Of a stretch of 34,266 nt of DNA, positions 1 through 34,266 are shown in pieces. How positions within the stretch are numbered: the stretch's first letter is position 1; the number at the start of each line of letters is the position of its first letter. The notes beneath the pieces were generated by a model that worked only from the letters and a program-made list of their open reading frames with translations, did not search any database and was not told the origin of the DNA. Made by a program: the position numbers and the translations under genes. The stretch is from a virus: IMG/VR virus record IMGVR_UViG_2162886015_000032, positions 1-34,266 of that record; one strand, 5' to 3'.

Positions 1-180
1 GTTCGCTGGCAAGGAAGCCGAAACGACTGGGTTCGCTGTCAAACGCCTCGATTGGATGACAGCGGACAATCATCTCCGGAGGCAGCCGGATCTGCCTTGA
101 GGCTGTGTTCACGAGAACGGGAGGCACCCAGATGTCTGCCTGATTCGGCACCGCCGTGATCCCTGTATGGCTCCGATGAA

Positions 181-206
181 GCCCGCCAACGCTGACGTTG
201 ACGGGC
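181..206 (-). terminator. Hairpin terminator of the secreted-protein gene
   Basis: Inverted repeat with 11-base arms (181-191 and 196-206), one mismatch and a 4-base loop. It lies about 25 bases beyond the stop codon of the minus-strand gene at 232-606. GC-rich, without a clear U-tract, as is usual in Streptomyces. Confidence 0.6.
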
Positions 207-231
207 CCGAGCGGCAATTGGGCGCGGTCGG

Positions 232-606
232 TTACGGGGCGGTGACCACGTCCACGTTGGCGACCTTGGCGCAGATGGCGTAAGCCCTGAGCTTGCCTGG
301 GGTGTTGGGGTCCATGTTGGTGGCGTAGGCCCACCACTGCTGGTTGCCATTCGGGAAGCTGGAGACGAGCTTGTAGTTCTGGGTGTAGGCGTTCCCGGAT
401 GTCACGTTGGCTCCGCCGCCGGTGAGTGTTTCCCCGGCGGGGCAGCTGGCGGTGGCCGCGGCATTGCCGGCGAAGCTGCCGGTGGCCGGAGGAATCGTGA
501 CCTCAGCCCCCTGCACGATGTGCAGATCCGAGTTGGCCTGCGCCAGCCCGGCCGTTCCGAACACCATCGCGACGGCCGCAGCGGCCACGAGAGACTTCTT
601 GAGCAC
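232..606 (-). CDS. Small secreted protein, host gene
   Basis: A 124-residue protein starting at GTG (606). The N-terminus is a typical Sec signal peptide: MLKK, a hydrophobic Ala/Val stretch, then a likely cleavage after AQA near residue 24. The mature part is rich in Gly, Asn, Thr and Tyr and has two cysteines (CPAGETLTGG and AICAK), which could form one disulphide. This resembles secreted Streptomyces proteins of unknown function. The gene is transcribed away from the phage genes and has its own terminator, so it is most likely host DNA at the left edge of the element. It could instead be a moron gene carried by the phage. No enzymatic motif is seen. Confidence 0.75.
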   Translation of the reverse strand: MLKKSLVAAAAVAMVFGTAGLAQANSDLHIVQGAEVTIPPATGSFAGNAAATASCPAGETLTGGGANVTSGNAYTQNYKLVSSFPNGNQQWWAYATNMDPNTPGKLRAYAICAKVANVDVVTAP

Positions 607-908
607 AGAATTCTGCTTTCGCTGGTTCCAGTAGGAAAGCTCGCCGCCTCATGCGTGAGCTCGCCAGAGGCATATCCAGGAACTTCGGAGAACCCGACCC
701 GCTTCGCGAGATGATCATCCGTTCGTCGTACATGTTTTCGCCCAGCCGGCCGCGGTGTCCTTGCGGGTGATCATCGGAGCAAGTCTGACCAGGCAGAGCG
801 CCCTGTGCCTGCGTCAATCGGCCCGTCGAGAACGCCGGTGCTGCCAGAACCCCAAACTCGTGGACAGAGCCAGAGGGGCTGTCCGCGGCGGTCCGTAGGC
901 TGATCGGT
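607..908. other. Intergenic region holding the left host/phage junction
   Basis: About 300 bases between divergent genes with no convincing coding sequence. It must hold the promoter of the minus-strand secreted gene and the boundary between host and phage DNA. I see no tRNA, no integrase and no obvious att core. The signals driving the tail operon are also not recognisable here; the late promoter may lie further upstream or have been lost. Confidence 0.45.
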
Positions 909-1304
909 ATGGATGATCAGCTGCGTCAGGTACGGATCACCGCCGACCAGGCCGCCGGCACGGTGGCTCTCGACGGCCTCGATATCTCCTCCAAGGTCAA
1001 CGGCTACCAGCTTCGCCAGTACGACGGGGAGCCGGCAGAGCTGTTGCTGTCCCTGTCACCGCTCGTCAAGGACGAGTTCGACGGACTGGCCCGTGTCATC
1101 GTTGGTGTGCCCCCAGACCCGGGCCCTGCCGCCGCAGGCTTCCTTTCGGCGATCGATGCGGGAGAACTTGAGCGGCATGTGCTGTCCCGTCACGACCTGA
1201 TGGACGGCGGACCCAACGAGCTGACCCGGGCCATGCTGCGTCTCCTGCAGGAGTGGGCGTCGGGCAAGTGGCAGCCGGAGGTGACCGATGCCGTCCCCCA
1301 GTAG
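909..1304 (+). CDS. Phage connector-region protein, first gene of tail module
   Basis: A 131-residue acidic protein (ATG start, weak Shine-Dalgarno). The beginning, ITADQAAGTVALDG, looks like a complete beta-rich N-terminus and the rest is helical. Its 3' end overlaps the next gene by 17 bases, so the two are translationally coupled. It sits where siphophages encode head-completion or head-tail joining proteins, directly before a gp10-like gene. I do not recognise an enzymatic motif. From position I infer a role at the head-tail interface or in tail completion. It is the leftmost phage gene visible; no head gene precedes it. Confidence 0.7.
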   Translation: MDDQLRQVRITADQAAGTVALDGLDISSKVNGYQLRQYDGEPAELLLSLSPLVKDEFDGLARVIVGVPPDPGPAAAGFLSAIDAGELERHVLSRHDLMDGGPNELTRAMLRLLQEWASGKWQPEVTDAVPQ

Positions 1305-1722
1305 CCCGCACTTCGGCGCCCATCCCCGCGCGGGCGCCTACAGCAACGCGGCTGAGGTGGCCGCAGCCCTCCAAGGGCGTGCCGAACGGGTGCTGCCACA
1401 GGCGGCGTCGGTGGTGCGGCACTACACGATGCTGCTGGAGACCCAGATCAAAGCGAACGCGAGCGGTCGGCCGGGTCCGAACGTGATCACGGGTGACTAC
1501 CGGCGGTCGTGGACGCACGAGGTGCACGTGAGCGGCGACGTGGTGACCGGGGTTGTCGGTACCAGCAAGCCGCAGGCGCGCCGCCTGGAGTACGGATTCA
1601 TCGGGCCGGACAGTCTGGGACGCATCTACGATCAGCCGCCTTACCCTCACGTCGGCCCGGCCGTGGAGACGGTTCGCCCCCTGTTCGTTGAAGCCCTGGG
1701 CCAGATTGCCGACGGGCAATGA
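1288..1722 (+). CDS. HK97 gp10-like head-tail joining/tail completion protein
   Basis: A 144-residue protein starting at ATG inside the end of the preceding gene. The central part carries features of the HK97 gp10-like family: a long helix (PQAASVVRHYTMLLE), then RPGPNVITGDYRRSW, a beta-sheet segment ending in GTSKPQARRLEYGF, and a PPYPHVGPAVE stretch before the last helix. Proteins of this family act at the neck, joining tail to head or helping finish the tail. The order gp10-like, tail terminator, tail tube is the standard siphophage order. The family match is by recognition rather than by search. Confidence 0.8.
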   Translation: MPSPSSPHFGAHPRAGAYSNAAEVAAALQGRAERVLPQAASVVRHYTMLLETQIKANASGRPGPNVITGDYRRSWTHEVHVSGDVVTGVVGTSKPQARRLEYGFIGPDSLGRIYDQPPYPHVGPAVETVRPLFVEALGQIADGQ

Positions 1723-1735
1723 GGAGGATCAGCAG

Positions 1736-2179
1736 ATGAGCGTGTCGGGGCGGCAGGTGGCGCTCGCCGTGCAGACGATGCTGCAGACGGCCACTGGCCG
1801 CTCGTGCGGGTATGGGACTGCACCCACTTCGACGTCGCAGCCGACAGGGAACACCATCCCGTACAGCGTGCTGTACGAGCTGGGGCAGACCTCCGGCATC
1901 GGCCCGTCACTCGGGGATTCCGATGCGGATGCCCGAGTGCTGCTGCAGGTGTCATCGGTTGGCACAACCGCAGAGCAGGCGTCACTGCACGCCGACAAGG
2001 TGCGCCAGGCGTTCTTGGCGCGGGTGCCCGGCAGCGGACTGTTCCTTAACCCGATCAGTGTCGTGGGTGCGACGGTGATCGGTCGGGAGCTGGACCGCGA
2101 GGACGGGACCAGTGTCGTCAGCTCCACCTACACTTACGTGCAGCGATTCGTCCTGACGGTCTCGACGCCGAACAGCTGA
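1736..2179 (+). CDS. Tail terminator protein
   Basis: A 147-residue protein. ATG at 1736 is chosen because GAGGAGG lies a few bases upstream; longer in-frame readings run into the previous gene. The pattern fits a tail terminator: an N-terminal helix, a variable segment, YSVLYELGQT, SVGTTAEQASLHADKVRQAFL as a helix, and a late beta-strand pair ending in SSTYTYVQRFVLTV. Tail terminators form a hexameric ring that stops tail-tube growth and docks to the neck. Its position between the gp10-like and tube genes supports this. The following 140 bases hold no other gene. Confidence 0.75.
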   Translation: MSVSGRQVALAVQTMLQTATGRSCGYGTAPTSTSQPTGNTIPYSVLYELGQTSGIGPSLGDSDADARVLLQVSSVGTTAEQASLHADKVRQAFLARVPGSGLFLNPISVVGATVIGRELDREDGTSVVSSTYTYVQRFVLTVSTPNS

Positions 2180-2322
2180 TCGGATCGCACCTCACCGCGG
2201 AGGCCCTCTCGCGGACGTCCGGCCACACGGCACGGGCTGACCCCCTGGCTCGCATTTGCGACCTGTTGGGGACGGGCCTCCGTGCATCCGGGGCCGGGGT
2301 CCCCGGAGAGCGAGAATTCCCC

Positions 2323-2814
2323 TTGGGTACCACCCAGCAGCGGTTTATGCGCCGTGGCATCACGAAGATCTACTTCCTGAAGACGATCGCCGCCGCTATG
2401 AACGTGCCGATTCGCCCCGAGCTGACGGGCACCAACTCCACTGACCTGTCGGGTGCGATCGCCGACATCGCCGGATGGTCGCTGGCCAACTCCCCGATCG
2501 ACACCCCGGACATGGGTTCGACCCTCACCACGAACATCCCGGGCGAGGACAAGGCCGACTCTTCCAGCCTCACCTTCTACGAGGACCAGGCGGCGGAGAC
2601 CATCGAGACCCTTCTTTCGAAGGGCGCCGAGGGCTTCGTCGTCATCCTGCGCAAGGGCGACATCCCGGCGAGCAAGTCCATGGACGTCTTCCCGGTCCGC
2701 GTCGCGGGCCGCGCCCCCGCCTACTCGACGGGCTCGGACCCGGCGAAGTTCACCGCCACCTTCGCCATCTCCGGGACGCCGACACTCGACGCCGCCGTTC
2801 CGGCTTCCAACTGA
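2323..2814 (+). CDS. Major tail tube protein
   Basis: About 163 residues from a TTG start at 2323, preceded by GGAGAGCGAG. ATG at 2347 (MRRGITKIYFLKTI) is the alternative, and the reading frame is open upstream to 2266. The start RRGITKIYF, then beta-rich segments (SLTFYEDQ, GFVVILRKG, MDVFPVRVAG) and a final FTATFAISGTP, are typical of actinophage tail tube proteins of the lambda gpV-like fold. The protein polymerises into the hollow tube around the tape measure. The next genes are the assembly chaperones and the tape measure, which fixes the assignment. The exact start is uncertain. Confidence 0.82.
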   Translation: MGTTQQRFMRRGITKIYFLKTIAAAMNVPIRPELTGTNSTDLSGAIADIAGWSLANSPIDTPDMGSTLTTNIPGEDKADSSSLTFYEDQAAETIETLLSKGAEGFVVILRKGDIPASKSMDVFPVRVAGRAPAYSTGSDPAKFTATFAISGTPTLDAAVPASN

Positions 2815-2829
2815 CCTGGGGGATGCTGC

Positions 2830-3432
2830 ATGACTACTGTCGTACCGCCGGCCGTCGCTGTCGCCAAGGACGCGCACTGGGCCGCGAAGATGGCCCGGCT
2901 GCGGGCCCGGAAGCTGCCCGAGCGCACTCTGTCGTTCTGCGACGACGAAGAGGCAAAGACGGCTGTCACTGATGCGGCCCTGGCGCTCGCGAAAGCTCGC
3001 GCCGCGGCGATCACCGAATGCGCTGAGCAGGGAATCCGCGAGGACCAGCGCGACGCGTGGGTGGCCTCCAACCCGCAAGTCCTCGCCGCTGACGGGGTCC
3101 TGGACCAGGCGCAGGAGGCACTGGCGAAAGCGACGCTGACTCTGACCTTCCGGGCACTGCCCCGGCCGGTGTGGGAGCAGCTGCTGGGTGAGCATGCGCC
3201 GAGCGAGGCACAGGCCGACCAGGGCATGGAATACGACGTCGAGACCTTCCCGGCCGCCGCGATTTTCGCCTGCCACGTCGAACGCGACGAGGCAGGCGAA
3301 GAGGTGGGGGGCATGAGCGTTGCCGACGCTCAGGAGCTGCTGGACACCTGGGCGGATGCAGAAGCGAAGGCGCTGTTCACCGCAGTCATGCTCGTCAACC
3401 AGACGCTGCGCGTGGACCTGGGAAAAGGCTGA
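2830..3432 (+). CDS. Tail assembly chaperone, short (G-like) product
   Basis: A 200-residue protein, ATG start, 15 bases after the tube gene. It is mostly helical and charged, including a helix rich in Ala, Lys and Glu around residues 45-65. Proteins in this position (lambda gpG equivalent) coat the tape measure before tube polymerisation and are absent from the mature tail. The last in-frame codons are CTG GGA AAA GGC TGA, which hold a slippery heptamer at 3420-3426. Most ribosomes should stop at 3430-3432; a minority should shift back one base and continue into the overlapping frame to 3764. Confidence 0.85.
   Translation: MTTVVPPAVAVAKDAHWAAKMARLRARKLPERTLSFCDDEEAKTAVTDAALALAKARAAAITECAEQGIREDQRDAWVASNPQVLAADGVLDQAQEALAKATLTLTFRALPRPVWEQLLGEHAPSEAQADQGMEYDVETFPAAAIFACHVERDEAGEEVGGMSVADAQELLDTWADAEAKALFTAVMLVNQTLRVDLGKG
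3420..3426 (+). promoter_or_regulatory. Programmed -1 frameshift slippery heptamer
   Basis: The heptamer G GGA AAA fits the X XXY YYZ rule exactly in the frame of the upstream chaperone and lies four bases before its stop codon. After a -1 shift, reading resumes with AGG CTG ATC and stays open to 3764. This is the lambda G/GT arrangement, placed between the tube and tape-measure genes as expected. Confidence 0.85.
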
Positions 3433-3764
3433 TCTCCGAACCGGGCTTCCGGGCGGAGATGGAACTGTGCCACACCTATGGAATGCCGCACAGTCAGTTC
3501 ACGGGGGCCGGTGACGGGCGTTGGACGGCGCTGGACCGGGCGAAGGCGCTGGCGTGGCTCGTATACACGCGGGCGGTGTGCTCCGGGTGCGGCACCAGGG
3601 CGGGTGAGTGGCGGCCGGAACTGGGCGGGGACCGGTTCGCCTACGTCGCCGATGCGAGCACATGCCCGGGGTGCGAACTCCTGGCCATGGAGCGGGAGCA
3701 GGTACCGGACGGTCCGGAAGGACGCGGGGTCAAGATCGGGCTCAAGCCCAGGCGGGAGCAGTAG
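3426..3764 (+). CDS. Tail assembly chaperone, T-like extension made by -1 frameshift
   Basis: About 112 residues read only after the -1 shift, giving a fusion of about 311 residues. The extension begins RLISEPGFRAEMELCHTYGM, which reads as continuous protein across the point where no start codon exists. It has four cysteines in two pairs (CSGC and CPGC) about 40 residues apart, a probable zinc-binding site. In lambda, the T domain of gpGT binds tail tube subunits and brings them to the tape measure. ATG at 3459 could be misread as an independent start. The stop abuts the GTG of the tape measure gene. Confidence 0.85.
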   Translation, partial: RLISEPGFRAEMELCHTYGMPHSQFTGAGDGRWTALDRAKALAWLVYTRAVCSGCGTRAGEWRPELGGDRFAYVADASTCPGCELLAMEREQVPDGPEGRGVKIGLKPRREQ

Positions 3765-6700
3765 GTGAGCGGCAGCGCCTACAACCTGTACGTCAACCTG
3801 CAGGCGCAGACGGGCGGGCTGACGGGAGGTCTGAGGCAGTCCGCGACGCAGCTGCGCCAGTTCGACGGGCAACTGCAGCAGGTCAACCAGACGCTGCTGG
3901 AGACCGGGTCGGCCACGCAGCGGCTGGCCCGGCTGCAGGCGTCCGCTTCGGCTGACGCAGTCCTGGGCCAGGCGCGTGTCACCGCAGCCCTGGAACGCAC
4001 CGCGGCCGCGCAAAGGGCAGCCGCCGCAGCCGCCGAACGATCCGGCCGCGCCCAAGCCCTATCCGCGAACCTCGCCGCGAAGGCGGAGAGGGAGCGGGCC
4101 GCGGCGGTCGCGGCCGGCGAGCGAACGCTGCGCGCTCAAGCGGTCGCGCAGACCATGGCGGCCCGCGCCCAGGCCGCAACCGGGCGGGGCGCGGTAGCGG
4201 CACAGGCCACCGCGAACGCCGCGGCCGCGGCTGCGACACGGGCCGCGCAGGCGCAGACCGCGCAGGAGGAACGGGCGGTCGCCACGCAGGCCGCTGCCGC
4301 CCGCGCAGCCGGGGTATCGACGCGGGCAACGCAGGCCCGCCAGGCGGCAGATGCTCGGGCCGTGCAGACGCTGGCCGCCCGTAACGAGGCGGAGGCTGCC
4401 GGGTCGGCGCGCGCTGCGGCCAACGCTGCTGCCGTGCGCCAGGCGGAGGCCGCCGCGCTCGCGGAGACGCGCGCGGCCACGCAGGCCCGGGTCGGCGGCT
4501 ACGTGCGCACCGGACTGGTGCTGTCGGCGATCCTCGGCGCCGGGGTAGTGGGGGCCGTGGCGCTGGAGAAGCACATGGCGAACGTCATGACGATTTCCCA
4601 GCAGATCAACGCGACGACGGTCAGCGGGTTCACCGACAAGATCGTGGATCTGTCGAAGGACATGACGCAGTCCGCGAATCAGCTCGCCGAGGGCCTATAC
4701 CAGGTCGTCTCGACGGGTTTCGACGGCTCGGACGCAATGACGATCCTCGGGGTGGCCGCGAAGGGTGCCAGCGCGGGCCTGACGACAACGGAGATCTCTG
4801 CGCGGGCCCTGCTGGGTGTTCTGAAGGCGTACGGACTGACAGCCGCGGATGCCAGCGGCGTCATGGACGTGATGTTCCAGACCGTCAACAAGGGCGTCAT
4901 CAGCTTCGAGGAGCTGGCGCTGCACCTGGGCGACATCGTGCCGATGGCTGCTGCTGCCGGCATCAGCTTCGAGGACCTGGCCTCCGCGTACGCCGCGGTG
5001 ACCCTCGCGGGCGTTCCTGCGGCGGAGTCGGCGACCGGCCTGAACATGCTGATGACCAGGCTGATGCAGCCGACCCGAGAGCTGAGCGACTTGATGCGCA
5101 AGCTCGGCTACGAGTCGGCGGCTTCGGCGGTGCAGCAGGACGGCCTGTACGTCGTTGTGAACAAGGTGGCCAAGGCCACGCACGGCTCCGCTGAGGCGAT
5201 CACCACCTTGTTCCACGATGTGCGGGCCTCCCGCGCGATGCTGGCCCTGGCCGCCAACGACGGCAAGAACTACGCCGACACCTACCAGGCCATCGCCAAC
5301 GAGGTGGAGCGGGCCGGGGCCGCGCACAAGGCGTTCGAGATGCAGATCAACACCACCGCGGGCCAGTGGCAGATGTTCGTCAACCGCAGCAAGGCCCTGG
5401 GTATCGACCTCGGGCGGGCACTGCTGCCGGTACTGCAGAGTGTTGGCAACGCCCTGTCGGTGTTCGCTGGCACGATCGCGGACGCGCCCGGCCCGCTGAA
5501 GTCGGTCGGCGCTGGCCTGTTGGTGATATCGGCGACCGGGGCGCTCGCCCTGGCCATGATCACGCGGATCACGGCGCAGTGGCAGACATTCCGGCTTGCT
5601 CAGGCTGAAGCCTCGGCGGGCGGCGCGGTCATGCCGGCGGTCCTCAAGGGCGCGGGCCTGGCGGTGTCGGGTCTGACGGCGCTGCTGACGGTGGGAGTGC
5701 TCGCCTACTCGGCGTACTCCGCTTCCAAGGAACAGGCCAAGGCAGCCACCGACGACCTAGTGCAGGCTCTGCGTTCCGAGAGGGAGGAGGGGGATCAAGG
5801 AGCGGGTCTGCGGGCCCTGACCGAGTCGCTGACCAACTCCGACGATGCCACAAAGCTCAAGAAGGCCGGCATCGACATGGCTTCCGCCTTGGACGCCATC
5901 ACCTCCGGCGGCCGGAAGCTTGCAGATCTGAAGAAGGAGATCTGGCGGAACGCTTCCTTCTCCACGGTGGACGTGTCGGGTCAGGTGAGCACGACCCTGA
6001 CCTCCGAGGGGCGAGGCGCGATGGACGCCCTCGACAAGCAGCACCGCATCTGGTCCGGCGCGGTGAAGAAGGAGGCCGAACTCGCTGCCGCGATGGAGAT
6101 CGTCAACGCCAAGGTGCAGCAGGCGAAGGTCGGCGCGGCGAAGGCATGGACACTCGACGCTTTGGTGCCCACTGGCAAGGACGGGCTGCCGCAATACACC
6201 GATGAGATGAAGGCGATGGCGCAGGCCCTCGGCTCCATCGTCGATCCGGCGAAGGCATGGCAGGCGGCGCAGGACAAGGTGGCCAAGTCCAACAAGAATG
6301 CCACCGCGACCCTGCAGGACTATCTGAGAGAGCTGCGCAGCCAGTTGAAGGCGCAGCGCAGTTTCCAGGGCAACCTCAGCAAGCTGGCCGTGGCCGGGTA
6401 CGGCGACCTCACCGACCACTTCGCCAAGCTCGGCGTGTCGTCGGCGCCGATCCTCGACGAGCTCGTGAAGCAGCTCGCCAAGGGCAAAACGAAGGTCGCC
6501 GACGAGCTGGAATCGATCATCACCGAGTCGGCGTCCCGCGCGCAGCCCGCGTTCCAGGCGGGACTGGCGCAGTTGCCCGCGATCGCAGCCCGCTACGGCA
6601 AGAAGATCGCCAAGCAGTTCGCGGACGCCGCCGAGACCAACGACGCCCGCAAGTTCGGGCGAGTCATGCAGGCGATGGCCGTCTCCGACATGAGCCGCGC

Positions 6701-8564
6701 CGTGAAAGCGGGCAGCACGGCCGCCCGGACGCAGCTGCGGCGCGGCATGAGCCTGCTGGCACAGGTGGCCGCTGAGAAGGGCGCGGACGCGGCGACCGCA
6801 CTGCAACAAGCCCTGCTGTCAGGGGACGTGACCACCGCCATGGACCAGATCCGAGCCATCTGGGGGGCGGACCCGCCGATCAGCGAGAAGGACCTGCAGA
6901 GCGTTGTGTCCGCGTTCCACACGGCGGGCGGCAAAGCCAAGGGCGAGTGGTCGGCGATGCTGGATCTGATCCAGCAGGTCGCCAAGACGAAAGGCACTGC
7001 AGCCGCCTCGGCCCTGACCTCCGCTCTGCTGTCCGGGGACATGGCAGCCGTCCAGGCGCAGTTGGATGCGATCGGCGCGAGCGTGCGGGAGATCCCCGGC
7101 ACCAAGAACATCTCCGTCAGCGTGGACCCGCCAGCGCCGGTGTCAGTGACCGTGATCCCGCGTATTGGGGCCGGGCCCCTCGCCAACAAGCCGATGCCAC
7201 AGGCCGATGGCTCCATGCTGTCGTTCTACGCTGGCGGCGGCCTGCGAGAACGGCATGTGGCGCAGGTCGCCCCGCGGGGAGCGTGGCGGGTGTGGGCCGA
7301 GCCGGAGACCGGCGGGGAGGCGTACATCCCCCTGGCCGCGTCCAAGCGGGCCCGCTCCAAGGAGATCCTCGGCCAGGTGGCGCACCGGTTCGGGGCGACC
7401 GTCCAGTACCACGCCGACGGCGGCCTCTCGAACTGGTTGTACACACCGGCGGGCGGCATGGACGGCGTGATCTCCCTGTCGTCCATCGCGTCGGACTCGA
7501 TGAACAAGAACGGCACCGCCCTCGACCTGGGCAAGTTCTCCAAGAACCTGCACAAGTCGGTGGTGGAGGCGCAGCGGTGGCGTAAGGATCTGTCGACGGT
7601 TGCCCGCCGTGCCGGCCAGGACGTCGCCGATGCACTGGAGGCGATGGGCTCCGAGGGCATCAGCCTCACCCACAAGATGGCCACCGGCAGCTCGAAGTAC
7701 CTCAAGAGCATGTCGGCCGACTTGAAGAAGCTGGCCGAGGCGGCGAAAGCCTCCCTGTCCGACTACACCAGCCAGCTCGGCGGGGCGACGAAGCAGACGT
7801 CCGAGTTCCAGAGGAACCTGGCCAAGTTGGCGGCCGAGGGTTATGGGGACCTGGCGACCAGGCTGGCCGCGCAGGGCGACCAGGCTGCGCAGGACCTTGC
7901 GGCGCAGGCCGTCAAGAGCAAGAAGGGTGCCGCGAAGGCCGACAAAACGTCGAAGGCCGCGTCGGCGACGCTGTCCGACGAGGACCTGGCCGACCTGCTG
8001 ACGATCATCGCCGCAGTCAAGACGAACAAGACGGGCATCCACCAGGTCGCCGATGCCACCAAGCTTGGCGAGGACCGGATCATCGAGGTGGCCAACGCGG
8101 GCAAGTCCCAGCTGCAGAAGGCCCTCGGTTTTCGGGCCGGCCGGCTGCTTGCCGACCTGGGGCGGGCCAACAAGGGTCTCTCGTACGCGTCGGGTGGCGT
8201 GCTGACGCCGGGCCTGTACGCGACGAGCAACGGCCTGGTGCGGTTCGCCGAGCCCTCCACCGGCGGCGAGGCGTACATCCCGCTCGGGCAGAGCAGGCGG
8301 CAGCCGGCGACGCAGGTACTCGAGGACGTCGCCCACCGCTTCGGCTACGTGCTGACCGCTCAGGGGGTGACCGGGCCCACGCGTGTGGACGCCCATCCGT
8401 CCGGCGGGGTGCAGGTCGTGGTGGTGAAGGAGATGAGCAGTCCTCTCATCGGCCACATGCCGGTGACGGTCACCGCCGGTACGGACGGCCGCGGGGCGGC
8501 GCAGGAGATGGGCGCGGAGGTGATGCGCCGTCTTCGGGCCGCGCAGCGAGGAGGCAAGCTGTGA
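3765..8564 (+). CDS. Tape measure protein
   Basis: 1599 residues, GTG start touching the previous stop. The first 240 residues are an Ala/Gln/Arg-rich coiled coil. A hydrophobic segment follows near 250-270. A TP901-type phage tail minor protein domain runs over about 275-490 (NVMTISQQINATTVSGF, then GVISFEELALHLGDIVP). More hydrophobic segments lie near 570-660. The C-terminal third has a duplicated module: FQGNLSKLAVAGYGDL (about 867) resembles FQRNLAKLAAEGYGDL (about 1347), and AEPETGGEAYIPL (about 1180) resembles AEPSTGGEAYIPL (about 1500). At roughly 0.15 nm per residue, its length implies a flexible tail near 240 nm. It is also expected to help channel DNA through the cell envelope. Confidence 0.95.
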   Translation: MSGSAYNLYVNLQAQTGGLTGGLRQSATQLRQFDGQLQQVNQTLLETGSATQRLARLQASASADAVLGQARVTAALERTAAAQRAAAAAAERSGRAQALSANLAAKAERERAAAVAAGERTLRAQAVAQTMAARAQAATGRGAVAAQATANAAAAAATRAAQAQTAQEERAVATQAAAARAAGVSTRATQARQAADARAVQTLAARNEAEAAGSARAAANAAAVRQAEAAALAETRAATQARVGGYVRTGLVLSAILGAGVVGAVALEKHMANVMTISQQINATTVSGFTDKIVDLSKDMTQSANQLAEGLYQVVSTGFDGSDAMTILGVAAKGASAGLTTTEISARALLGVLKAYGLTAADASGVMDVMFQTVNKGVISFEELALHLGDIVPMAAAAGISFEDLASAYAAVTLAGVPAAESATGLNMLMTRLMQPTRELSDLMRKLGYESAASAVQQDGLYVVVNKVAKATHGSAEAITTLFHDVRASRAMLALAANDGKNYADTYQAIANEVERAGAAHKAFEMQINTTAGQWQMFVNRSKALGIDLGRALLPVLQSVGNALSVFAGTIADAPGPLKSVGAGLLVISATGALALAMITRITAQWQTFRLAQAEASAGGAVMPAVLKGAGLAVSGLTALLTVGVLAYSAYSASKEQAKAATDDLVQALRSEREEGDQGAGLRALTESLTNSDDATKLKKAGIDMASALDAITSGGRKLADLKKEIWRNASFSTVDVSGQVSTTLTSEGRGAMDALDKQHRIWSGAVKKEAELAAAMEIVNAKVQQAKVGAAKAWTLDALVPTGKDGLPQYTDEMKAMAQALGSIVDPAKAWQAAQDKVAKSNKNATATLQDYLRELRSQLKAQRSFQGNLSKLAVAGYGDLTDHFAKLGVSSAPILDELVKQLAKGKTKVADELESIITESASRAQPAFQAGLAQLPAIAARYGKKIAKQFADAAETNDARKFGRVMQAMAVSDMSRAVKAGSTAARTQLRRGMSLLAQVAAEKGADAATALQQALLSGDVTTAMDQIRAIWGADPPISEKDLQSVVSAFHTAGGKAKGEWSAMLDLIQQVAKTKGTAAASALTSALLSGDMAAVQAQLDAIGASVREIPGTKNISVSVDPPAPVSVTVIPRIGAGPLANKPMPQADGSMLSFYAGGGLRERHVAQVAPRGAWRVWAEPETGGEAYIPLAASKRARSKEILGQVAHRFGATVQYHADGGLSNWLYTPAGGMDGVISLSSIASDSMNKNGTALDLGKFSKNLHKSVVEAQRWRKDLSTVARRAGQDVADALEAMGSEGISLTHKMATGSSKYLKSMSADLKKLAEAAKASLSDYTSQLGGATKQTSEFQRNLAKLAAEGYGDLATRLAAQGDQAAQDLAAQAVKSKKGAAKADKTSKAASATLSDEDLADLLTIIAAVKTNKTGIHQVADATKLGEDRIIEVANAGKSQLQKALGFRAGRLLADLGRANKGLSYASGGVLTPGLYATSNGLVRFAEPSTGGEAYIPLGQSRRQPATQVLEDVAHRFGYVLTAQGVTGPTRVDAHPSGGVQVVVVKEMSSPLIGHMPVTVTAGTDGRGAAQEMGAEVMRRLRAAQRGGKL

Positions 8565-9457
8565 CGGCTCTCGGCGACTACCAGCTCGATGTCGGCGGCC
8601 TGGTGATCGGGACGGGCACGCTGCTGCCCGCCGGGGAGGTCACCGGCCTGGGTGCTCCCGACCGGCGCACATCCGACGTCGACAATCCCAGCGACGACGG
8701 CGGGTTCCCGGGCGTGGACCTGTTCGGGTCGCGCACCGTGTCCATCGAGGCCGGCATCCGCACTCCTGACGATCCGGGCGCGGCCCTCGATCTCCTTGCC
8801 CAACTGCAGCAGGTCACCGGAGCCGACAGCATCCGAAAGACGGCGGGGGCACTGGCCGTGCTGCGGGCCAAGTGGCCTGGCCGGGACGTGAAGCGCCTGT
8901 ACGGCAGGTGGCGGCGTGTGGAGGCCGTGTCGATGTCGCAGGCCCTGTATGGGTGGATACCGCTCACGCTGGAGTTCGCGGCGACGGATCCGCGCTGGCA
9001 TGCCGACGCCGTGCAGGGCCTGGTGCTGCCGCTGGACATCTCGAACGACTCGCAGGGGTTCACGGCCCCCGTGGAGGCCCCGATCACCACCGGGGTTTCT
9101 GATCCGTCGGAGCGGCCCGGCTGGGTGACCAACGGTGGCGACGTGGCCGCTTGGCCGCAGTTGCGCATCGACGGGCCGGTCACCAATCCGAAGGTGTGGG
9201 TGGTGGAGACCGGCCGGTATCTGCAGTTGCAGACGAGTCTCGCCGCGGGGGAGTGGATCGACATCGACACCCGGCCGGGAACCCGCTGGGTGCTGCGCAA
9301 CGGGTCCGGCAACGCGGCGCCGGCGCTGACCTCGGGGTCCCGCCTGGACCTGTTCCAGATTCCACCGAAGACGAGCGAGATCCGGTGGACCGCCACCGAC
9401 TACACGAACACCTGCCGCATGACCCTGTCGTGGCGCGACGCCTACACCGCCCTGTGA
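8561..9457 (+). CDS. Distal tail protein (Dit)
   Basis: 298 residues, with the GTG overlapping the tape measure stop as GTGA. The N-terminal region (LDVGGLVIGTGTLLPAGEVTGL, then a GSRTVSIEAGI strand) and the second half (GGDVAAWPQLRIDGPVTNPKVW, WIDIDTRPGTRWV) match the two-domain plan of siphophage Dit proteins: an N-terminal ring-forming belt and a C-terminal galectin-like domain. Dit hexamers form the hub linking tube to tip. Position directly after the tape measure supports the call. The sequence ends in TNTCRMTLSWRDAYTAL with no sign of truncation. Confidence 0.85.
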   Translation: MTALGDYQLDVGGLVIGTGTLLPAGEVTGLGAPDRRTSDVDNPSDDGGFPGVDLFGSRTVSIEAGIRTPDDPGAALDLLAQLQQVTGADSIRKTAGALAVLRAKWPGRDVKRLYGRWRRVEAVSMSQALYGWIPLTLEFAATDPRWHADAVQGLVLPLDISNDSQGFTAPVEAPITTGVSDPSERPGWVTNGGDVAAWPQLRIDGPVTNPKVWVVETGRYLQLQTSLAAGEWIDIDTRPGTRWVLRNGSGNAAPALTSGSRLDLFQIPPKTSEIRWTATDYTNTCRMTLSWRDAYTAL

Positions 9458-9467
9458 GGACACCGAG

Positions 9468-10400
9468 ATGACGCTGATCCAGCCCCCGATGATGGTCAAC
9501 GGCGGCAAGCATCCCGCCCGCACCATGCGCATGATGATCCGCGACCTGTCGCGCGGGTCGCAGGGCGTGACCGAGTACAACGACCTGAAAGTCACACAGC
9601 AGACGACCCCGGGCGCCGGGGTCCAGGTCGGCGACGGATCCGGAGTGGTGCGCGGCGCCTCCTGGGGGCAGGGCTCCTACACCCAGTACAACGTGGGAAC
9701 AGCGCCCGTGAACATCGCCCCGACCGGAGCGCAGGGCCGCACCGACATGGTGGTGCTGCGCGTCCTGGACCCCGAGTACGAGGGCAGCCTGGACCCGACC
9801 AAGGACGACATCGGCTTCTTCTATGTCGTCTCCAACGTGTCGGCGACGGCGACCCAGCCGCCGGCCGGAATGACCGCGATCCCGCTCGCGCGGATCGCCC
9901 TTCCCCCGAACTGCGCCACCGTCACCAACGCGATGGTCACCGACCTGCGGACGATCGCCAACCCCCGCCGAACCCGGAAGCTGCAGACCGCCTTCCCCGG
10001 TGCGACGCTGAACCGGCTCGTGTACCAGGACAACCAGTGGCACACCTGGCCGACGGCGGCCCGCTGGAACATCGACGTGCCGCCGTGGGCGGTCACCGCG
10101 AAGATCGTGACCACCATCGCCGGACTGCGTCTGGACAGCGCCGACGTCTTCGCCCACATGCAGCAGGTGCTTGGGACCACACAGGGCCAAGACACGGTCA
10201 TCGACGACGACCAGGGCGCCAACACCCGCCGCAACACCGTCGTGCTCGCCGACAGCCTCACCATCCCCGCGCCGATGCGCGGTACCACCCAGGTCCTGTC
10301 GCTGCAGACCTTCATGTCCAAGGCCGAGACCGGGAACCTCGGCGTGGACGGCGGCACCTCCCTCATCACGGACGTGGAGTTCGAAGAGGGCGTGAACTGA
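9468..10400 (+). CDS. Minor tail / tail-tip protein
   Basis: 310 residues, ATG start shortly after the Dit gene. The N-terminal half contains strands and turns (GVQVGDGSGVVRGASWGQGSY, NIAPTGAQGRTDMVVLRVLDP) resembling the baseplate or tip-associated proteins of actinophages. The C-terminal half is beta-rich, consistent with a carbohydrate-binding or jelly-roll-like fold (WNIDVPPWAVTAKIVTTIAG). It lies between Dit and the hub protein, so I infer a structural part of the tail tip, possibly involved in surface contact. No catalytic motif is visible, and I cannot name a precise family. Confidence 0.7.
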   Translation: MTLIQPPMMVNGGKHPARTMRMMIRDLSRGSQGVTEYNDLKVTQQTTPGAGVQVGDGSGVVRGASWGQGSYTQYNVGTAPVNIAPTGAQGRTDMVVLRVLDPEYEGSLDPTKDDIGFFYVVSNVSATATQPPAGMTAIPLARIALPPNCATVTNAMVTDLRTIANPRRTRKLQTAFPGATLNRLVYQDNQWHTWPTAARWNIDVPPWAVTAKIVTTIAGLRLDSADVFAHMQQVLGTTQGQDTVIDDDQGANTRRNTVVLADSLTIPAPMRGTTQVLSLQTFMSKAETGNLGVDGGTSLITDVEFEEGVN

Positions 10401-10402
10401 CG

Positions 10403-11491
10403 GTGCACTCCTACCGTTACCTGACCTGCGATGCGGTCAGCGGGAGCGTCCTGGTGTGGGACCTGCCACTGAGTGACGTCACCTACGGGCCGGAACTGAA
10501 CGGGCCCGGGGCGCTGCAGGCCACGCTGGAGCCGCATCTGGCGCATGTCCTGGGCAGCATGGTCGACCCCGGCAACACGCTGATCTTCGCCGAACGGGAC
10601 TCCAAGCTGATGTGGGGCGGCCTGATCTGGCGGGCCGAGCCGGAGGGCGGCAAATACCCGATCGAGGCTGCCGGGTTCGGCTCCTACCTGAACAAGCGCC
10701 ACGACCTGCACGGCAACCTCGACGGCCGCGGCCCCTACACGTACGGCGACCCGTGCAAGGTGATCAGAGACGTCTGGGCCTACTGCCAGGCGCAGCCGGA
10801 CGGCAGCCTGGGTGTGGTCGTCGACTCCGTCACTTCGAAGGCGACGATCGGCACCCCGGAGGAGCCGTACGCGTCCACCTGGTGGGAGTCCCGCGCGCTG
10901 GCTGACATCGTCGCCGATGCGGTCGGCGTGTTCGGCGGCCCGGAGTGGACCGAGCAGGCGGCCTGGAGCGATGGACAGCCCGAGCGGCGCATCCGTCTCG
11001 GCTGGCCCCGCCTGGGCACCCGCTGCACGGACGTGTCGTTCGCCAGCGGCGTGAACATCGCCGACCTGATACCGGTCACCTACGACGGCGATGCGTACGC
11101 GCAAGTCGTCGTCGCTCTCGGATCGGGGGAGGGCCAGGCCAGGCGCCGCGCCACCGATGCCGTACGGGACGGTCGGCTGCGCCTGGAGGACGTACTCGAT
11201 CTGCCCACCGTCAAAGGGCAGGACCAGCTCGCGGCGAAGGCCCGCGCGGGACGGATCGCCCGTCAGAACCGCGGCTCGATCGAACAGGTCGACATCATCG
11301 ACCACCCCGCCGCCCGCTTCGGCTCGTTCCAGGTCGGCGACGACGTGTGGACGCAGGTCCACGACGAGTGGACCGACTACGACGGTTGGGCGCGCGTGAC
11401 CGGATGGACGCTCACGCCGGCGCAGGGGGACCAGCAGGAGCGGATGACGGTGAGTCTCGCGCCCGCCGACTCCTTCATCTACGGAGGCTGA
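10403..11491 (+). CDS. Tail hub / minor tail protein
   Basis: 362 residues from GTG at 10403, two bases after the previous stop. The frame is open far upstream inside the preceding gene, but that part is a shadow. The first half (VWDLPLSDVTYGPELNGPGAL, LGSMVDPGNTLIFAERDSKLMWGGLIWRAE) has the beta-barrel character of gp27-like or gp37-like hub proteins. The last third (FGSFQVGDDVWTQVHDEW, WARVTGWTLTPA) resembles hub C-terminal domains. In siphophages this gene follows Dit and supports the central fibre. The distance from any Shine-Dalgarno suggests expression by translational coupling. Confidence 0.72.
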   Translation: MHSYRYLTCDAVSGSVLVWDLPLSDVTYGPELNGPGALQATLEPHLAHVLGSMVDPGNTLIFAERDSKLMWGGLIWRAEPEGGKYPIEAAGFGSYLNKRHDLHGNLDGRGPYTYGDPCKVIRDVWAYCQAQPDGSLGVVVDSVTSKATIGTPEEPYASTWWESRALADIVADAVGVFGGPEWTEQAAWSDGQPERRIRLGWPRLGTRCTDVSFASGVNIADLIPVTYDGDAYAQVVVALGSGEGQARRRATDAVRDGRLRLEDVLDLPTVKGQDQLAAKARAGRIARQNRGSIEQVDIIDHPAARFGSFQVGDDVWTQVHDEWTDYDGWARVTGWTLTPAQGDQQERMTVSLAPADSFIYGG

Positions 11492-11497
11492 ACCCCT

Positions 11498-13888
11498 TTG
11501 GCTGACACGCTCGCCGTCCTCGCGGCGAGGATCGCCACCCTGGAGCGTCTGGTGCGTGACCTGTCGCGTACGAGCCGCCTGGCGAACTCCTCGATCGAGA
11601 ACGGCTCCATCGCGGTCTACGACGACGGCGGCCTGCTGCGCGGCAGCATCGGCATACAGCCGGACGGCACAGTGGCGTTGGCAGCTGTCAACGGACCCAC
11701 CCCGCCCGTCCCCACCGCCCCCACCACCGCCTCCGTCCGCGGGGGTGTCGCCGTCTCCTGGGACGGGAAGTTCACCGACGGTAGCCAGGCCCCGGCCGAC
11801 TTCGCCAGTGTGGAGGTCCATTTCTCCACCGGAGCCGACTTCCCCGACGGCGGCTCCTTGTTCGCCGCGTTCTACTCGGCGCAGGGTCAGACGATGACCG
11901 TGCCCGCAGGTGGGCCCGTGTGGGTGCGCCTTGTCTGCGTGTCTACGTCCGGTAAGGCCTCCGAACCGTCCGCTGCGGCGGGTCCGGCCGGTCCGTCCCC
12001 GGTGGTCGCGCAGGAGGTGCTGGCCGGTGTCATTACAGAACTGTCGCTGGCCGACGGGGCGGTCACGCAGGCCAAGATCGAGGCGGGGGCGGTGGACGGT
12101 ACTGCTCTGGCTGATGGTGCGGTCACCACGCCGAAGCTGGTCGCGGGTGAGATCGACGGCCTCGTGCTGGCCGCCGGAACGGTCAACGCCGACCGGCTCG
12201 TTGCCGCAAGCATCACCGCGGCCCAGATCAAGGCCCTGAGCGTCACCGGTGACCGGCTCGTCGCCAACACGGTCACCGCTGACCAGTTGGCCGTCGGGAC
12301 GATCACCGCAGCGTCGGGTGTGATCTCCTCGATCGATGCCACTGTGATCACCGTTGGGAAGATCAAGGCGACGCAGATCGACGCGACGAACCTGGTGATC
12401 TCGGCCGCCAACGTCAATGGTGCGGTCGCCTCCGCGACCACGGCGGGCAGCGCCAGCACGGTGACCGGTTCGATCGGTGCCGGGGTGAGCATCCCGCCGA
12501 CCCAGATGGGAGCAGGCCAGATACCGCAGGCCACCACGATCAACGGCGCCTCGGTTCTGACAGGCACCCTGGACGCGGCCACCATCAAGGCCGGAACGAT
12601 CTCCGTCGACCGGCTGACGGCCGGCCTGGGTGGGCAGCTCGGACAGAAGTGGTACGACTTCGGCGACTCAGCGTCGAGGTGGCTGAACTCGGCATCGGGC
12701 ACGATGACGACGGTCCCGGTGGCCGACGCCCAGTCCGGCGGCAACGTGATGCGGTGCGCTGGGTTCGTACAGGGTGCCTACCGGCCCGATGTGAAGGTCC
12801 CCTTCGATCCGTCAGTGACCTACCGGGTCAGCGTTCGGGTGCGGCAGACCGTCGCCAACTCGACGCCCGGCGCGAACCAGAAGCTGTACGCGGGGGTAGC
12901 GGGGCTGGCCGCCGACAGCGTCACCTTCGTCAACAGCTCCGGGGCGAACTCGCTCTCCAGCCAGTTCTATGTGGCAGCCGACTCCCGGGACCTGACCCCC
13001 GACGCGGGCTGGGTGACGTACACCGGCTACATCAAGGGCACCACAGCCAGCCCTGTCAGAGCGGAGACACCGAACGCCAACGCGCCCGCCCAATTGCACT
13101 CCAGCGTCCGCTACATCACCCCGGTCTTGTACCTGAACTATCAAGGTGGCTCGGGCACGGCCGAGGTGGACATGTTCGCCGTCGAGGTTGTGGAGGCGGG
13201 AGGCATCACCGCGAGCAACGTCACGGCCGGCGCCATCGACGGGCAAACAATCACCGGGGCCGTCGTCCAGTCCGTGCGCAGCGACGGCTCGGTGGCCGCG
13301 GTGATGGCGCCCAACCTCGGCGACGGCAGCGCCGGATTCCAGACCACCTCCGCCGACGGCGAGACGTTCGCACGGCTGGAATCCGGACAGTTGACCTTCG
13401 GCGTTGCAGGGGTGGAGCAGCTCACACCTACCGGCATCCAGGCCCAGGTTTCCGGCGCCACTTTGGATATCCAGTCCGGCGCCATCGGCACCGGGGCGCA
13501 GGCGCACATCATTCTCGCCAGCGCGGACAGCCCGCTCGCATCAGGGGACGGTGCACCGTTCATCTCCCTGGAGTGGGACGGTGACAGCGGTCCCAGCAAC
13601 GCGGACATGGTGGTCGACGTGGACGGGTTGCTCAAGCCCCGGAACTTCCTCTGGGGGCGCGTCACGATCACGCCCTCGGCGGCCAACACGCCGACATCCC
13701 TGACAGTGACCGGGCTCCACCTGCGAGGCAAAACCTTTCGCGGCCTGGCCTCGGCGGTCACAACCGTCCCCGGAACACAGGTCCTCGGCGTCAGCTGTTC
13801 AAGCGTCACCGCGGCGTCCGCCACGTTCTGTGTGACGCGAACCAATACGACCCCGACTGTCATCGACTACCTACTGATCGGAGGCTGA
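11498..13888 (+). CDS. Large tail fibre / receptor-binding protein
   Basis: 796 residues from TTG at 11498, ten bases after GGAGG. An N-terminal helix (ARIATLERLVRDLSR) is followed by a fibronectin-III-like domain around 68-160 (VRGGVAVSWDGKF). Residues about 180-300 are a run of short repeats (GAVTQAKIEAGAVDGTALA, TVNADRLVAASITAAQIKA, LSVTGDRLVANTVTADQL) typical of trimeric beta-helical fibre shafts. A likely carbohydrate-binding module lies around 380-560 and a beta-rich tip at the C-terminus. It is probably the host-recognition fibre contacting the mycelial surface. The receptor cannot be read from sequence. Confidence 0.85.
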   Translation: MADTLAVLAARIATLERLVRDLSRTSRLANSSIENGSIAVYDDGGLLRGSIGIQPDGTVALAAVNGPTPPVPTAPTTASVRGGVAVSWDGKFTDGSQAPADFASVEVHFSTGADFPDGGSLFAAFYSAQGQTMTVPAGGPVWVRLVCVSTSGKASEPSAAAGPAGPSPVVAQEVLAGVITELSLADGAVTQAKIEAGAVDGTALADGAVTTPKLVAGEIDGLVLAAGTVNADRLVAASITAAQIKALSVTGDRLVANTVTADQLAVGTITAASGVISSIDATVITVGKIKATQIDATNLVISAANVNGAVASATTAGSASTVTGSIGAGVSIPPTQMGAGQIPQATTINGASVLTGTLDAATIKAGTISVDRLTAGLGGQLGQKWYDFGDSASRWLNSASGTMTTVPVADAQSGGNVMRCAGFVQGAYRPDVKVPFDPSVTYRVSVRVRQTVANSTPGANQKLYAGVAGLAADSVTFVNSSGANSLSSQFYVAADSRDLTPDAGWVTYTGYIKGTTASPVRAETPNANAPAQLHSSVRYITPVLYLNYQGGSGTAEVDMFAVEVVEAGGITASNVTAGAIDGQTITGAVVQSVRSDGSVAAVMAPNLGDGSAGFQTTSADGETFARLESGQLTFGVAGVEQLTPTGIQAQVSGATLDIQSGAIGTGAQAHIILASADSPLASGDGAPFISLEWDGDSGPSNADMVVDVDGLLKPRNFLWGRVTITPSAANTPTSLTVTGLHLRGKTFRGLASAVTTVPGTQVLGVSCSSVTAASATFCVTRTNTTPTVIDYLLIGG

Positions 13889-13889
13889 C

Positions 13890-14069
13890 ATGCCCGGCGA
13901 AGATCAGCCCGTTCTTGTGTCCGCCACCTGCCACACCGATGCATGCCCCGTGAGCGGGGTGACGTTCACCGGCGTGCCCATGTACCCCACCCCGGAGGCG
14001 AAGATCTACAACGCCGTGTGCGGACAGTGCGGCAAGGCGGTCACCGACATCGTGCCGGTCACGCCCTGA
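13890..14069 (+). CDS. Small zinc-ribbon protein
   Basis: 59 residues, ATG start two bases after the fibre stop, with GGAGG just upstream. The protein has four cysteines as C14-x4-C19 and C44-x2-C47, a likely zinc knuckle. Small proteins of this kind often follow actinophage fibre genes; the function is unknown. Possible roles are a fibre accessory or a small structural component. It is too short and generic to assign further, but its tight spacing and clean reading frame make it a real gene. Confidence 0.75.
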   Translation: MPGEDQPVLVSATCHTDACPVSGVTFTGVPMYPTPEAKIYNAVCGQCGKAVTDIVPVTP

Positions 14070-14160
14070 CTGCGCGGCAGCCGTCGCAACCTGACGGGGC
14101 GTCGTCGTATGCCCGTAGACTCATGGACGGCGCGGGGCACGCCAATCCAAGGAGTGCGCG

Positions 14161-14520
14161 GTGACACAGCCGCCGAGTGCCGAGCCCACCCTGTGGGAAC
14201 TGCACCGCGCCATGGCGCAGTTGCGTGAGGACCAGCGCGGTGGGATCGCCCAACTCCGTGTTGACCTGCGTGCCGACCTTGCCGCGCTGGCCGGGCGCCT
14301 GGACCAGGTCGTCACAGAAGACGTCTATCGGGCCGACCAGCGGACCGTGCTCCAGCGTCTGGAGACCCTGGAGCGCGATCTCACCGCGGCGCAGCGGCAG
14401 CGCGAAGAAGATCAGGCTCAGCAGACCACAAACCGCCGCCTGATCATCTCCGCGTTCGTCGCCCCGCTGGTGGTCTACGCACTCCAGCTGTGGCAGGCAT
14501 CGCGCGGCGCCAGCCCGTAG
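14161..14520 (+). CDS. Coiled-coil protein with C-terminal membrane anchor, lysis-module position
   Basis: 119 residues from GTG, preceded by AAGGAG at a good spacing. Residues about 10-90 are heptad-like (LHRAMAQLREDQ, LDQVVTEDVYRADQRTVLQRLETLERDL). Residues about 95-112 (LIISAFVAPLVVYALQLW) form one transmembrane helix. This architecture occurs in actinophage proteins encoded just before endolysins and may assist holin function or membrane disruption. It could also be a minor virion component. No motif proves a lysis role. The preceding 90 bases have only a weak TAGACT -10-like sequence. Confidence 0.7.
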   Translation: MTQPPSAEPTLWELHRAMAQLREDQRGGIAQLRVDLRADLAALAGRLDQVVTEDVYRADQRTVLQRLETLERDLTAAQRQREEDQAQQTTNRRLIISAFVAPLVVYALQLWQASRGASP

Positions 14521-14587
14521 GAGGCGGGCCGCACGACGAAGAACAACATCATCGATTTGGCGCGGGGGAGAAGGCAGTACGCGCCCG

Positions 14588-15451
14588 ATGACAGTAAGAG
14601 GAATCGACGTCGCCTCGTACCAGGCGACCGACTACAGCACTCGCGGACTCGACTTCGCGTTCATCAAGATCACCGAGGGCACCACCTACACGAATCCGAA
14701 GTGGGTCGCGGAGCGCAAGACCGCCCGCGATGCCGACCTGGTCACCGGCTTCTACCACTTCATCCGGCCTGGCGACGTGACCAAGCAGGCCGACTACTTC
14801 CTGTCGAAGATCACACTCCGCGCCGGCGACATTCTCGCCCTCGACTGGGAAGACCCGGGGGTGAGTTGCGTCCAGAAGGACGCCTGGATCAAGTACGTCC
14901 AGAAGAAGGCGCCCAGCCACCGGGTGATCCTCTACTGCAACTACGACTTCTGGACCAACCGCGAGACGACCTCGTTCGCGGGCGACGGCCTGTGGATCGC
15001 CCACTACAACGGCAAGCCCGGCAACCCCGGCATCAAGGCGTCGTGGCGCTTCCACCAGTACACCAGCACCCCGATCGACACGAACGTCGGCAACTTCACG
15101 GACAAGGCTGCACTCCGTGCCTGGGCCGGGTCATCGTCCGGCGGGACCGGATCGACGCCCAAGCCGAAACCGTCCAAGCCCGCGTACGTTCCGCCGGCGT
15201 TCCCGGCCCGGCTCGCGCCCGGCAAGAGCAGCCCGTCGGCGAAGCCGCTGCAGAAGACACTGCGCGCCGCCGGGTTCCTGCACATTGCCGAAGCGGACCT
15301 GTCGGACACGTACGGCCCGCGCACACAGGCCGGTGTGGGCCGCTTCTTCGATGCGCACCCGCAGTTCCGCGCCAAGGGCAAGACGCACGACGTGGCGATC
15401 GGGCCGCACGGCTGGGCGTTCCTCTTCACCCTCGCCTACGGCCGTAAGTGA
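14588..15451 (+). CDS. Endolysin, GH25 family lysozyme with cell-wall-binding domain
   Basis: 287 residues. The N-terminal 180 residues are a glycoside hydrolase 25 domain: GIDVASYQ at 5-12 with D7, FIKITEG, GFYHFIRPGD, and the catalytic LDWED with D86 and E88. It should hydrolyse the beta-1,4 bond between N-acetylmuramic acid and N-acetylglucosamine. A Ser/Gly/Pro/Lys linker (about 182-200) leads to a C-terminal domain of about 80 residues with PLQKTLRAAGFL and YGPRTQAGVGRFFDAHP, a peptidoglycan-binding-like fold. No signal peptide is present, so it relies on a holin, and a holin-like gene follows at 15680. No strong Shine-Dalgarno is seen before ATG 14588. Confidence 0.93.
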   Translation: MTVRGIDVASYQATDYSTRGLDFAFIKITEGTTYTNPKWVAERKTARDADLVTGFYHFIRPGDVTKQADYFLSKITLRAGDILALDWEDPGVSCVQKDAWIKYVQKKAPSHRVILYCNYDFWTNRETTSFAGDGLWIAHYNGKPGNPGIKASWRFHQYTSTPIDTNVGNFTDKAALRAWAGSSSGGTGSTPKPKPSKPAYVPPAFPARLAPGKSSPSAKPLQKTLRAAGFLHIAEADLSDTYGPRTQAGVGRFFDAHPQFRAKGKTHDVAIGPHGWAFLFTLAYGRK

Positions 15452-15458
15452 GAACCCG

Positions 15459-15677
15459 GTGGATGCCGCAGACGTCATTCGCCGGTTCACGTTCCATCCG
15501 GCCGAGACCGCCGAGCGCCGCCAGGCCCACGAGGACATTCGGTCCGGGTGCCTGGAGCTGGCGCTGATGCTGCACGCGGAGCTGCCCGCCGGCGCGGAGA
15601 AGCAGGCGGCGATGTTCCGTCTCGAAGAGGCCATGTTCTGGGCGACCGCTGCGATCGCCCGCCAATCAAGGGAGTGA
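15459..15677 (+). CDS. Acb2/Tad1-hairpin family protein, putative anti-CBASS sponge
   Basis: 72 residues from GTG at 15459; the frame upstream lies within the lysin gene. The sequence has the features I associate with the Acb2 family: F-x-F-H-P at 10-14, a helix with H24 and I27-R28, an LP turn at 42-43, then E47-K48 and RLEEAMFWATAAIAR at 54-68. Acb2 proteins from other phages bind cyclic di- and trinucleotides and so block CBASS immunity. Family membership is by motif recognition; the nucleotide-binding role here is inferred. The gene lies between endolysin and holin-like gene with seven bases on one side and two on the other, and no good Shine-Dalgarno. Confidence 0.72.
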   Translation: MDAADVIRRFTFHPAETAERRQAHEDIRSGCLELALMLHAELPAGAEKQAAMFRLEEAMFWATAAIARQSRE

Positions 15678-15679
15678 GA

Positions 15680-15925
15680 GTGCTCTACAACTATCTGCTG
15701 TCGGTGGTGCGGACCTTCGGTCCGGTCGTCGCCGGTTGGCTGATCACCCAGGCGCTGCGCCTGGGCGTGCACCTGGACGGTCCCGAGCTGGTGTCGCTGA
15801 TGACAGTGGGGTTCGCCATGGCCTACTACGCGGTGTTCCGTCTGGCGGAGCTGCACCTCAGCCGCCGCTTCGGGTGGATGCTGGGCTGGGCGGCGCCGCC
15901 CGACTACCAGAACCCGCAGGGCTGA
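15680..15925 (+). CDS. Holin-like membrane protein
   Basis: 81 residues from GTG at 15680, five bases after AAGGGAG; GTG at 15674 is an in-frame alternative. Two hydrophobic helices are visible: about residues 8-28 (VVRTFGPVVAGWLITQALRL) and about 39-59 (LVSLMTVGFAMAYYAVFRLA). A charged and Trp-containing tail (HLSRRFGWMLGWAAPPDY) follows. Size, topology and location after the endolysin fit a holin that releases the lysin across the membrane. A strong terminator follows, so it closes the late operon. Confidence 0.8.
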   Translation: MLYNYLLSVVRTFGPVVAGWLITQALRLGVHLDGPELVSLMTVGFAMAYYAVFRLAELHLSRRFGWMLGWAAPPDYQNPQG

Positions 15926-15942
15926 GACGGCCCCGGAATGAC

Positions 15943-15972
15943 CAAAGCCCCCACTGCCCAGTGGGGGCTTTG
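15943..15972 (+). terminator. Strong bidirectional terminator ending the late operon
   Basis: Perfect 14-base inverted repeat (15943-15956 and 15959-15972) with AAAG/CTTT at the base and a 2-base centre. It lies 18 bases after the holin stop codon. Confidence 0.9.
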
Positions 15973-15973
15973 A

Positions 15974-16066
15974 CCTCTTGGAGGGCTCAAGCCTAACAGC
16001 GGCTGAAGACGGGGTCCCTGAGCGCGCCAGTTAGAATCTAAGGGCAGTCCAGTGAGAAGAGGAGCC
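15974..16066 (+). promoter_or_regulatory. Leader with orphan CCTCTTGGAG element and TAGAAT -10 box
   Basis: CCTCTTGGAG at 15975-15984 is the same ribosome-binding element used by many early genes, but no start codon follows it, so it may mark a deleted gene. TAGAAT at 16032-16037, followed by CTAAG, resembles the TAGAATAAGAG early promoters but lacks a recognisable -35. It is the likely promoter of the gene at 16068, perhaps needing an activator. Confidence 0.45.
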
Positions 16067-16067
16067 C

Positions 16068-16628
16068 GTGGTGGCGAAGAAGCCGTTCCTGGTCGGCAGG
16101 CAGGAGTTCGCCGCCCTGTACGGGGTGCAGCCGACGCAGGTCACGCAGTGGGTGGCGCGAGGTGTTTTGGACTACGACTGTGCGGTGATCGTGTCGGGGT
16201 CGCCGTATTGGCTGCTGTCGTTCGTGCGCGGGTTCGGGCAGATGACGCCGCGGCCCAAGGCGCTGAACGAGACGGAGCTGCAGCGGCTCGTGGCCGAGCA
16301 GGAGCCCGGGGAGTGGGCGCGCAGCGTGGAGGGTCTTCCTCCGTTGCTGGGTCTGCAGGAGGCGACGGCGCTCTTCGGCCTGTCCAGTCAACAGAACCTG
16401 TCGGCGGTGGTGAGGCAGGGCCGGTTCGCGTCGGCGGACTATCAGCTGTCGGGTTCGCCGCTGTGGCTGCTTGACACACTGATCCAGGCCGCGCCGGAGA
16501 TCCAGGCGAAGTCCCGCAGCGTGGTGTGGGCGGTCGTGCCGCAGGTCGAGGCGGCGCTGCGGCAGGGCCGCTACAACGGACCCGGTTCTGTGATTGCCCC
16601 GCGCGGACGTGCCGCAAAGGCCCTCTGA
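16068..16628 (+). CDS. DNA-binding protein with two tandem helix-turn-helix domains
   Basis: 186 residues from GTG, with GAGGAG upstream. The protein contains an internal duplication. Copy one spans about residues 9-55 (EFAALYGVQPTQVTQWVARG, then SGSPYWLL at 43-50). Copy two spans about 95-140 (EATALFGLSSQQNLSAVVRQG, then SGSPLWLL at 128-135). Each copy looks like a MerR/excisionase-type winged helix whose wing carries the SGSP-WLL signature. It is the first gene after the late terminator and lies beside the first early promoter, so I infer a regulator of phage transcription or an excisionase-like architectural protein. The target site is unknown. Confidence 0.72.
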   Translation: MVAKKPFLVGRQEFAALYGVQPTQVTQWVARGVLDYDCAVIVSGSPYWLLSFVRGFGQMTPRPKALNETELQRLVAEQEPGEWARSVEGLPPLLGLQEATALFGLSSQQNLSAVVRQGRFASADYQLSGSPLWLLDTLIQAAPEIQAKSRSVVWAVVPQVEAALRQGRYNGPGSVIAPRGRAAKAL

Positions 16629-16631
16629 CCT

Positions 16632-16671
16632 GCAAAAGTAGCTCGACTCTCCTCCGTTATGAAGCTAGAAT
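16632..16671 (+). promoter_or_regulatory. Early promoter copy 1
   Basis: An A-rich stretch (GCAAAAG) is followed by TCGACT as a -35-like box and TAGAAT at 16666-16671 as the -10, 17 bases apart. It continues into AAGAG, giving the TAGAATAAGAG core shared with the promoters at 20622, 26309 and 29908. The -35 is weaker than in the other three copies. Confidence 0.7.
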
Positions 16672-16706
16672 AAGAGCGGCGCCATCGAGCGATGGCGCCG
16701 CTCTTA
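16671..16706 (+). terminator. Perfect hairpin at the start of the early transcript
   Basis: 17-base arms with no mismatch (16671-16687 and 16690-16706) and a 2-base centre. The left arm overlaps the end of the -10 box and the expected transcription start. It may be an attenuator, an mRNA-stabilising 5' hairpin or an operator. CCTCTGGGGG and ATG 16721 follow immediately. Confidence 0.7.
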
Positions 16707-16815
16707 CCTCTGGGGGAACCATGCGTGGCACTACCGCCGCAGCCCGGTCGCCGACCGCCGGGCGTGCATTTCAGGGCGACATCTTGGTTGATCGCGTCAG
16801 GCCCTTCGTGAAAGA

Positions 16816-16837
16816 TGTGCCACACCATTGGAATGGT
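16816..16837 (+). promoter_or_regulatory. TGTGCCACACCATT motif with adjoining dyad
   Basis: The 14-base motif starts 43 bases before GTG 16859. Overlapping it is CACCATT-GG-AATGGTG, a 7-base-arm inverted repeat, suggesting a protein-binding site. Exact copies occur at 27655 and 28300, and partial copies at 21195 and 21878. Confidence 0.55.
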
Positions 16838-16858
16838 GCTATGGCTCGTGGGGGTCTC

Positions 16859-17209
16859 GTGCCCGTTCATCAGCAACAACTGCCCGGCCTGGACGACATC
16901 CAGCCCGTCCAACAGCCCGACGTCGAACCCGGCCAGTCCATCCAGCAGCGGTTCGAGGCGTTCCACGCCCTCAACCCGTGGGTGCTGAGGCACCTAGAAG
17001 CACTGACCACCGACTGCATCGCCAAAGGCTTCCGCCGAATCGGCATCGGGATGCTCTTCGAGCTCCTGCGCTGGCGCTACCGACAGGCCACCCAAGGCGA
17101 CGCCTTCCGCCTGAACAACAACTTCCGCAGCCGGTACGTGCGGCTCCTGATCGAACGCCATCCCGAGTGGGCGCAGCGGTTCGAGACGAGGGCCCTGCGC
17201 ACCGTATGA
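16859..17209 (+). CDS. Conserved actinophage early protein, unknown function
   Basis: 116 residues from GTG 16859, preceded by CTCGTGGGGG, a degenerate copy of the early CCTCTTGGAG element. An alternative in-frame start, ATG 16721 after CCTCTGGGGG, would add 46 residues. Spacing from the upstream TGTGCCACACCATT motif favours 16859. The core, residues about 28-115, reads RFEAFHALNPWVLRHLEAL, RRIGIGMLFELLRW, FRLNNNFRSRYVRLLIERHP and FETRALRT. This pattern recurs in phage proteins of unknown function that are probably small DNA-binding or recombination accessory proteins. It precedes the Sak4 gene by 27 bases. Confidence 0.75.
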   Translation: MPVHQQQLPGLDDIQPVQQPDVEPGQSIQQRFEAFHALNPWVLRHLEALTTDCIAKGFRRIGIGMLFELLRWRYRQATQGDAFRLNNNFRSRYVRLLIERHPEWAQRFETRALRTV

Positions 17210-17236
17210 GACCACCGACCTCTTGGAGCAGCCCAG

Positions 17237-18430
17237 ATGGGCATCAAACTCAAAACCCGGAAGCCGACCGGCATCGTGCCGTGGCCGCTCATCCTTGTCG
17301 AAGGAGACGAGGGTGCCGGAAAGACGTACTCCGCAGCCGAGTTCTCCGCCTCAAAGCGGATCGGCCAGATGTACTGGATCGACCTGGCGGAGGGCAGCGC
17401 CGACGAGTACGCGGCCATTCCCGGCGCCAAATACCTGATCATCGACCATGACGGCTCTTACCGGGACATCCTTGAGCAGATTCGGGCCGTGTACCTCGAA
17501 GCCCGTCGGGCCGCCGCGGCCGGCGAGCCGCCGGTGGTGCTGTCGGTCGATTCCGGGTCCTCGCTGTGGCGGATGCTCAAGTCCTGGACCAACGAGCGGG
17601 CCCGGCGCAGCAAAAGCAACGCGCAGCGCCTGCAGGATGACCCGGACTCTTCAATCGACGTCGGCATGAACCTGTGGAACGACGCCACCGAGCGATGGCT
17701 CGACGTCATCCACCTCCTGCAGACGTTCCCCGGTATCGCCATCATCACCGCCCGCGGCAAGCAGATCACCGCCATCGACGACAACGGCAAGCCGGTTACT
17801 GACAACCGCGGTCGCGCCCTGAAGGAGTGGAAGGTCCAGGCGCAGAAGGACCTGGCTTTCGACTCCTCGGTGTGGGTGCGCATGCGCCGGGGCCGTGCCC
17901 CGCAGGTCATCAAGGCCCGCTCGCTTCAGCTGCGCATCGAGGACGGCAAGCCGCTGGATCTGCCGGACTTCACCATCGAGGATCTGGTCTTCAACCGGCT
18001 CGGCTGCTCAGTGGAGTCCCAGCCCCGCCAGATGCCCGCCCTGGTCGGAGACCGGGTGCAGGCGTGGCTGAACGACCACGACGTGGTGGAGCTGCGTGAC
18101 GTCGAGCGGCTGCGCGAGCTGTGGTGGGAGGCGGCCGAGGACGACACCGGCCTGACCCGCGCCGAGGTCGTCTCGATCCGCGGCGCTATCGAACGGAAGG
18201 TCGCCGAGCTCGAAAACCCGCCCACGGAAATGGGCCAGGGCCCGGTCAGCGATGCCGACCGGCTGCGGGCCGCTGTCGAGCGCCGGGCCGAGGAAGACGA
18301 CGGCGAGCCCGACGACGAGCCCGAGCCGGACCGGCGCCCCGTCCGCAAGGCCCCCGCCAAGCGCACGGCCGCCAAGCGAACACCCGCCGCCAAGCGCACG
18401 GTCGCCAAGCCGGCCGCCGCCCGGAGCTGA
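17237..18430 (+). CDS. Sak4-like RecA-fold recombinase with basic C-terminal tail
   Basis: 397 residues, ATG after CCTCTTGGAG. A Walker A motif GDEGAGKT lies at 23-30 and a Walker B-like VVLSVD at 100-105. A RecA-type core runs to about residue 250. Sak4 proteins are phage ATPases of the RecA fold that bind single-stranded DNA and promote annealing. A helical region with acidic patches follows, then a Lys/Arg/Ala/Pro tail from about 365 with repeated AKRT units, like histone H1 tails. The next gene is a Cas4-like nuclease, giving an annealase/exonuclease pair. The tail could add sequence-independent DNA binding. Confidence 0.85.
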   Translation: MGIKLKTRKPTGIVPWPLILVEGDEGAGKTYSAAEFSASKRIGQMYWIDLAEGSADEYAAIPGAKYLIIDHDGSYRDILEQIRAVYLEARRAAAAGEPPVVLSVDSGSSLWRMLKSWTNERARRSKSNAQRLQDDPDSSIDVGMNLWNDATERWLDVIHLLQTFPGIAIITARGKQITAIDDNGKPVTDNRGRALKEWKVQAQKDLAFDSSVWVRMRRGRAPQVIKARSLQLRIEDGKPLDLPDFTIEDLVFNRLGCSVESQPRQMPALVGDRVQAWLNDHDVVELRDVERLRELWWEAAEDDTGLTRAEVVSIRGAIERKVAELENPPTEMGQGPVSDADRLRAAVERRAEEDDGEPDDEPEPDRRPVRKAPAKRTAAKRTPAAKRTVAKPAAARS

Positions 18431-18488
18431 CCTGCCCCGCGGGCCGGGCTCCTACGGCCTGGCCCACCCCACGACCTTGGAGTACCTG

Positions 18489-19634
18489 ATGACTGCTCAT
18501 CCTGTGGAGTTCGCGGAGTCCACACCGTCCCTGTGGACAGCCGCGCACGACGTCGACGCCAGACGGCCGCGTTCCCTGCAGCGCCAGCTCGGTGCCTCGG
18601 ACACGGTGTGCGAGCGCCGCGCCGCCTACATCGTGGCCGGGACCGACCCGACTGACGAGAGCGAAAAGCGTGCCGCGATCCTCGGTACCTACATCCACGA
18701 GGGCCTACTCGGTGCCGCACGCAGCGAGTACGGCTGGCTGGTGGAGCGCGCCGTCGCCGACGACACGATCAAGGGCCACATCGACGTCGTGCAGCTCGAT
18801 GCGGCGACCGCCGCCCGGGTCCCCGCCCGCCACCGTCCCAAGGTGCCCGCCCAGCACGGGGTCACGGTGGAGGACGTCAAGACGAAGTCGACGTTCCTGT
18901 GGGACAAGGTGCGCCGCTACGGGCCCTCCGAGGCCGAACTGCGGCAGGTGTACCTGTACGCCGACCTGCTGCGTACGGCCGGCTTCGAGGACATACGTGG
19001 CCAGCGGTACCTGGCCAAGTTCGGCCCGCTGGAGGTGGCCCGGATCCGCTTCCGCTTCGTCAACCGCGACAACGGCGAGGAGCACGTCGAGGAGTTCGAC
19101 TTCGACCCGGTAGAGGCCACCCGCGCCCGCTGGTGGGTGCGGCGCGTACGCGAGCTGAACTCCCCGGAGCAGGGGCGCCGGGACTTCGACGGGCCCGGTC
19201 TGGACGCCATCTGTGACCACTGCCCGTTCATGACGGCCTGCTGGGGCTTGCCCAAGCAGCCCGGCGCGCCCGTGCAGACCATCCTCATCCGCAACGACGC
19301 CGACCGTACTCAAACGCTCGCCGACTACGTGCACGGCCACACTCTGGAAACCGAGGGCAAGCGGATCAAGGCCCTCGCCCGCAAGAAGATCGACACCTCC
19401 CCGGCGGGTGCATACGGCGCCAACGAGTTGGCCTGGGGTGGCGGCAATCCAACGTGGGCCATCGATGTGGAGGCCATGGTCGACCTCCTCGAAGACGCCG
19501 GCATCCCGGTGCCGATGGTGCCCGACGAGGGGCGGATGGTCGCGACCTTAAAGGAAGCGGGCCTGGCTGTCCCGGAGAAGCGGACCGCCAAGACCACGCC
19601 CAGGACCATCATCGTGCGGCCCTTCAAGGCCTGA
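18489..19634 (+). CDS. Cas4/RecB-like PD-(D/E)XK exonuclease with Fe-S cluster
   Basis: 381 residues from ATG 18489, preceded by CCTTGGAG; the frame upstream is a shadow of the Sak4 gene. Motifs in order: C41, GTYIHE with H70, GHIDV with D99, VEDVKTK with D129-V-K131, and QVYLY with Q153. C242, C245 and C251 together with C41 match the four ligands of the 4Fe-4S cluster in Cas4 and AddB nucleases. It should resect DNA ends to give single strands for the Sak4 protein encoded just upstream. The last 100 residues are an extra helical domain of unclear role. All expected catalytic residues are present. Confidence 0.87.
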   Translation: MTAHPVEFAESTPSLWTAAHDVDARRPRSLQRQLGASDTVCERRAAYIVAGTDPTDESEKRAAILGTYIHEGLLGAARSEYGWLVERAVADDTIKGHIDVVQLDAATAARVPARHRPKVPAQHGVTVEDVKTKSTFLWDKVRRYGPSEAELRQVYLYADLLRTAGFEDIRGQRYLAKFGPLEVARIRFRFVNRDNGEEHVEEFDFDPVEATRARWWVRRVRELNSPEQGRRDFDGPGLDAICDHCPFMTACWGLPKQPGAPVQTILIRNDADRTQTLADYVHGHTLETEGKRIKALARKKIDTSPAGAYGANELAWGGGNPTWAIDVEAMVDLLEDAGIPVPMVPDEGRMVATLKEAGLAVPEKRTAKTTPRTIIVRPFKA

Positions 19635-19641
19635 TCGGACC

Positions 19642-19674
19642 GCCGCCGCGCGCCCCGTCGGGGCGCGCGGCGGC
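19642..19674 (+). terminator. Intergenic hairpin after the exonuclease gene
   Basis: Perfect 15-base stem (19642-19656 and 19660-19674) with GTC as the loop, eight bases after the stop codon. It is all G/C with no U-tract, the form common in Streptomyces. Confidence 0.75.
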
Positions 19675-19697
19675 ATGGCCGTGGAGGGAATCTTCCG

Positions 19698-20603
19698 TTG
19701 TCCATTCACCTGATGGTCGTTGCCGCCTACCTGCCCGAGGACGTGGTGACCCAGGGGCAGAAGCTGGCCCTGATGAAGATCTGCGACTCGGCTGACGATG
19801 AGACACGGCTGTCCAGGCCGGGCTTACGCAGACTGCGGGCGTGGGTCGGCGTCGGTGAGAAGCGGTGCACGACCATCGTCACCGAACTGGTCGCCAAGGG
19901 CCTCATAGAGCGCGTGGAGACAGGCAAGGCGGGCCGCCGCGCGGTGTACCGGGTGTTCCCGATGGGAGTGCCGCCGATCCCGTCCAATGACGACTTGGAC
20001 GCCCGCTTCGCGGCGGCCGACGCGGCGCCGAAGAACCCGCGCAAGGCTCGCACCGGGGTTCGCCGAGCGGCGCCGTCCAAGCCCGCGATGACGCACGAGG
20101 ACATCGACGCGCGGGCGTTGGCCGCAGGCGAAGGTGTGAAGGGGTCAGGGTTCCACGGGTGGAACCCTGCTGAGGGCGAGGGCAGCGTTCCACCCGTGGA
20201 ACCCAGTGGGTTGCACCCATGGAACCCAGTGGGTTCCACCGGTGGAACCCCTTCTCTTCCTTCTTCTTCCTTTGTCCTTCCTTCCTCCCCTACCCCCACG
20301 GCCGTCGCCGCAGGGGAGCGCGGTGGCTGCCCCAAGCATCCTGTCGCTGCTGCGAATTGCCGTGCCTGCGGCACGAACCCTCGCGCCGGTCGCGCGGCGC
20401 AGGAGCGTGAGCGGGCGGAGGCAGATCGGGAGACGGAGCAAGGCTGGCTGCGTGGGTTCCAGGCGGACCTCGACGAGGCGCGGCGGGTGAGGCAGGAGCG
20501 GCCCGAGGACGTCGAGGCAGCCCGGCTGCTGGCCCGTCAGTTGGCCCGCCAGGGGAGGGAGAAGACCCGCAACGGGAACGCGTCCGAAAAAAATCGATCT
20601 TGA
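19698..20603 (+). CDS. Replication initiator with winged-helix domain and internal iterons
   Basis: 301 residues from TTG 19698, with GAGGGA upstream. Residues about 1-95 form a winged helix typical of phage replisome organisers and plasmid Rep proteins (ALMKICDSADDETRLSRPGL, KRCTTIVTELVAKGLIERV). The middle (about 150-195) is low-complexity Pro/Gly/Ser because the DNA there carries palindromic iterons. A CPKH...CRAC zinc-like pair occurs near 213-226. The C-terminus is a charged helix rich in Arg, Glu and Ala. Placing the origin within the initiator gene follows the lambda O plan. No helicase loader or primase is visible, so host replication proteins would be recruited. The stop codon overlaps the -35 of the next promoter. 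Confidence 0.78.
   Translation: MSIHLMVVAAYLPEDVVTQGQKLALMKICDSADDETRLSRPGLRRLRAWVGVGEKRCTTIVTELVAKGLIERVETGKAGRRAVYRVFPMGVPPIPSNDDLDARFAAADAAPKNPRKARTGVRRAAPSKPAMTHEDIDARALAAGEGVKGSGFHGWNPAEGEGSVPPVEPSGLHPWNPVGSTGGTPSLPSSSFVLPSSPTPTAVAAGERGGCPKHPVAAANCRACGTNPRAGRAAQERERAEADRETEQGWLRGFQADLDEARRVRQERPEDVEAARLLARQLARQGREKTRNGNASEKNRS
20147..20303 (+). other. Putative phage replication origin (iterons plus pyrimidine-rich tract)
   Basis: Four inverted repeats of the form GTTCCAC-NN-GTGGAAC lie in the initiator gene. They are at 20147-20168 (10-base arms), 20187-20202 (7-base arms), 20210-20225 (imperfect) and 20231-20250 (perfect 20-base palindrome). Centres are 37, 23 and 23 bases apart, so the last three lie on nearly the same helix face. 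Immediately after, 20251-20300 is almost purely pyrimidine on this strand. This matches the lambda plan of iterons beside a strand-biased, easily opened region inside the initiator gene. Function is inferred. Confidence 0.78.
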
Positions 20604-20627
20604 CCCCTACATGGATGCCGCTAGAAT
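20583..20627 (+). promoter_or_regulatory. Early promoter copy 2
   Basis: An A-tract at 20587-20593, TTGACC at 20600-20605, a 16-base spacer and TAGAAT at 20622-20627 followed by AAGAG. Both hexamers fit the Streptomyces vegetative HrdB consensus. The -35 overlaps the stop codon of the replication initiator gene. Confidence 0.85.
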
Positions 20628-20636
20628 AAGAGGAGT

Positions 20637-20658
20637 GGGAGAAGGGTGGCCCTCTCCC
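20637..20658 (+). other. Leader hairpin of early promoter copy 2
   Basis: GGGAG-A-AGGG pairs with CCCTCTCCC around a TGG loop, starting about where the transcript should begin. It sits upstream of the AAGGAG that serves GTG 20682 and may stabilise the mRNA or regulate it. Confidence 0.5.
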
Positions 20659-20681
20659 TCCGATACCGCAAGGAGAACCGC

Positions 20682-21149
20682 GTGAGCGAGCAGTCGATTG
20701 CAGAGGTAGTAACCGCCACCGTTCCGGACGGGAGCTGGAAGCTCCAGGTCACGTACGGAGAGGGCGAGACCATCGCCGAGGTCTCGTCGTTCGGCGTGAC
20801 GCTGAGCATCACGACCCTGACCGCTGGGGGCGTCGTCACCGTCGAGGACCCGGCGAGTGGCCCGACCGTCCACCGATTCGCCGACACCAGTGAGGCGTAC
20901 GACGCGACCCAATGTCGCGCCGACATCCGCGACGGTGACGTCCTGGTCGTCGAGCCTGAGCGGGTCATCGGGATTCTCGATGAGGCCTGGCCGTTCGCCG
21001 TCACCCAAGCGCACGGCGAGTTTCACGCCCTGAAGATCCCCGCCAGTGAGCACAAGGACGGCCGCTACACGGCCAGCGCCGACCTCGCTGAGCGGATTGC
21101 CGCCGAGCTCGGCTTCCCTCTCGCCGTCCAGCCCGCTCGTACGGCCTGA
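20682..21149 (+). CDS. Early phage protein, unknown function
   Basis: 155 residues from GTG 20682, with AAGGAG seven bases upstream; GTG 20646 is a weaker in-frame alternative. The protein is rich in beta-strands (WKLQVTYGEGETIAEVSSFGVTLSI, GGVVTVEDPA) and acidic segments. A final helix (DLAERIAAELGFPLAV) follows. I recognise no family. It is the first gene of the transcript from promoter copy 2, so its product should appear early in infection or induction; small acidic early proteins often inhibit or redirect host functions, but this is only context. Confidence 0.65.
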   Translation: MSEQSIAEVVTATVPDGSWKLQVTYGEGETIAEVSSFGVTLSITTLTAGGVVTVEDPASGPTVHRFADTSEAYDATQCRADIRDGDVLVVEPERVIGILDEAWPFAVTQAHGEFHALKIPASEHKDGRYTASADLAERIAAELGFPLAVQPARTA

Positions 21150-21194
21150 CCGGCCGACGCCGGCCGTGGCCAGCCCAGCCACTCGCCCGGCAGA

Positions 21195-21208
21195 TCTGCC
21201 ACACCATC
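21195..21208 (+). promoter_or_regulatory. Partial TGTGCCACACCATT motif
   Basis: TCTGCCACACCATC differs from the full motif at two positions and lies 43 bases before ATG 21238, the same spacing as the copies at 16816 and 21878 to within a base. Confidence 0.5.
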
Positions 21209-21237
21209 ACGCCCACATCGCCTCTTGGAGAAACCGA

Positions 21238-21828
21238 ATGGGACACCTGCCCACCCTGCGCCCCGAACACCCGAAGGGCCTCGTCCTTGACTCCGCCCAG
21301 CAAGTCACCCCCGTCCTGATCGCCCTCGCCCGCGCCTGGCGCGAGGACCCCGTCGGTACCGGTGCCCTGTTCGCGGACATCGCCGACCGCGACGACCAAG
21401 CCCGCGCCGAAGCGCACCTGGACGGCCTCGGCTTCGGAGAGCACGCCAGAGACCAACTCGCTGACCAACTGCTCGCCGAGCTCGGCGGTGCCAAGTTCCA
21501 CCTCGGCCGGACGCGCGACCGCCATGCCGTACATCAGGCCCGCCGGATCGCCGAGGAAGCCCGGCACGTGGCCGACATCCTCGATGCGCACGCCAACTGG
21601 ATCACGATCGAGGTCGAGGAGGCCGAGGAGGCCGAGCGGCTGCGCGCTGCCCGAGCCGCAGCCGAGTCGGAGTACCTGCGGGCCTGGTTCAGCTGGGCCG
21701 ACGCCCGCCCGGTCATGGTGGCGGTTGCCGTCCCGGTCCGCTGCGGGCACTGCACCTGCTGGCCGTCCCATGTGAACGGTCTTGCGTGCCACATGGGTTG
21801 CGGAGCTAGGGCGACGCCAAAACCGTGA
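21238..21828 (+). CDS. Early phage protein with C-terminal cysteine cluster
   Basis: 196 residues, ATG eight bases after CCTCTTGGAG. The protein is largely helical, with a strongly charged helix over about 110-150 (EVEEAEEAERLRAARAAAESEY). The C-terminus carries RCGHCTCWPSH and ACHMGCG, at least five closely spaced cysteines plus histidines, a probable zinc-binding module. No enzyme motif is seen. Such proteins occur as orphans in actinophage early regions. A stable hairpin terminator follows directly, so the gene forms a self-contained unit. Confidence 0.68.
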   Translation: MGHLPTLRPEHPKGLVLDSAQQVTPVLIALARAWREDPVGTGALFADIADRDDQARAEAHLDGLGFGEHARDQLADQLLAELGGAKFHLGRTRDRHAVHQARRIAEEARHVADILDAHANWITIEVEEAEEAERLRAARAAAESEYLRAWFSWADARPVMVAVAVPVRCGHCTCWPSHVNGLACHMGCGARATPKP

Positions 21829-21839
21829 GGCGTTGAGAG

Positions 21840-21872
21840 CGGGGTGGCGGAATGCAATCCGCCATCCCGTTT
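21840..21872 (+). terminator. Intergenic hairpin terminator
   Basis: 12-base stem with one G-T pair (21840-21851 and 21858-21869), a 6-base loop, then TTT. It lies shortly after the stop at 21828. Confidence 0.75.
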
Positions 21873-21877
21873 CGAAA

Positions 21878-21891
21878 TGTGCCACAACTCT
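21878..21891 (+). promoter_or_regulatory. Partial TGTGCCACACCATT motif
   Basis: TGTGCCACA is intact and the 3' part diverges (ACTCT). It lies 44 bases before ATG 21922 and just after the terminator hairpin. Confidence 0.45.
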
Positions 21892-21921
21892 GTACCGTAC
21901 GAACCACCTCTTGGAGATCGC

Positions 21922-22593
21922 ATGAATATCGCACCCCTCCCCGACCACGGCCGCGTCGGCCGACCCGAGTGGCAGGCGCTATGGCAGCAGTACGAGCCGG
22001 TCACCACACCGCTGCGCGTGGCCGGACTTGCCTGTGACGTCGACACCTGCGGCGGCCAGACCGTCATCCTCGTCGACCTGCCCGACGGCACGTACCTGGT
22101 CATCGCCTCCGATGACGCGCTCCCCGACCGCCTGGAGCAGGTCACCGGCTGGCGCGTCACGCGCAGCCACCGCGACAACCCGAACTTCGACGCTCTCGTC
22201 TTCGACTCCACCGACGGCGGCGAACACGAGGGGCTCCACGCCGACATCATCTCGCTGCTCGCCGCGGTGGCCCTCTACCTGAAGTCCCTGTCCGACGTGG
22301 ACACGCAGACGGTCGGAACCAAGATCGGCGAAATCCTGATGGCCTCCGCCCACCGGTTCGCCGTCGCCGTCACCGGCGTCAACTCCCAGCACGCCTCCCA
22401 AAGCGCGGTCTTCAGCGGCCCCTTCGCCAGCCACCACGAGACGGTCAAGCAGTACGGCTGGCAGACCCACCTCCTCGAGGAAGGCGACTGGAAGAAGGTC
22501 CACGAACAGGGCGGCACCGAATGGCCCCTGACGGTGTGGAAGCGCCGCGATGCGGTGCTGCTCGTCTTTGTCACCCGCCTGCTCCTCGCCTGA
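21922..22593 (+). CDS. Early phage protein, unknown function
   Basis: 223 residues, ATG eight bases after CCTCTTGGAG. The N-terminal half has beta-strands (QTVILVDLPDGTYLVIASDDAL) in an arrangement resembling a small alpha/beta domain. The second half includes a helix HADIISLLAAVALYLKSL and the terminal VWKRRDAVLLVFVTRLLLA. I recognise no conserved catalytic motif. The gene stands alone between two hairpins, with a TGTGCCACA motif in its leader. The codon usage matches its neighbours, so it is not an obvious recent acquisition. Confidence 0.65.
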   Translation: MNIAPLPDHGRVGRPEWQALWQQYEPVTTPLRVAGLACDVDTCGGQTVILVDLPDGTYLVIASDDALPDRLEQVTGWRVTRSHRDNPNFDALVFDSTDGGEHEGLHADIISLLAAVALYLKSLSDVDTQTVGTKIGEILMASAHRFAVAVTGVNSQHASQSAVFSGPFASHHETVKQYGWQTHLLEEGDWKKVHEQGGTEWPLTVWKRRDAVLLVFVTRLLLA

Positions 22594-22610
22594 CTCCTCC
22601 CGCCCGACCT

Positions 22611-22639
22611 GCCCGGCCCCGCACGGTGCGGGGCCGGGC
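22611..22639 (+). terminator. Intergenic hairpin terminator
   Basis: Perfect 12-base stem (22611-22622 and 22628-22639) with ACGGT as the loop, located between the stop at 22593 and the next ribosome-binding site. Confidence 0.75.
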
Positions 22640-22661
22640 CGCTCGACTTCTTGGAGAACCC

Positions 22662-22841
22662 GTGCCCGACGACCAGCCCCAGGCCCCGGCCGCCTGCTTC
22701 TGCATCATCGCCCACGCCATCACGCCCGCCGACCGCGAGCGGATCGGCGAGTCCATCCGCTACGCCCGTGAGATCGGCGACCTGCAGGCCCTACCGCTGC
22801 TCCTCCTGCAACTGACCGGCTCCTGCCCCGCCCGCCCCTGA
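22662..22841 (+). CDS. Small early protein, unknown function
   Basis: 59 residues from GTG 22662, eight bases after TTCTTGGAG, a variant of the early ribosome-binding element. The protein includes AACFCIIAHAIT, then a helical segment (DRERIGESIRYAREIGDLQALPLLLLQL) and a short tail SCPARP. It has three cysteines, but no clear metal site. It is flanked on both sides by hairpin terminators, so it is a single-gene cassette. No function can be assigned. Confidence 0.65.
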   Translation: MPDDQPQAPAACFCIIAHAITPADRERIGESIRYAREIGDLQALPLLLLQLTGSCPARP

Positions 22842-22850
22842 CCGTCCTCG

Positions 22851-22875
22851 GCCTCGCGCTGCCACAGCGCGAGGC
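22851..22875 (+). terminator. Intergenic hairpin terminator
   Basis: Perfect 11-base stem (22851-22861 and 22865-22875) with CCA as the loop, directly before the methyltransferase gene. Confidence 0.7.
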
Positions 22876-22898
22876 CCTGCCCTCTGGGAGAACACACC

Positions 22899-24446
22899 TT
22901 GTTGGCCACTTTTCCCCGCGACATCGAGCTGACGTTCAACGACCTGCTCGCCGGGGCCGGCGGGTCCTCCTCCGGCCTGGTGGAGGCTGGATGGCGCGGC
23001 AAGCTCGCCATGAACCACTGGCAGACGGCGATGGACTCCCACGCCGCCAACCACCCCAACATCGAGCACCTGACCGCCGACGTCACCGGCTATCCGATGC
23101 GGTTCCTGCCCCGCGCCCTGCTGTTGTGGGCGTCGATCATCTGCACCGAGGTCAGCCCGGCCGGCGGCAATATTCACCCCACCGATCAGCTCGACCTATT
23201 CGATGTCCTCGAACACCTCGACGACGACGAGGCGGAGGACTGGGAGGCGCTGACCCCGGAAGCGTTCGAGAGGACCCGGGCCACGGCGTGGTGCGTCGTG
23301 AGGGCCTGCGAGGCCAAGCGGTTCCCGTACGTCGTGATCGAAAACGTCGTCGAATTCGCCCTGCTCTGGGTCAACTTCAAGTCCTGGGTCAAGGCGTTGA
23401 AGGAGCAGAGCTACGAGGCACCTCAGATTCTGAGCGTCACCTCCGCACACATCGGCGACGACGACAACCTGCGGGCCCCGCAATGGAGGGACCGCATTTA
23501 CATCGTCTTCCGCCTCAAGGGCATGCCCAAACCGGACTTGCAGCCCCGCCCACTGGCGTTCTGCTTCGAGTGCGGCAAAGACGTGCACGCGAAGCAGGTG
23601 TTCTTCGATCTCGGCGTTCGTGTCGGCAAGTACAGGCGCGACTACAGCTACCGCTGCCCCAACAGGCGTTGCCGTCACGCCGAGGTCGAGCCCTACGTGC
23701 GCCCGGCCGCTTCCGTCATCAACTGGGACGACCTCGGCCAGCGCATCGGCGACCGCAAGAAACCCCTGGTGGAGACCACCATGGACCGCATCCGCGCGGG
23801 CCTGGCCAAGTTCCCCCATCAGCCGTCCTCCATCACCGTCAACCACGGCAAGGACGGCACCGACCGGGCATACGCGGTGGCCGAGCGGCCGTTTTCCACC
23901 CGCACCATCAAACAGGGAGACGCGCTGCTCGTGCCGACCGGCGGCAGCTGGAACACCGCGTGCAGCGACGTCGCCGACCCGATGCGTACCCGGCTGACCC
24001 GCGAGAGCGAGGCCCTGGTCACAGTCGACGCCGAGCCGTTTGTGATCACCTACCGGCAAAATGCCAACCCGGCCTTGGCGACCGAGCCGATCACCAGCGT
24101 GACCGCCCAGGGCAACCATCACGGTCTAGTCGTCCCCGGCGGGGCCGTCCCGCCCGGTCTGCGCAACACCCTCGTCATCCCCTACCGCAAGGCCACCGTC
24201 AAGACGGCCGCCGAGCCCGTTCACACACTGTCCACCCGCGACTCGGCCGCACTCCTGAACACCGCGCCCGCCGTGGAGAGCTGCCACTTCCGGATGCTCA
24301 AACCGCGCGAGCAACTGGGAGCCCAGCGGTTCCACGACCGGTACGTCGTCCTCGGCACCCAGGCCGAGCAGACCATGCAGGGCGGGAATGCGGTGTCGGT
24401 CAACGTGGCCCGGCATATCGGCGAGTGCATCAAAGCAGTCCTGTGA
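22899..24446 (+). CDS. DNA cytosine-5 methyltransferase
   Basis: 515 residues from TTG 22899 (TTG 22902 is possible), with CTGGGAG upstream. Motif I is LLAGAGGSSSGL at 16-27. The catalytic loop is IICTEVSPAGG with C82, replacing the usual PCQ. Motif VI is ENV at 148-150, motif VIII is QWRDR at 195-199, and the late motif GNAVSVNVARHI is near the C-terminus. A zinc-binding insert has C222-x2-C225 and a CPNRRC pair. Residues 97-101 read QLDLF, a possible beta-clamp-binding peptide. It probably methylates cytosine at a specific site to protect phage DNA from host restriction. All core motifs are present, so activity is likely. No partner endonuclease is visible. Confidence 0.85.
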   Translation: MLATFPRDIELTFNDLLAGAGGSSSGLVEAGWRGKLAMNHWQTAMDSHAANHPNIEHLTADVTGYPMRFLPRALLLWASIICTEVSPAGGNIHPTDQLDLFDVLEHLDDDEAEDWEALTPEAFERTRATAWCVVRACEAKRFPYVVIENVVEFALLWVNFKSWVKALKEQSYEAPQILSVTSAHIGDDDNLRAPQWRDRIYIVFRLKGMPKPDLQPRPLAFCFECGKDVHAKQVFFDLGVRVGKYRRDYSYRCPNRRCRHAEVEPYVRPAASVINWDDLGQRIGDRKKPLVETTMDRIRAGLAKFPHQPSSITVNHGKDGTDRAYAVAERPFSTRTIKQGDALLVPTGGSWNTACSDVADPMRTRLTRESEALVTVDAEPFVITYRQNANPALATEPITSVTAQGNHHGLVVPGGAVPPGLRNTLVIPYRKATVKTAAEPVHTLSTRDSAALLNTAPAVESCHFRMLKPREQLGAQRFHDRYVVLGTQAEQTMQGGNAVSVNVARHIGECIKAVL

Positions 24447-24901
24447 CTGGCGGGTGGGCCCTTCGGGCGCCCTGCCACCTCAGTGACGGTTTCACCGTCA
24501 CGGAGGACGACTGGAAAACGGGAGCCGACCTCAAGCGCCTGTGCGGGCCCCAGCTCCCCACCTGCGGGCCGTGCCCGTTCCGTGCTCTGTGCATCGCCAC
24601 CGTCAAACCGGCCCAGGCCAAGTTCGACGGCATCGCCGGCGGCCGCCTGTGGTGTAACGGCGACGTCATCGACGCCCTCGACGACGTCAATGACGAGGAG
24701 CTGGCCGAGCCGAAACTGCGCGCCTCCTGCGGCACTGAGGCGGGAGCCAAGGACCACACCCGCCACGGCGAAAGTCCCTGCCCCTCCTGCCGCCAAGCGG
24801 TCCGCGAGATGACCGCGCGCCGCAAGGAAGAGGCGGAGGCCAACGCCAGAGCCAAGGCCAGCGGACCTGGGCAACTGCAGTTCGACTTCGCCACCACCTG
24901 A
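24443..24901 (+). CDS. WhiB-like Fe-S protein, divergent
   Basis: 152 residues, GTG overlapping the methyltransferase stop as GTGA. It has C11, then C41-x2-C44-x5-C50, followed by KFDGIAGGRLW. This matches the WhiB-like plan of four cysteines binding a 4Fe-4S cluster followed by a Gly-rich turn and Trp, although the usual GVWGG is altered. A second cysteine set (SCGTEAG...CPSC, about 91-112) leads to a charged helix. The C-terminus is QLQFDF plus four residues, a possible clamp-binding hexapeptide. Phage WhiB-like proteins can bind the principal sigma factor and repress host genes; that role here is inferred. Confidence 0.65.
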   Translation: MTGGWALRAPCHLSDGFTVTEDDWKTGADLKRLCGPQLPTCGPCPFRALCIATVKPAQAKFDGIAGGRLWCNGDVIDALDDVNDEELAEPKLRASCGTEAGAKDHTRHGESPCPSCRQAVREMTARRKEEAEANARAKASGPGQLQFDFATT

Positions 24902-24907
24902 CCCCTC

Positions 24908-24938
24908 GCCTGCCCGCCCAGGACCGGGGCGGGCAGGC
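24908..24938 (+). terminator. Intergenic hairpin terminator
   Basis: Perfect 12-base stem (24908-24919 and 24927-24938) with a 7-base loop, after the WhiB-like gene. Confidence 0.7.
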
Positions 24939-24963
24939 CCGCCATCCCGCATTGGAGAGGACC

Positions 24964-25473
24964 ATGCCCCATCCCGCCACCCCGCGCCCCCTGCGCCAGA
25001 GCCTGCAACCCATGATCGCCGGTGCCGTCCTGGCCAGCTCCCACCCTGGCCTGATCGCCGACAGCATCGAGATCGACCACCTTGGCGTCGCCACCGGCGA
25101 CGACCCGCTCGGCCTGCGCGTGTTCCTGTACTACCCCGGCGACGGCGTGTTCCAGCAATGGGTGCACGCCATCGGTGCCACCGAGTTCGGCGCACCCCGG
25201 CCCACCAGCCGACCCGGCGAGTTGTCCCACACCGCCACCGGGCACGTCGGCCACACCCCTGTCGAGGTCACCTGTCTGATGCAGCGCGACGAGTGGGTGT
25301 GGCGCACTAGCACCGGAAGCGACGTCCACAGACGGGACCGCGCCAAGGACGGTTCCTGGGCGGTCTGCGGCGACCTGATTGCGGGCGTCGTCGACGCCCG
25401 TAACTCACTGCATCCGCAACCGCACTGCCCCGGTTGCGGGAAACCCGACACCGTCCCGGCAGACGCGCGGTGA
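24964..25473 (+). CDS. Early phage protein with C-terminal zinc site
   Basis: 169 residues, ATG after TTGGAGAGG. A beta-rich core (IEIDHLGVATGDDPLGLRVFLYYPGDG, EVTCLMQRDEWVWR) is followed by CPGC near the C-terminus (HPQPHCPGCGKPD), a half zinc site. I recognise no family. The stop overlaps the next start (GTGA), so this gene and the next are translationally coupled, unusual in a region where genes are otherwise insulated by hairpins. Confidence 0.65.
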   Translation: MPHPATPRPLRQSLQPMIAGAVLASSHPGLIADSIEIDHLGVATGDDPLGLRVFLYYPGDGVFQQWVHAIGATEFGAPRPTSRPGELSHTATGHVGHTPVEVTCLMQRDEWVWRTSTGSDVHRRDRAKDGSWAVCGDLIAGVVDARNSLHPQPHCPGCGKPDTVPADAR

Positions 25474-25649
25474 TCCGAACCAAGGGTCGTGCCTGTACCG
25501 GCAAGCGCCGCCACGACACCCGCCAAGAAGCCATGGAGCACTGCGACCGGCTGATGGCCAAGGGTGCCGTGCGCTTGGCCGCCTACCCGTGTCGCAACCG
25601 CACTTGCGGCGGCTGGCACGTCGGCCATCTGCCCAAGCCCCGCTCCTGA
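25470..25649 (+). CDS. Small zinc-ribbon-like early protein
   Basis: 59 residues from GTG 25470, overlapping the preceding stop by GTGA. The pattern CTGKRRHDTRQEAMEHC, then LAAYPCRNRTCGGWHVGH, is that of a widespread actinobacterial phage and mobile-element family with a conserved Cys/His cluster (C-G-G-W-H). It is probably a zinc-stabilised nucleic-acid-binding protein; the precise role is unknown. A longer in-frame reading from 25434 overlaps the upstream gene and is not preferred. Confidence 0.7.
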   Translation: MIRTKGRACTGKRRHDTRQEAMEHCDRLMAKGAVRLAAYPCRNRTCGGWHVGHLPKPRS

Positions 25650-25663
25650 CAGACCCCCGAACC

Positions 25664-25702
25664 GGGCCGCGCCCACGGTGATCACCCCTGCGGGCGCGGC
25701 CC
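25664..25702 (+). terminator. Intergenic hairpin, family A copy 1
   Basis: Perfect 11-base stem (25664-25674 and 25692-25702) with a 17-base loop. The loop contains ATCACCCCT and is similar to that of the hairpin at 26197, so the two are related copies. Confidence 0.65.
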
Positions 25703-25733
25703 CACCACCCCTCATGAAGGAGCACAGGCCACC

Positions 25734-26183
25734 ATGGAAACTCCCAGCCGCACCCGGCTCGTCCAACTGCGCGCCACCAACGGTGATTTCAGCCAGGTCG
25801 CGCCGGCGAGGAGCGAGATTGCCGCGGCCGCAGGCGGCCGCGAAATGTATGGCGTGTGCTGCGGCCTCGCTGAAGCTGCACGACAGGCCCTCATCCGGTT
25901 ATACGGGCACCCGAGCCCGCAGCTCCTGTGGGCGCTGGCCGCGCCCGACCCGGCCGACGGCCCTCAGTGCCCGGCACGCGACCTCTCGCTGCGATTCATC
26001 ACCGCCTCCGTCAGTGGCGACCTGCCGACTTGCCAAGCCCTTCATCGGGCGGCGGTATCCGCGGGTCCCCAAGGCTACGAGCACTTCCTGAAAGCGTTGA
26101 TCGCCGGCGTCTTCCACCTGACCCGAGTTGCCCTGGACGAGCGCACCGCCAACGGCGAGACGCCCGCCCAGCACCCGCACTAG
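25734..26183 (+). CDS. Early phage protein, unknown function
   Basis: 149 residues, ATG after AAGGAGCAC. The protein is mostly alpha-helical, with EMYGVCCGLAEAARQALIRLYGH, LLWALAAPDPADG and GYEHFLKALIAGVFHLTRVAL. Three of its four cysteines (CC and C near 40 and 82) are scattered without a metal-site pattern. I recognise no family. The gene is flanked by two related hairpins, consistent with a cassette that can be gained or lost by recombination. Confidence 0.62.
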   Translation: METPSRTRLVQLRATNGDFSQVAPARSEIAAAAGGREMYGVCCGLAEAARQALIRLYGHPSPQLLWALAAPDPADGPQCPARDLSLRFITASVSGDLPTCQALHRAAVSAGPQGYEHFLKALIAGVFHLTRVALDERTANGETPAQHPH

Positions 26184-26196
26184 CCCGACGGCTGGC

Positions 26197-26229
26197 CCGC
26201 GCCCGCAGCGACCACCCCTCGGGGCGCGG
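26197..26229 (+). terminator. Intergenic hairpin, family A copy 2
   Basis: 8-base stem (26197-26204 and 26222-26229) with a 17-base loop resembling that of the hairpin at 25664, including ACCACCCCT. Confidence 0.55.
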
Positions 26230-26271
26230 CATCCATCAACCATGCAAGGAACGGCCAGCTGACCAGGTGAA

Positions 26272-26314
26272 ACGCGAAAAGATTTCTTGCCCCCACCAGG
26301 AATGCACGTAGAAT
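26272..26314 (+). promoter_or_regulatory. Early promoter copy 3
   Basis: GAAAAGATTTC, TTGCCC at 26287-26292, a 16-base spacer, TAGAAT at 26309-26314 then AAGAG. Same layout as copies 2 and 4. Confidence 0.82.
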
Positions 26315-26440
26315 AAGAGGAACAGGAAGGGGAGTCGCCCGGTGTCGAAGACGCCAAGAAAGTGCGCCACGGGAGACGTGGACGCAAGGCGCAGGGCTGG
26401 GCGGCACTCCGCAACGACGATCGGCCTCTTGGAGGAGCCC

Positions 26441-26719
26441 GTGATCACCCTGCTGGACCAGTTCGCCGCCAACCTCGGCGAAGCCGACGACGCTGTCGCC
26501 GCCCTCGTCGGCGACAGCCTGTATATCCGCTACGCCAACGACCCGGCCATCCTGAAGATCACCTCGCGGCCCGGGTGTGACGAGGTCAAGATCACTTTCC
26601 AGGTCATCCACCCCGAGCGCGGCCCGATCGACGCAACCAGCTTTGTCCTGACCCGCGCGCAGGACTTCACGTTCGCCCTGGAGCAGCTGGAGTCGTACCA
26701 GGAGATCTGGTTCGCCTGA
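26441..26719 (+). CDS. Early phage protein, unknown function
   Basis: 92 residues from GTG 26441, seven bases after CCTCTTGGAGG. GTG 26342, with GGGGAG upstream, is in frame and would add 33 residues that partly encode the ribosome-binding element itself (GLLEEPV), so the shorter form is preferred. The protein has an N-terminal helix (LLDQFAANLGEADDAVAALVG), strands (LYIRYANDPAILKITSR, VKITFQVIHPE) and a last helix. I recognise no family. It is the first gene of the promoter copy 3 transcript. Confidence 0.6.
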   Translation: MITLLDQFAANLGEADDAVAALVGDSLYIRYANDPAILKITSRPGCDEVKITFQVIHPERGPIDATSFVLTRAQDFTFALEQLESYQEIWFA

Positions 26720-26729
26720 CCTTGCCCTG

Positions 26730-26763
26730 CGCCAGCCGCCCACCTGATGGCGGTCGGCTGGCG
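26730..26763 (+). terminator. Intergenic hairpin terminator
   Basis: CGCCAGCCG at 26730-26738 pairs with CGGCTGGCG at 26755-26763, a 9-base stem with further inner pairing. Confidence 0.6.
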
Positions 26764-26799
26764 TCGTCCCTGCAGAACCACGGCCTCTTGGAGGAAGCC

Positions 26800-27171
26800 A
26801 TGAACAGCACCGGACGCACCGACCCTCTCGCAGCTCCTTACGCCCTCATGACCGGCCAGGTGACCGAACGTTTCGCCGATGTCCTTGAAGGCCCGCACCT
26901 GCAAGCCCTGCTCGCGGAGCGTTTCGGCCTCACCGCTGACGCTGCAGGCCAGGCCGCGATCACCGTCGGCCAGGTCTTGACCGTGACCTGGCATGCGGCG
27001 GGGTACGGGCAGGAGTTCCGTACGTGGATCGGCTGCATGCCCGACGTGCTTCTGAAGTGCTTCGTGGAGATGGCCGCCCGCGCCGAGCGTGACGAGTTTG
27101 CCGCCGGCCATGCGGTGCACATCGGCCGTCAGGTGTTCACCGAACTCGCCCTGCGGCTCCGCCCGTTCTGA
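26800..27171 (+). CDS. Early phage protein, unknown function
   Basis: 123 residues, ATG seven bases after CCTCTTGGAGG. The sequence is helical (VTERFADVLEGPHLQALLAERFGLTADAAGQAAITVGQ) with a central VLTVTWHAAGYGQEFRTWIG. I recognise no family. It has one cysteine pair far apart (C104-range), no metal site, and no membrane segment. It is the second gene behind promoter copy 3, but a hairpin separates it from the first, so read-through or antitermination would be needed for co-expression. Confidence 0.62.
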   Translation: MNSTGRTDPLAAPYALMTGQVTERFADVLEGPHLQALLAERFGLTADAAGQAAITVGQVLTVTWHAAGYGQEFRTWIGCMPDVLLKCFVEMAARAERDEFAAGHAVHIGRQVFTELALRLRPF

Positions 27172-27225
27172 CCCGCGCAGGGGGTCACCGCGGTGGCGGC
27201 CCCCTTCACCGACTGGGAGATAGTC

Positions 27226-27615
27226 ATGAGCAAGACCATTCGCGGCGTCCGCCTCGACGTCGACGGCACCCTCGCCGACGTTCAACTGCCCGCTGGCGAC
27301 GGCCTGGCGGAGGCGCTGCGCGAGCACGTCGACGGGTGGGTTGAGATCGCTCACTACGCCCGCCCGGACGGCACGCGCCGCCTGGCGGTAGCCGTCGACG
27401 CCGACGGAGCGGCCCGGAAGTCCGAGAACCTGTACGTGACGTCGTTGCTCAACGCCGTCTACGTCAAGCAACTGCCGTACTGCCTGCGTGGGCCGGTTGT
27501 CCTGCTGGGGGCGCTGGACGGCTCGCGTCACCACGCAGACGTTCCCGAGCAGCTGCACGAGATCCTGCCGAAGATCATGGGCGCTCTCAAGGTGCGCTAC
27601 GGCACCGCCACCTGA
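27226..27615 (+). CDS. DUF3846-like early protein
   Basis: 129 residues, ATG after CTGGGAGATAG. The N-terminus RGVRLDVDGTLADVQLPAG, then LAEALREHVDGWVEIAHYARPDG, and NAVYVKQLPYCLRGPVVLLGALDG resemble the DUF3846 family, small phage and plasmid proteins of unknown function whose start reads like a beta-strand/loop followed by a helix and whose end has a G-x-V-V-L-L-G signature. The DxDGT stretch is not a HAD hydrolase active site in context. Family assignment is tentative. Confidence 0.55.
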   Translation: MSKTIRGVRLDVDGTLADVQLPAGDGLAEALREHVDGWVEIAHYARPDGTRRLAVAVDADGAARKSENLYVTSLLNAVYVKQLPYCLRGPVVLLGALDGSRHHADVPEQLHEILPKIMGALKVRYGTAT

Positions 27616-27654
27616 CTGACGCGGCCGGGCCTCGCCAGGGCCTGGCCGGACTGA

Positions 27655-27674
27655 TGTGCCACACCATTCGAACG
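27655..27674 (+). promoter_or_regulatory. TGTGCCACACCATT motif (exact copy)
   Basis: The 14-base motif is followed by CGAACG, including TTCGAA. Unlike other copies it lies 96 bases before the next start (27751) because a hairpin terminator is interposed. Confidence 0.5.
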
Positions 27675-27696
27675 CCTGCCGCCACATCGTCACCTC

Positions 27697-27726
27697 GGCC
27701 GGGCCCCGCGCTGCGGGCGCCCGGCC
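27697..27726 (+). terminator. Intergenic hairpin terminator
   Basis: GC-rich stem (27697-27709 with 27713-27726, one bulge) with GCT as the loop, followed by CTTTAT. It sits between the TGTGCCACACCATT motif and GTG 27751. Confidence 0.65.
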
Positions 27727-27750
27727 CTTTATGCCCAGAGGAGCAACACC

Positions 27751-28245
27751 GTGCCCGACGCCAATCAGCCACAGCAGCCTGCCCACATGATCGAGACCCG
27801 GGTCTGTATCGATGACACGCTCGGCCCCTACGACGCCAAGCTCGATCCTGCGGACCGGTGGAACGGCGCGCTCTCCCCGTACTTCACCCTCGACACCGTG
27901 CGCCAGCTCGCGGCCCGCACGCAGGAGATGGCCGAGGAGCGGGGTCACGACACTGTCGACACGATCCACGTAGTCGACGGCGACGCTCGCCGCGAGGGCG
28001 AGCCCCGCACGGCCGTCGTCTCGATCCGGCGGTGCTACGTCGACGAATACTCCGAGTCGGACACCGAGATCATCCAGCCCAGCAGCGAGGGCCTGTACGG
28101 CGTCGGCAGCTGGGAGTGGACCTGGCAATACGTGACCTGGTCATGCGCCTGCGGCTCCGACACGCCATGGCACGAGACCTGCTGCAAGAGTTGCGGCTTG
28201 CCTCGCCCGGAAGGCGTCGCCGCGCATGCGGACGGCCGCCCCTGA
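27751..28245 (+). CDS. Early phage protein with C-terminal zinc ribbon
   Basis: 164 residues from GTG, with GAGGAG upstream. The N-terminal two-thirds is alpha/beta (YFTLDTVRQLAARTQEMAEERG, VDTIHVVDGDARREGEPRTAVVSIRRCYVDEY). The C-terminal region WSCACGSDTPWHETCCKSCGLPRP has five cysteines in CxC and CCxxC arrangement and a histidine, a likely zinc ribbon for nucleic acid or protein contact. No enzymatic motif is recognised. Confidence 0.65.
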   Translation: MPDANQPQQPAHMIETRVCIDDTLGPYDAKLDPADRWNGALSPYFTLDTVRQLAARTQEMAEERGHDTVDTIHVVDGDARREGEPRTAVVSIRRCYVDEYSESDTEIIQPSSEGLYGVGSWEWTWQYVTWSCACGSDTPWHETCCKSCGLPRPEGVAAHADGRP

Positions 28246-28299
28246 GACTGCTTCACCCACTCCTGGCCGGGTGTCTGTCACCGCAGGCGCCCTTCCAGG

Positions 28300-28322
28300 T
28301 GTGCCACACCATTCGATCGAAT
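28300..28322 (+). promoter_or_regulatory. TGTGCCACACCATT motif with perfect palindrome
   Basis: Exact motif overlapping CATTCGATCGAATG (28309-28322), a perfect 14-base palindrome. It lies 46 bases before ATG 28346. The overlap of motif and dyad parallels the copy at 16816. Confidence 0.58.
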
Positions 28323-28345
28323 GAAGAAATCGGAGTCACCGTGTC

Positions 28346-28663
28346 ATGACCATCACCCGCCTCGACTATCTCGCGGCGAACGGCACCGACAACTTGTGCC
28401 AGCGGATCTTCCTGGCTGACGCCAACGGTCTCAGCGTCAAGGGCAAGCCTGGCGCCGTCGAGTTCGAAGAGGTCTACCTGGCCGAGGGACTCGACGCACC
28501 CGACGCCGACGGCTGGGAGCAGCAGGACGACATGGAGCTGTGGCTCACCAGCGGTGAACAGCCGGACCGCGGCCACCTGTTCTACGACGTGCCGGTGGCC
28601 GCCGTTCGCCTGCTGATCGATGAGCACGGCGGCGAGGACGCCGGCCAGGATCCCATCGCCTGA
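28346..28663 (+). CDS. Early phage protein, unknown function
   Basis: 105 residues, ATG after CGGAGTCACC. The protein is strongly acidic (EFEEVYLAEGLDAPDADGWEQQDDMELWL; DEHGGEDAGQD). Such acidic small proteins can mimic DNA, but no fold can be inferred. One cysteine only. It lies just before the HsdM-like gene and behind a TGTGCCACACCATT element. No family recognised. Confidence 0.6.
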   Translation: MTITRLDYLAANGTDNLCQRIFLADANGLSVKGKPGAVEFEEVYLAEGLDAPDADGWEQQDDMELWLTSGEQPDRGHLFYDVPVAAVRLLIDEHGGEDAGQDPIA

Positions 28664-28747
28664 CATCCCCCTGAGCGCCCCGTCATCCTGCCGAATTCCG
28701 GCCCGGGTGGCGGGGCGCCCTCATGCCCGCACTCGAAGGAGTAACTC

Positions 28748-29860
28748 GTGGAGCAGCTCGACCTGTTCGCCGCCGCCGAGGAAACCCCGGTCCCGGCGAC
28801 CTTCGCCGCCCGTTCCAAGTCGCCCCGTCCGATCACGATCCCCCCGGCGCCTCGCCCGGCGTCCGCGCCCCGCCCGGTCGCCGTTGTCGACGATGAGACC
28901 AACGCCCTGTTCGCAGACCTTCGCCCTGAACCACCGTCCGTCCAGACCCCCATCGCAGCGCCGCGCCGAATCGCGCCCCTGCTGATCGGCAACCCGCGTG
29001 ACGCCGGACAGCGCCTCGGCGAAGCCGTCGCGGACGCCTGGCACGCCTCCAACTGGGGCGGCTACCGCATCGACATCCCCGTCAGCATCGTCGCCGGCCT
29101 GGCGCTGTTTCCCATCAAGGGCCACACCGATGACGTCGCCCGCATCATCGGCAACTGCAGTGACTGGGAGCTCCTGCAGGGCTACCGCGAGATCTACGCG
29201 CACACCTGGGCGCACCGGCCCGACCTGGGGGCCCGCATGGCGCCGCTGATGGGCTGGCTCACCGAGGAGGGTGTGGAGGAGAAGGCGTACGCGGTGCGCC
29301 GGGTGACAGATACGGCGCTGCGCTACGGCATTCTGCAGCTGACCGGCGATCCCGACCCCTACCTCCGCTCCGACACTGACGTGATCTCGTGGACAATCAC
29401 CTCGCTGCGTTCGCACGGCGCCCGCCAGGGCCTCGGCGAGTACCACACGCCCCCCGAGGTGTGCGACATGATGGCCCGCGTCCTGATCGACGAGCCGCCC
29501 GAGAAGGGGGAGCGGTTCCACGAGCCTGCCGGCGGCACGGGCGGTATGTTCCGCGCTGCCGCCCAGCGACTGCGCGAGCTGCAGGTCGACCCCGCCGACT
29601 ATGTGTGGGCGCTGAACGAACTTGAACCGCTCGCCGCCGCTGGCGCGGCCGCCAACGCGATCGTGTGGGGCCTGGGCCCGAACGTGGTGATCGCTTGCGG
29701 CGACACCCTCGCGCAGGGCGATCTACAGGAGCAGGCCCGGCGGGAGCGGAGGGCCCAGTTCGAGGAGCGGGACGAGATCCTCGGCCGCATCGCGGTCGCC
29801 GAAGCAGTGCATGAAGCGATAACGCTCGCTGATCGGCTCATGGGCTCAAAGGCCGTCTGA
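28748..29860 (+). CDS. HsdM-like N6-adenine methyltransferase homologue lacking motif IV
   Basis: 370 residues from GTG, eight bases after AAGGAG. Residues 3-7 are QLDLF, a match to the beta-clamp-binding consensus. A Pro/Ala-rich linker runs to about 75. The HsdM-type GEYHTPPEV lies at 230-238 and the SAM-binding EPAGGTGG at 259-266, with NELEPLAAAGAA and CGDTL after it. The catalytic N/D-P-P-Y/F expected about 20-40 residues after CGDTL is absent; the chain instead ends in a charged helix (QEQARRERRAQFEERDEIL). No HsdS or HsdR is nearby. It may bind SAM without methylating, or act as a regulator or partner of another subunit. The C-terminal helix looks like normal protein, not truncation debris. 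Confidence 0.72.
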   Translation: MEQLDLFAAAEETPVPATFAARSKSPRPITIPPAPRPASAPRPVAVVDDETNALFADLRPEPPSVQTPIAAPRRIAPLLIGNPRDAGQRLGEAVADAWHASNWGGYRIDIPVSIVAGLALFPIKGHTDDVARIIGNCSDWELLQGYREIYAHTWAHRPDLGARMAPLMGWLTEEGVEEKAYAVRRVTDTALRYGILQLTGDPDPYLRSDTDVISWTITSLRSHGARQGLGEYHTPPEVCDMMARVLIDEPPEKGERFHEPAGGTGGMFRAAAQRLRELQVDPADYVWALNELEPLAAAGAAANAIVWGLGPNVVIACGDTLAQGDLQEQARRERRAQFEERDEILGRIAVAEAVHEAITLADRLMGSKAV

Positions 29861-29872
29861 CCTGGTGTTTTC

Positions 29873-29913
29873 CTGGAAAAATTCTTGCCCGGCCATCTCT
29901 TTGCCATTAGAAT
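29873..29913 (+). promoter_or_regulatory. Early promoter copy 4
   Basis: GGAAAAATTC, TTGCCC at 29885-29890, a 17-base spacer, TAGAAT at 29908-29913 then AAGAG. A weak leader hairpin follows (29922-29927 pairing with 29938-29943). Confidence 0.83.
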
Positions 29914-29964
29914 AAGAGTTTGGAGGGAGTGTGATCCCCCTCCCCGCGACCAGAAGGGAACCGA

Positions 29965-30153
29965 ATGTACGAGACCGGCCAGTGCATCGTCCTTGAGGCC
30001 ACCACCGACCCTCACACTGACCTCCGCCCAGGCGACGAGGGCACCGTCCGCTCCTACAACCCCACCCTCAGACAGCTCGGAGTCGACTGGGACAGCGGCT
30101 CCAGCCTCTCGATGCTCCTCGACGAAGGCGACCGCATCCGCCTCCTCCTTTGA
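29965..30153 (+). CDS. DUF4314 family protein
   Basis: 62 residues, ATG after AAGGGA. The sequence fits DUF4314: GQCIVLEATTDPHTDLRPGD, EGTVRSYNP, then LGVDWDSGSSLSMLLDEGDRIRLL. This is a small SH3-like beta barrel common on actinobacterial plasmids, integrative elements and phages; the function is not established. It is the first gene of promoter copy 4 and is followed by a strong hairpin. Confidence 0.85.
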   Translation: MYETGQCIVLEATTDPHTDLRPGDEGTVRSYNPTLRQLGVDWDSGSSLSMLLDEGDRIRLLL

Positions 30154-30159
30154 TCGCCA

Positions 30160-30182
30160 GGCCCCGCCCACCGGGCGGGGCC
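30160..30182 (+). terminator. Intergenic hairpin terminator
   Basis: Perfect 10-base stem (30160-30169 and 30173-30182) with ACC as the loop, extended by an A-T pair, six bases after the DUF4314 stop. Confidence 0.8.
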
Positions 30183-30216
30183 TTCGAGCACCGCCGACCG
30201 ACCTCTTGGAGGACCC

Positions 30217-30516
30217 GTGCAACTCGTAGCCCCGACCTTCGACGTTCAGCTCGAACTCCCGGCCCTCGAAGCCACCGCCCGCAAGTGGGCCACCCGCACG
30301 CGCGCGCTCAACCGTGCCGTCTGCGACGACCAGGAGCACGCCCTAACCGTCGCCGCAGTCCAGCTCGACTCCGCCGCTCAATACCTCCGCCACGGTGACG
30401 TCGGCAAGGCCCGCGATGCCCTGCGCATCGCCAGCAACTACGCCGGCAGCGAGGAAGCCACCGCCCCCCGCATCGCCGAAGCCGCCCGAACCCTCCTGGC
30501 CGCCATCCCGGCCTGA
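30217..30516 (+). CDS. Small helical early protein, unknown function
   Basis: 99 residues from GTG, seven bases after CCTCTTGGAGG. Mostly helical (LEATARKWATRTRALNRAV, ALTVAAVQLDSAAQYLRHG, KARDALRIASNYAGSEEA). It may form a coiled-coil or helical bundle. Its first codons (GTGCAACTCG) and the upstream element are nearly identical to those of the gene at 30584, so the two starts may share an origin. No family recognised. Confidence 0.6.
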   Translation: MQLVAPTFDVQLELPALEATARKWATRTRALNRAVCDDQEHALTVAAVQLDSAAQYLRHGDVGKARDALRIASNYAGSEEATAPRIAEAARTLLAAIPA

Positions 30517-30526
30517 CCCCTAAACC

Positions 30527-30545
30527 CCCGCCCACCAGGGGCGGG
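30527..30545 (+). terminator. Intergenic hairpin terminator
   Basis: CCCGCCC at 30527-30533 pairs with GGGCGGG at 30539-30545 around ACCAG. Confidence 0.6.
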
Positions 30546-30583
30546 ACCCGAACCACACCAACGACCTCTTGGAGAAGAACGTC

Positions 30584-31369
30584 GTGCAACTCGCCCCCTC
30601 AGCCCTCCACTCCACCGCCGAAACCCTCACCGGCTCCCTCGGTGCTGGCAACTGGCAGGTCAATGAGCTGATCATCGACGGCATCGTCAGCCTCGACGGC
30701 CCCCACGACCGACGGATCGGCATGCGCCTTCTCGGCGACGGCAGCAGCATCCAACTGTGGGCCACCGGCGGCGCCGAGCCCGCCGACCACGAGTCCATCG
30801 AGGGCACCGCCCCCCTTCCGTGCAACCACCGCTGGCACACTCCCGTTCACATAGGACGCCTCGAAGCGGACAAGGACCCCGCAGCCGTTCTCTACGCCGC
30901 AATCAGTGACCGGCTGTTGCCCGCCTTCGACGCCAAGCCGCTCTACGTCGGCCACCGGCCGTGGGAAGAGGCCTTCGACAGCGCACTATCCCAAGTGCTG
31001 GACGAGTCGCCGCGGACGACAGGAACCTCCCTACGCGACTGCGGACCGGAAGCCCACGTGCAGCCCAACGGCGCCGGTCCCGACCTGAAGCATTCAGCCG
31101 ACGCCGAGCCTGCGCCTACGCCCGAGGCCACGCCTGAGCCCGAACCGAAAACCCCCGCCCAGCAGACCAAGGCCAAGCCCCAGCCCGAGTCGGGGCCCGC
31201 CGGGAAGCAGATCCGCCGTCCCAAGGCCGCCTCTCCGGCCGCCGGCAGCGACGCCAAGCCGAGCGCCACCCGAAAGCGCACGACCGCCAAGCCCGCCACC
31301 CCAGCCACCGACAGCGAGCCCAAGCCCCGACCGGCCCGCAAGCGAGCCAGCAAGCCCTCCACTTCCTGA
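30584..31369 (+). CDS. Early protein with long basic histone-like C-terminal tail
   Basis: 261 residues from GTG 30584, after CCTCTTGGAGAAG. The first 150 residues form a folded domain with strands (NWQVNELIIDGIVSLDGPHD, IGMRLLGDGSSIQLWAT) and helices (DPAAVLYAAISDRLLPAF, PWEEAFDSALSQVL). From about residue 165 to the end the chain is Pro/Ala/Lys/Arg-rich, with KPSATRKRTTAKPATPA and ARKRASKPSTS, like histone H1 or actinobacterial HU tails. This suggests binding of nucleic acid by an unfolded basic tail. The head domain is not recognised. The Sak4-like protein has a similar tail. Confidence 0.65.
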   Translation: MQLAPSALHSTAETLTGSLGAGNWQVNELIIDGIVSLDGPHDRRIGMRLLGDGSSIQLWATGGAEPADHESIEGTAPLPCNHRWHTPVHIGRLEADKDPAAVLYAAISDRLLPAFDAKPLYVGHRPWEEAFDSALSQVLDESPRTTGTSLRDCGPEAHVQPNGAGPDLKHSADAEPAPTPEATPEPEPKTPAQQTKAKPQPESGPAGKQIRRPKAASPAAGSDAKPSATRKRTTAKPATPATDSEPKPRPARKRASKPSTS

Positions 31370-31380
31370 CCACAACCCAA

Positions 31381-31410
31381 AGGGCCGCCCACCCACCGGT
31401 GGGCGGCCCT
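31381..31410 (+). terminator. Intergenic hairpin, family B copy 1
   Basis: Perfect 13-base stem (31381-31393 and 31398-31410) with CACC as the loop. Related to the hairpin at 31808. Confidence 0.8.
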
Positions 31411-31451
31411 ACCCATACCCCGAGTAGCAGCCTGAAAGGGACACACCGCCC

Positions 31452-31748
31452 ATGCCCACGAGCTTCCACCGCCAGCCTGAGCAACACCCGCACACCGTCT
31501 ACGCCGCCGCGCGAGCCGCCCTTGAGTTCCTGGGGGACCAGTGGGGTGCCCTGCCAGGCCCCTGCGGCACGACCGGACACCTGCACAACGCCGACCACAT
31601 CCCGTTCACGGTCGGCGTCTGCGAGGCCGGACACCTCTACCTCCGCAACGACGCCCAAGGCGACAGTGTCCACCTGCCCTTCACCTCCACCGACGACCCC
31701 ACCGCCATCGGCCAGACCATCGCCAAGGTCATCGGCGACCTGTACTGA
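31452..31748 (+). CDS. Early phage protein, unknown function
   Basis: 98 residues, ATG after AAGGGACAC. A helix (VYAAARAALEFLGDQWG) is followed by a strand-rich segment (IPFTVGVCEAGHLYLRNDAQGDSVHLPF) and a final helix. No cysteine cluster or catalytic motif. It is the last intact early gene, with a terminator hairpin 60 bases downstream. No family recognised. Confidence 0.6.
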   Translation: MPTSFHRQPEQHPHTVYAAARAALEFLGDQWGALPGPCGTTGHLHNADHIPFTVGVCEAGHLYLRNDAQGDSVHLPFTSTDDPTAIGQTIAKVIGDLY

Positions 31749-31807
31749 CAGCCACCTCCTGGCCCTGCGACACCTCGCCAACCAACCCCTCGATCCCAGT
31801 CCCATTC

Positions 31808-31837
31808 GGGCCGCCCACTCCACTAGGTGGGCGGCCC
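31808..31837 (+). terminator. Intergenic hairpin, family B copy 2
   Basis: 11-base stem (31808-31818 and 31827-31837), GGGCCGCCCAC with GTGGGCGGCCC, loop of 8 bases. Same stem sequence as the hairpin at 31381. Confidence 0.7.
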
Positions 31838-32337
31838 GGCAGGCGCAGAACGACGAACAGCTCCTCGCCTCCGCAATGCGCGCGGCCATTAGCCGCGGCG
31901 AAATCGACATCGTCCTGTGGCATGACGGCTTCGAGCTCACCGATCTGGACGACAGACAGATGGCAATGATCCTTCGCCAGTTCGCCACAACAGCTGACCT
32001 CGCAACACTCCTCGGCATCCCCGAAGCCGACATCACCGTGCCCGCTGACCGCAGAGCATCGACGGGGCGGAATTCTCGGGCGGTGCGTGGGTCCGGCGGT
32101 TTACAGGCCGCCAGCCTTGGCCGGGAACTTCTGGATCGTTGCGACGAAGCGTCGGGCTTGTCCAGGTCGACGAGGGTCGACCGGCTTCTGCAACTGGAAC
32201 TGGTCGCCCCGCGGGGGGTGCCCCTATGCCTTTGGTCAAGTGAAACGAGGGTGCGTTGGGTCGGTGGGCCGGGCAGCATGACGGAGTGGCGGATCTGCTG
32301 TGGGATGACGTGTGCTGTTTCTTCGACCCGGACTTGA
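31838..32337 (+). pseudogene. Broken ORF at the right end of the phage genes
   Basis: From about 31838 to about 32075 the frame reads like true protein: QAQNDEQLLASAMRAAISRG, EIDIVLWHDGFELTDLDD, RQMAMILRQFATTADLATLL, GIPEADITVPADRR. ATG 31876 is the only normal start and has no ribosome-binding site. Beyond about 32075 the same frame becomes low-quality sequence (ICCGMTCAVSS) up to a stop at 32337, overlapping the next gene in another frame. The element seems to have lost its 5' signals and 3' end, placing a recombination junction around 32050-32100. Confidence 0.5.
32076..32285. other. Junction region with a minus-strand coding remnant
   Basis: About 210 bases without an intact gene. On the minus strand, 32101-32220 reads about 38 codons ending in RRFVATIQKFPAKAGGL and a TAA, which looks like the C-terminus of a lost gene. 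I see no att core, integrase or tRNA. This is the probable right boundary of the phage-derived DNA. Confidence 0.35.
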
Positions 32338-32771
32338 TGGGGTCGCTGCCGGATGTGCGTGTCCCAGATGCCTCGGTGGAGGACTGGCAGGCGGTTCTCG
32401 ATCTTGTCGCGGAGAAGGGCTGGAAGGGCCAATACTCCGAGGGCGAGACGGTGCTTCCGGTGCCTCGGGCAGAGGCTGTGCTGGCTCGCCCGGCGGATGC
32501 CGAGTACGCGGATCTGCGGGTCTGGCCGGCTGCCAGCGTGTTGGCGATCTTCCGTTTCCATGCCGAGGATGAGATCGATTTCGACATCGATCTGCGGGAG
32601 TTGCAGGGCCAGGAGCGACTTGATGTGTTGTGCGGTTTCCTTCGGGAAATCGGGCGGCGGTTGGGCAAGTCGGTGCTGATGGACCCGGAGGGCGACTATG
32701 GCCGTCCGGTGCTCGGCTTCGATGTCGAGGCTGATCGAGTCGTCCTCCTCGCAGAGCCACTGGTCAGGTGA
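32286..32771 (+). CDS. Hypothetical host protein
   Basis: 161 residues from GTG 32286 (an upstream start at 32256 is possible; both have weak Shine-Dalgarnos). The sequence reads VADLLWDDVCCFFDPDLMG, then a helix with Trp, EIDFDIDLRELQGQERLDVLCGFLREIGRRLGK, and PVLGFDVEADRVVLLAEP. The acidic, single-domain character is like immunity or SMI1-type proteins of Streptomyces, but I cannot assign the family. It converges with, and overlaps by a few bases, the remains of an IS110 transposase gene. Confidence 0.65.
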   Translation: MADLLWDDVCCFFDPDLMGSLPDVRVPDASVEDWQAVLDLVAEKGWKGQYSEGETVLPVPRAEAVLARPADAEYADLRVWPAASVLAIFRFHAEDEIDFDIDLRELQGQERLDVLCGFLREIGRRLGKSVLMDPEGDYGRPVLGFDVEADRVVLLAEPLVR

Positions 32772-33080
32772 CTGAGGTCGACGGCTGCGGTTCGTAGATG
32801 GTGCGGTCGTGGAGCATCGCGAAGATAACGTCAGCCCAGCGTCGTGCGAGGCATAGCAGGCCTGGGTGTGGTGCTTGCCCTGAGCGATCTTCTTGTCGTA
32901 GTAGGCCCGCGATGCCGGATCGCCCAGGGCGGTGAAAGCGGAGAGGAAGAAGGCCCGCTTGAGCTGCTTGTTTCCCCTGCGGGAGGGCTGATCACCCCGG
33001 ATCGACGACCCCGAGCTCCGGGTCGCCGGGGCGAGACCCGCGTAGGCGGCGAGGTGGCCTGCGGTCGGGAAGCGGCTAGC
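32764..33080 (-). pseudogene. IS110-family transposase, C-terminal fragment
   Basis: The minus strand encodes FPTAGHLAAYAGLAPATRSSG, SSIRGDQPSRRGNKQLKRAF and so on to LHDRTIYEPQPSTSVT and a stop at 32764-32766. This is the transposase IS116/IS110/IS902 C-terminal domain. A single base is missing around 32864 (between HHTQA and LLCLARR), causing a frameshift, and the 5' end is cut by the IS481 insertion. The protein is dead. Confidence 0.82.
33075..33080. repeat. Target-site duplication GCTAGC, left copy
   Basis: GCTAGC adjoins the left inverted repeat and reappears at 34133-34138. The TAG inside it is the stop codon of the transposase gene read on the minus strand. Confidence 0.85.
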
Positions 33081-34032
33081 TGTATTGACCCGCAGCGTTG
33101 TTCACACGGCTGATGGGTGGCTGGCCTCCGAGGGCGGTGTGGCAGCGATGGTAGTTGTAGCCGTGGAGGAAGTCGTCCAGGGCGGCCGTGCGTTCGTCGT
33201 TGCTGGTGTAGGGCCGCAGGTAGGCCCATTCGTCGAGCAGGGTGCGGTTGAAGCGTTCGACCTTGCCGTTGGTCTGCGGCCGGTAGGCGCGCGTCAGCTT
33301 TCCGGTCGCGCCGAGTTCGGCGAGGGCCTGTTTCCAGGCCAGGCCCTTGCGGTAGGCCCAGGCGTTGTCGGTGAGCACGCGTTCGATGCGGGTGATGCCG
33401 TGCGTGTGGAAGAACGCAGCCGCGCGGGTGAGGAAGCCCGCGCAGGTGGCGACCTTCTCGTCCGGGTGGATCTCGCTGTAGGCGAGACGACTGTGGTCGT
33501 CGACGGCGGAGTGGACATAGTCGAAGCCCATTTTGCTGCGGGTGGCCCGGCCGGCCTGGCGGCCCAGCACCTTGTGGCCGCCGCCGTCCGGGATCCGGCC
33601 GAGTTTCTTGACGTCGACGTGCAGGAGCTCGCCGGGCCGGTCGCGTTCGTAGCGGCGGATGACCTGGCCGGTGGGCCGGTCCAGGTGGGCCAGGCGGTTC
33701 AGGCCGTGGCGGGTCAGGATCCGGTGGATGGTCGAGGCGGGCAGGCCCAGGATCGGGCCGAGCCGTGCGGGACCGAGTTTGCGGGCCTGCCGCAGCCGGC
33801 AGACCCGGGCCTCCAGGGCCGCAGGTGTGCGATGCGGTGTCGTCCGGGGCCGGCTGGAGCGGTCGGCGAGGCCCGGTTCGCCCTCGTCCCGCCAGCGGCG
33901 GACCCACTTGTGGGCCGTGGCTCGGGAGACGCCCATCTCGGCCGCCACATGAGCGACCGGGCGGCCCGCGCAGACACGTTCGACCAGCAGCCGCCTGCCA
34001 TGAACGGTCAGCCGGGCATTACGGTGGGACAC
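33076..34032 (-). CDS. IS481-family transposase (DDE)
   Basis: 318 residues from GTG at 34032, with GGAGG about six bases upstream on the minus strand; the open frame upstream to 34074 is less likely. An N-terminal helix-turn-helix (VAHVAAEMGVSRATAHKWVRRW) binds the element ends. The rve integrase core has the three acidic residues in LLHVDVKKLG, VLTDNAWAYR and GKVERFNRTL. The C-terminus (DDFLHGYNYHRCHTALGG) is typical of the family. The frame is intact, so the protein may be active. The last codons run through the element end and use TAG from the duplicated target. Confidence 0.93.
   Translation of the reverse strand: MSHRNARLTVHGRRLLVERVCAGRPVAHVAAEMGVSRATAHKWVRRWRDEGEPGLADRSSRPRTTPHRTPAALEARVCRLRQARKLGPARLGPILGLPASTIHRILTRHGLNRLAHLDRPTGQVIRRYERDRPGELLHVDVKKLGRIPDGGGHKVLGRQAGRATRSKMGFDYVHSAVDDHSRLAYSEIHPDEKVATCAGFLTRAAAFFHTHGITRIERVLTDNAWAYRKGLAWKQALAELGATGKLTRAYRPQTNGKVERFNRTLLDEWAYLRPYTSNDERTAALDDFLHGYNYHRCHTALGGQPPISRVNNAAGQYS
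33081..33110 (+). repeat. Left inverted repeat of the IS481 element
   Basis: TGTATTGA, five variable bases, AGCGTTGTT, then ACA. Pairs with the right repeat at 34103-34132. Confidence 0.85.
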
Positions 34033-34102
34033 GAAGACCTCCGTGCGGTGCAGTCCTAGACAGCTCCACCACATCGGAGGTCTTCGCCATGTTCAAGACC
34101 CG

Positions 34103-34132
34103 CCACTGTCAACAACGCTCGTGATCAATACA
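34103..34132 (-). repeat. Right inverted repeat of the IS481 element
   Basis: Read on the minus strand: TGTATTGA, five variable bases, AGCGTTGTT, then GACA. Mirrors the left repeat. Confidence 0.85.
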
Positions 34133-34138
34133 GCTAGC
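34133..34138. repeat. Target-site duplication GCTAGC, right copy
   Basis: Second copy of GCTAGC flanking the IS481 element. Confidence 0.85.
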
Positions 34139-34266
34139 AGCTTGCGCTGGTCAAGGACAGCGGTCAGTGATCCGGCCAGGCTCGGGTCGATCAGCGCGGC
34201 TGCTTCGGTCCCCGGGACGGTGACGGTCTGCTCGTCCAATGCGTCGAAGATCTCCCCGACGCGCAC
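34139..34266 (-). pseudogene. IS110-family transposase, upstream fragment, runs off the window
   Basis: On the minus strand, VRVGEIFDALDEQTVTVPGT, EAAALIDPSLAGSLTAVLDQ, RKL, matching the middle of IS110-type transposases. Joining it to the left fragment after removing the IS481 element does not keep frame, and about 30-35 residues of the usual protein between RKL and FPTAGHL are missing. The gene was therefore already damaged before or during insertion. Confidence 0.7.

What the first reader, a model, noticed from the sequence alone, without database searches (positions are those of the whole stretch)
15459..15677. Acb2-like anti-CBASS protein hidden between endolysin and holin-like gene
The 72-residue product has the F-x-F-H-P start and the LEEAMFWATAAIAR C-terminal helix that I associate with the Acb2/Tad1-hairpin family. 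Those proteins sequester cyclic di- and trinucleotides and block CBASS. Such a gene in a late lysis cassette of an actinomycete element would be a counter-defence expressed late, which is unexpected because CBASS acts before lysis.
Basis: partly seen in the sequence, partly recalled or inferred. Interest (0 to 1): 0.7.

Follow-up and report, generated by a model that had tools for sequence, protein, structure and literature searches.

The report
Acb2-like sponge gene in lysis operon
A Streptomyces prophage carries, squeezed between its two cell-bursting genes, a small protein of the family that phages use to soak up bacterial alarm molecules; the family is known, but the lysis-gene position recurs in several actinophage lineages and this Streptomyces branch has changed two otherwise near-constant residues, so what it binds needs testing.

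Summary
The 72-codon ORF at 15459-15677 (+) is a full-length match to Pfam Acb2_Tad1_hairpin (58/58 positions, 59.1 bits, cut-off 27). AlphaFold gives the Acb2-type protomer: a short helix, then a long helical hairpin. The ORF is under purifying selection. It lies 7 nt after a GH25 endolysin and 2 nt before a holin-like gene, ahead of a strong hairpin. It is a single domain, so Acb2-like rather than Tad1-like.

(1) The placement is not a one-off. At least 22 of 107 dereplicated relatives sit beside lysis genes, with unrelated endolysin types in Streptomyces, Mycobacterium, Gordonia/Rhodococcus and Tsukamurella phages. (2) The Streptomyces clade (8 of 8) replaces two near-invariant residues: R46 to A and T53 to F. 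The second equals T4 Acb2 T68, where T68M is reported to lower binding. The aromatic and basic ligand residues (F12, R28) and the hexamer-interface alanines are kept.

Best reading: a divergent Acb2-family cyclic-oligonucleotide sponge, expressed with the late lysis operon against CBASS. Ligand binding, hexamer and anti-CBASS activity are untested, and ligand range may have shifted.

The parts
15459..15677 (+). Acb2-like single-domain hairpin protein, 72 aa, GTG start
   Evidence: PF24729 58/58, 59.1 bits; PHROG 1454 E 8e-24; AF2 pLDDT 87.7, helices 3-10, 21-41, 46-68; dN/dS below 1
14588..15451 (+). Endolysin, GH25 domain with weak C-terminal PG_binding_1
   Evidence: PF01183 E 1.2e-34; PHROG 291 endolysin E 1e-39; stop codon 7 nt before the acb2 start
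15680..15925 (+). Small hydrophobic holin-like protein, 81 aa; start 2 nt after the acb2 stop, with AAGGGAG (15668-15674) inside the end of acb2
   Evidence: no Pfam match; PHROG 10742 unknown function; transmembrane stretches predicted in orthologues, best hydropathy 1.57 in the window copy
15943..15972 (+). 13-bp perfect inverted repeat CAAAGCCCCCACT/AGTGGGGGCTTTG, probable end of the late operon (no T tract)
   Evidence: MFE -36.2 kcal/mol, z -4.5, for 15926-15990; not called by the U-tract scan
14161..14520 (+). 119-aa protein upstream of the endolysin, unknown function, possible further lysis-module member
   Evidence: PHROG 38457 unknown function E 8e-9; only a sub-threshold Rz-like match
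11498..13888 (+). tail/virion structural protein, end of the tail block in the same direction
   Evidence: weak PHROG virion structural and tail matches
16068..16628 (+). DNA-binding (HTH-like) protein, first gene after the inverted repeat
   Evidence: PHROG 597 DNA-binding E 3e-5; same gene follows in L002, L003, L018

Best explanation
The gene encodes a divergent member of the Acb2/Tad1-hairpin family, of the single-domain Acb2 kind. It probably assembles through helices 2 and 3 into a hexamer and soaks up cyclic oligonucleotide alarm signals made by CBASS-type cyclases. It is most likely transcribed with the tail and lysis genes, and translated with the endolysin upstream and the holin-like gene downstream. 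It would therefore be absent in the lysogen and abundant late in the lytic cycle, blocking the effector that would kill the cell before the burst. Shown here: family membership, predicted fold, purifying selection, gene order, recurrence of the lysis-gene position, and the clade-specific R46A and T53F changes. Inferred: oligomer, ligand, timing and anti-CBASS action. The two substitutions lie on the face of helix 3 opposite the hexamer interface, so the likeliest consequence is a changed ligand range rather than loss of assembly.
For: PF24729 full-length match over cut-off; T4 Acb2 (Vs.4) matches the same model at 71 bits. A profile of 16 relatives finds the solved 'Acb2 homolog 43' (9ptq) at E 6.5e-11 and Tad1 at E 4e-4. 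AF2 pLDDT 87.7, short helix plus long hairpin, as described for Acb2 protomers (PMC10419184, PMC12043709). The top named viral structure matches are annotated Acb2/Tad1 hairpin. Mapping to T4 Acb2: Y8 to F12 and K23 to R28 (aromatic and basic character kept); hexamer residues L29, A66, A73, A77 to L34, A51, A58, A62 kept (residues from PMC10097602). dN/dS 0.13-0.52. Endolysin, acb2 and holin-like gene 7 and 2 nt apart, with the same order in all eight clade members. Targets exist in the host genus: SMODS cyclases in 39 of 295 and SAVED sensors in 23 of 295 Streptomyces genomes, often within about 3 kb of each other.
Against: A46 and F53 replace residues kept in 69/69 and 66/69 other relatives; T68M at the F53 position is reported to lower T4 Acb2 binding (PMC12657230). 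T4 ligand residues F82, R79 and H11 are not kept, although F82 and R79 are missing in the whole actinophage group too. No solved Acb2 structure was among the Foldseek or VIA matches (inconclusive for a small helical model). Lysogens carrying this family mostly lack a SMODS cyclase (2 of 18 have one), which says nothing about other hosts. No expression data.
Confidence: 0.66

Rival explanations
1. Sponge retuned to another ligand: the Acb2 fold is kept, but A46 and F53 shift it away from classical CBASS signals, either to another defence nucleotide or to avoid decoy signals of Panoptes-type guards.
For: Two substitutions exclusive to the clade (8/8) at positions otherwise near-invariant and shared with Tad1 and 9ptq. 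They fall on the same helix-3 face as T4 R79, opposite the hexamer face. The clade has a long stem (0.65 changes per site, 99% SH-aLRT). Retuning away from decoy nucleotides is proposed in PMC12657218.
Against: No ligand data. mCpol (Panoptes) found in only 1 of 295 Streptomyces genomes. Substitution could be neutral or compensated.
Confidence: 0.2
2. Lysis-timing accessory: an Acb2-fold protein that acts on the lysis machinery or on host cyclic dinucleotides (for example c-di-AMP) to set lysis time, not on CBASS.
For: Tightly coupled between endolysin and holin-like gene; recurrent beside lysis genes of several types.
Against: No transmembrane segment (best hydropathy 0.81). Most relatives lie elsewhere, for example near thyX, RNR or tRNAs, so lysis is not the common role.
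Confidence: 0.08
3. Passenger (moron) gene parked at the 3' end of the late operon, with no special reason for the lysis position.
For: The end of a late operon is a tolerant insertion site; acb2 also sits by portal and head genes in Quhwah and Chidiebere.
Against: Purifying selection; recurrent adjacency in unrelated lineages, with 20 of 24 detected lysis hits within 300 nt, though the seeds were drawn from neighbours.
Confidence: 0.06

Closest known systems
T4 Acb2 (Vs.4), PDB 7UQ2
   Same: Same Pfam hairpin domain; aromatic Y8/F12; basic K23/R28; hexamer-interface L29, A66, A73, A77 kept as L34, A51, A58, A62
   Different: F82, R79 and H11 become A67, A64 and A15; T68 becomes F53; shorter (72 against 88 aa); different PHROG (1454 here; PHROG 717 for Vs.4 in PMC10097602); T4 gene not in a lysis cassette
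'Acb2 homolog 43' (PDB 9ptq)
   Same: Nearest solved sequence, entry with 6 chains; similar C-terminal helix (LEEAMFFATKAAA)
   Different: Keeps GREK and KTK where the window has GAEK and MFR
Tad1 (PDB 7uav, 8kbe and others)
   Same: Shares the C-terminal hairpin signature (SRE...ALT.VEEALMW)
   Different: Tad1 has an added N-terminal beta domain and is about 125-138 aa; the window protein is hairpin only
Acb2-like genes of Jace (gp19) and M. abscessus prophage prophi91-3 (gp62)
   Same: 49% identical; also between endolysin or lysin B and holin
   Different: Unrelated endolysins; keep R46 and T53; annotated only as hypothetical

Membership tests
Acb2/Tad1 hairpin domain (PF24729) | Score over the curated cut-off, full domain | tested here: met
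   59.1 bits against 27, positions 1-58 of 58
Acb2 | Single small hairpin protein without the Tad1 beta domain | tested here: met
   72 aa; AF2 shows helices only
Acb2 | Short N-terminal helix plus two long antiparallel helices | tested here: met
   Helices 3-10, 21-41, 46-68, pLDDT 87.7; viral structure matches annotated Acb2/Tad1 hairpin
Acb2 | Match to solved Acb2 structures by fold | tested here: inconclusive
   No Acb2 entry among the Foldseek or VIA rows; small helical model
Acb2 | Ligand-site aromatic and basic residues (T4 Y8, K23) | tested here: met
   F12 and R28, R28 invariant in 77 sequences
Acb2 | Remaining T4 cGAMP contacts (H11, R79, F82) | tested here: inconclusive
   A15, A64, A67 here; F82 and R79 also absent from the whole actinophage group, and F82 from 9ptq, so probably not defining
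Acb2 | Helix-3 Thr (T4 T68) common to T4 Acb2, 9ptq, Tad1 and most relatives | tested here: not met
   F53 in all eight clade members; T in 66/69 others. A conserved residue, not a published membership criterion
Acb2 | Hexamer | not testable with these tools
   Interface residues conserved only
Acb2 | Binds cyclic di- and trinucleotides and blocks CBASS | not testable with these tools
   needs biochemistry and phage assays
Tad1 | N-terminal beta-sheet domain before the hairpin | tested here: not met
   Only 10 residues precede the hairpin match

The most novel reading that the evidence does not exclude
A lysis-operon branch of the Acb2 family in Streptomyces prophages has been retuned, through R46A and T53F on the ligand face, to a cyclic nucleotide (or class) that classical Acb2 does not bind, and is timed to the lysis stage; the lysis-cassette Acb2 genes of actinophages form a general late counter-defence module.
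Probability: 0.2. Interest if true: 0.7.

Novelty: new variant of a known kind. Interest (0 to 1): 0.42.

Why it matters
Cyclic-nucleotide sponges are known mostly from proteobacterial phages. A recurrent sponge gene between endolysin and holin in actinophages would tie counter-defence to lysis timing and gives a simple functional hint for PHROG 1454, a family annotated as unknown function. The natural R46A/T53F branch is a ready test of which residues set the ligand range of Acb2 and Tad1 hairpins.

Tried and rejected
Tad1 identity was rejected: no beta domain and too short. Chance ORF was rejected on the profile match, the conservation and dN/dS. Foldseek and VIA searches of the PDB returned only unrelated helical bundles, which is uninformative; the viral library did return the family. 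NCBIfam has no model for it, nor for T4 Acb2. A PADLOC scan failed on a bad reference and was not repeated. A search for U-tract terminators found none. The primary Acb2 papers on PaMx33 and on trinucleotide binding are not held, so trinucleotide-site residues could not be mapped. No paper in the held library that mentions Acb2 together with holin or endolysin appeared to discuss this placement, judged from titles and abstracts only. Co-occurrence with host CBASS was not informative: none of the 6 Acb2-bearing genomes in the Streptomyces sample is among the 39 of 295 with a SMODS hit.

Full report
What is there. The window is a complete virus record of 34,266 bases in which one ORF matches the Acb2/Tad1 hairpin model. 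The ORF at 15459-15677 (+) begins with GTG, encodes 72 residues and ends with TGA. The endolysin stop codon lies 7 nt before its start. The next gene starts 2 nt after its stop, with AAGGGAG inside the end of acb2. A perfect 13-bp inverted repeat at 15943-15972 follows, without a T tract. The tail genes and the lysis genes up to this point run on the + strand, so one late operon ending after the holin-like gene is the natural reading (inference).

Family. Pfam PF24729 matches all 58 positions at 59.1 bits against a cut-off of 27. T4 Acb2 (Vs.4) matches the same model at 71 bits. PHROG 1454, listed as unknown function, matches at E 8e-24. A single-sequence search of the PDB gives 'Acb2 homolog 43' weakly (E 0.005); a 16-sequence profile gives it at E 6.5e-11 and Tad1 at E 4e-4. 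tblastn finds 321 phage records, mainly Mycobacterium, Gordonia and Paenibacillus phages, all under 60% identity, so no close cultured relative appeared (records very near the window's own genome may be left out of that search). In the hits inspected the relatives are nearly all annotated as hypothetical. Automatic annotation does name several as Acb2/Tad1 hairpin, and cultured Microbacterium and Mycobacterium phages have been reported with a putative Acb2 or cyclic-oligonucleotide sequestering protein (PMC13348362, PMC11953737).

Structure. That is the published description of the Acb2 protomer (PMC10419184). Structure search of the viral library returns the family with probability 1.0, although all its E-values are above 0.001. 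The PDB searches returned only unrelated helical bundles, which I treat as inconclusive.

Residues. An alignment including T4 Acb2 maps the published contacts (PMC10097602). Y8 becomes F12 and K23 becomes R28, which is invariant in 77 sequences. The hexamer-interface residues L29, A66, A73 and A77 become L34, A51, A58 and A62. H11, R79 and F82 become A15, A64 and A67; the last two are alanine in the whole actinophage and Bacillus group. The window and its seven closest relatives (L002, L003, L004, L017, L018, L019, L062) alone have A46 where 69 of 69 others have R, and F53 where 66 of 69 others have T. The F53 position is T4 T68. T68M in phage Bas35 is described as decreasing T4 Acb2 binding affinity (PMC12657230). 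The same Thr is present in 9ptq and Tad1. On an ideal helix, residues 46, 53 and 64 share one face, and the hexamer alanines 51, 58 and 62 lie 120-160 degrees away. The inference is that assembly is kept and ligand contacts are altered. Whether this concerns the dinucleotide or the trinucleotide site I could not decide, because the papers that define the latter are not held.

Selection. Pairwise dN/dS in the clade is 0.13-0.52. Window against L062 differs at 7, 7 and 20 sites in codon positions 1, 2 and 3. The clade is supported (99% SH-aLRT) on a long stem of 0.65 changes per site. That tree has few columns, and more than half of its inner forks are unresolved.

Placement. All eight clade members have an endolysin-like gene upstream and a related small protein downstream. 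Elsewhere, annotated records show lysin A - lysin B - acb2 - holin in M. abscessus prophage prophi91-3, endolysin - acb2 - holin in Jace, and acb2 - endolysin in Streptomyces phage KimJongPhill. PHROG scans of neighbours in genome and uncultured virus records add endolysins of several types and holins. In 107 loci dereplicated at 90% protein identity, 22 have a lysis gene within 1.2 kb on the same strand, 20 of them within 300 nt. The seeds for this count came from neighbours of acb2, which biases the distance distribution, while unsampled lysis families make the count a lower bound. An estimate free of that bias is 3 of 12 phage types looked at by annotation. A random gene in a phage of 75-120 genes would be expected next to the lysis genes about 4-5% of the time (my estimate, not computed). 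On the tree the adjacency needs 12 changes, of which starred branches force at least 3, so several independent origins are likely. Many other relatives lie elsewhere, for example near thyX, ribonucleotide reductase or tRNA genes, and two lie by portal genes.

Is late expression surprising? Sponges act by stoichiometry, and Acb2 is reported active at lysogenic induction rather than maintenance (PMC12043709). Escape of acb2-deleted phage through major capsid mutations (PMC10419184) links CBASS to late products, although the wild-type capsid gene alone did not trigger toxicity there. Keeping the sponge silent in the lysogen would also avoid guard systems such as Panoptes that are triggered by Acb2 (PMC12657218, PMC12657230), although mCpol was found in only 1 of 295 Streptomyces genomes.

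Targets. Of 295 Streptomyces genomes, 39 carry a SMODS cyclase and 23 a SAVED sensor, often within about 3 kb of each other (for example G165, G042, G176, G286, G305). CBASS is therefore present in the host genus. Of 18 genomes carrying an Acb2-like locus, 2 have a SMODS hit.

Verdict. The finding is real: a member of the Acb2/Tad1 hairpin family, single-domain and Acb2-like, in a lysis operon. I do not call it a proven Acb2. Ligand, hexamer and anti-CBASS action are untested, and a conserved residue at a position where substitution is reported to reduce binding has been replaced.

Noticed in passing
L153:5861-6196 (-) and L020: In Nonomuraea thailandensis a SMODS cyclase hit lies about 15.7 kb from the prophage acb2, roughly 1.8 kb outside the called provirus and about 1.5 kb from a long minus-strand ORF (L153:7672-9108) that looks like an integrase by eye, not by search. 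A cyclase at the edge of an Acb2-carrying prophage could be a defence/counter-defence pair.
   Followed up: partly
L010 and L011: In Quhwah and Chidiebere the Acb2-like gene follows the portal gene (one small gene apart in Quhwah, overlapping in Chidiebere), so late structural operons are another home for the family besides lysis cassettes.
   Followed up: no
L029, L055: Two separate Acb2-profile hits in the same locus, possibly tandem or fused copies.
   Followed up: no
window 33076-34074 (-): IS481-type transposase at the right edge of the record, which may mark the end of the element or an insertion.
   Followed up: no
window 22899-24446 (+): C5 cytosine DNA methylase downstream of the lysis genes, a possible second protection against host restriction.
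   Followed up: no
L005:567-1310: Gordonia phage Sephiroth carries an annotated nucleotidyltransferase seven features upstream of its acb2-like gene; not checked for CD-NTase kinship.
   Followed up: no

Follow-up and report, generated by a model that had tools for sequence, protein, structure and literature searches.

Results

The initiator gene and its surroundings

The window, i.e. the whole stretch of DNA analysed here, is a linear virus record of 34,266 bases. By profile annotation it carries tail genes, an endolysin, a Sak4-like ATPase, a PDDEXK nuclease and two methylases. An ORF of 301 aa with a TTG start lies on the + strand at 19698–20603 and matches the PHROG profiles phrog_270 'replication initiation protein' (E 3.6e-7) and phrog_391 'replication initiation O-like' (E 2.7e-6), the O-like match being weak and confined to aa 1–138. 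This replication initiator gene contains the putative origin. A sequence-only reading had put four iterons and a pyrimidine tract inside an initiator gene, and all of them indeed fall within this ORF. The neighbourhood made up of Sak4-like ATPase, PDDEXK nuclease, initiator and dcm is kept among relatives.

The protein is predicted to have two folded parts. AlphaFold2 models aa 1–142 (19698–20123, +) as an N-terminal winged-helix DNA-binding domain ending in a basic arm, with a mean pLDDT of 85.9. In the full-length model aa 145–210, which the iterons and the tract encode, are disordered, and the C-terminal domain (20319–20600, +) has a Zn-ribbon-like CxxH...CxxCG motif preceding two long helices of high pLDDT (228–267 and 269–298). 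A Pfam scan to E 1 yields HTH_36 and MarR_2 only, and PF13730 HTH_36 (E 9e-4) stays under its curated cut-off. The PDB has no match to the initiator by sequence. By fold, the best PDB matches are the N-terminal domains of RepA_N plasmid initiators (4pql, 4pt7 and 5kbj); the 4pql match (E 7e-4, probability 1.0, 14% identity) has a TM of 0.45, which is the best reached and is generic to winged helices.

A promoter-like site at 16643–16671 (+), a sigma-70-like consensus match only (2 found, 0.1 expected), lies upstream of the early operon, which reads rightwards through the putative origin. This placement is compatible with transcription through the origin. Close behind the site (16643–16696 together) is a perfect palindrome GCCATCGAGCGATGGC at 16681, a possible repressor operator for the early operon. 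Another promoter-like sequence, TTGACC-16-TAGAAT at 20600–20627, overlaps the end of the initiator gene and probably drives the next gene. A consensus scan found no promoter-like site overlapping the iteron array.

By family profiles other than one for P itself, the next genes downstream match nothing, and none could be recognised as a P-like or DnaC-like partner. A profile search with working positive controls found no DnaB_C domain in ten related records. At the record's right end, an IS481-type transposase (33076–34074, −) may mark an insertion or a border between prophage and host.

The iteron array

The word GTTCCACnnGTGGAAC occurs exactly at 20150, 20187 and 20233, and the copy at 20210, GTTGCACCCATGGAAC, has 2 mismatches. 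The start-to-start spacing of the four copies is 37, 23 and 23. A 20-bp description, GGGTTCCACnnGTGGAACCC, fits the sites better and by sequence match defines, with no strand assigned, iteron 1 at 20148–20167 (GGGTTCCACGGGTGGAACCC), iteron 2 at 20185–20204 (GCGTTCCACCCGTGGAACCC), iteron 3 at 20208–20227 (GGGTTGCACCCATGGAACCC, imperfect) and iteron 4 at 20231–20250 (GGGTTCCACCGGTGGAACCC, a perfect palindrome). The position and spacing of the array are thus as first read, although one of its four palindromes is imperfect. The 34 kb hold nine perfect 7-2-7 palindromes, and only the three exact copies here are clustered and of the same sequence. The reversed pattern has 0 matches within the record.

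The iterons start in ORF reading frames 0, 1, 0 and 2, and all three frames thus translate the same DNA word. Repeats at the protein level were rejected as the cause, given the three frames and the spacings, none of which is divisible by three. The consensus of 201 sites is GGGTT[CTG]C[AC]CnnG[TG]G[GA]AACCC. Position 8/13 is the only one at which the two halves of a site change symmetrically more often than by chance, with 72 cases observed against 45 expected.

The pyrimidine tract and the inverted repeat

The array runs into a pyrimidine tract at 20248–20297 (+, coding strand), the proposed unwinding element. With 2 purines in 50 nt it bears out the earlier description of about 50 nearly purine-free bases, and it is the window's sole 50-mer with two purines, the next lowest elsewhere having 11. 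The tract has a GC content of 46–54%. Ranked by low duplex stability, its part at 20251–20285 comes within the top 0.06% of the window's 35-bp stretches.

A C-run with a GC-rich inverted repeat, CCCCTACCCCCACGGCCGTCGCCGCAGGGGAG, follows at 20287–20318 (no strand). Its arms lie at 20293–20302 and 20307–20316, with two mismatches in the window. The element had been delimited as 20147–20303; it is placed correctly by that, but its 3′ end is too early, as the terminal hairpin element was missed and the conserved block described below goes on to about 20318. Covariation as proof of a hairpin was rejected, since 144 of 500 shuffles scored as high. The stem is too conserved to lend support by covariation, hence 'inverted repeat' is the safe term.

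Three relatives have a frameshifted gene. In two of them (L008 and L021), one C lost or gained in the tract's poly-C run shifts the frame out of the C-terminal domain. In the other (L009), an apparent loss of 46 bp between iterons leaves two sites 37 bp apart. These frameshifts may reflect errors of sequencing, decay or a variable run length.

Constraint on the DNA

Synonymous conservation was measured in a codon alignment of 15 intact relatives. The synonymous identity is 0.74–0.91 across aa 151–206 and mostly 0.3–0.7 elsewhere; at the tract it is 0.83–0.89, against 0.28–0.35 expected. In the block of aa 150–206, the mean excess over the codon-usage expectation is 0.42, compared with 0.13 outside, and 0 of 20,000 permutations were as high (Mann–Whitney p 1e-13). 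By part, the excess is 0.32 for the iterons, 0.57 for the tract and 0.53 for the 3′ hairpin. Since the sites use three frames and the peak of synonymous conservation coincides exactly with them, the constraint acts on the DNA rather than on the protein.

The GC skew also changes near the element. Its slope shifts at a distance of no more than about 2 kb in all 5 contigs compared, i.e. the window and four related ones, and to the right of the element the skew is clearly negative in all five (20646–34266 in the window; related contigs L084–L096). A leading strand usually has an excess of G. The sign here is opposite, and gene content may account for it. With this non-standard sign and the homologous gene orders among the contigs, the skew carries little weight and is only suggestive of an origin.

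Relatives and their range

About 45 related loci came from viral contigs, species genomes and Streptomyces genomes, and every named host belongs to the Streptomycetaceae. A protein match is present in 8 of 121 Streptomyces genomes, a remnant in G059 included, and the hairpin pattern in 18 of 394. The G059 copy (L034) is a truncated, decayed initiator without iterons. Across the class, 198 actinobacterial genomes yielded a single sure match, in a Streptomyces already among those found; a second match was no better than the reversed-pattern control. Phages and plasmids searched by DNA, protein and hairpin gave no match, 72,556 plasmids among them. Several relatives are located far from the ends of long bacterial contigs, as expected of integrated prophages.

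The 37/23/23 spacing is conserved nearly everywhere, and in some relatives a fifth site precedes the others by 30 or 33 bp. A distant relative on a 126.9-kb contig (L011) has six different repeats, GGGTCCA...GCAGACCC, then a 13-bp inverted repeat. Its C-terminal part is longer and weakly resembles a primosomal protein (phrog_3992, E 0.025). Two other loci, L036 (G034) and L056, have a second winged-helix ORF immediately 5′ of the initiator. It is short, belongs to the same family and has no iterons, and is possibly a paralogue for DNA binding only.

Coupled change of residue 116 and the half-site base

Codon 116 (Lys, 20043–20045, +) lies in the arm that follows the wing, APKNPR[K/L]AR, and we propose it as a specificity residue from its column's association with the half-site base. 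The 26 loci with K116 have A at iteron position 8/13 in 50–100% of half-sites. The 19 loci with L116 have C-type half-sites, without any A in 18; the exception (L054) has A in 3 of 8. The A fractions of the two groups do not overlap across the 45 loci, and column 116 is the sole perfectly associated column of the alignment. The association was first found in 19 loci, so that the later ones make a partial out-of-sample test.

On a tree from aa 1–105, residue 116 and the half-site base both change five times, and together. The independent pairs on well supported branches number 2, and a sign test on them is without power. The exceptional L054 is nested within the Lys clade and the residues flanking its codon 116 are of K-clade type, hence it looks like a switch in progress. 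These flanks, and the lack of perfect association at any other column, make linkage through recombination an unlikely cause. The K clade with five iterons has many C half-sites, which suggests that K is compatible with C, whereas L seems incompatible with A.

Exchange of the N-terminal module

A scan with the hairpin element found four initiators (L046, L051, L057 and L071) with a different N-terminal domain, which matches phrog_4707, a replication initiation protein profile (E 8.5e-16). Their repeats differ and the pyrimidine tract is absent, but the 30-nt hairpin element and the C-terminal domain are retained, and the position in the genome is unchanged, directly 3′ of the same PDDEXK gene. 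The C-terminal domain is common to both types (41–54% over short stretches). Between the window type and the alternatives, the DNA of the hairpin element is 93–100% identical over its first 15 nt and 73–93% over its next 15 nt, whereas the flanks are mostly 6–50% identical upstream and mostly 20–60% downstream. Hence the C-run and hairpin are conserved as DNA and go with the C-terminal domain, not with the iterons.

Discussion

The element very probably is a lambda-type replication origin within its own initiator gene, in a family of temperate phages of Streptomycetaceae. A lambda-like intragenic origin was already the sequence-only reading, and it gains support from the PHROG initiator matches, the winged helix, the iterons of fixed spacing in three frames, the conservation at the DNA level and the layout of the lambda control. 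In the literature, we found no origin of this intragenic kind for Streptomyces phages.

In lambda, an O dimer binds each inverted-repeat iteron, strand asymmetry marks the AT-rich region, and O binds DNA through its N-terminal domain and P through its C-terminal one (PMC6022878, PMC5043065, PMC7466680). In the lambda control record, four iterons are annotated within O and fall into three reading frames; a purine-rich AT tract comes next and is immediately followed by a 10-bp inverted repeat, TTCGTCAGAG-AATT-CTGGCGAA. Likewise here, the element lies within the initiator coding sequence (20148–20318 in 19698–20603), with a putative origin role. It has four inverted-repeat iterons of the 18–20 bp class, a strand-asymmetric tract of low stability beside iteron 4 and an inverted repeat directly after the tract. 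Also as in O, the protein would join an N-terminal DNA-binding domain through an origin-encoded linker to a C-terminal partner domain.

The differences from lambda are considerable. The window's iterons are 20 bp, GC-rich, unrelated in sequence and spaced by 37/23/23. The coding strand of the tract is C/T in a GC-rich context, whereas lambda has purines, and a conserved C-run precedes the hairpin. Neither a P gene nor a phage helicase is recognised, and the profile similarity to O is weak. Among the Stx phages, P27 and 933W also have extra in-gene iterons that lengthen O (PMC7466680), like the fifth iteron here, but their O is unrelated in sequence and host, and the supposed specificity residue varies with the iteron sequence in our family.

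The plasmid initiators offer another comparison, and with it the reading that a RepA_N or Rep_3 replicon was captured by the phage for extrachromosomal maintenance and is not its lytic origin. The RepA_N initiators of the pSK41 type give the best fold match to the winged-helix domain, and they have central sites in rep, a dispensable linker and a host-facing C-terminal domain (PMC5703833), to which the present protein can be likened; a PF13730 N-terminus is also on record for an initiator from a staphylococcal plasmid (PMC5703833). Nevertheless, Pfam gives no RepA_N (PF06970) or Rep_3 match, the hosts, the repeats and the C-terminal domain differ, and none of the plasmids searched matched. The iteron plasmids, Rep_3 and similar, share the array of initiator sites beside an unwinding element, but most of their iterons are direct repeats to which monomers bind (PMC5043065), not palindromes. 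Moreover, the gene is embedded in a prophage cassette of recombination and early genes, on a phage rather than a plasmid, and several relatives sit prophage-like deep in bacterial contigs. We thus regard such a capture as very unlikely.

The palindromes may instead be operators only, at which the winged-helix protein or a phage repressor regulates transcription within the gene, the origin being elsewhere. Many MarR-type regulators are also among the fold matches, the sites are in the early operon and a promoter-like site follows at 20600. We consider this unlikely: no promoter-like site overlaps the array, the profiles name a replication initiator and not a regulator, and operators would leave unexplained both the conserved pyrimidine tract with its hairpin and the module of hairpin and C-terminal domain, kept despite the exchange of the DNA-binding domain and the repeats. 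A role in the transcript, as a terminator, an attenuator or a programmed-frameshift element, is the least credible of all. Iteron 4 with its T/C-rich tail does fit a terminator-like pattern, and two relatives are frameshifted at the poly-C run. Yet the terminator-like matches are at chance (3 against 2.6 expected), Rfam has no match, and the frameshifts, in 2 of about 46 loci, resemble single-base changes of run length. RNA folding also leaves unexplained the palindromes with 2-nt centres, the fixed 23-bp spacing, the three frames and the coupling to a protein residue.

For the lambda-type origin, we envisage that the winged-helix domain would bind each 20-bp palindrome as a dimer, with a sequence specificity that depends partly on residue 116 in the basic arm behind the wing. 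Four dimers on the iterons would assemble a nucleoprotein complex. Negative supercoiling, aided by the rightward transcription of the early operon, could then open the pyrimidine tract beside iteron 4. The C-terminal Zn-ribbon and helical domain would act jointly with the C-run and inverted repeat (20287–20318) to recruit the host replication machinery; the use of the host's helicase is presumed because no phage helicase was found.

The exchange of the N-terminal part further suggests, tentatively and with slightly more doubt than belief, an origin of two exchangeable modules. One would be the DNA-binding domain with the iterons and the melting tract, its specificity switchable by replacing K116 with L and the A of the half-sites with C. 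The other would be the constant 30-nt C-run and hairpin with the Zn-ribbon C-terminal domain, docking the actinobacterial replisome on any such front end. If so, the hairpin would serve, as single-stranded DNA, for loading or priming rather than as a site for the initiator.

The variants of residue 116 and the iterons are supposedly a natural specificity set, and an unusually clean one. With about 45 natural variants having coupled changes in protein and DNA, the recognition between initiator and origin becomes testable by single substitutions. Specificity variants could yield orthogonal replicons for Streptomyces, and the constant hairpin and C-terminal domain would give a handle on phage helicase loading in Actinobacteria without a recognisable loader.
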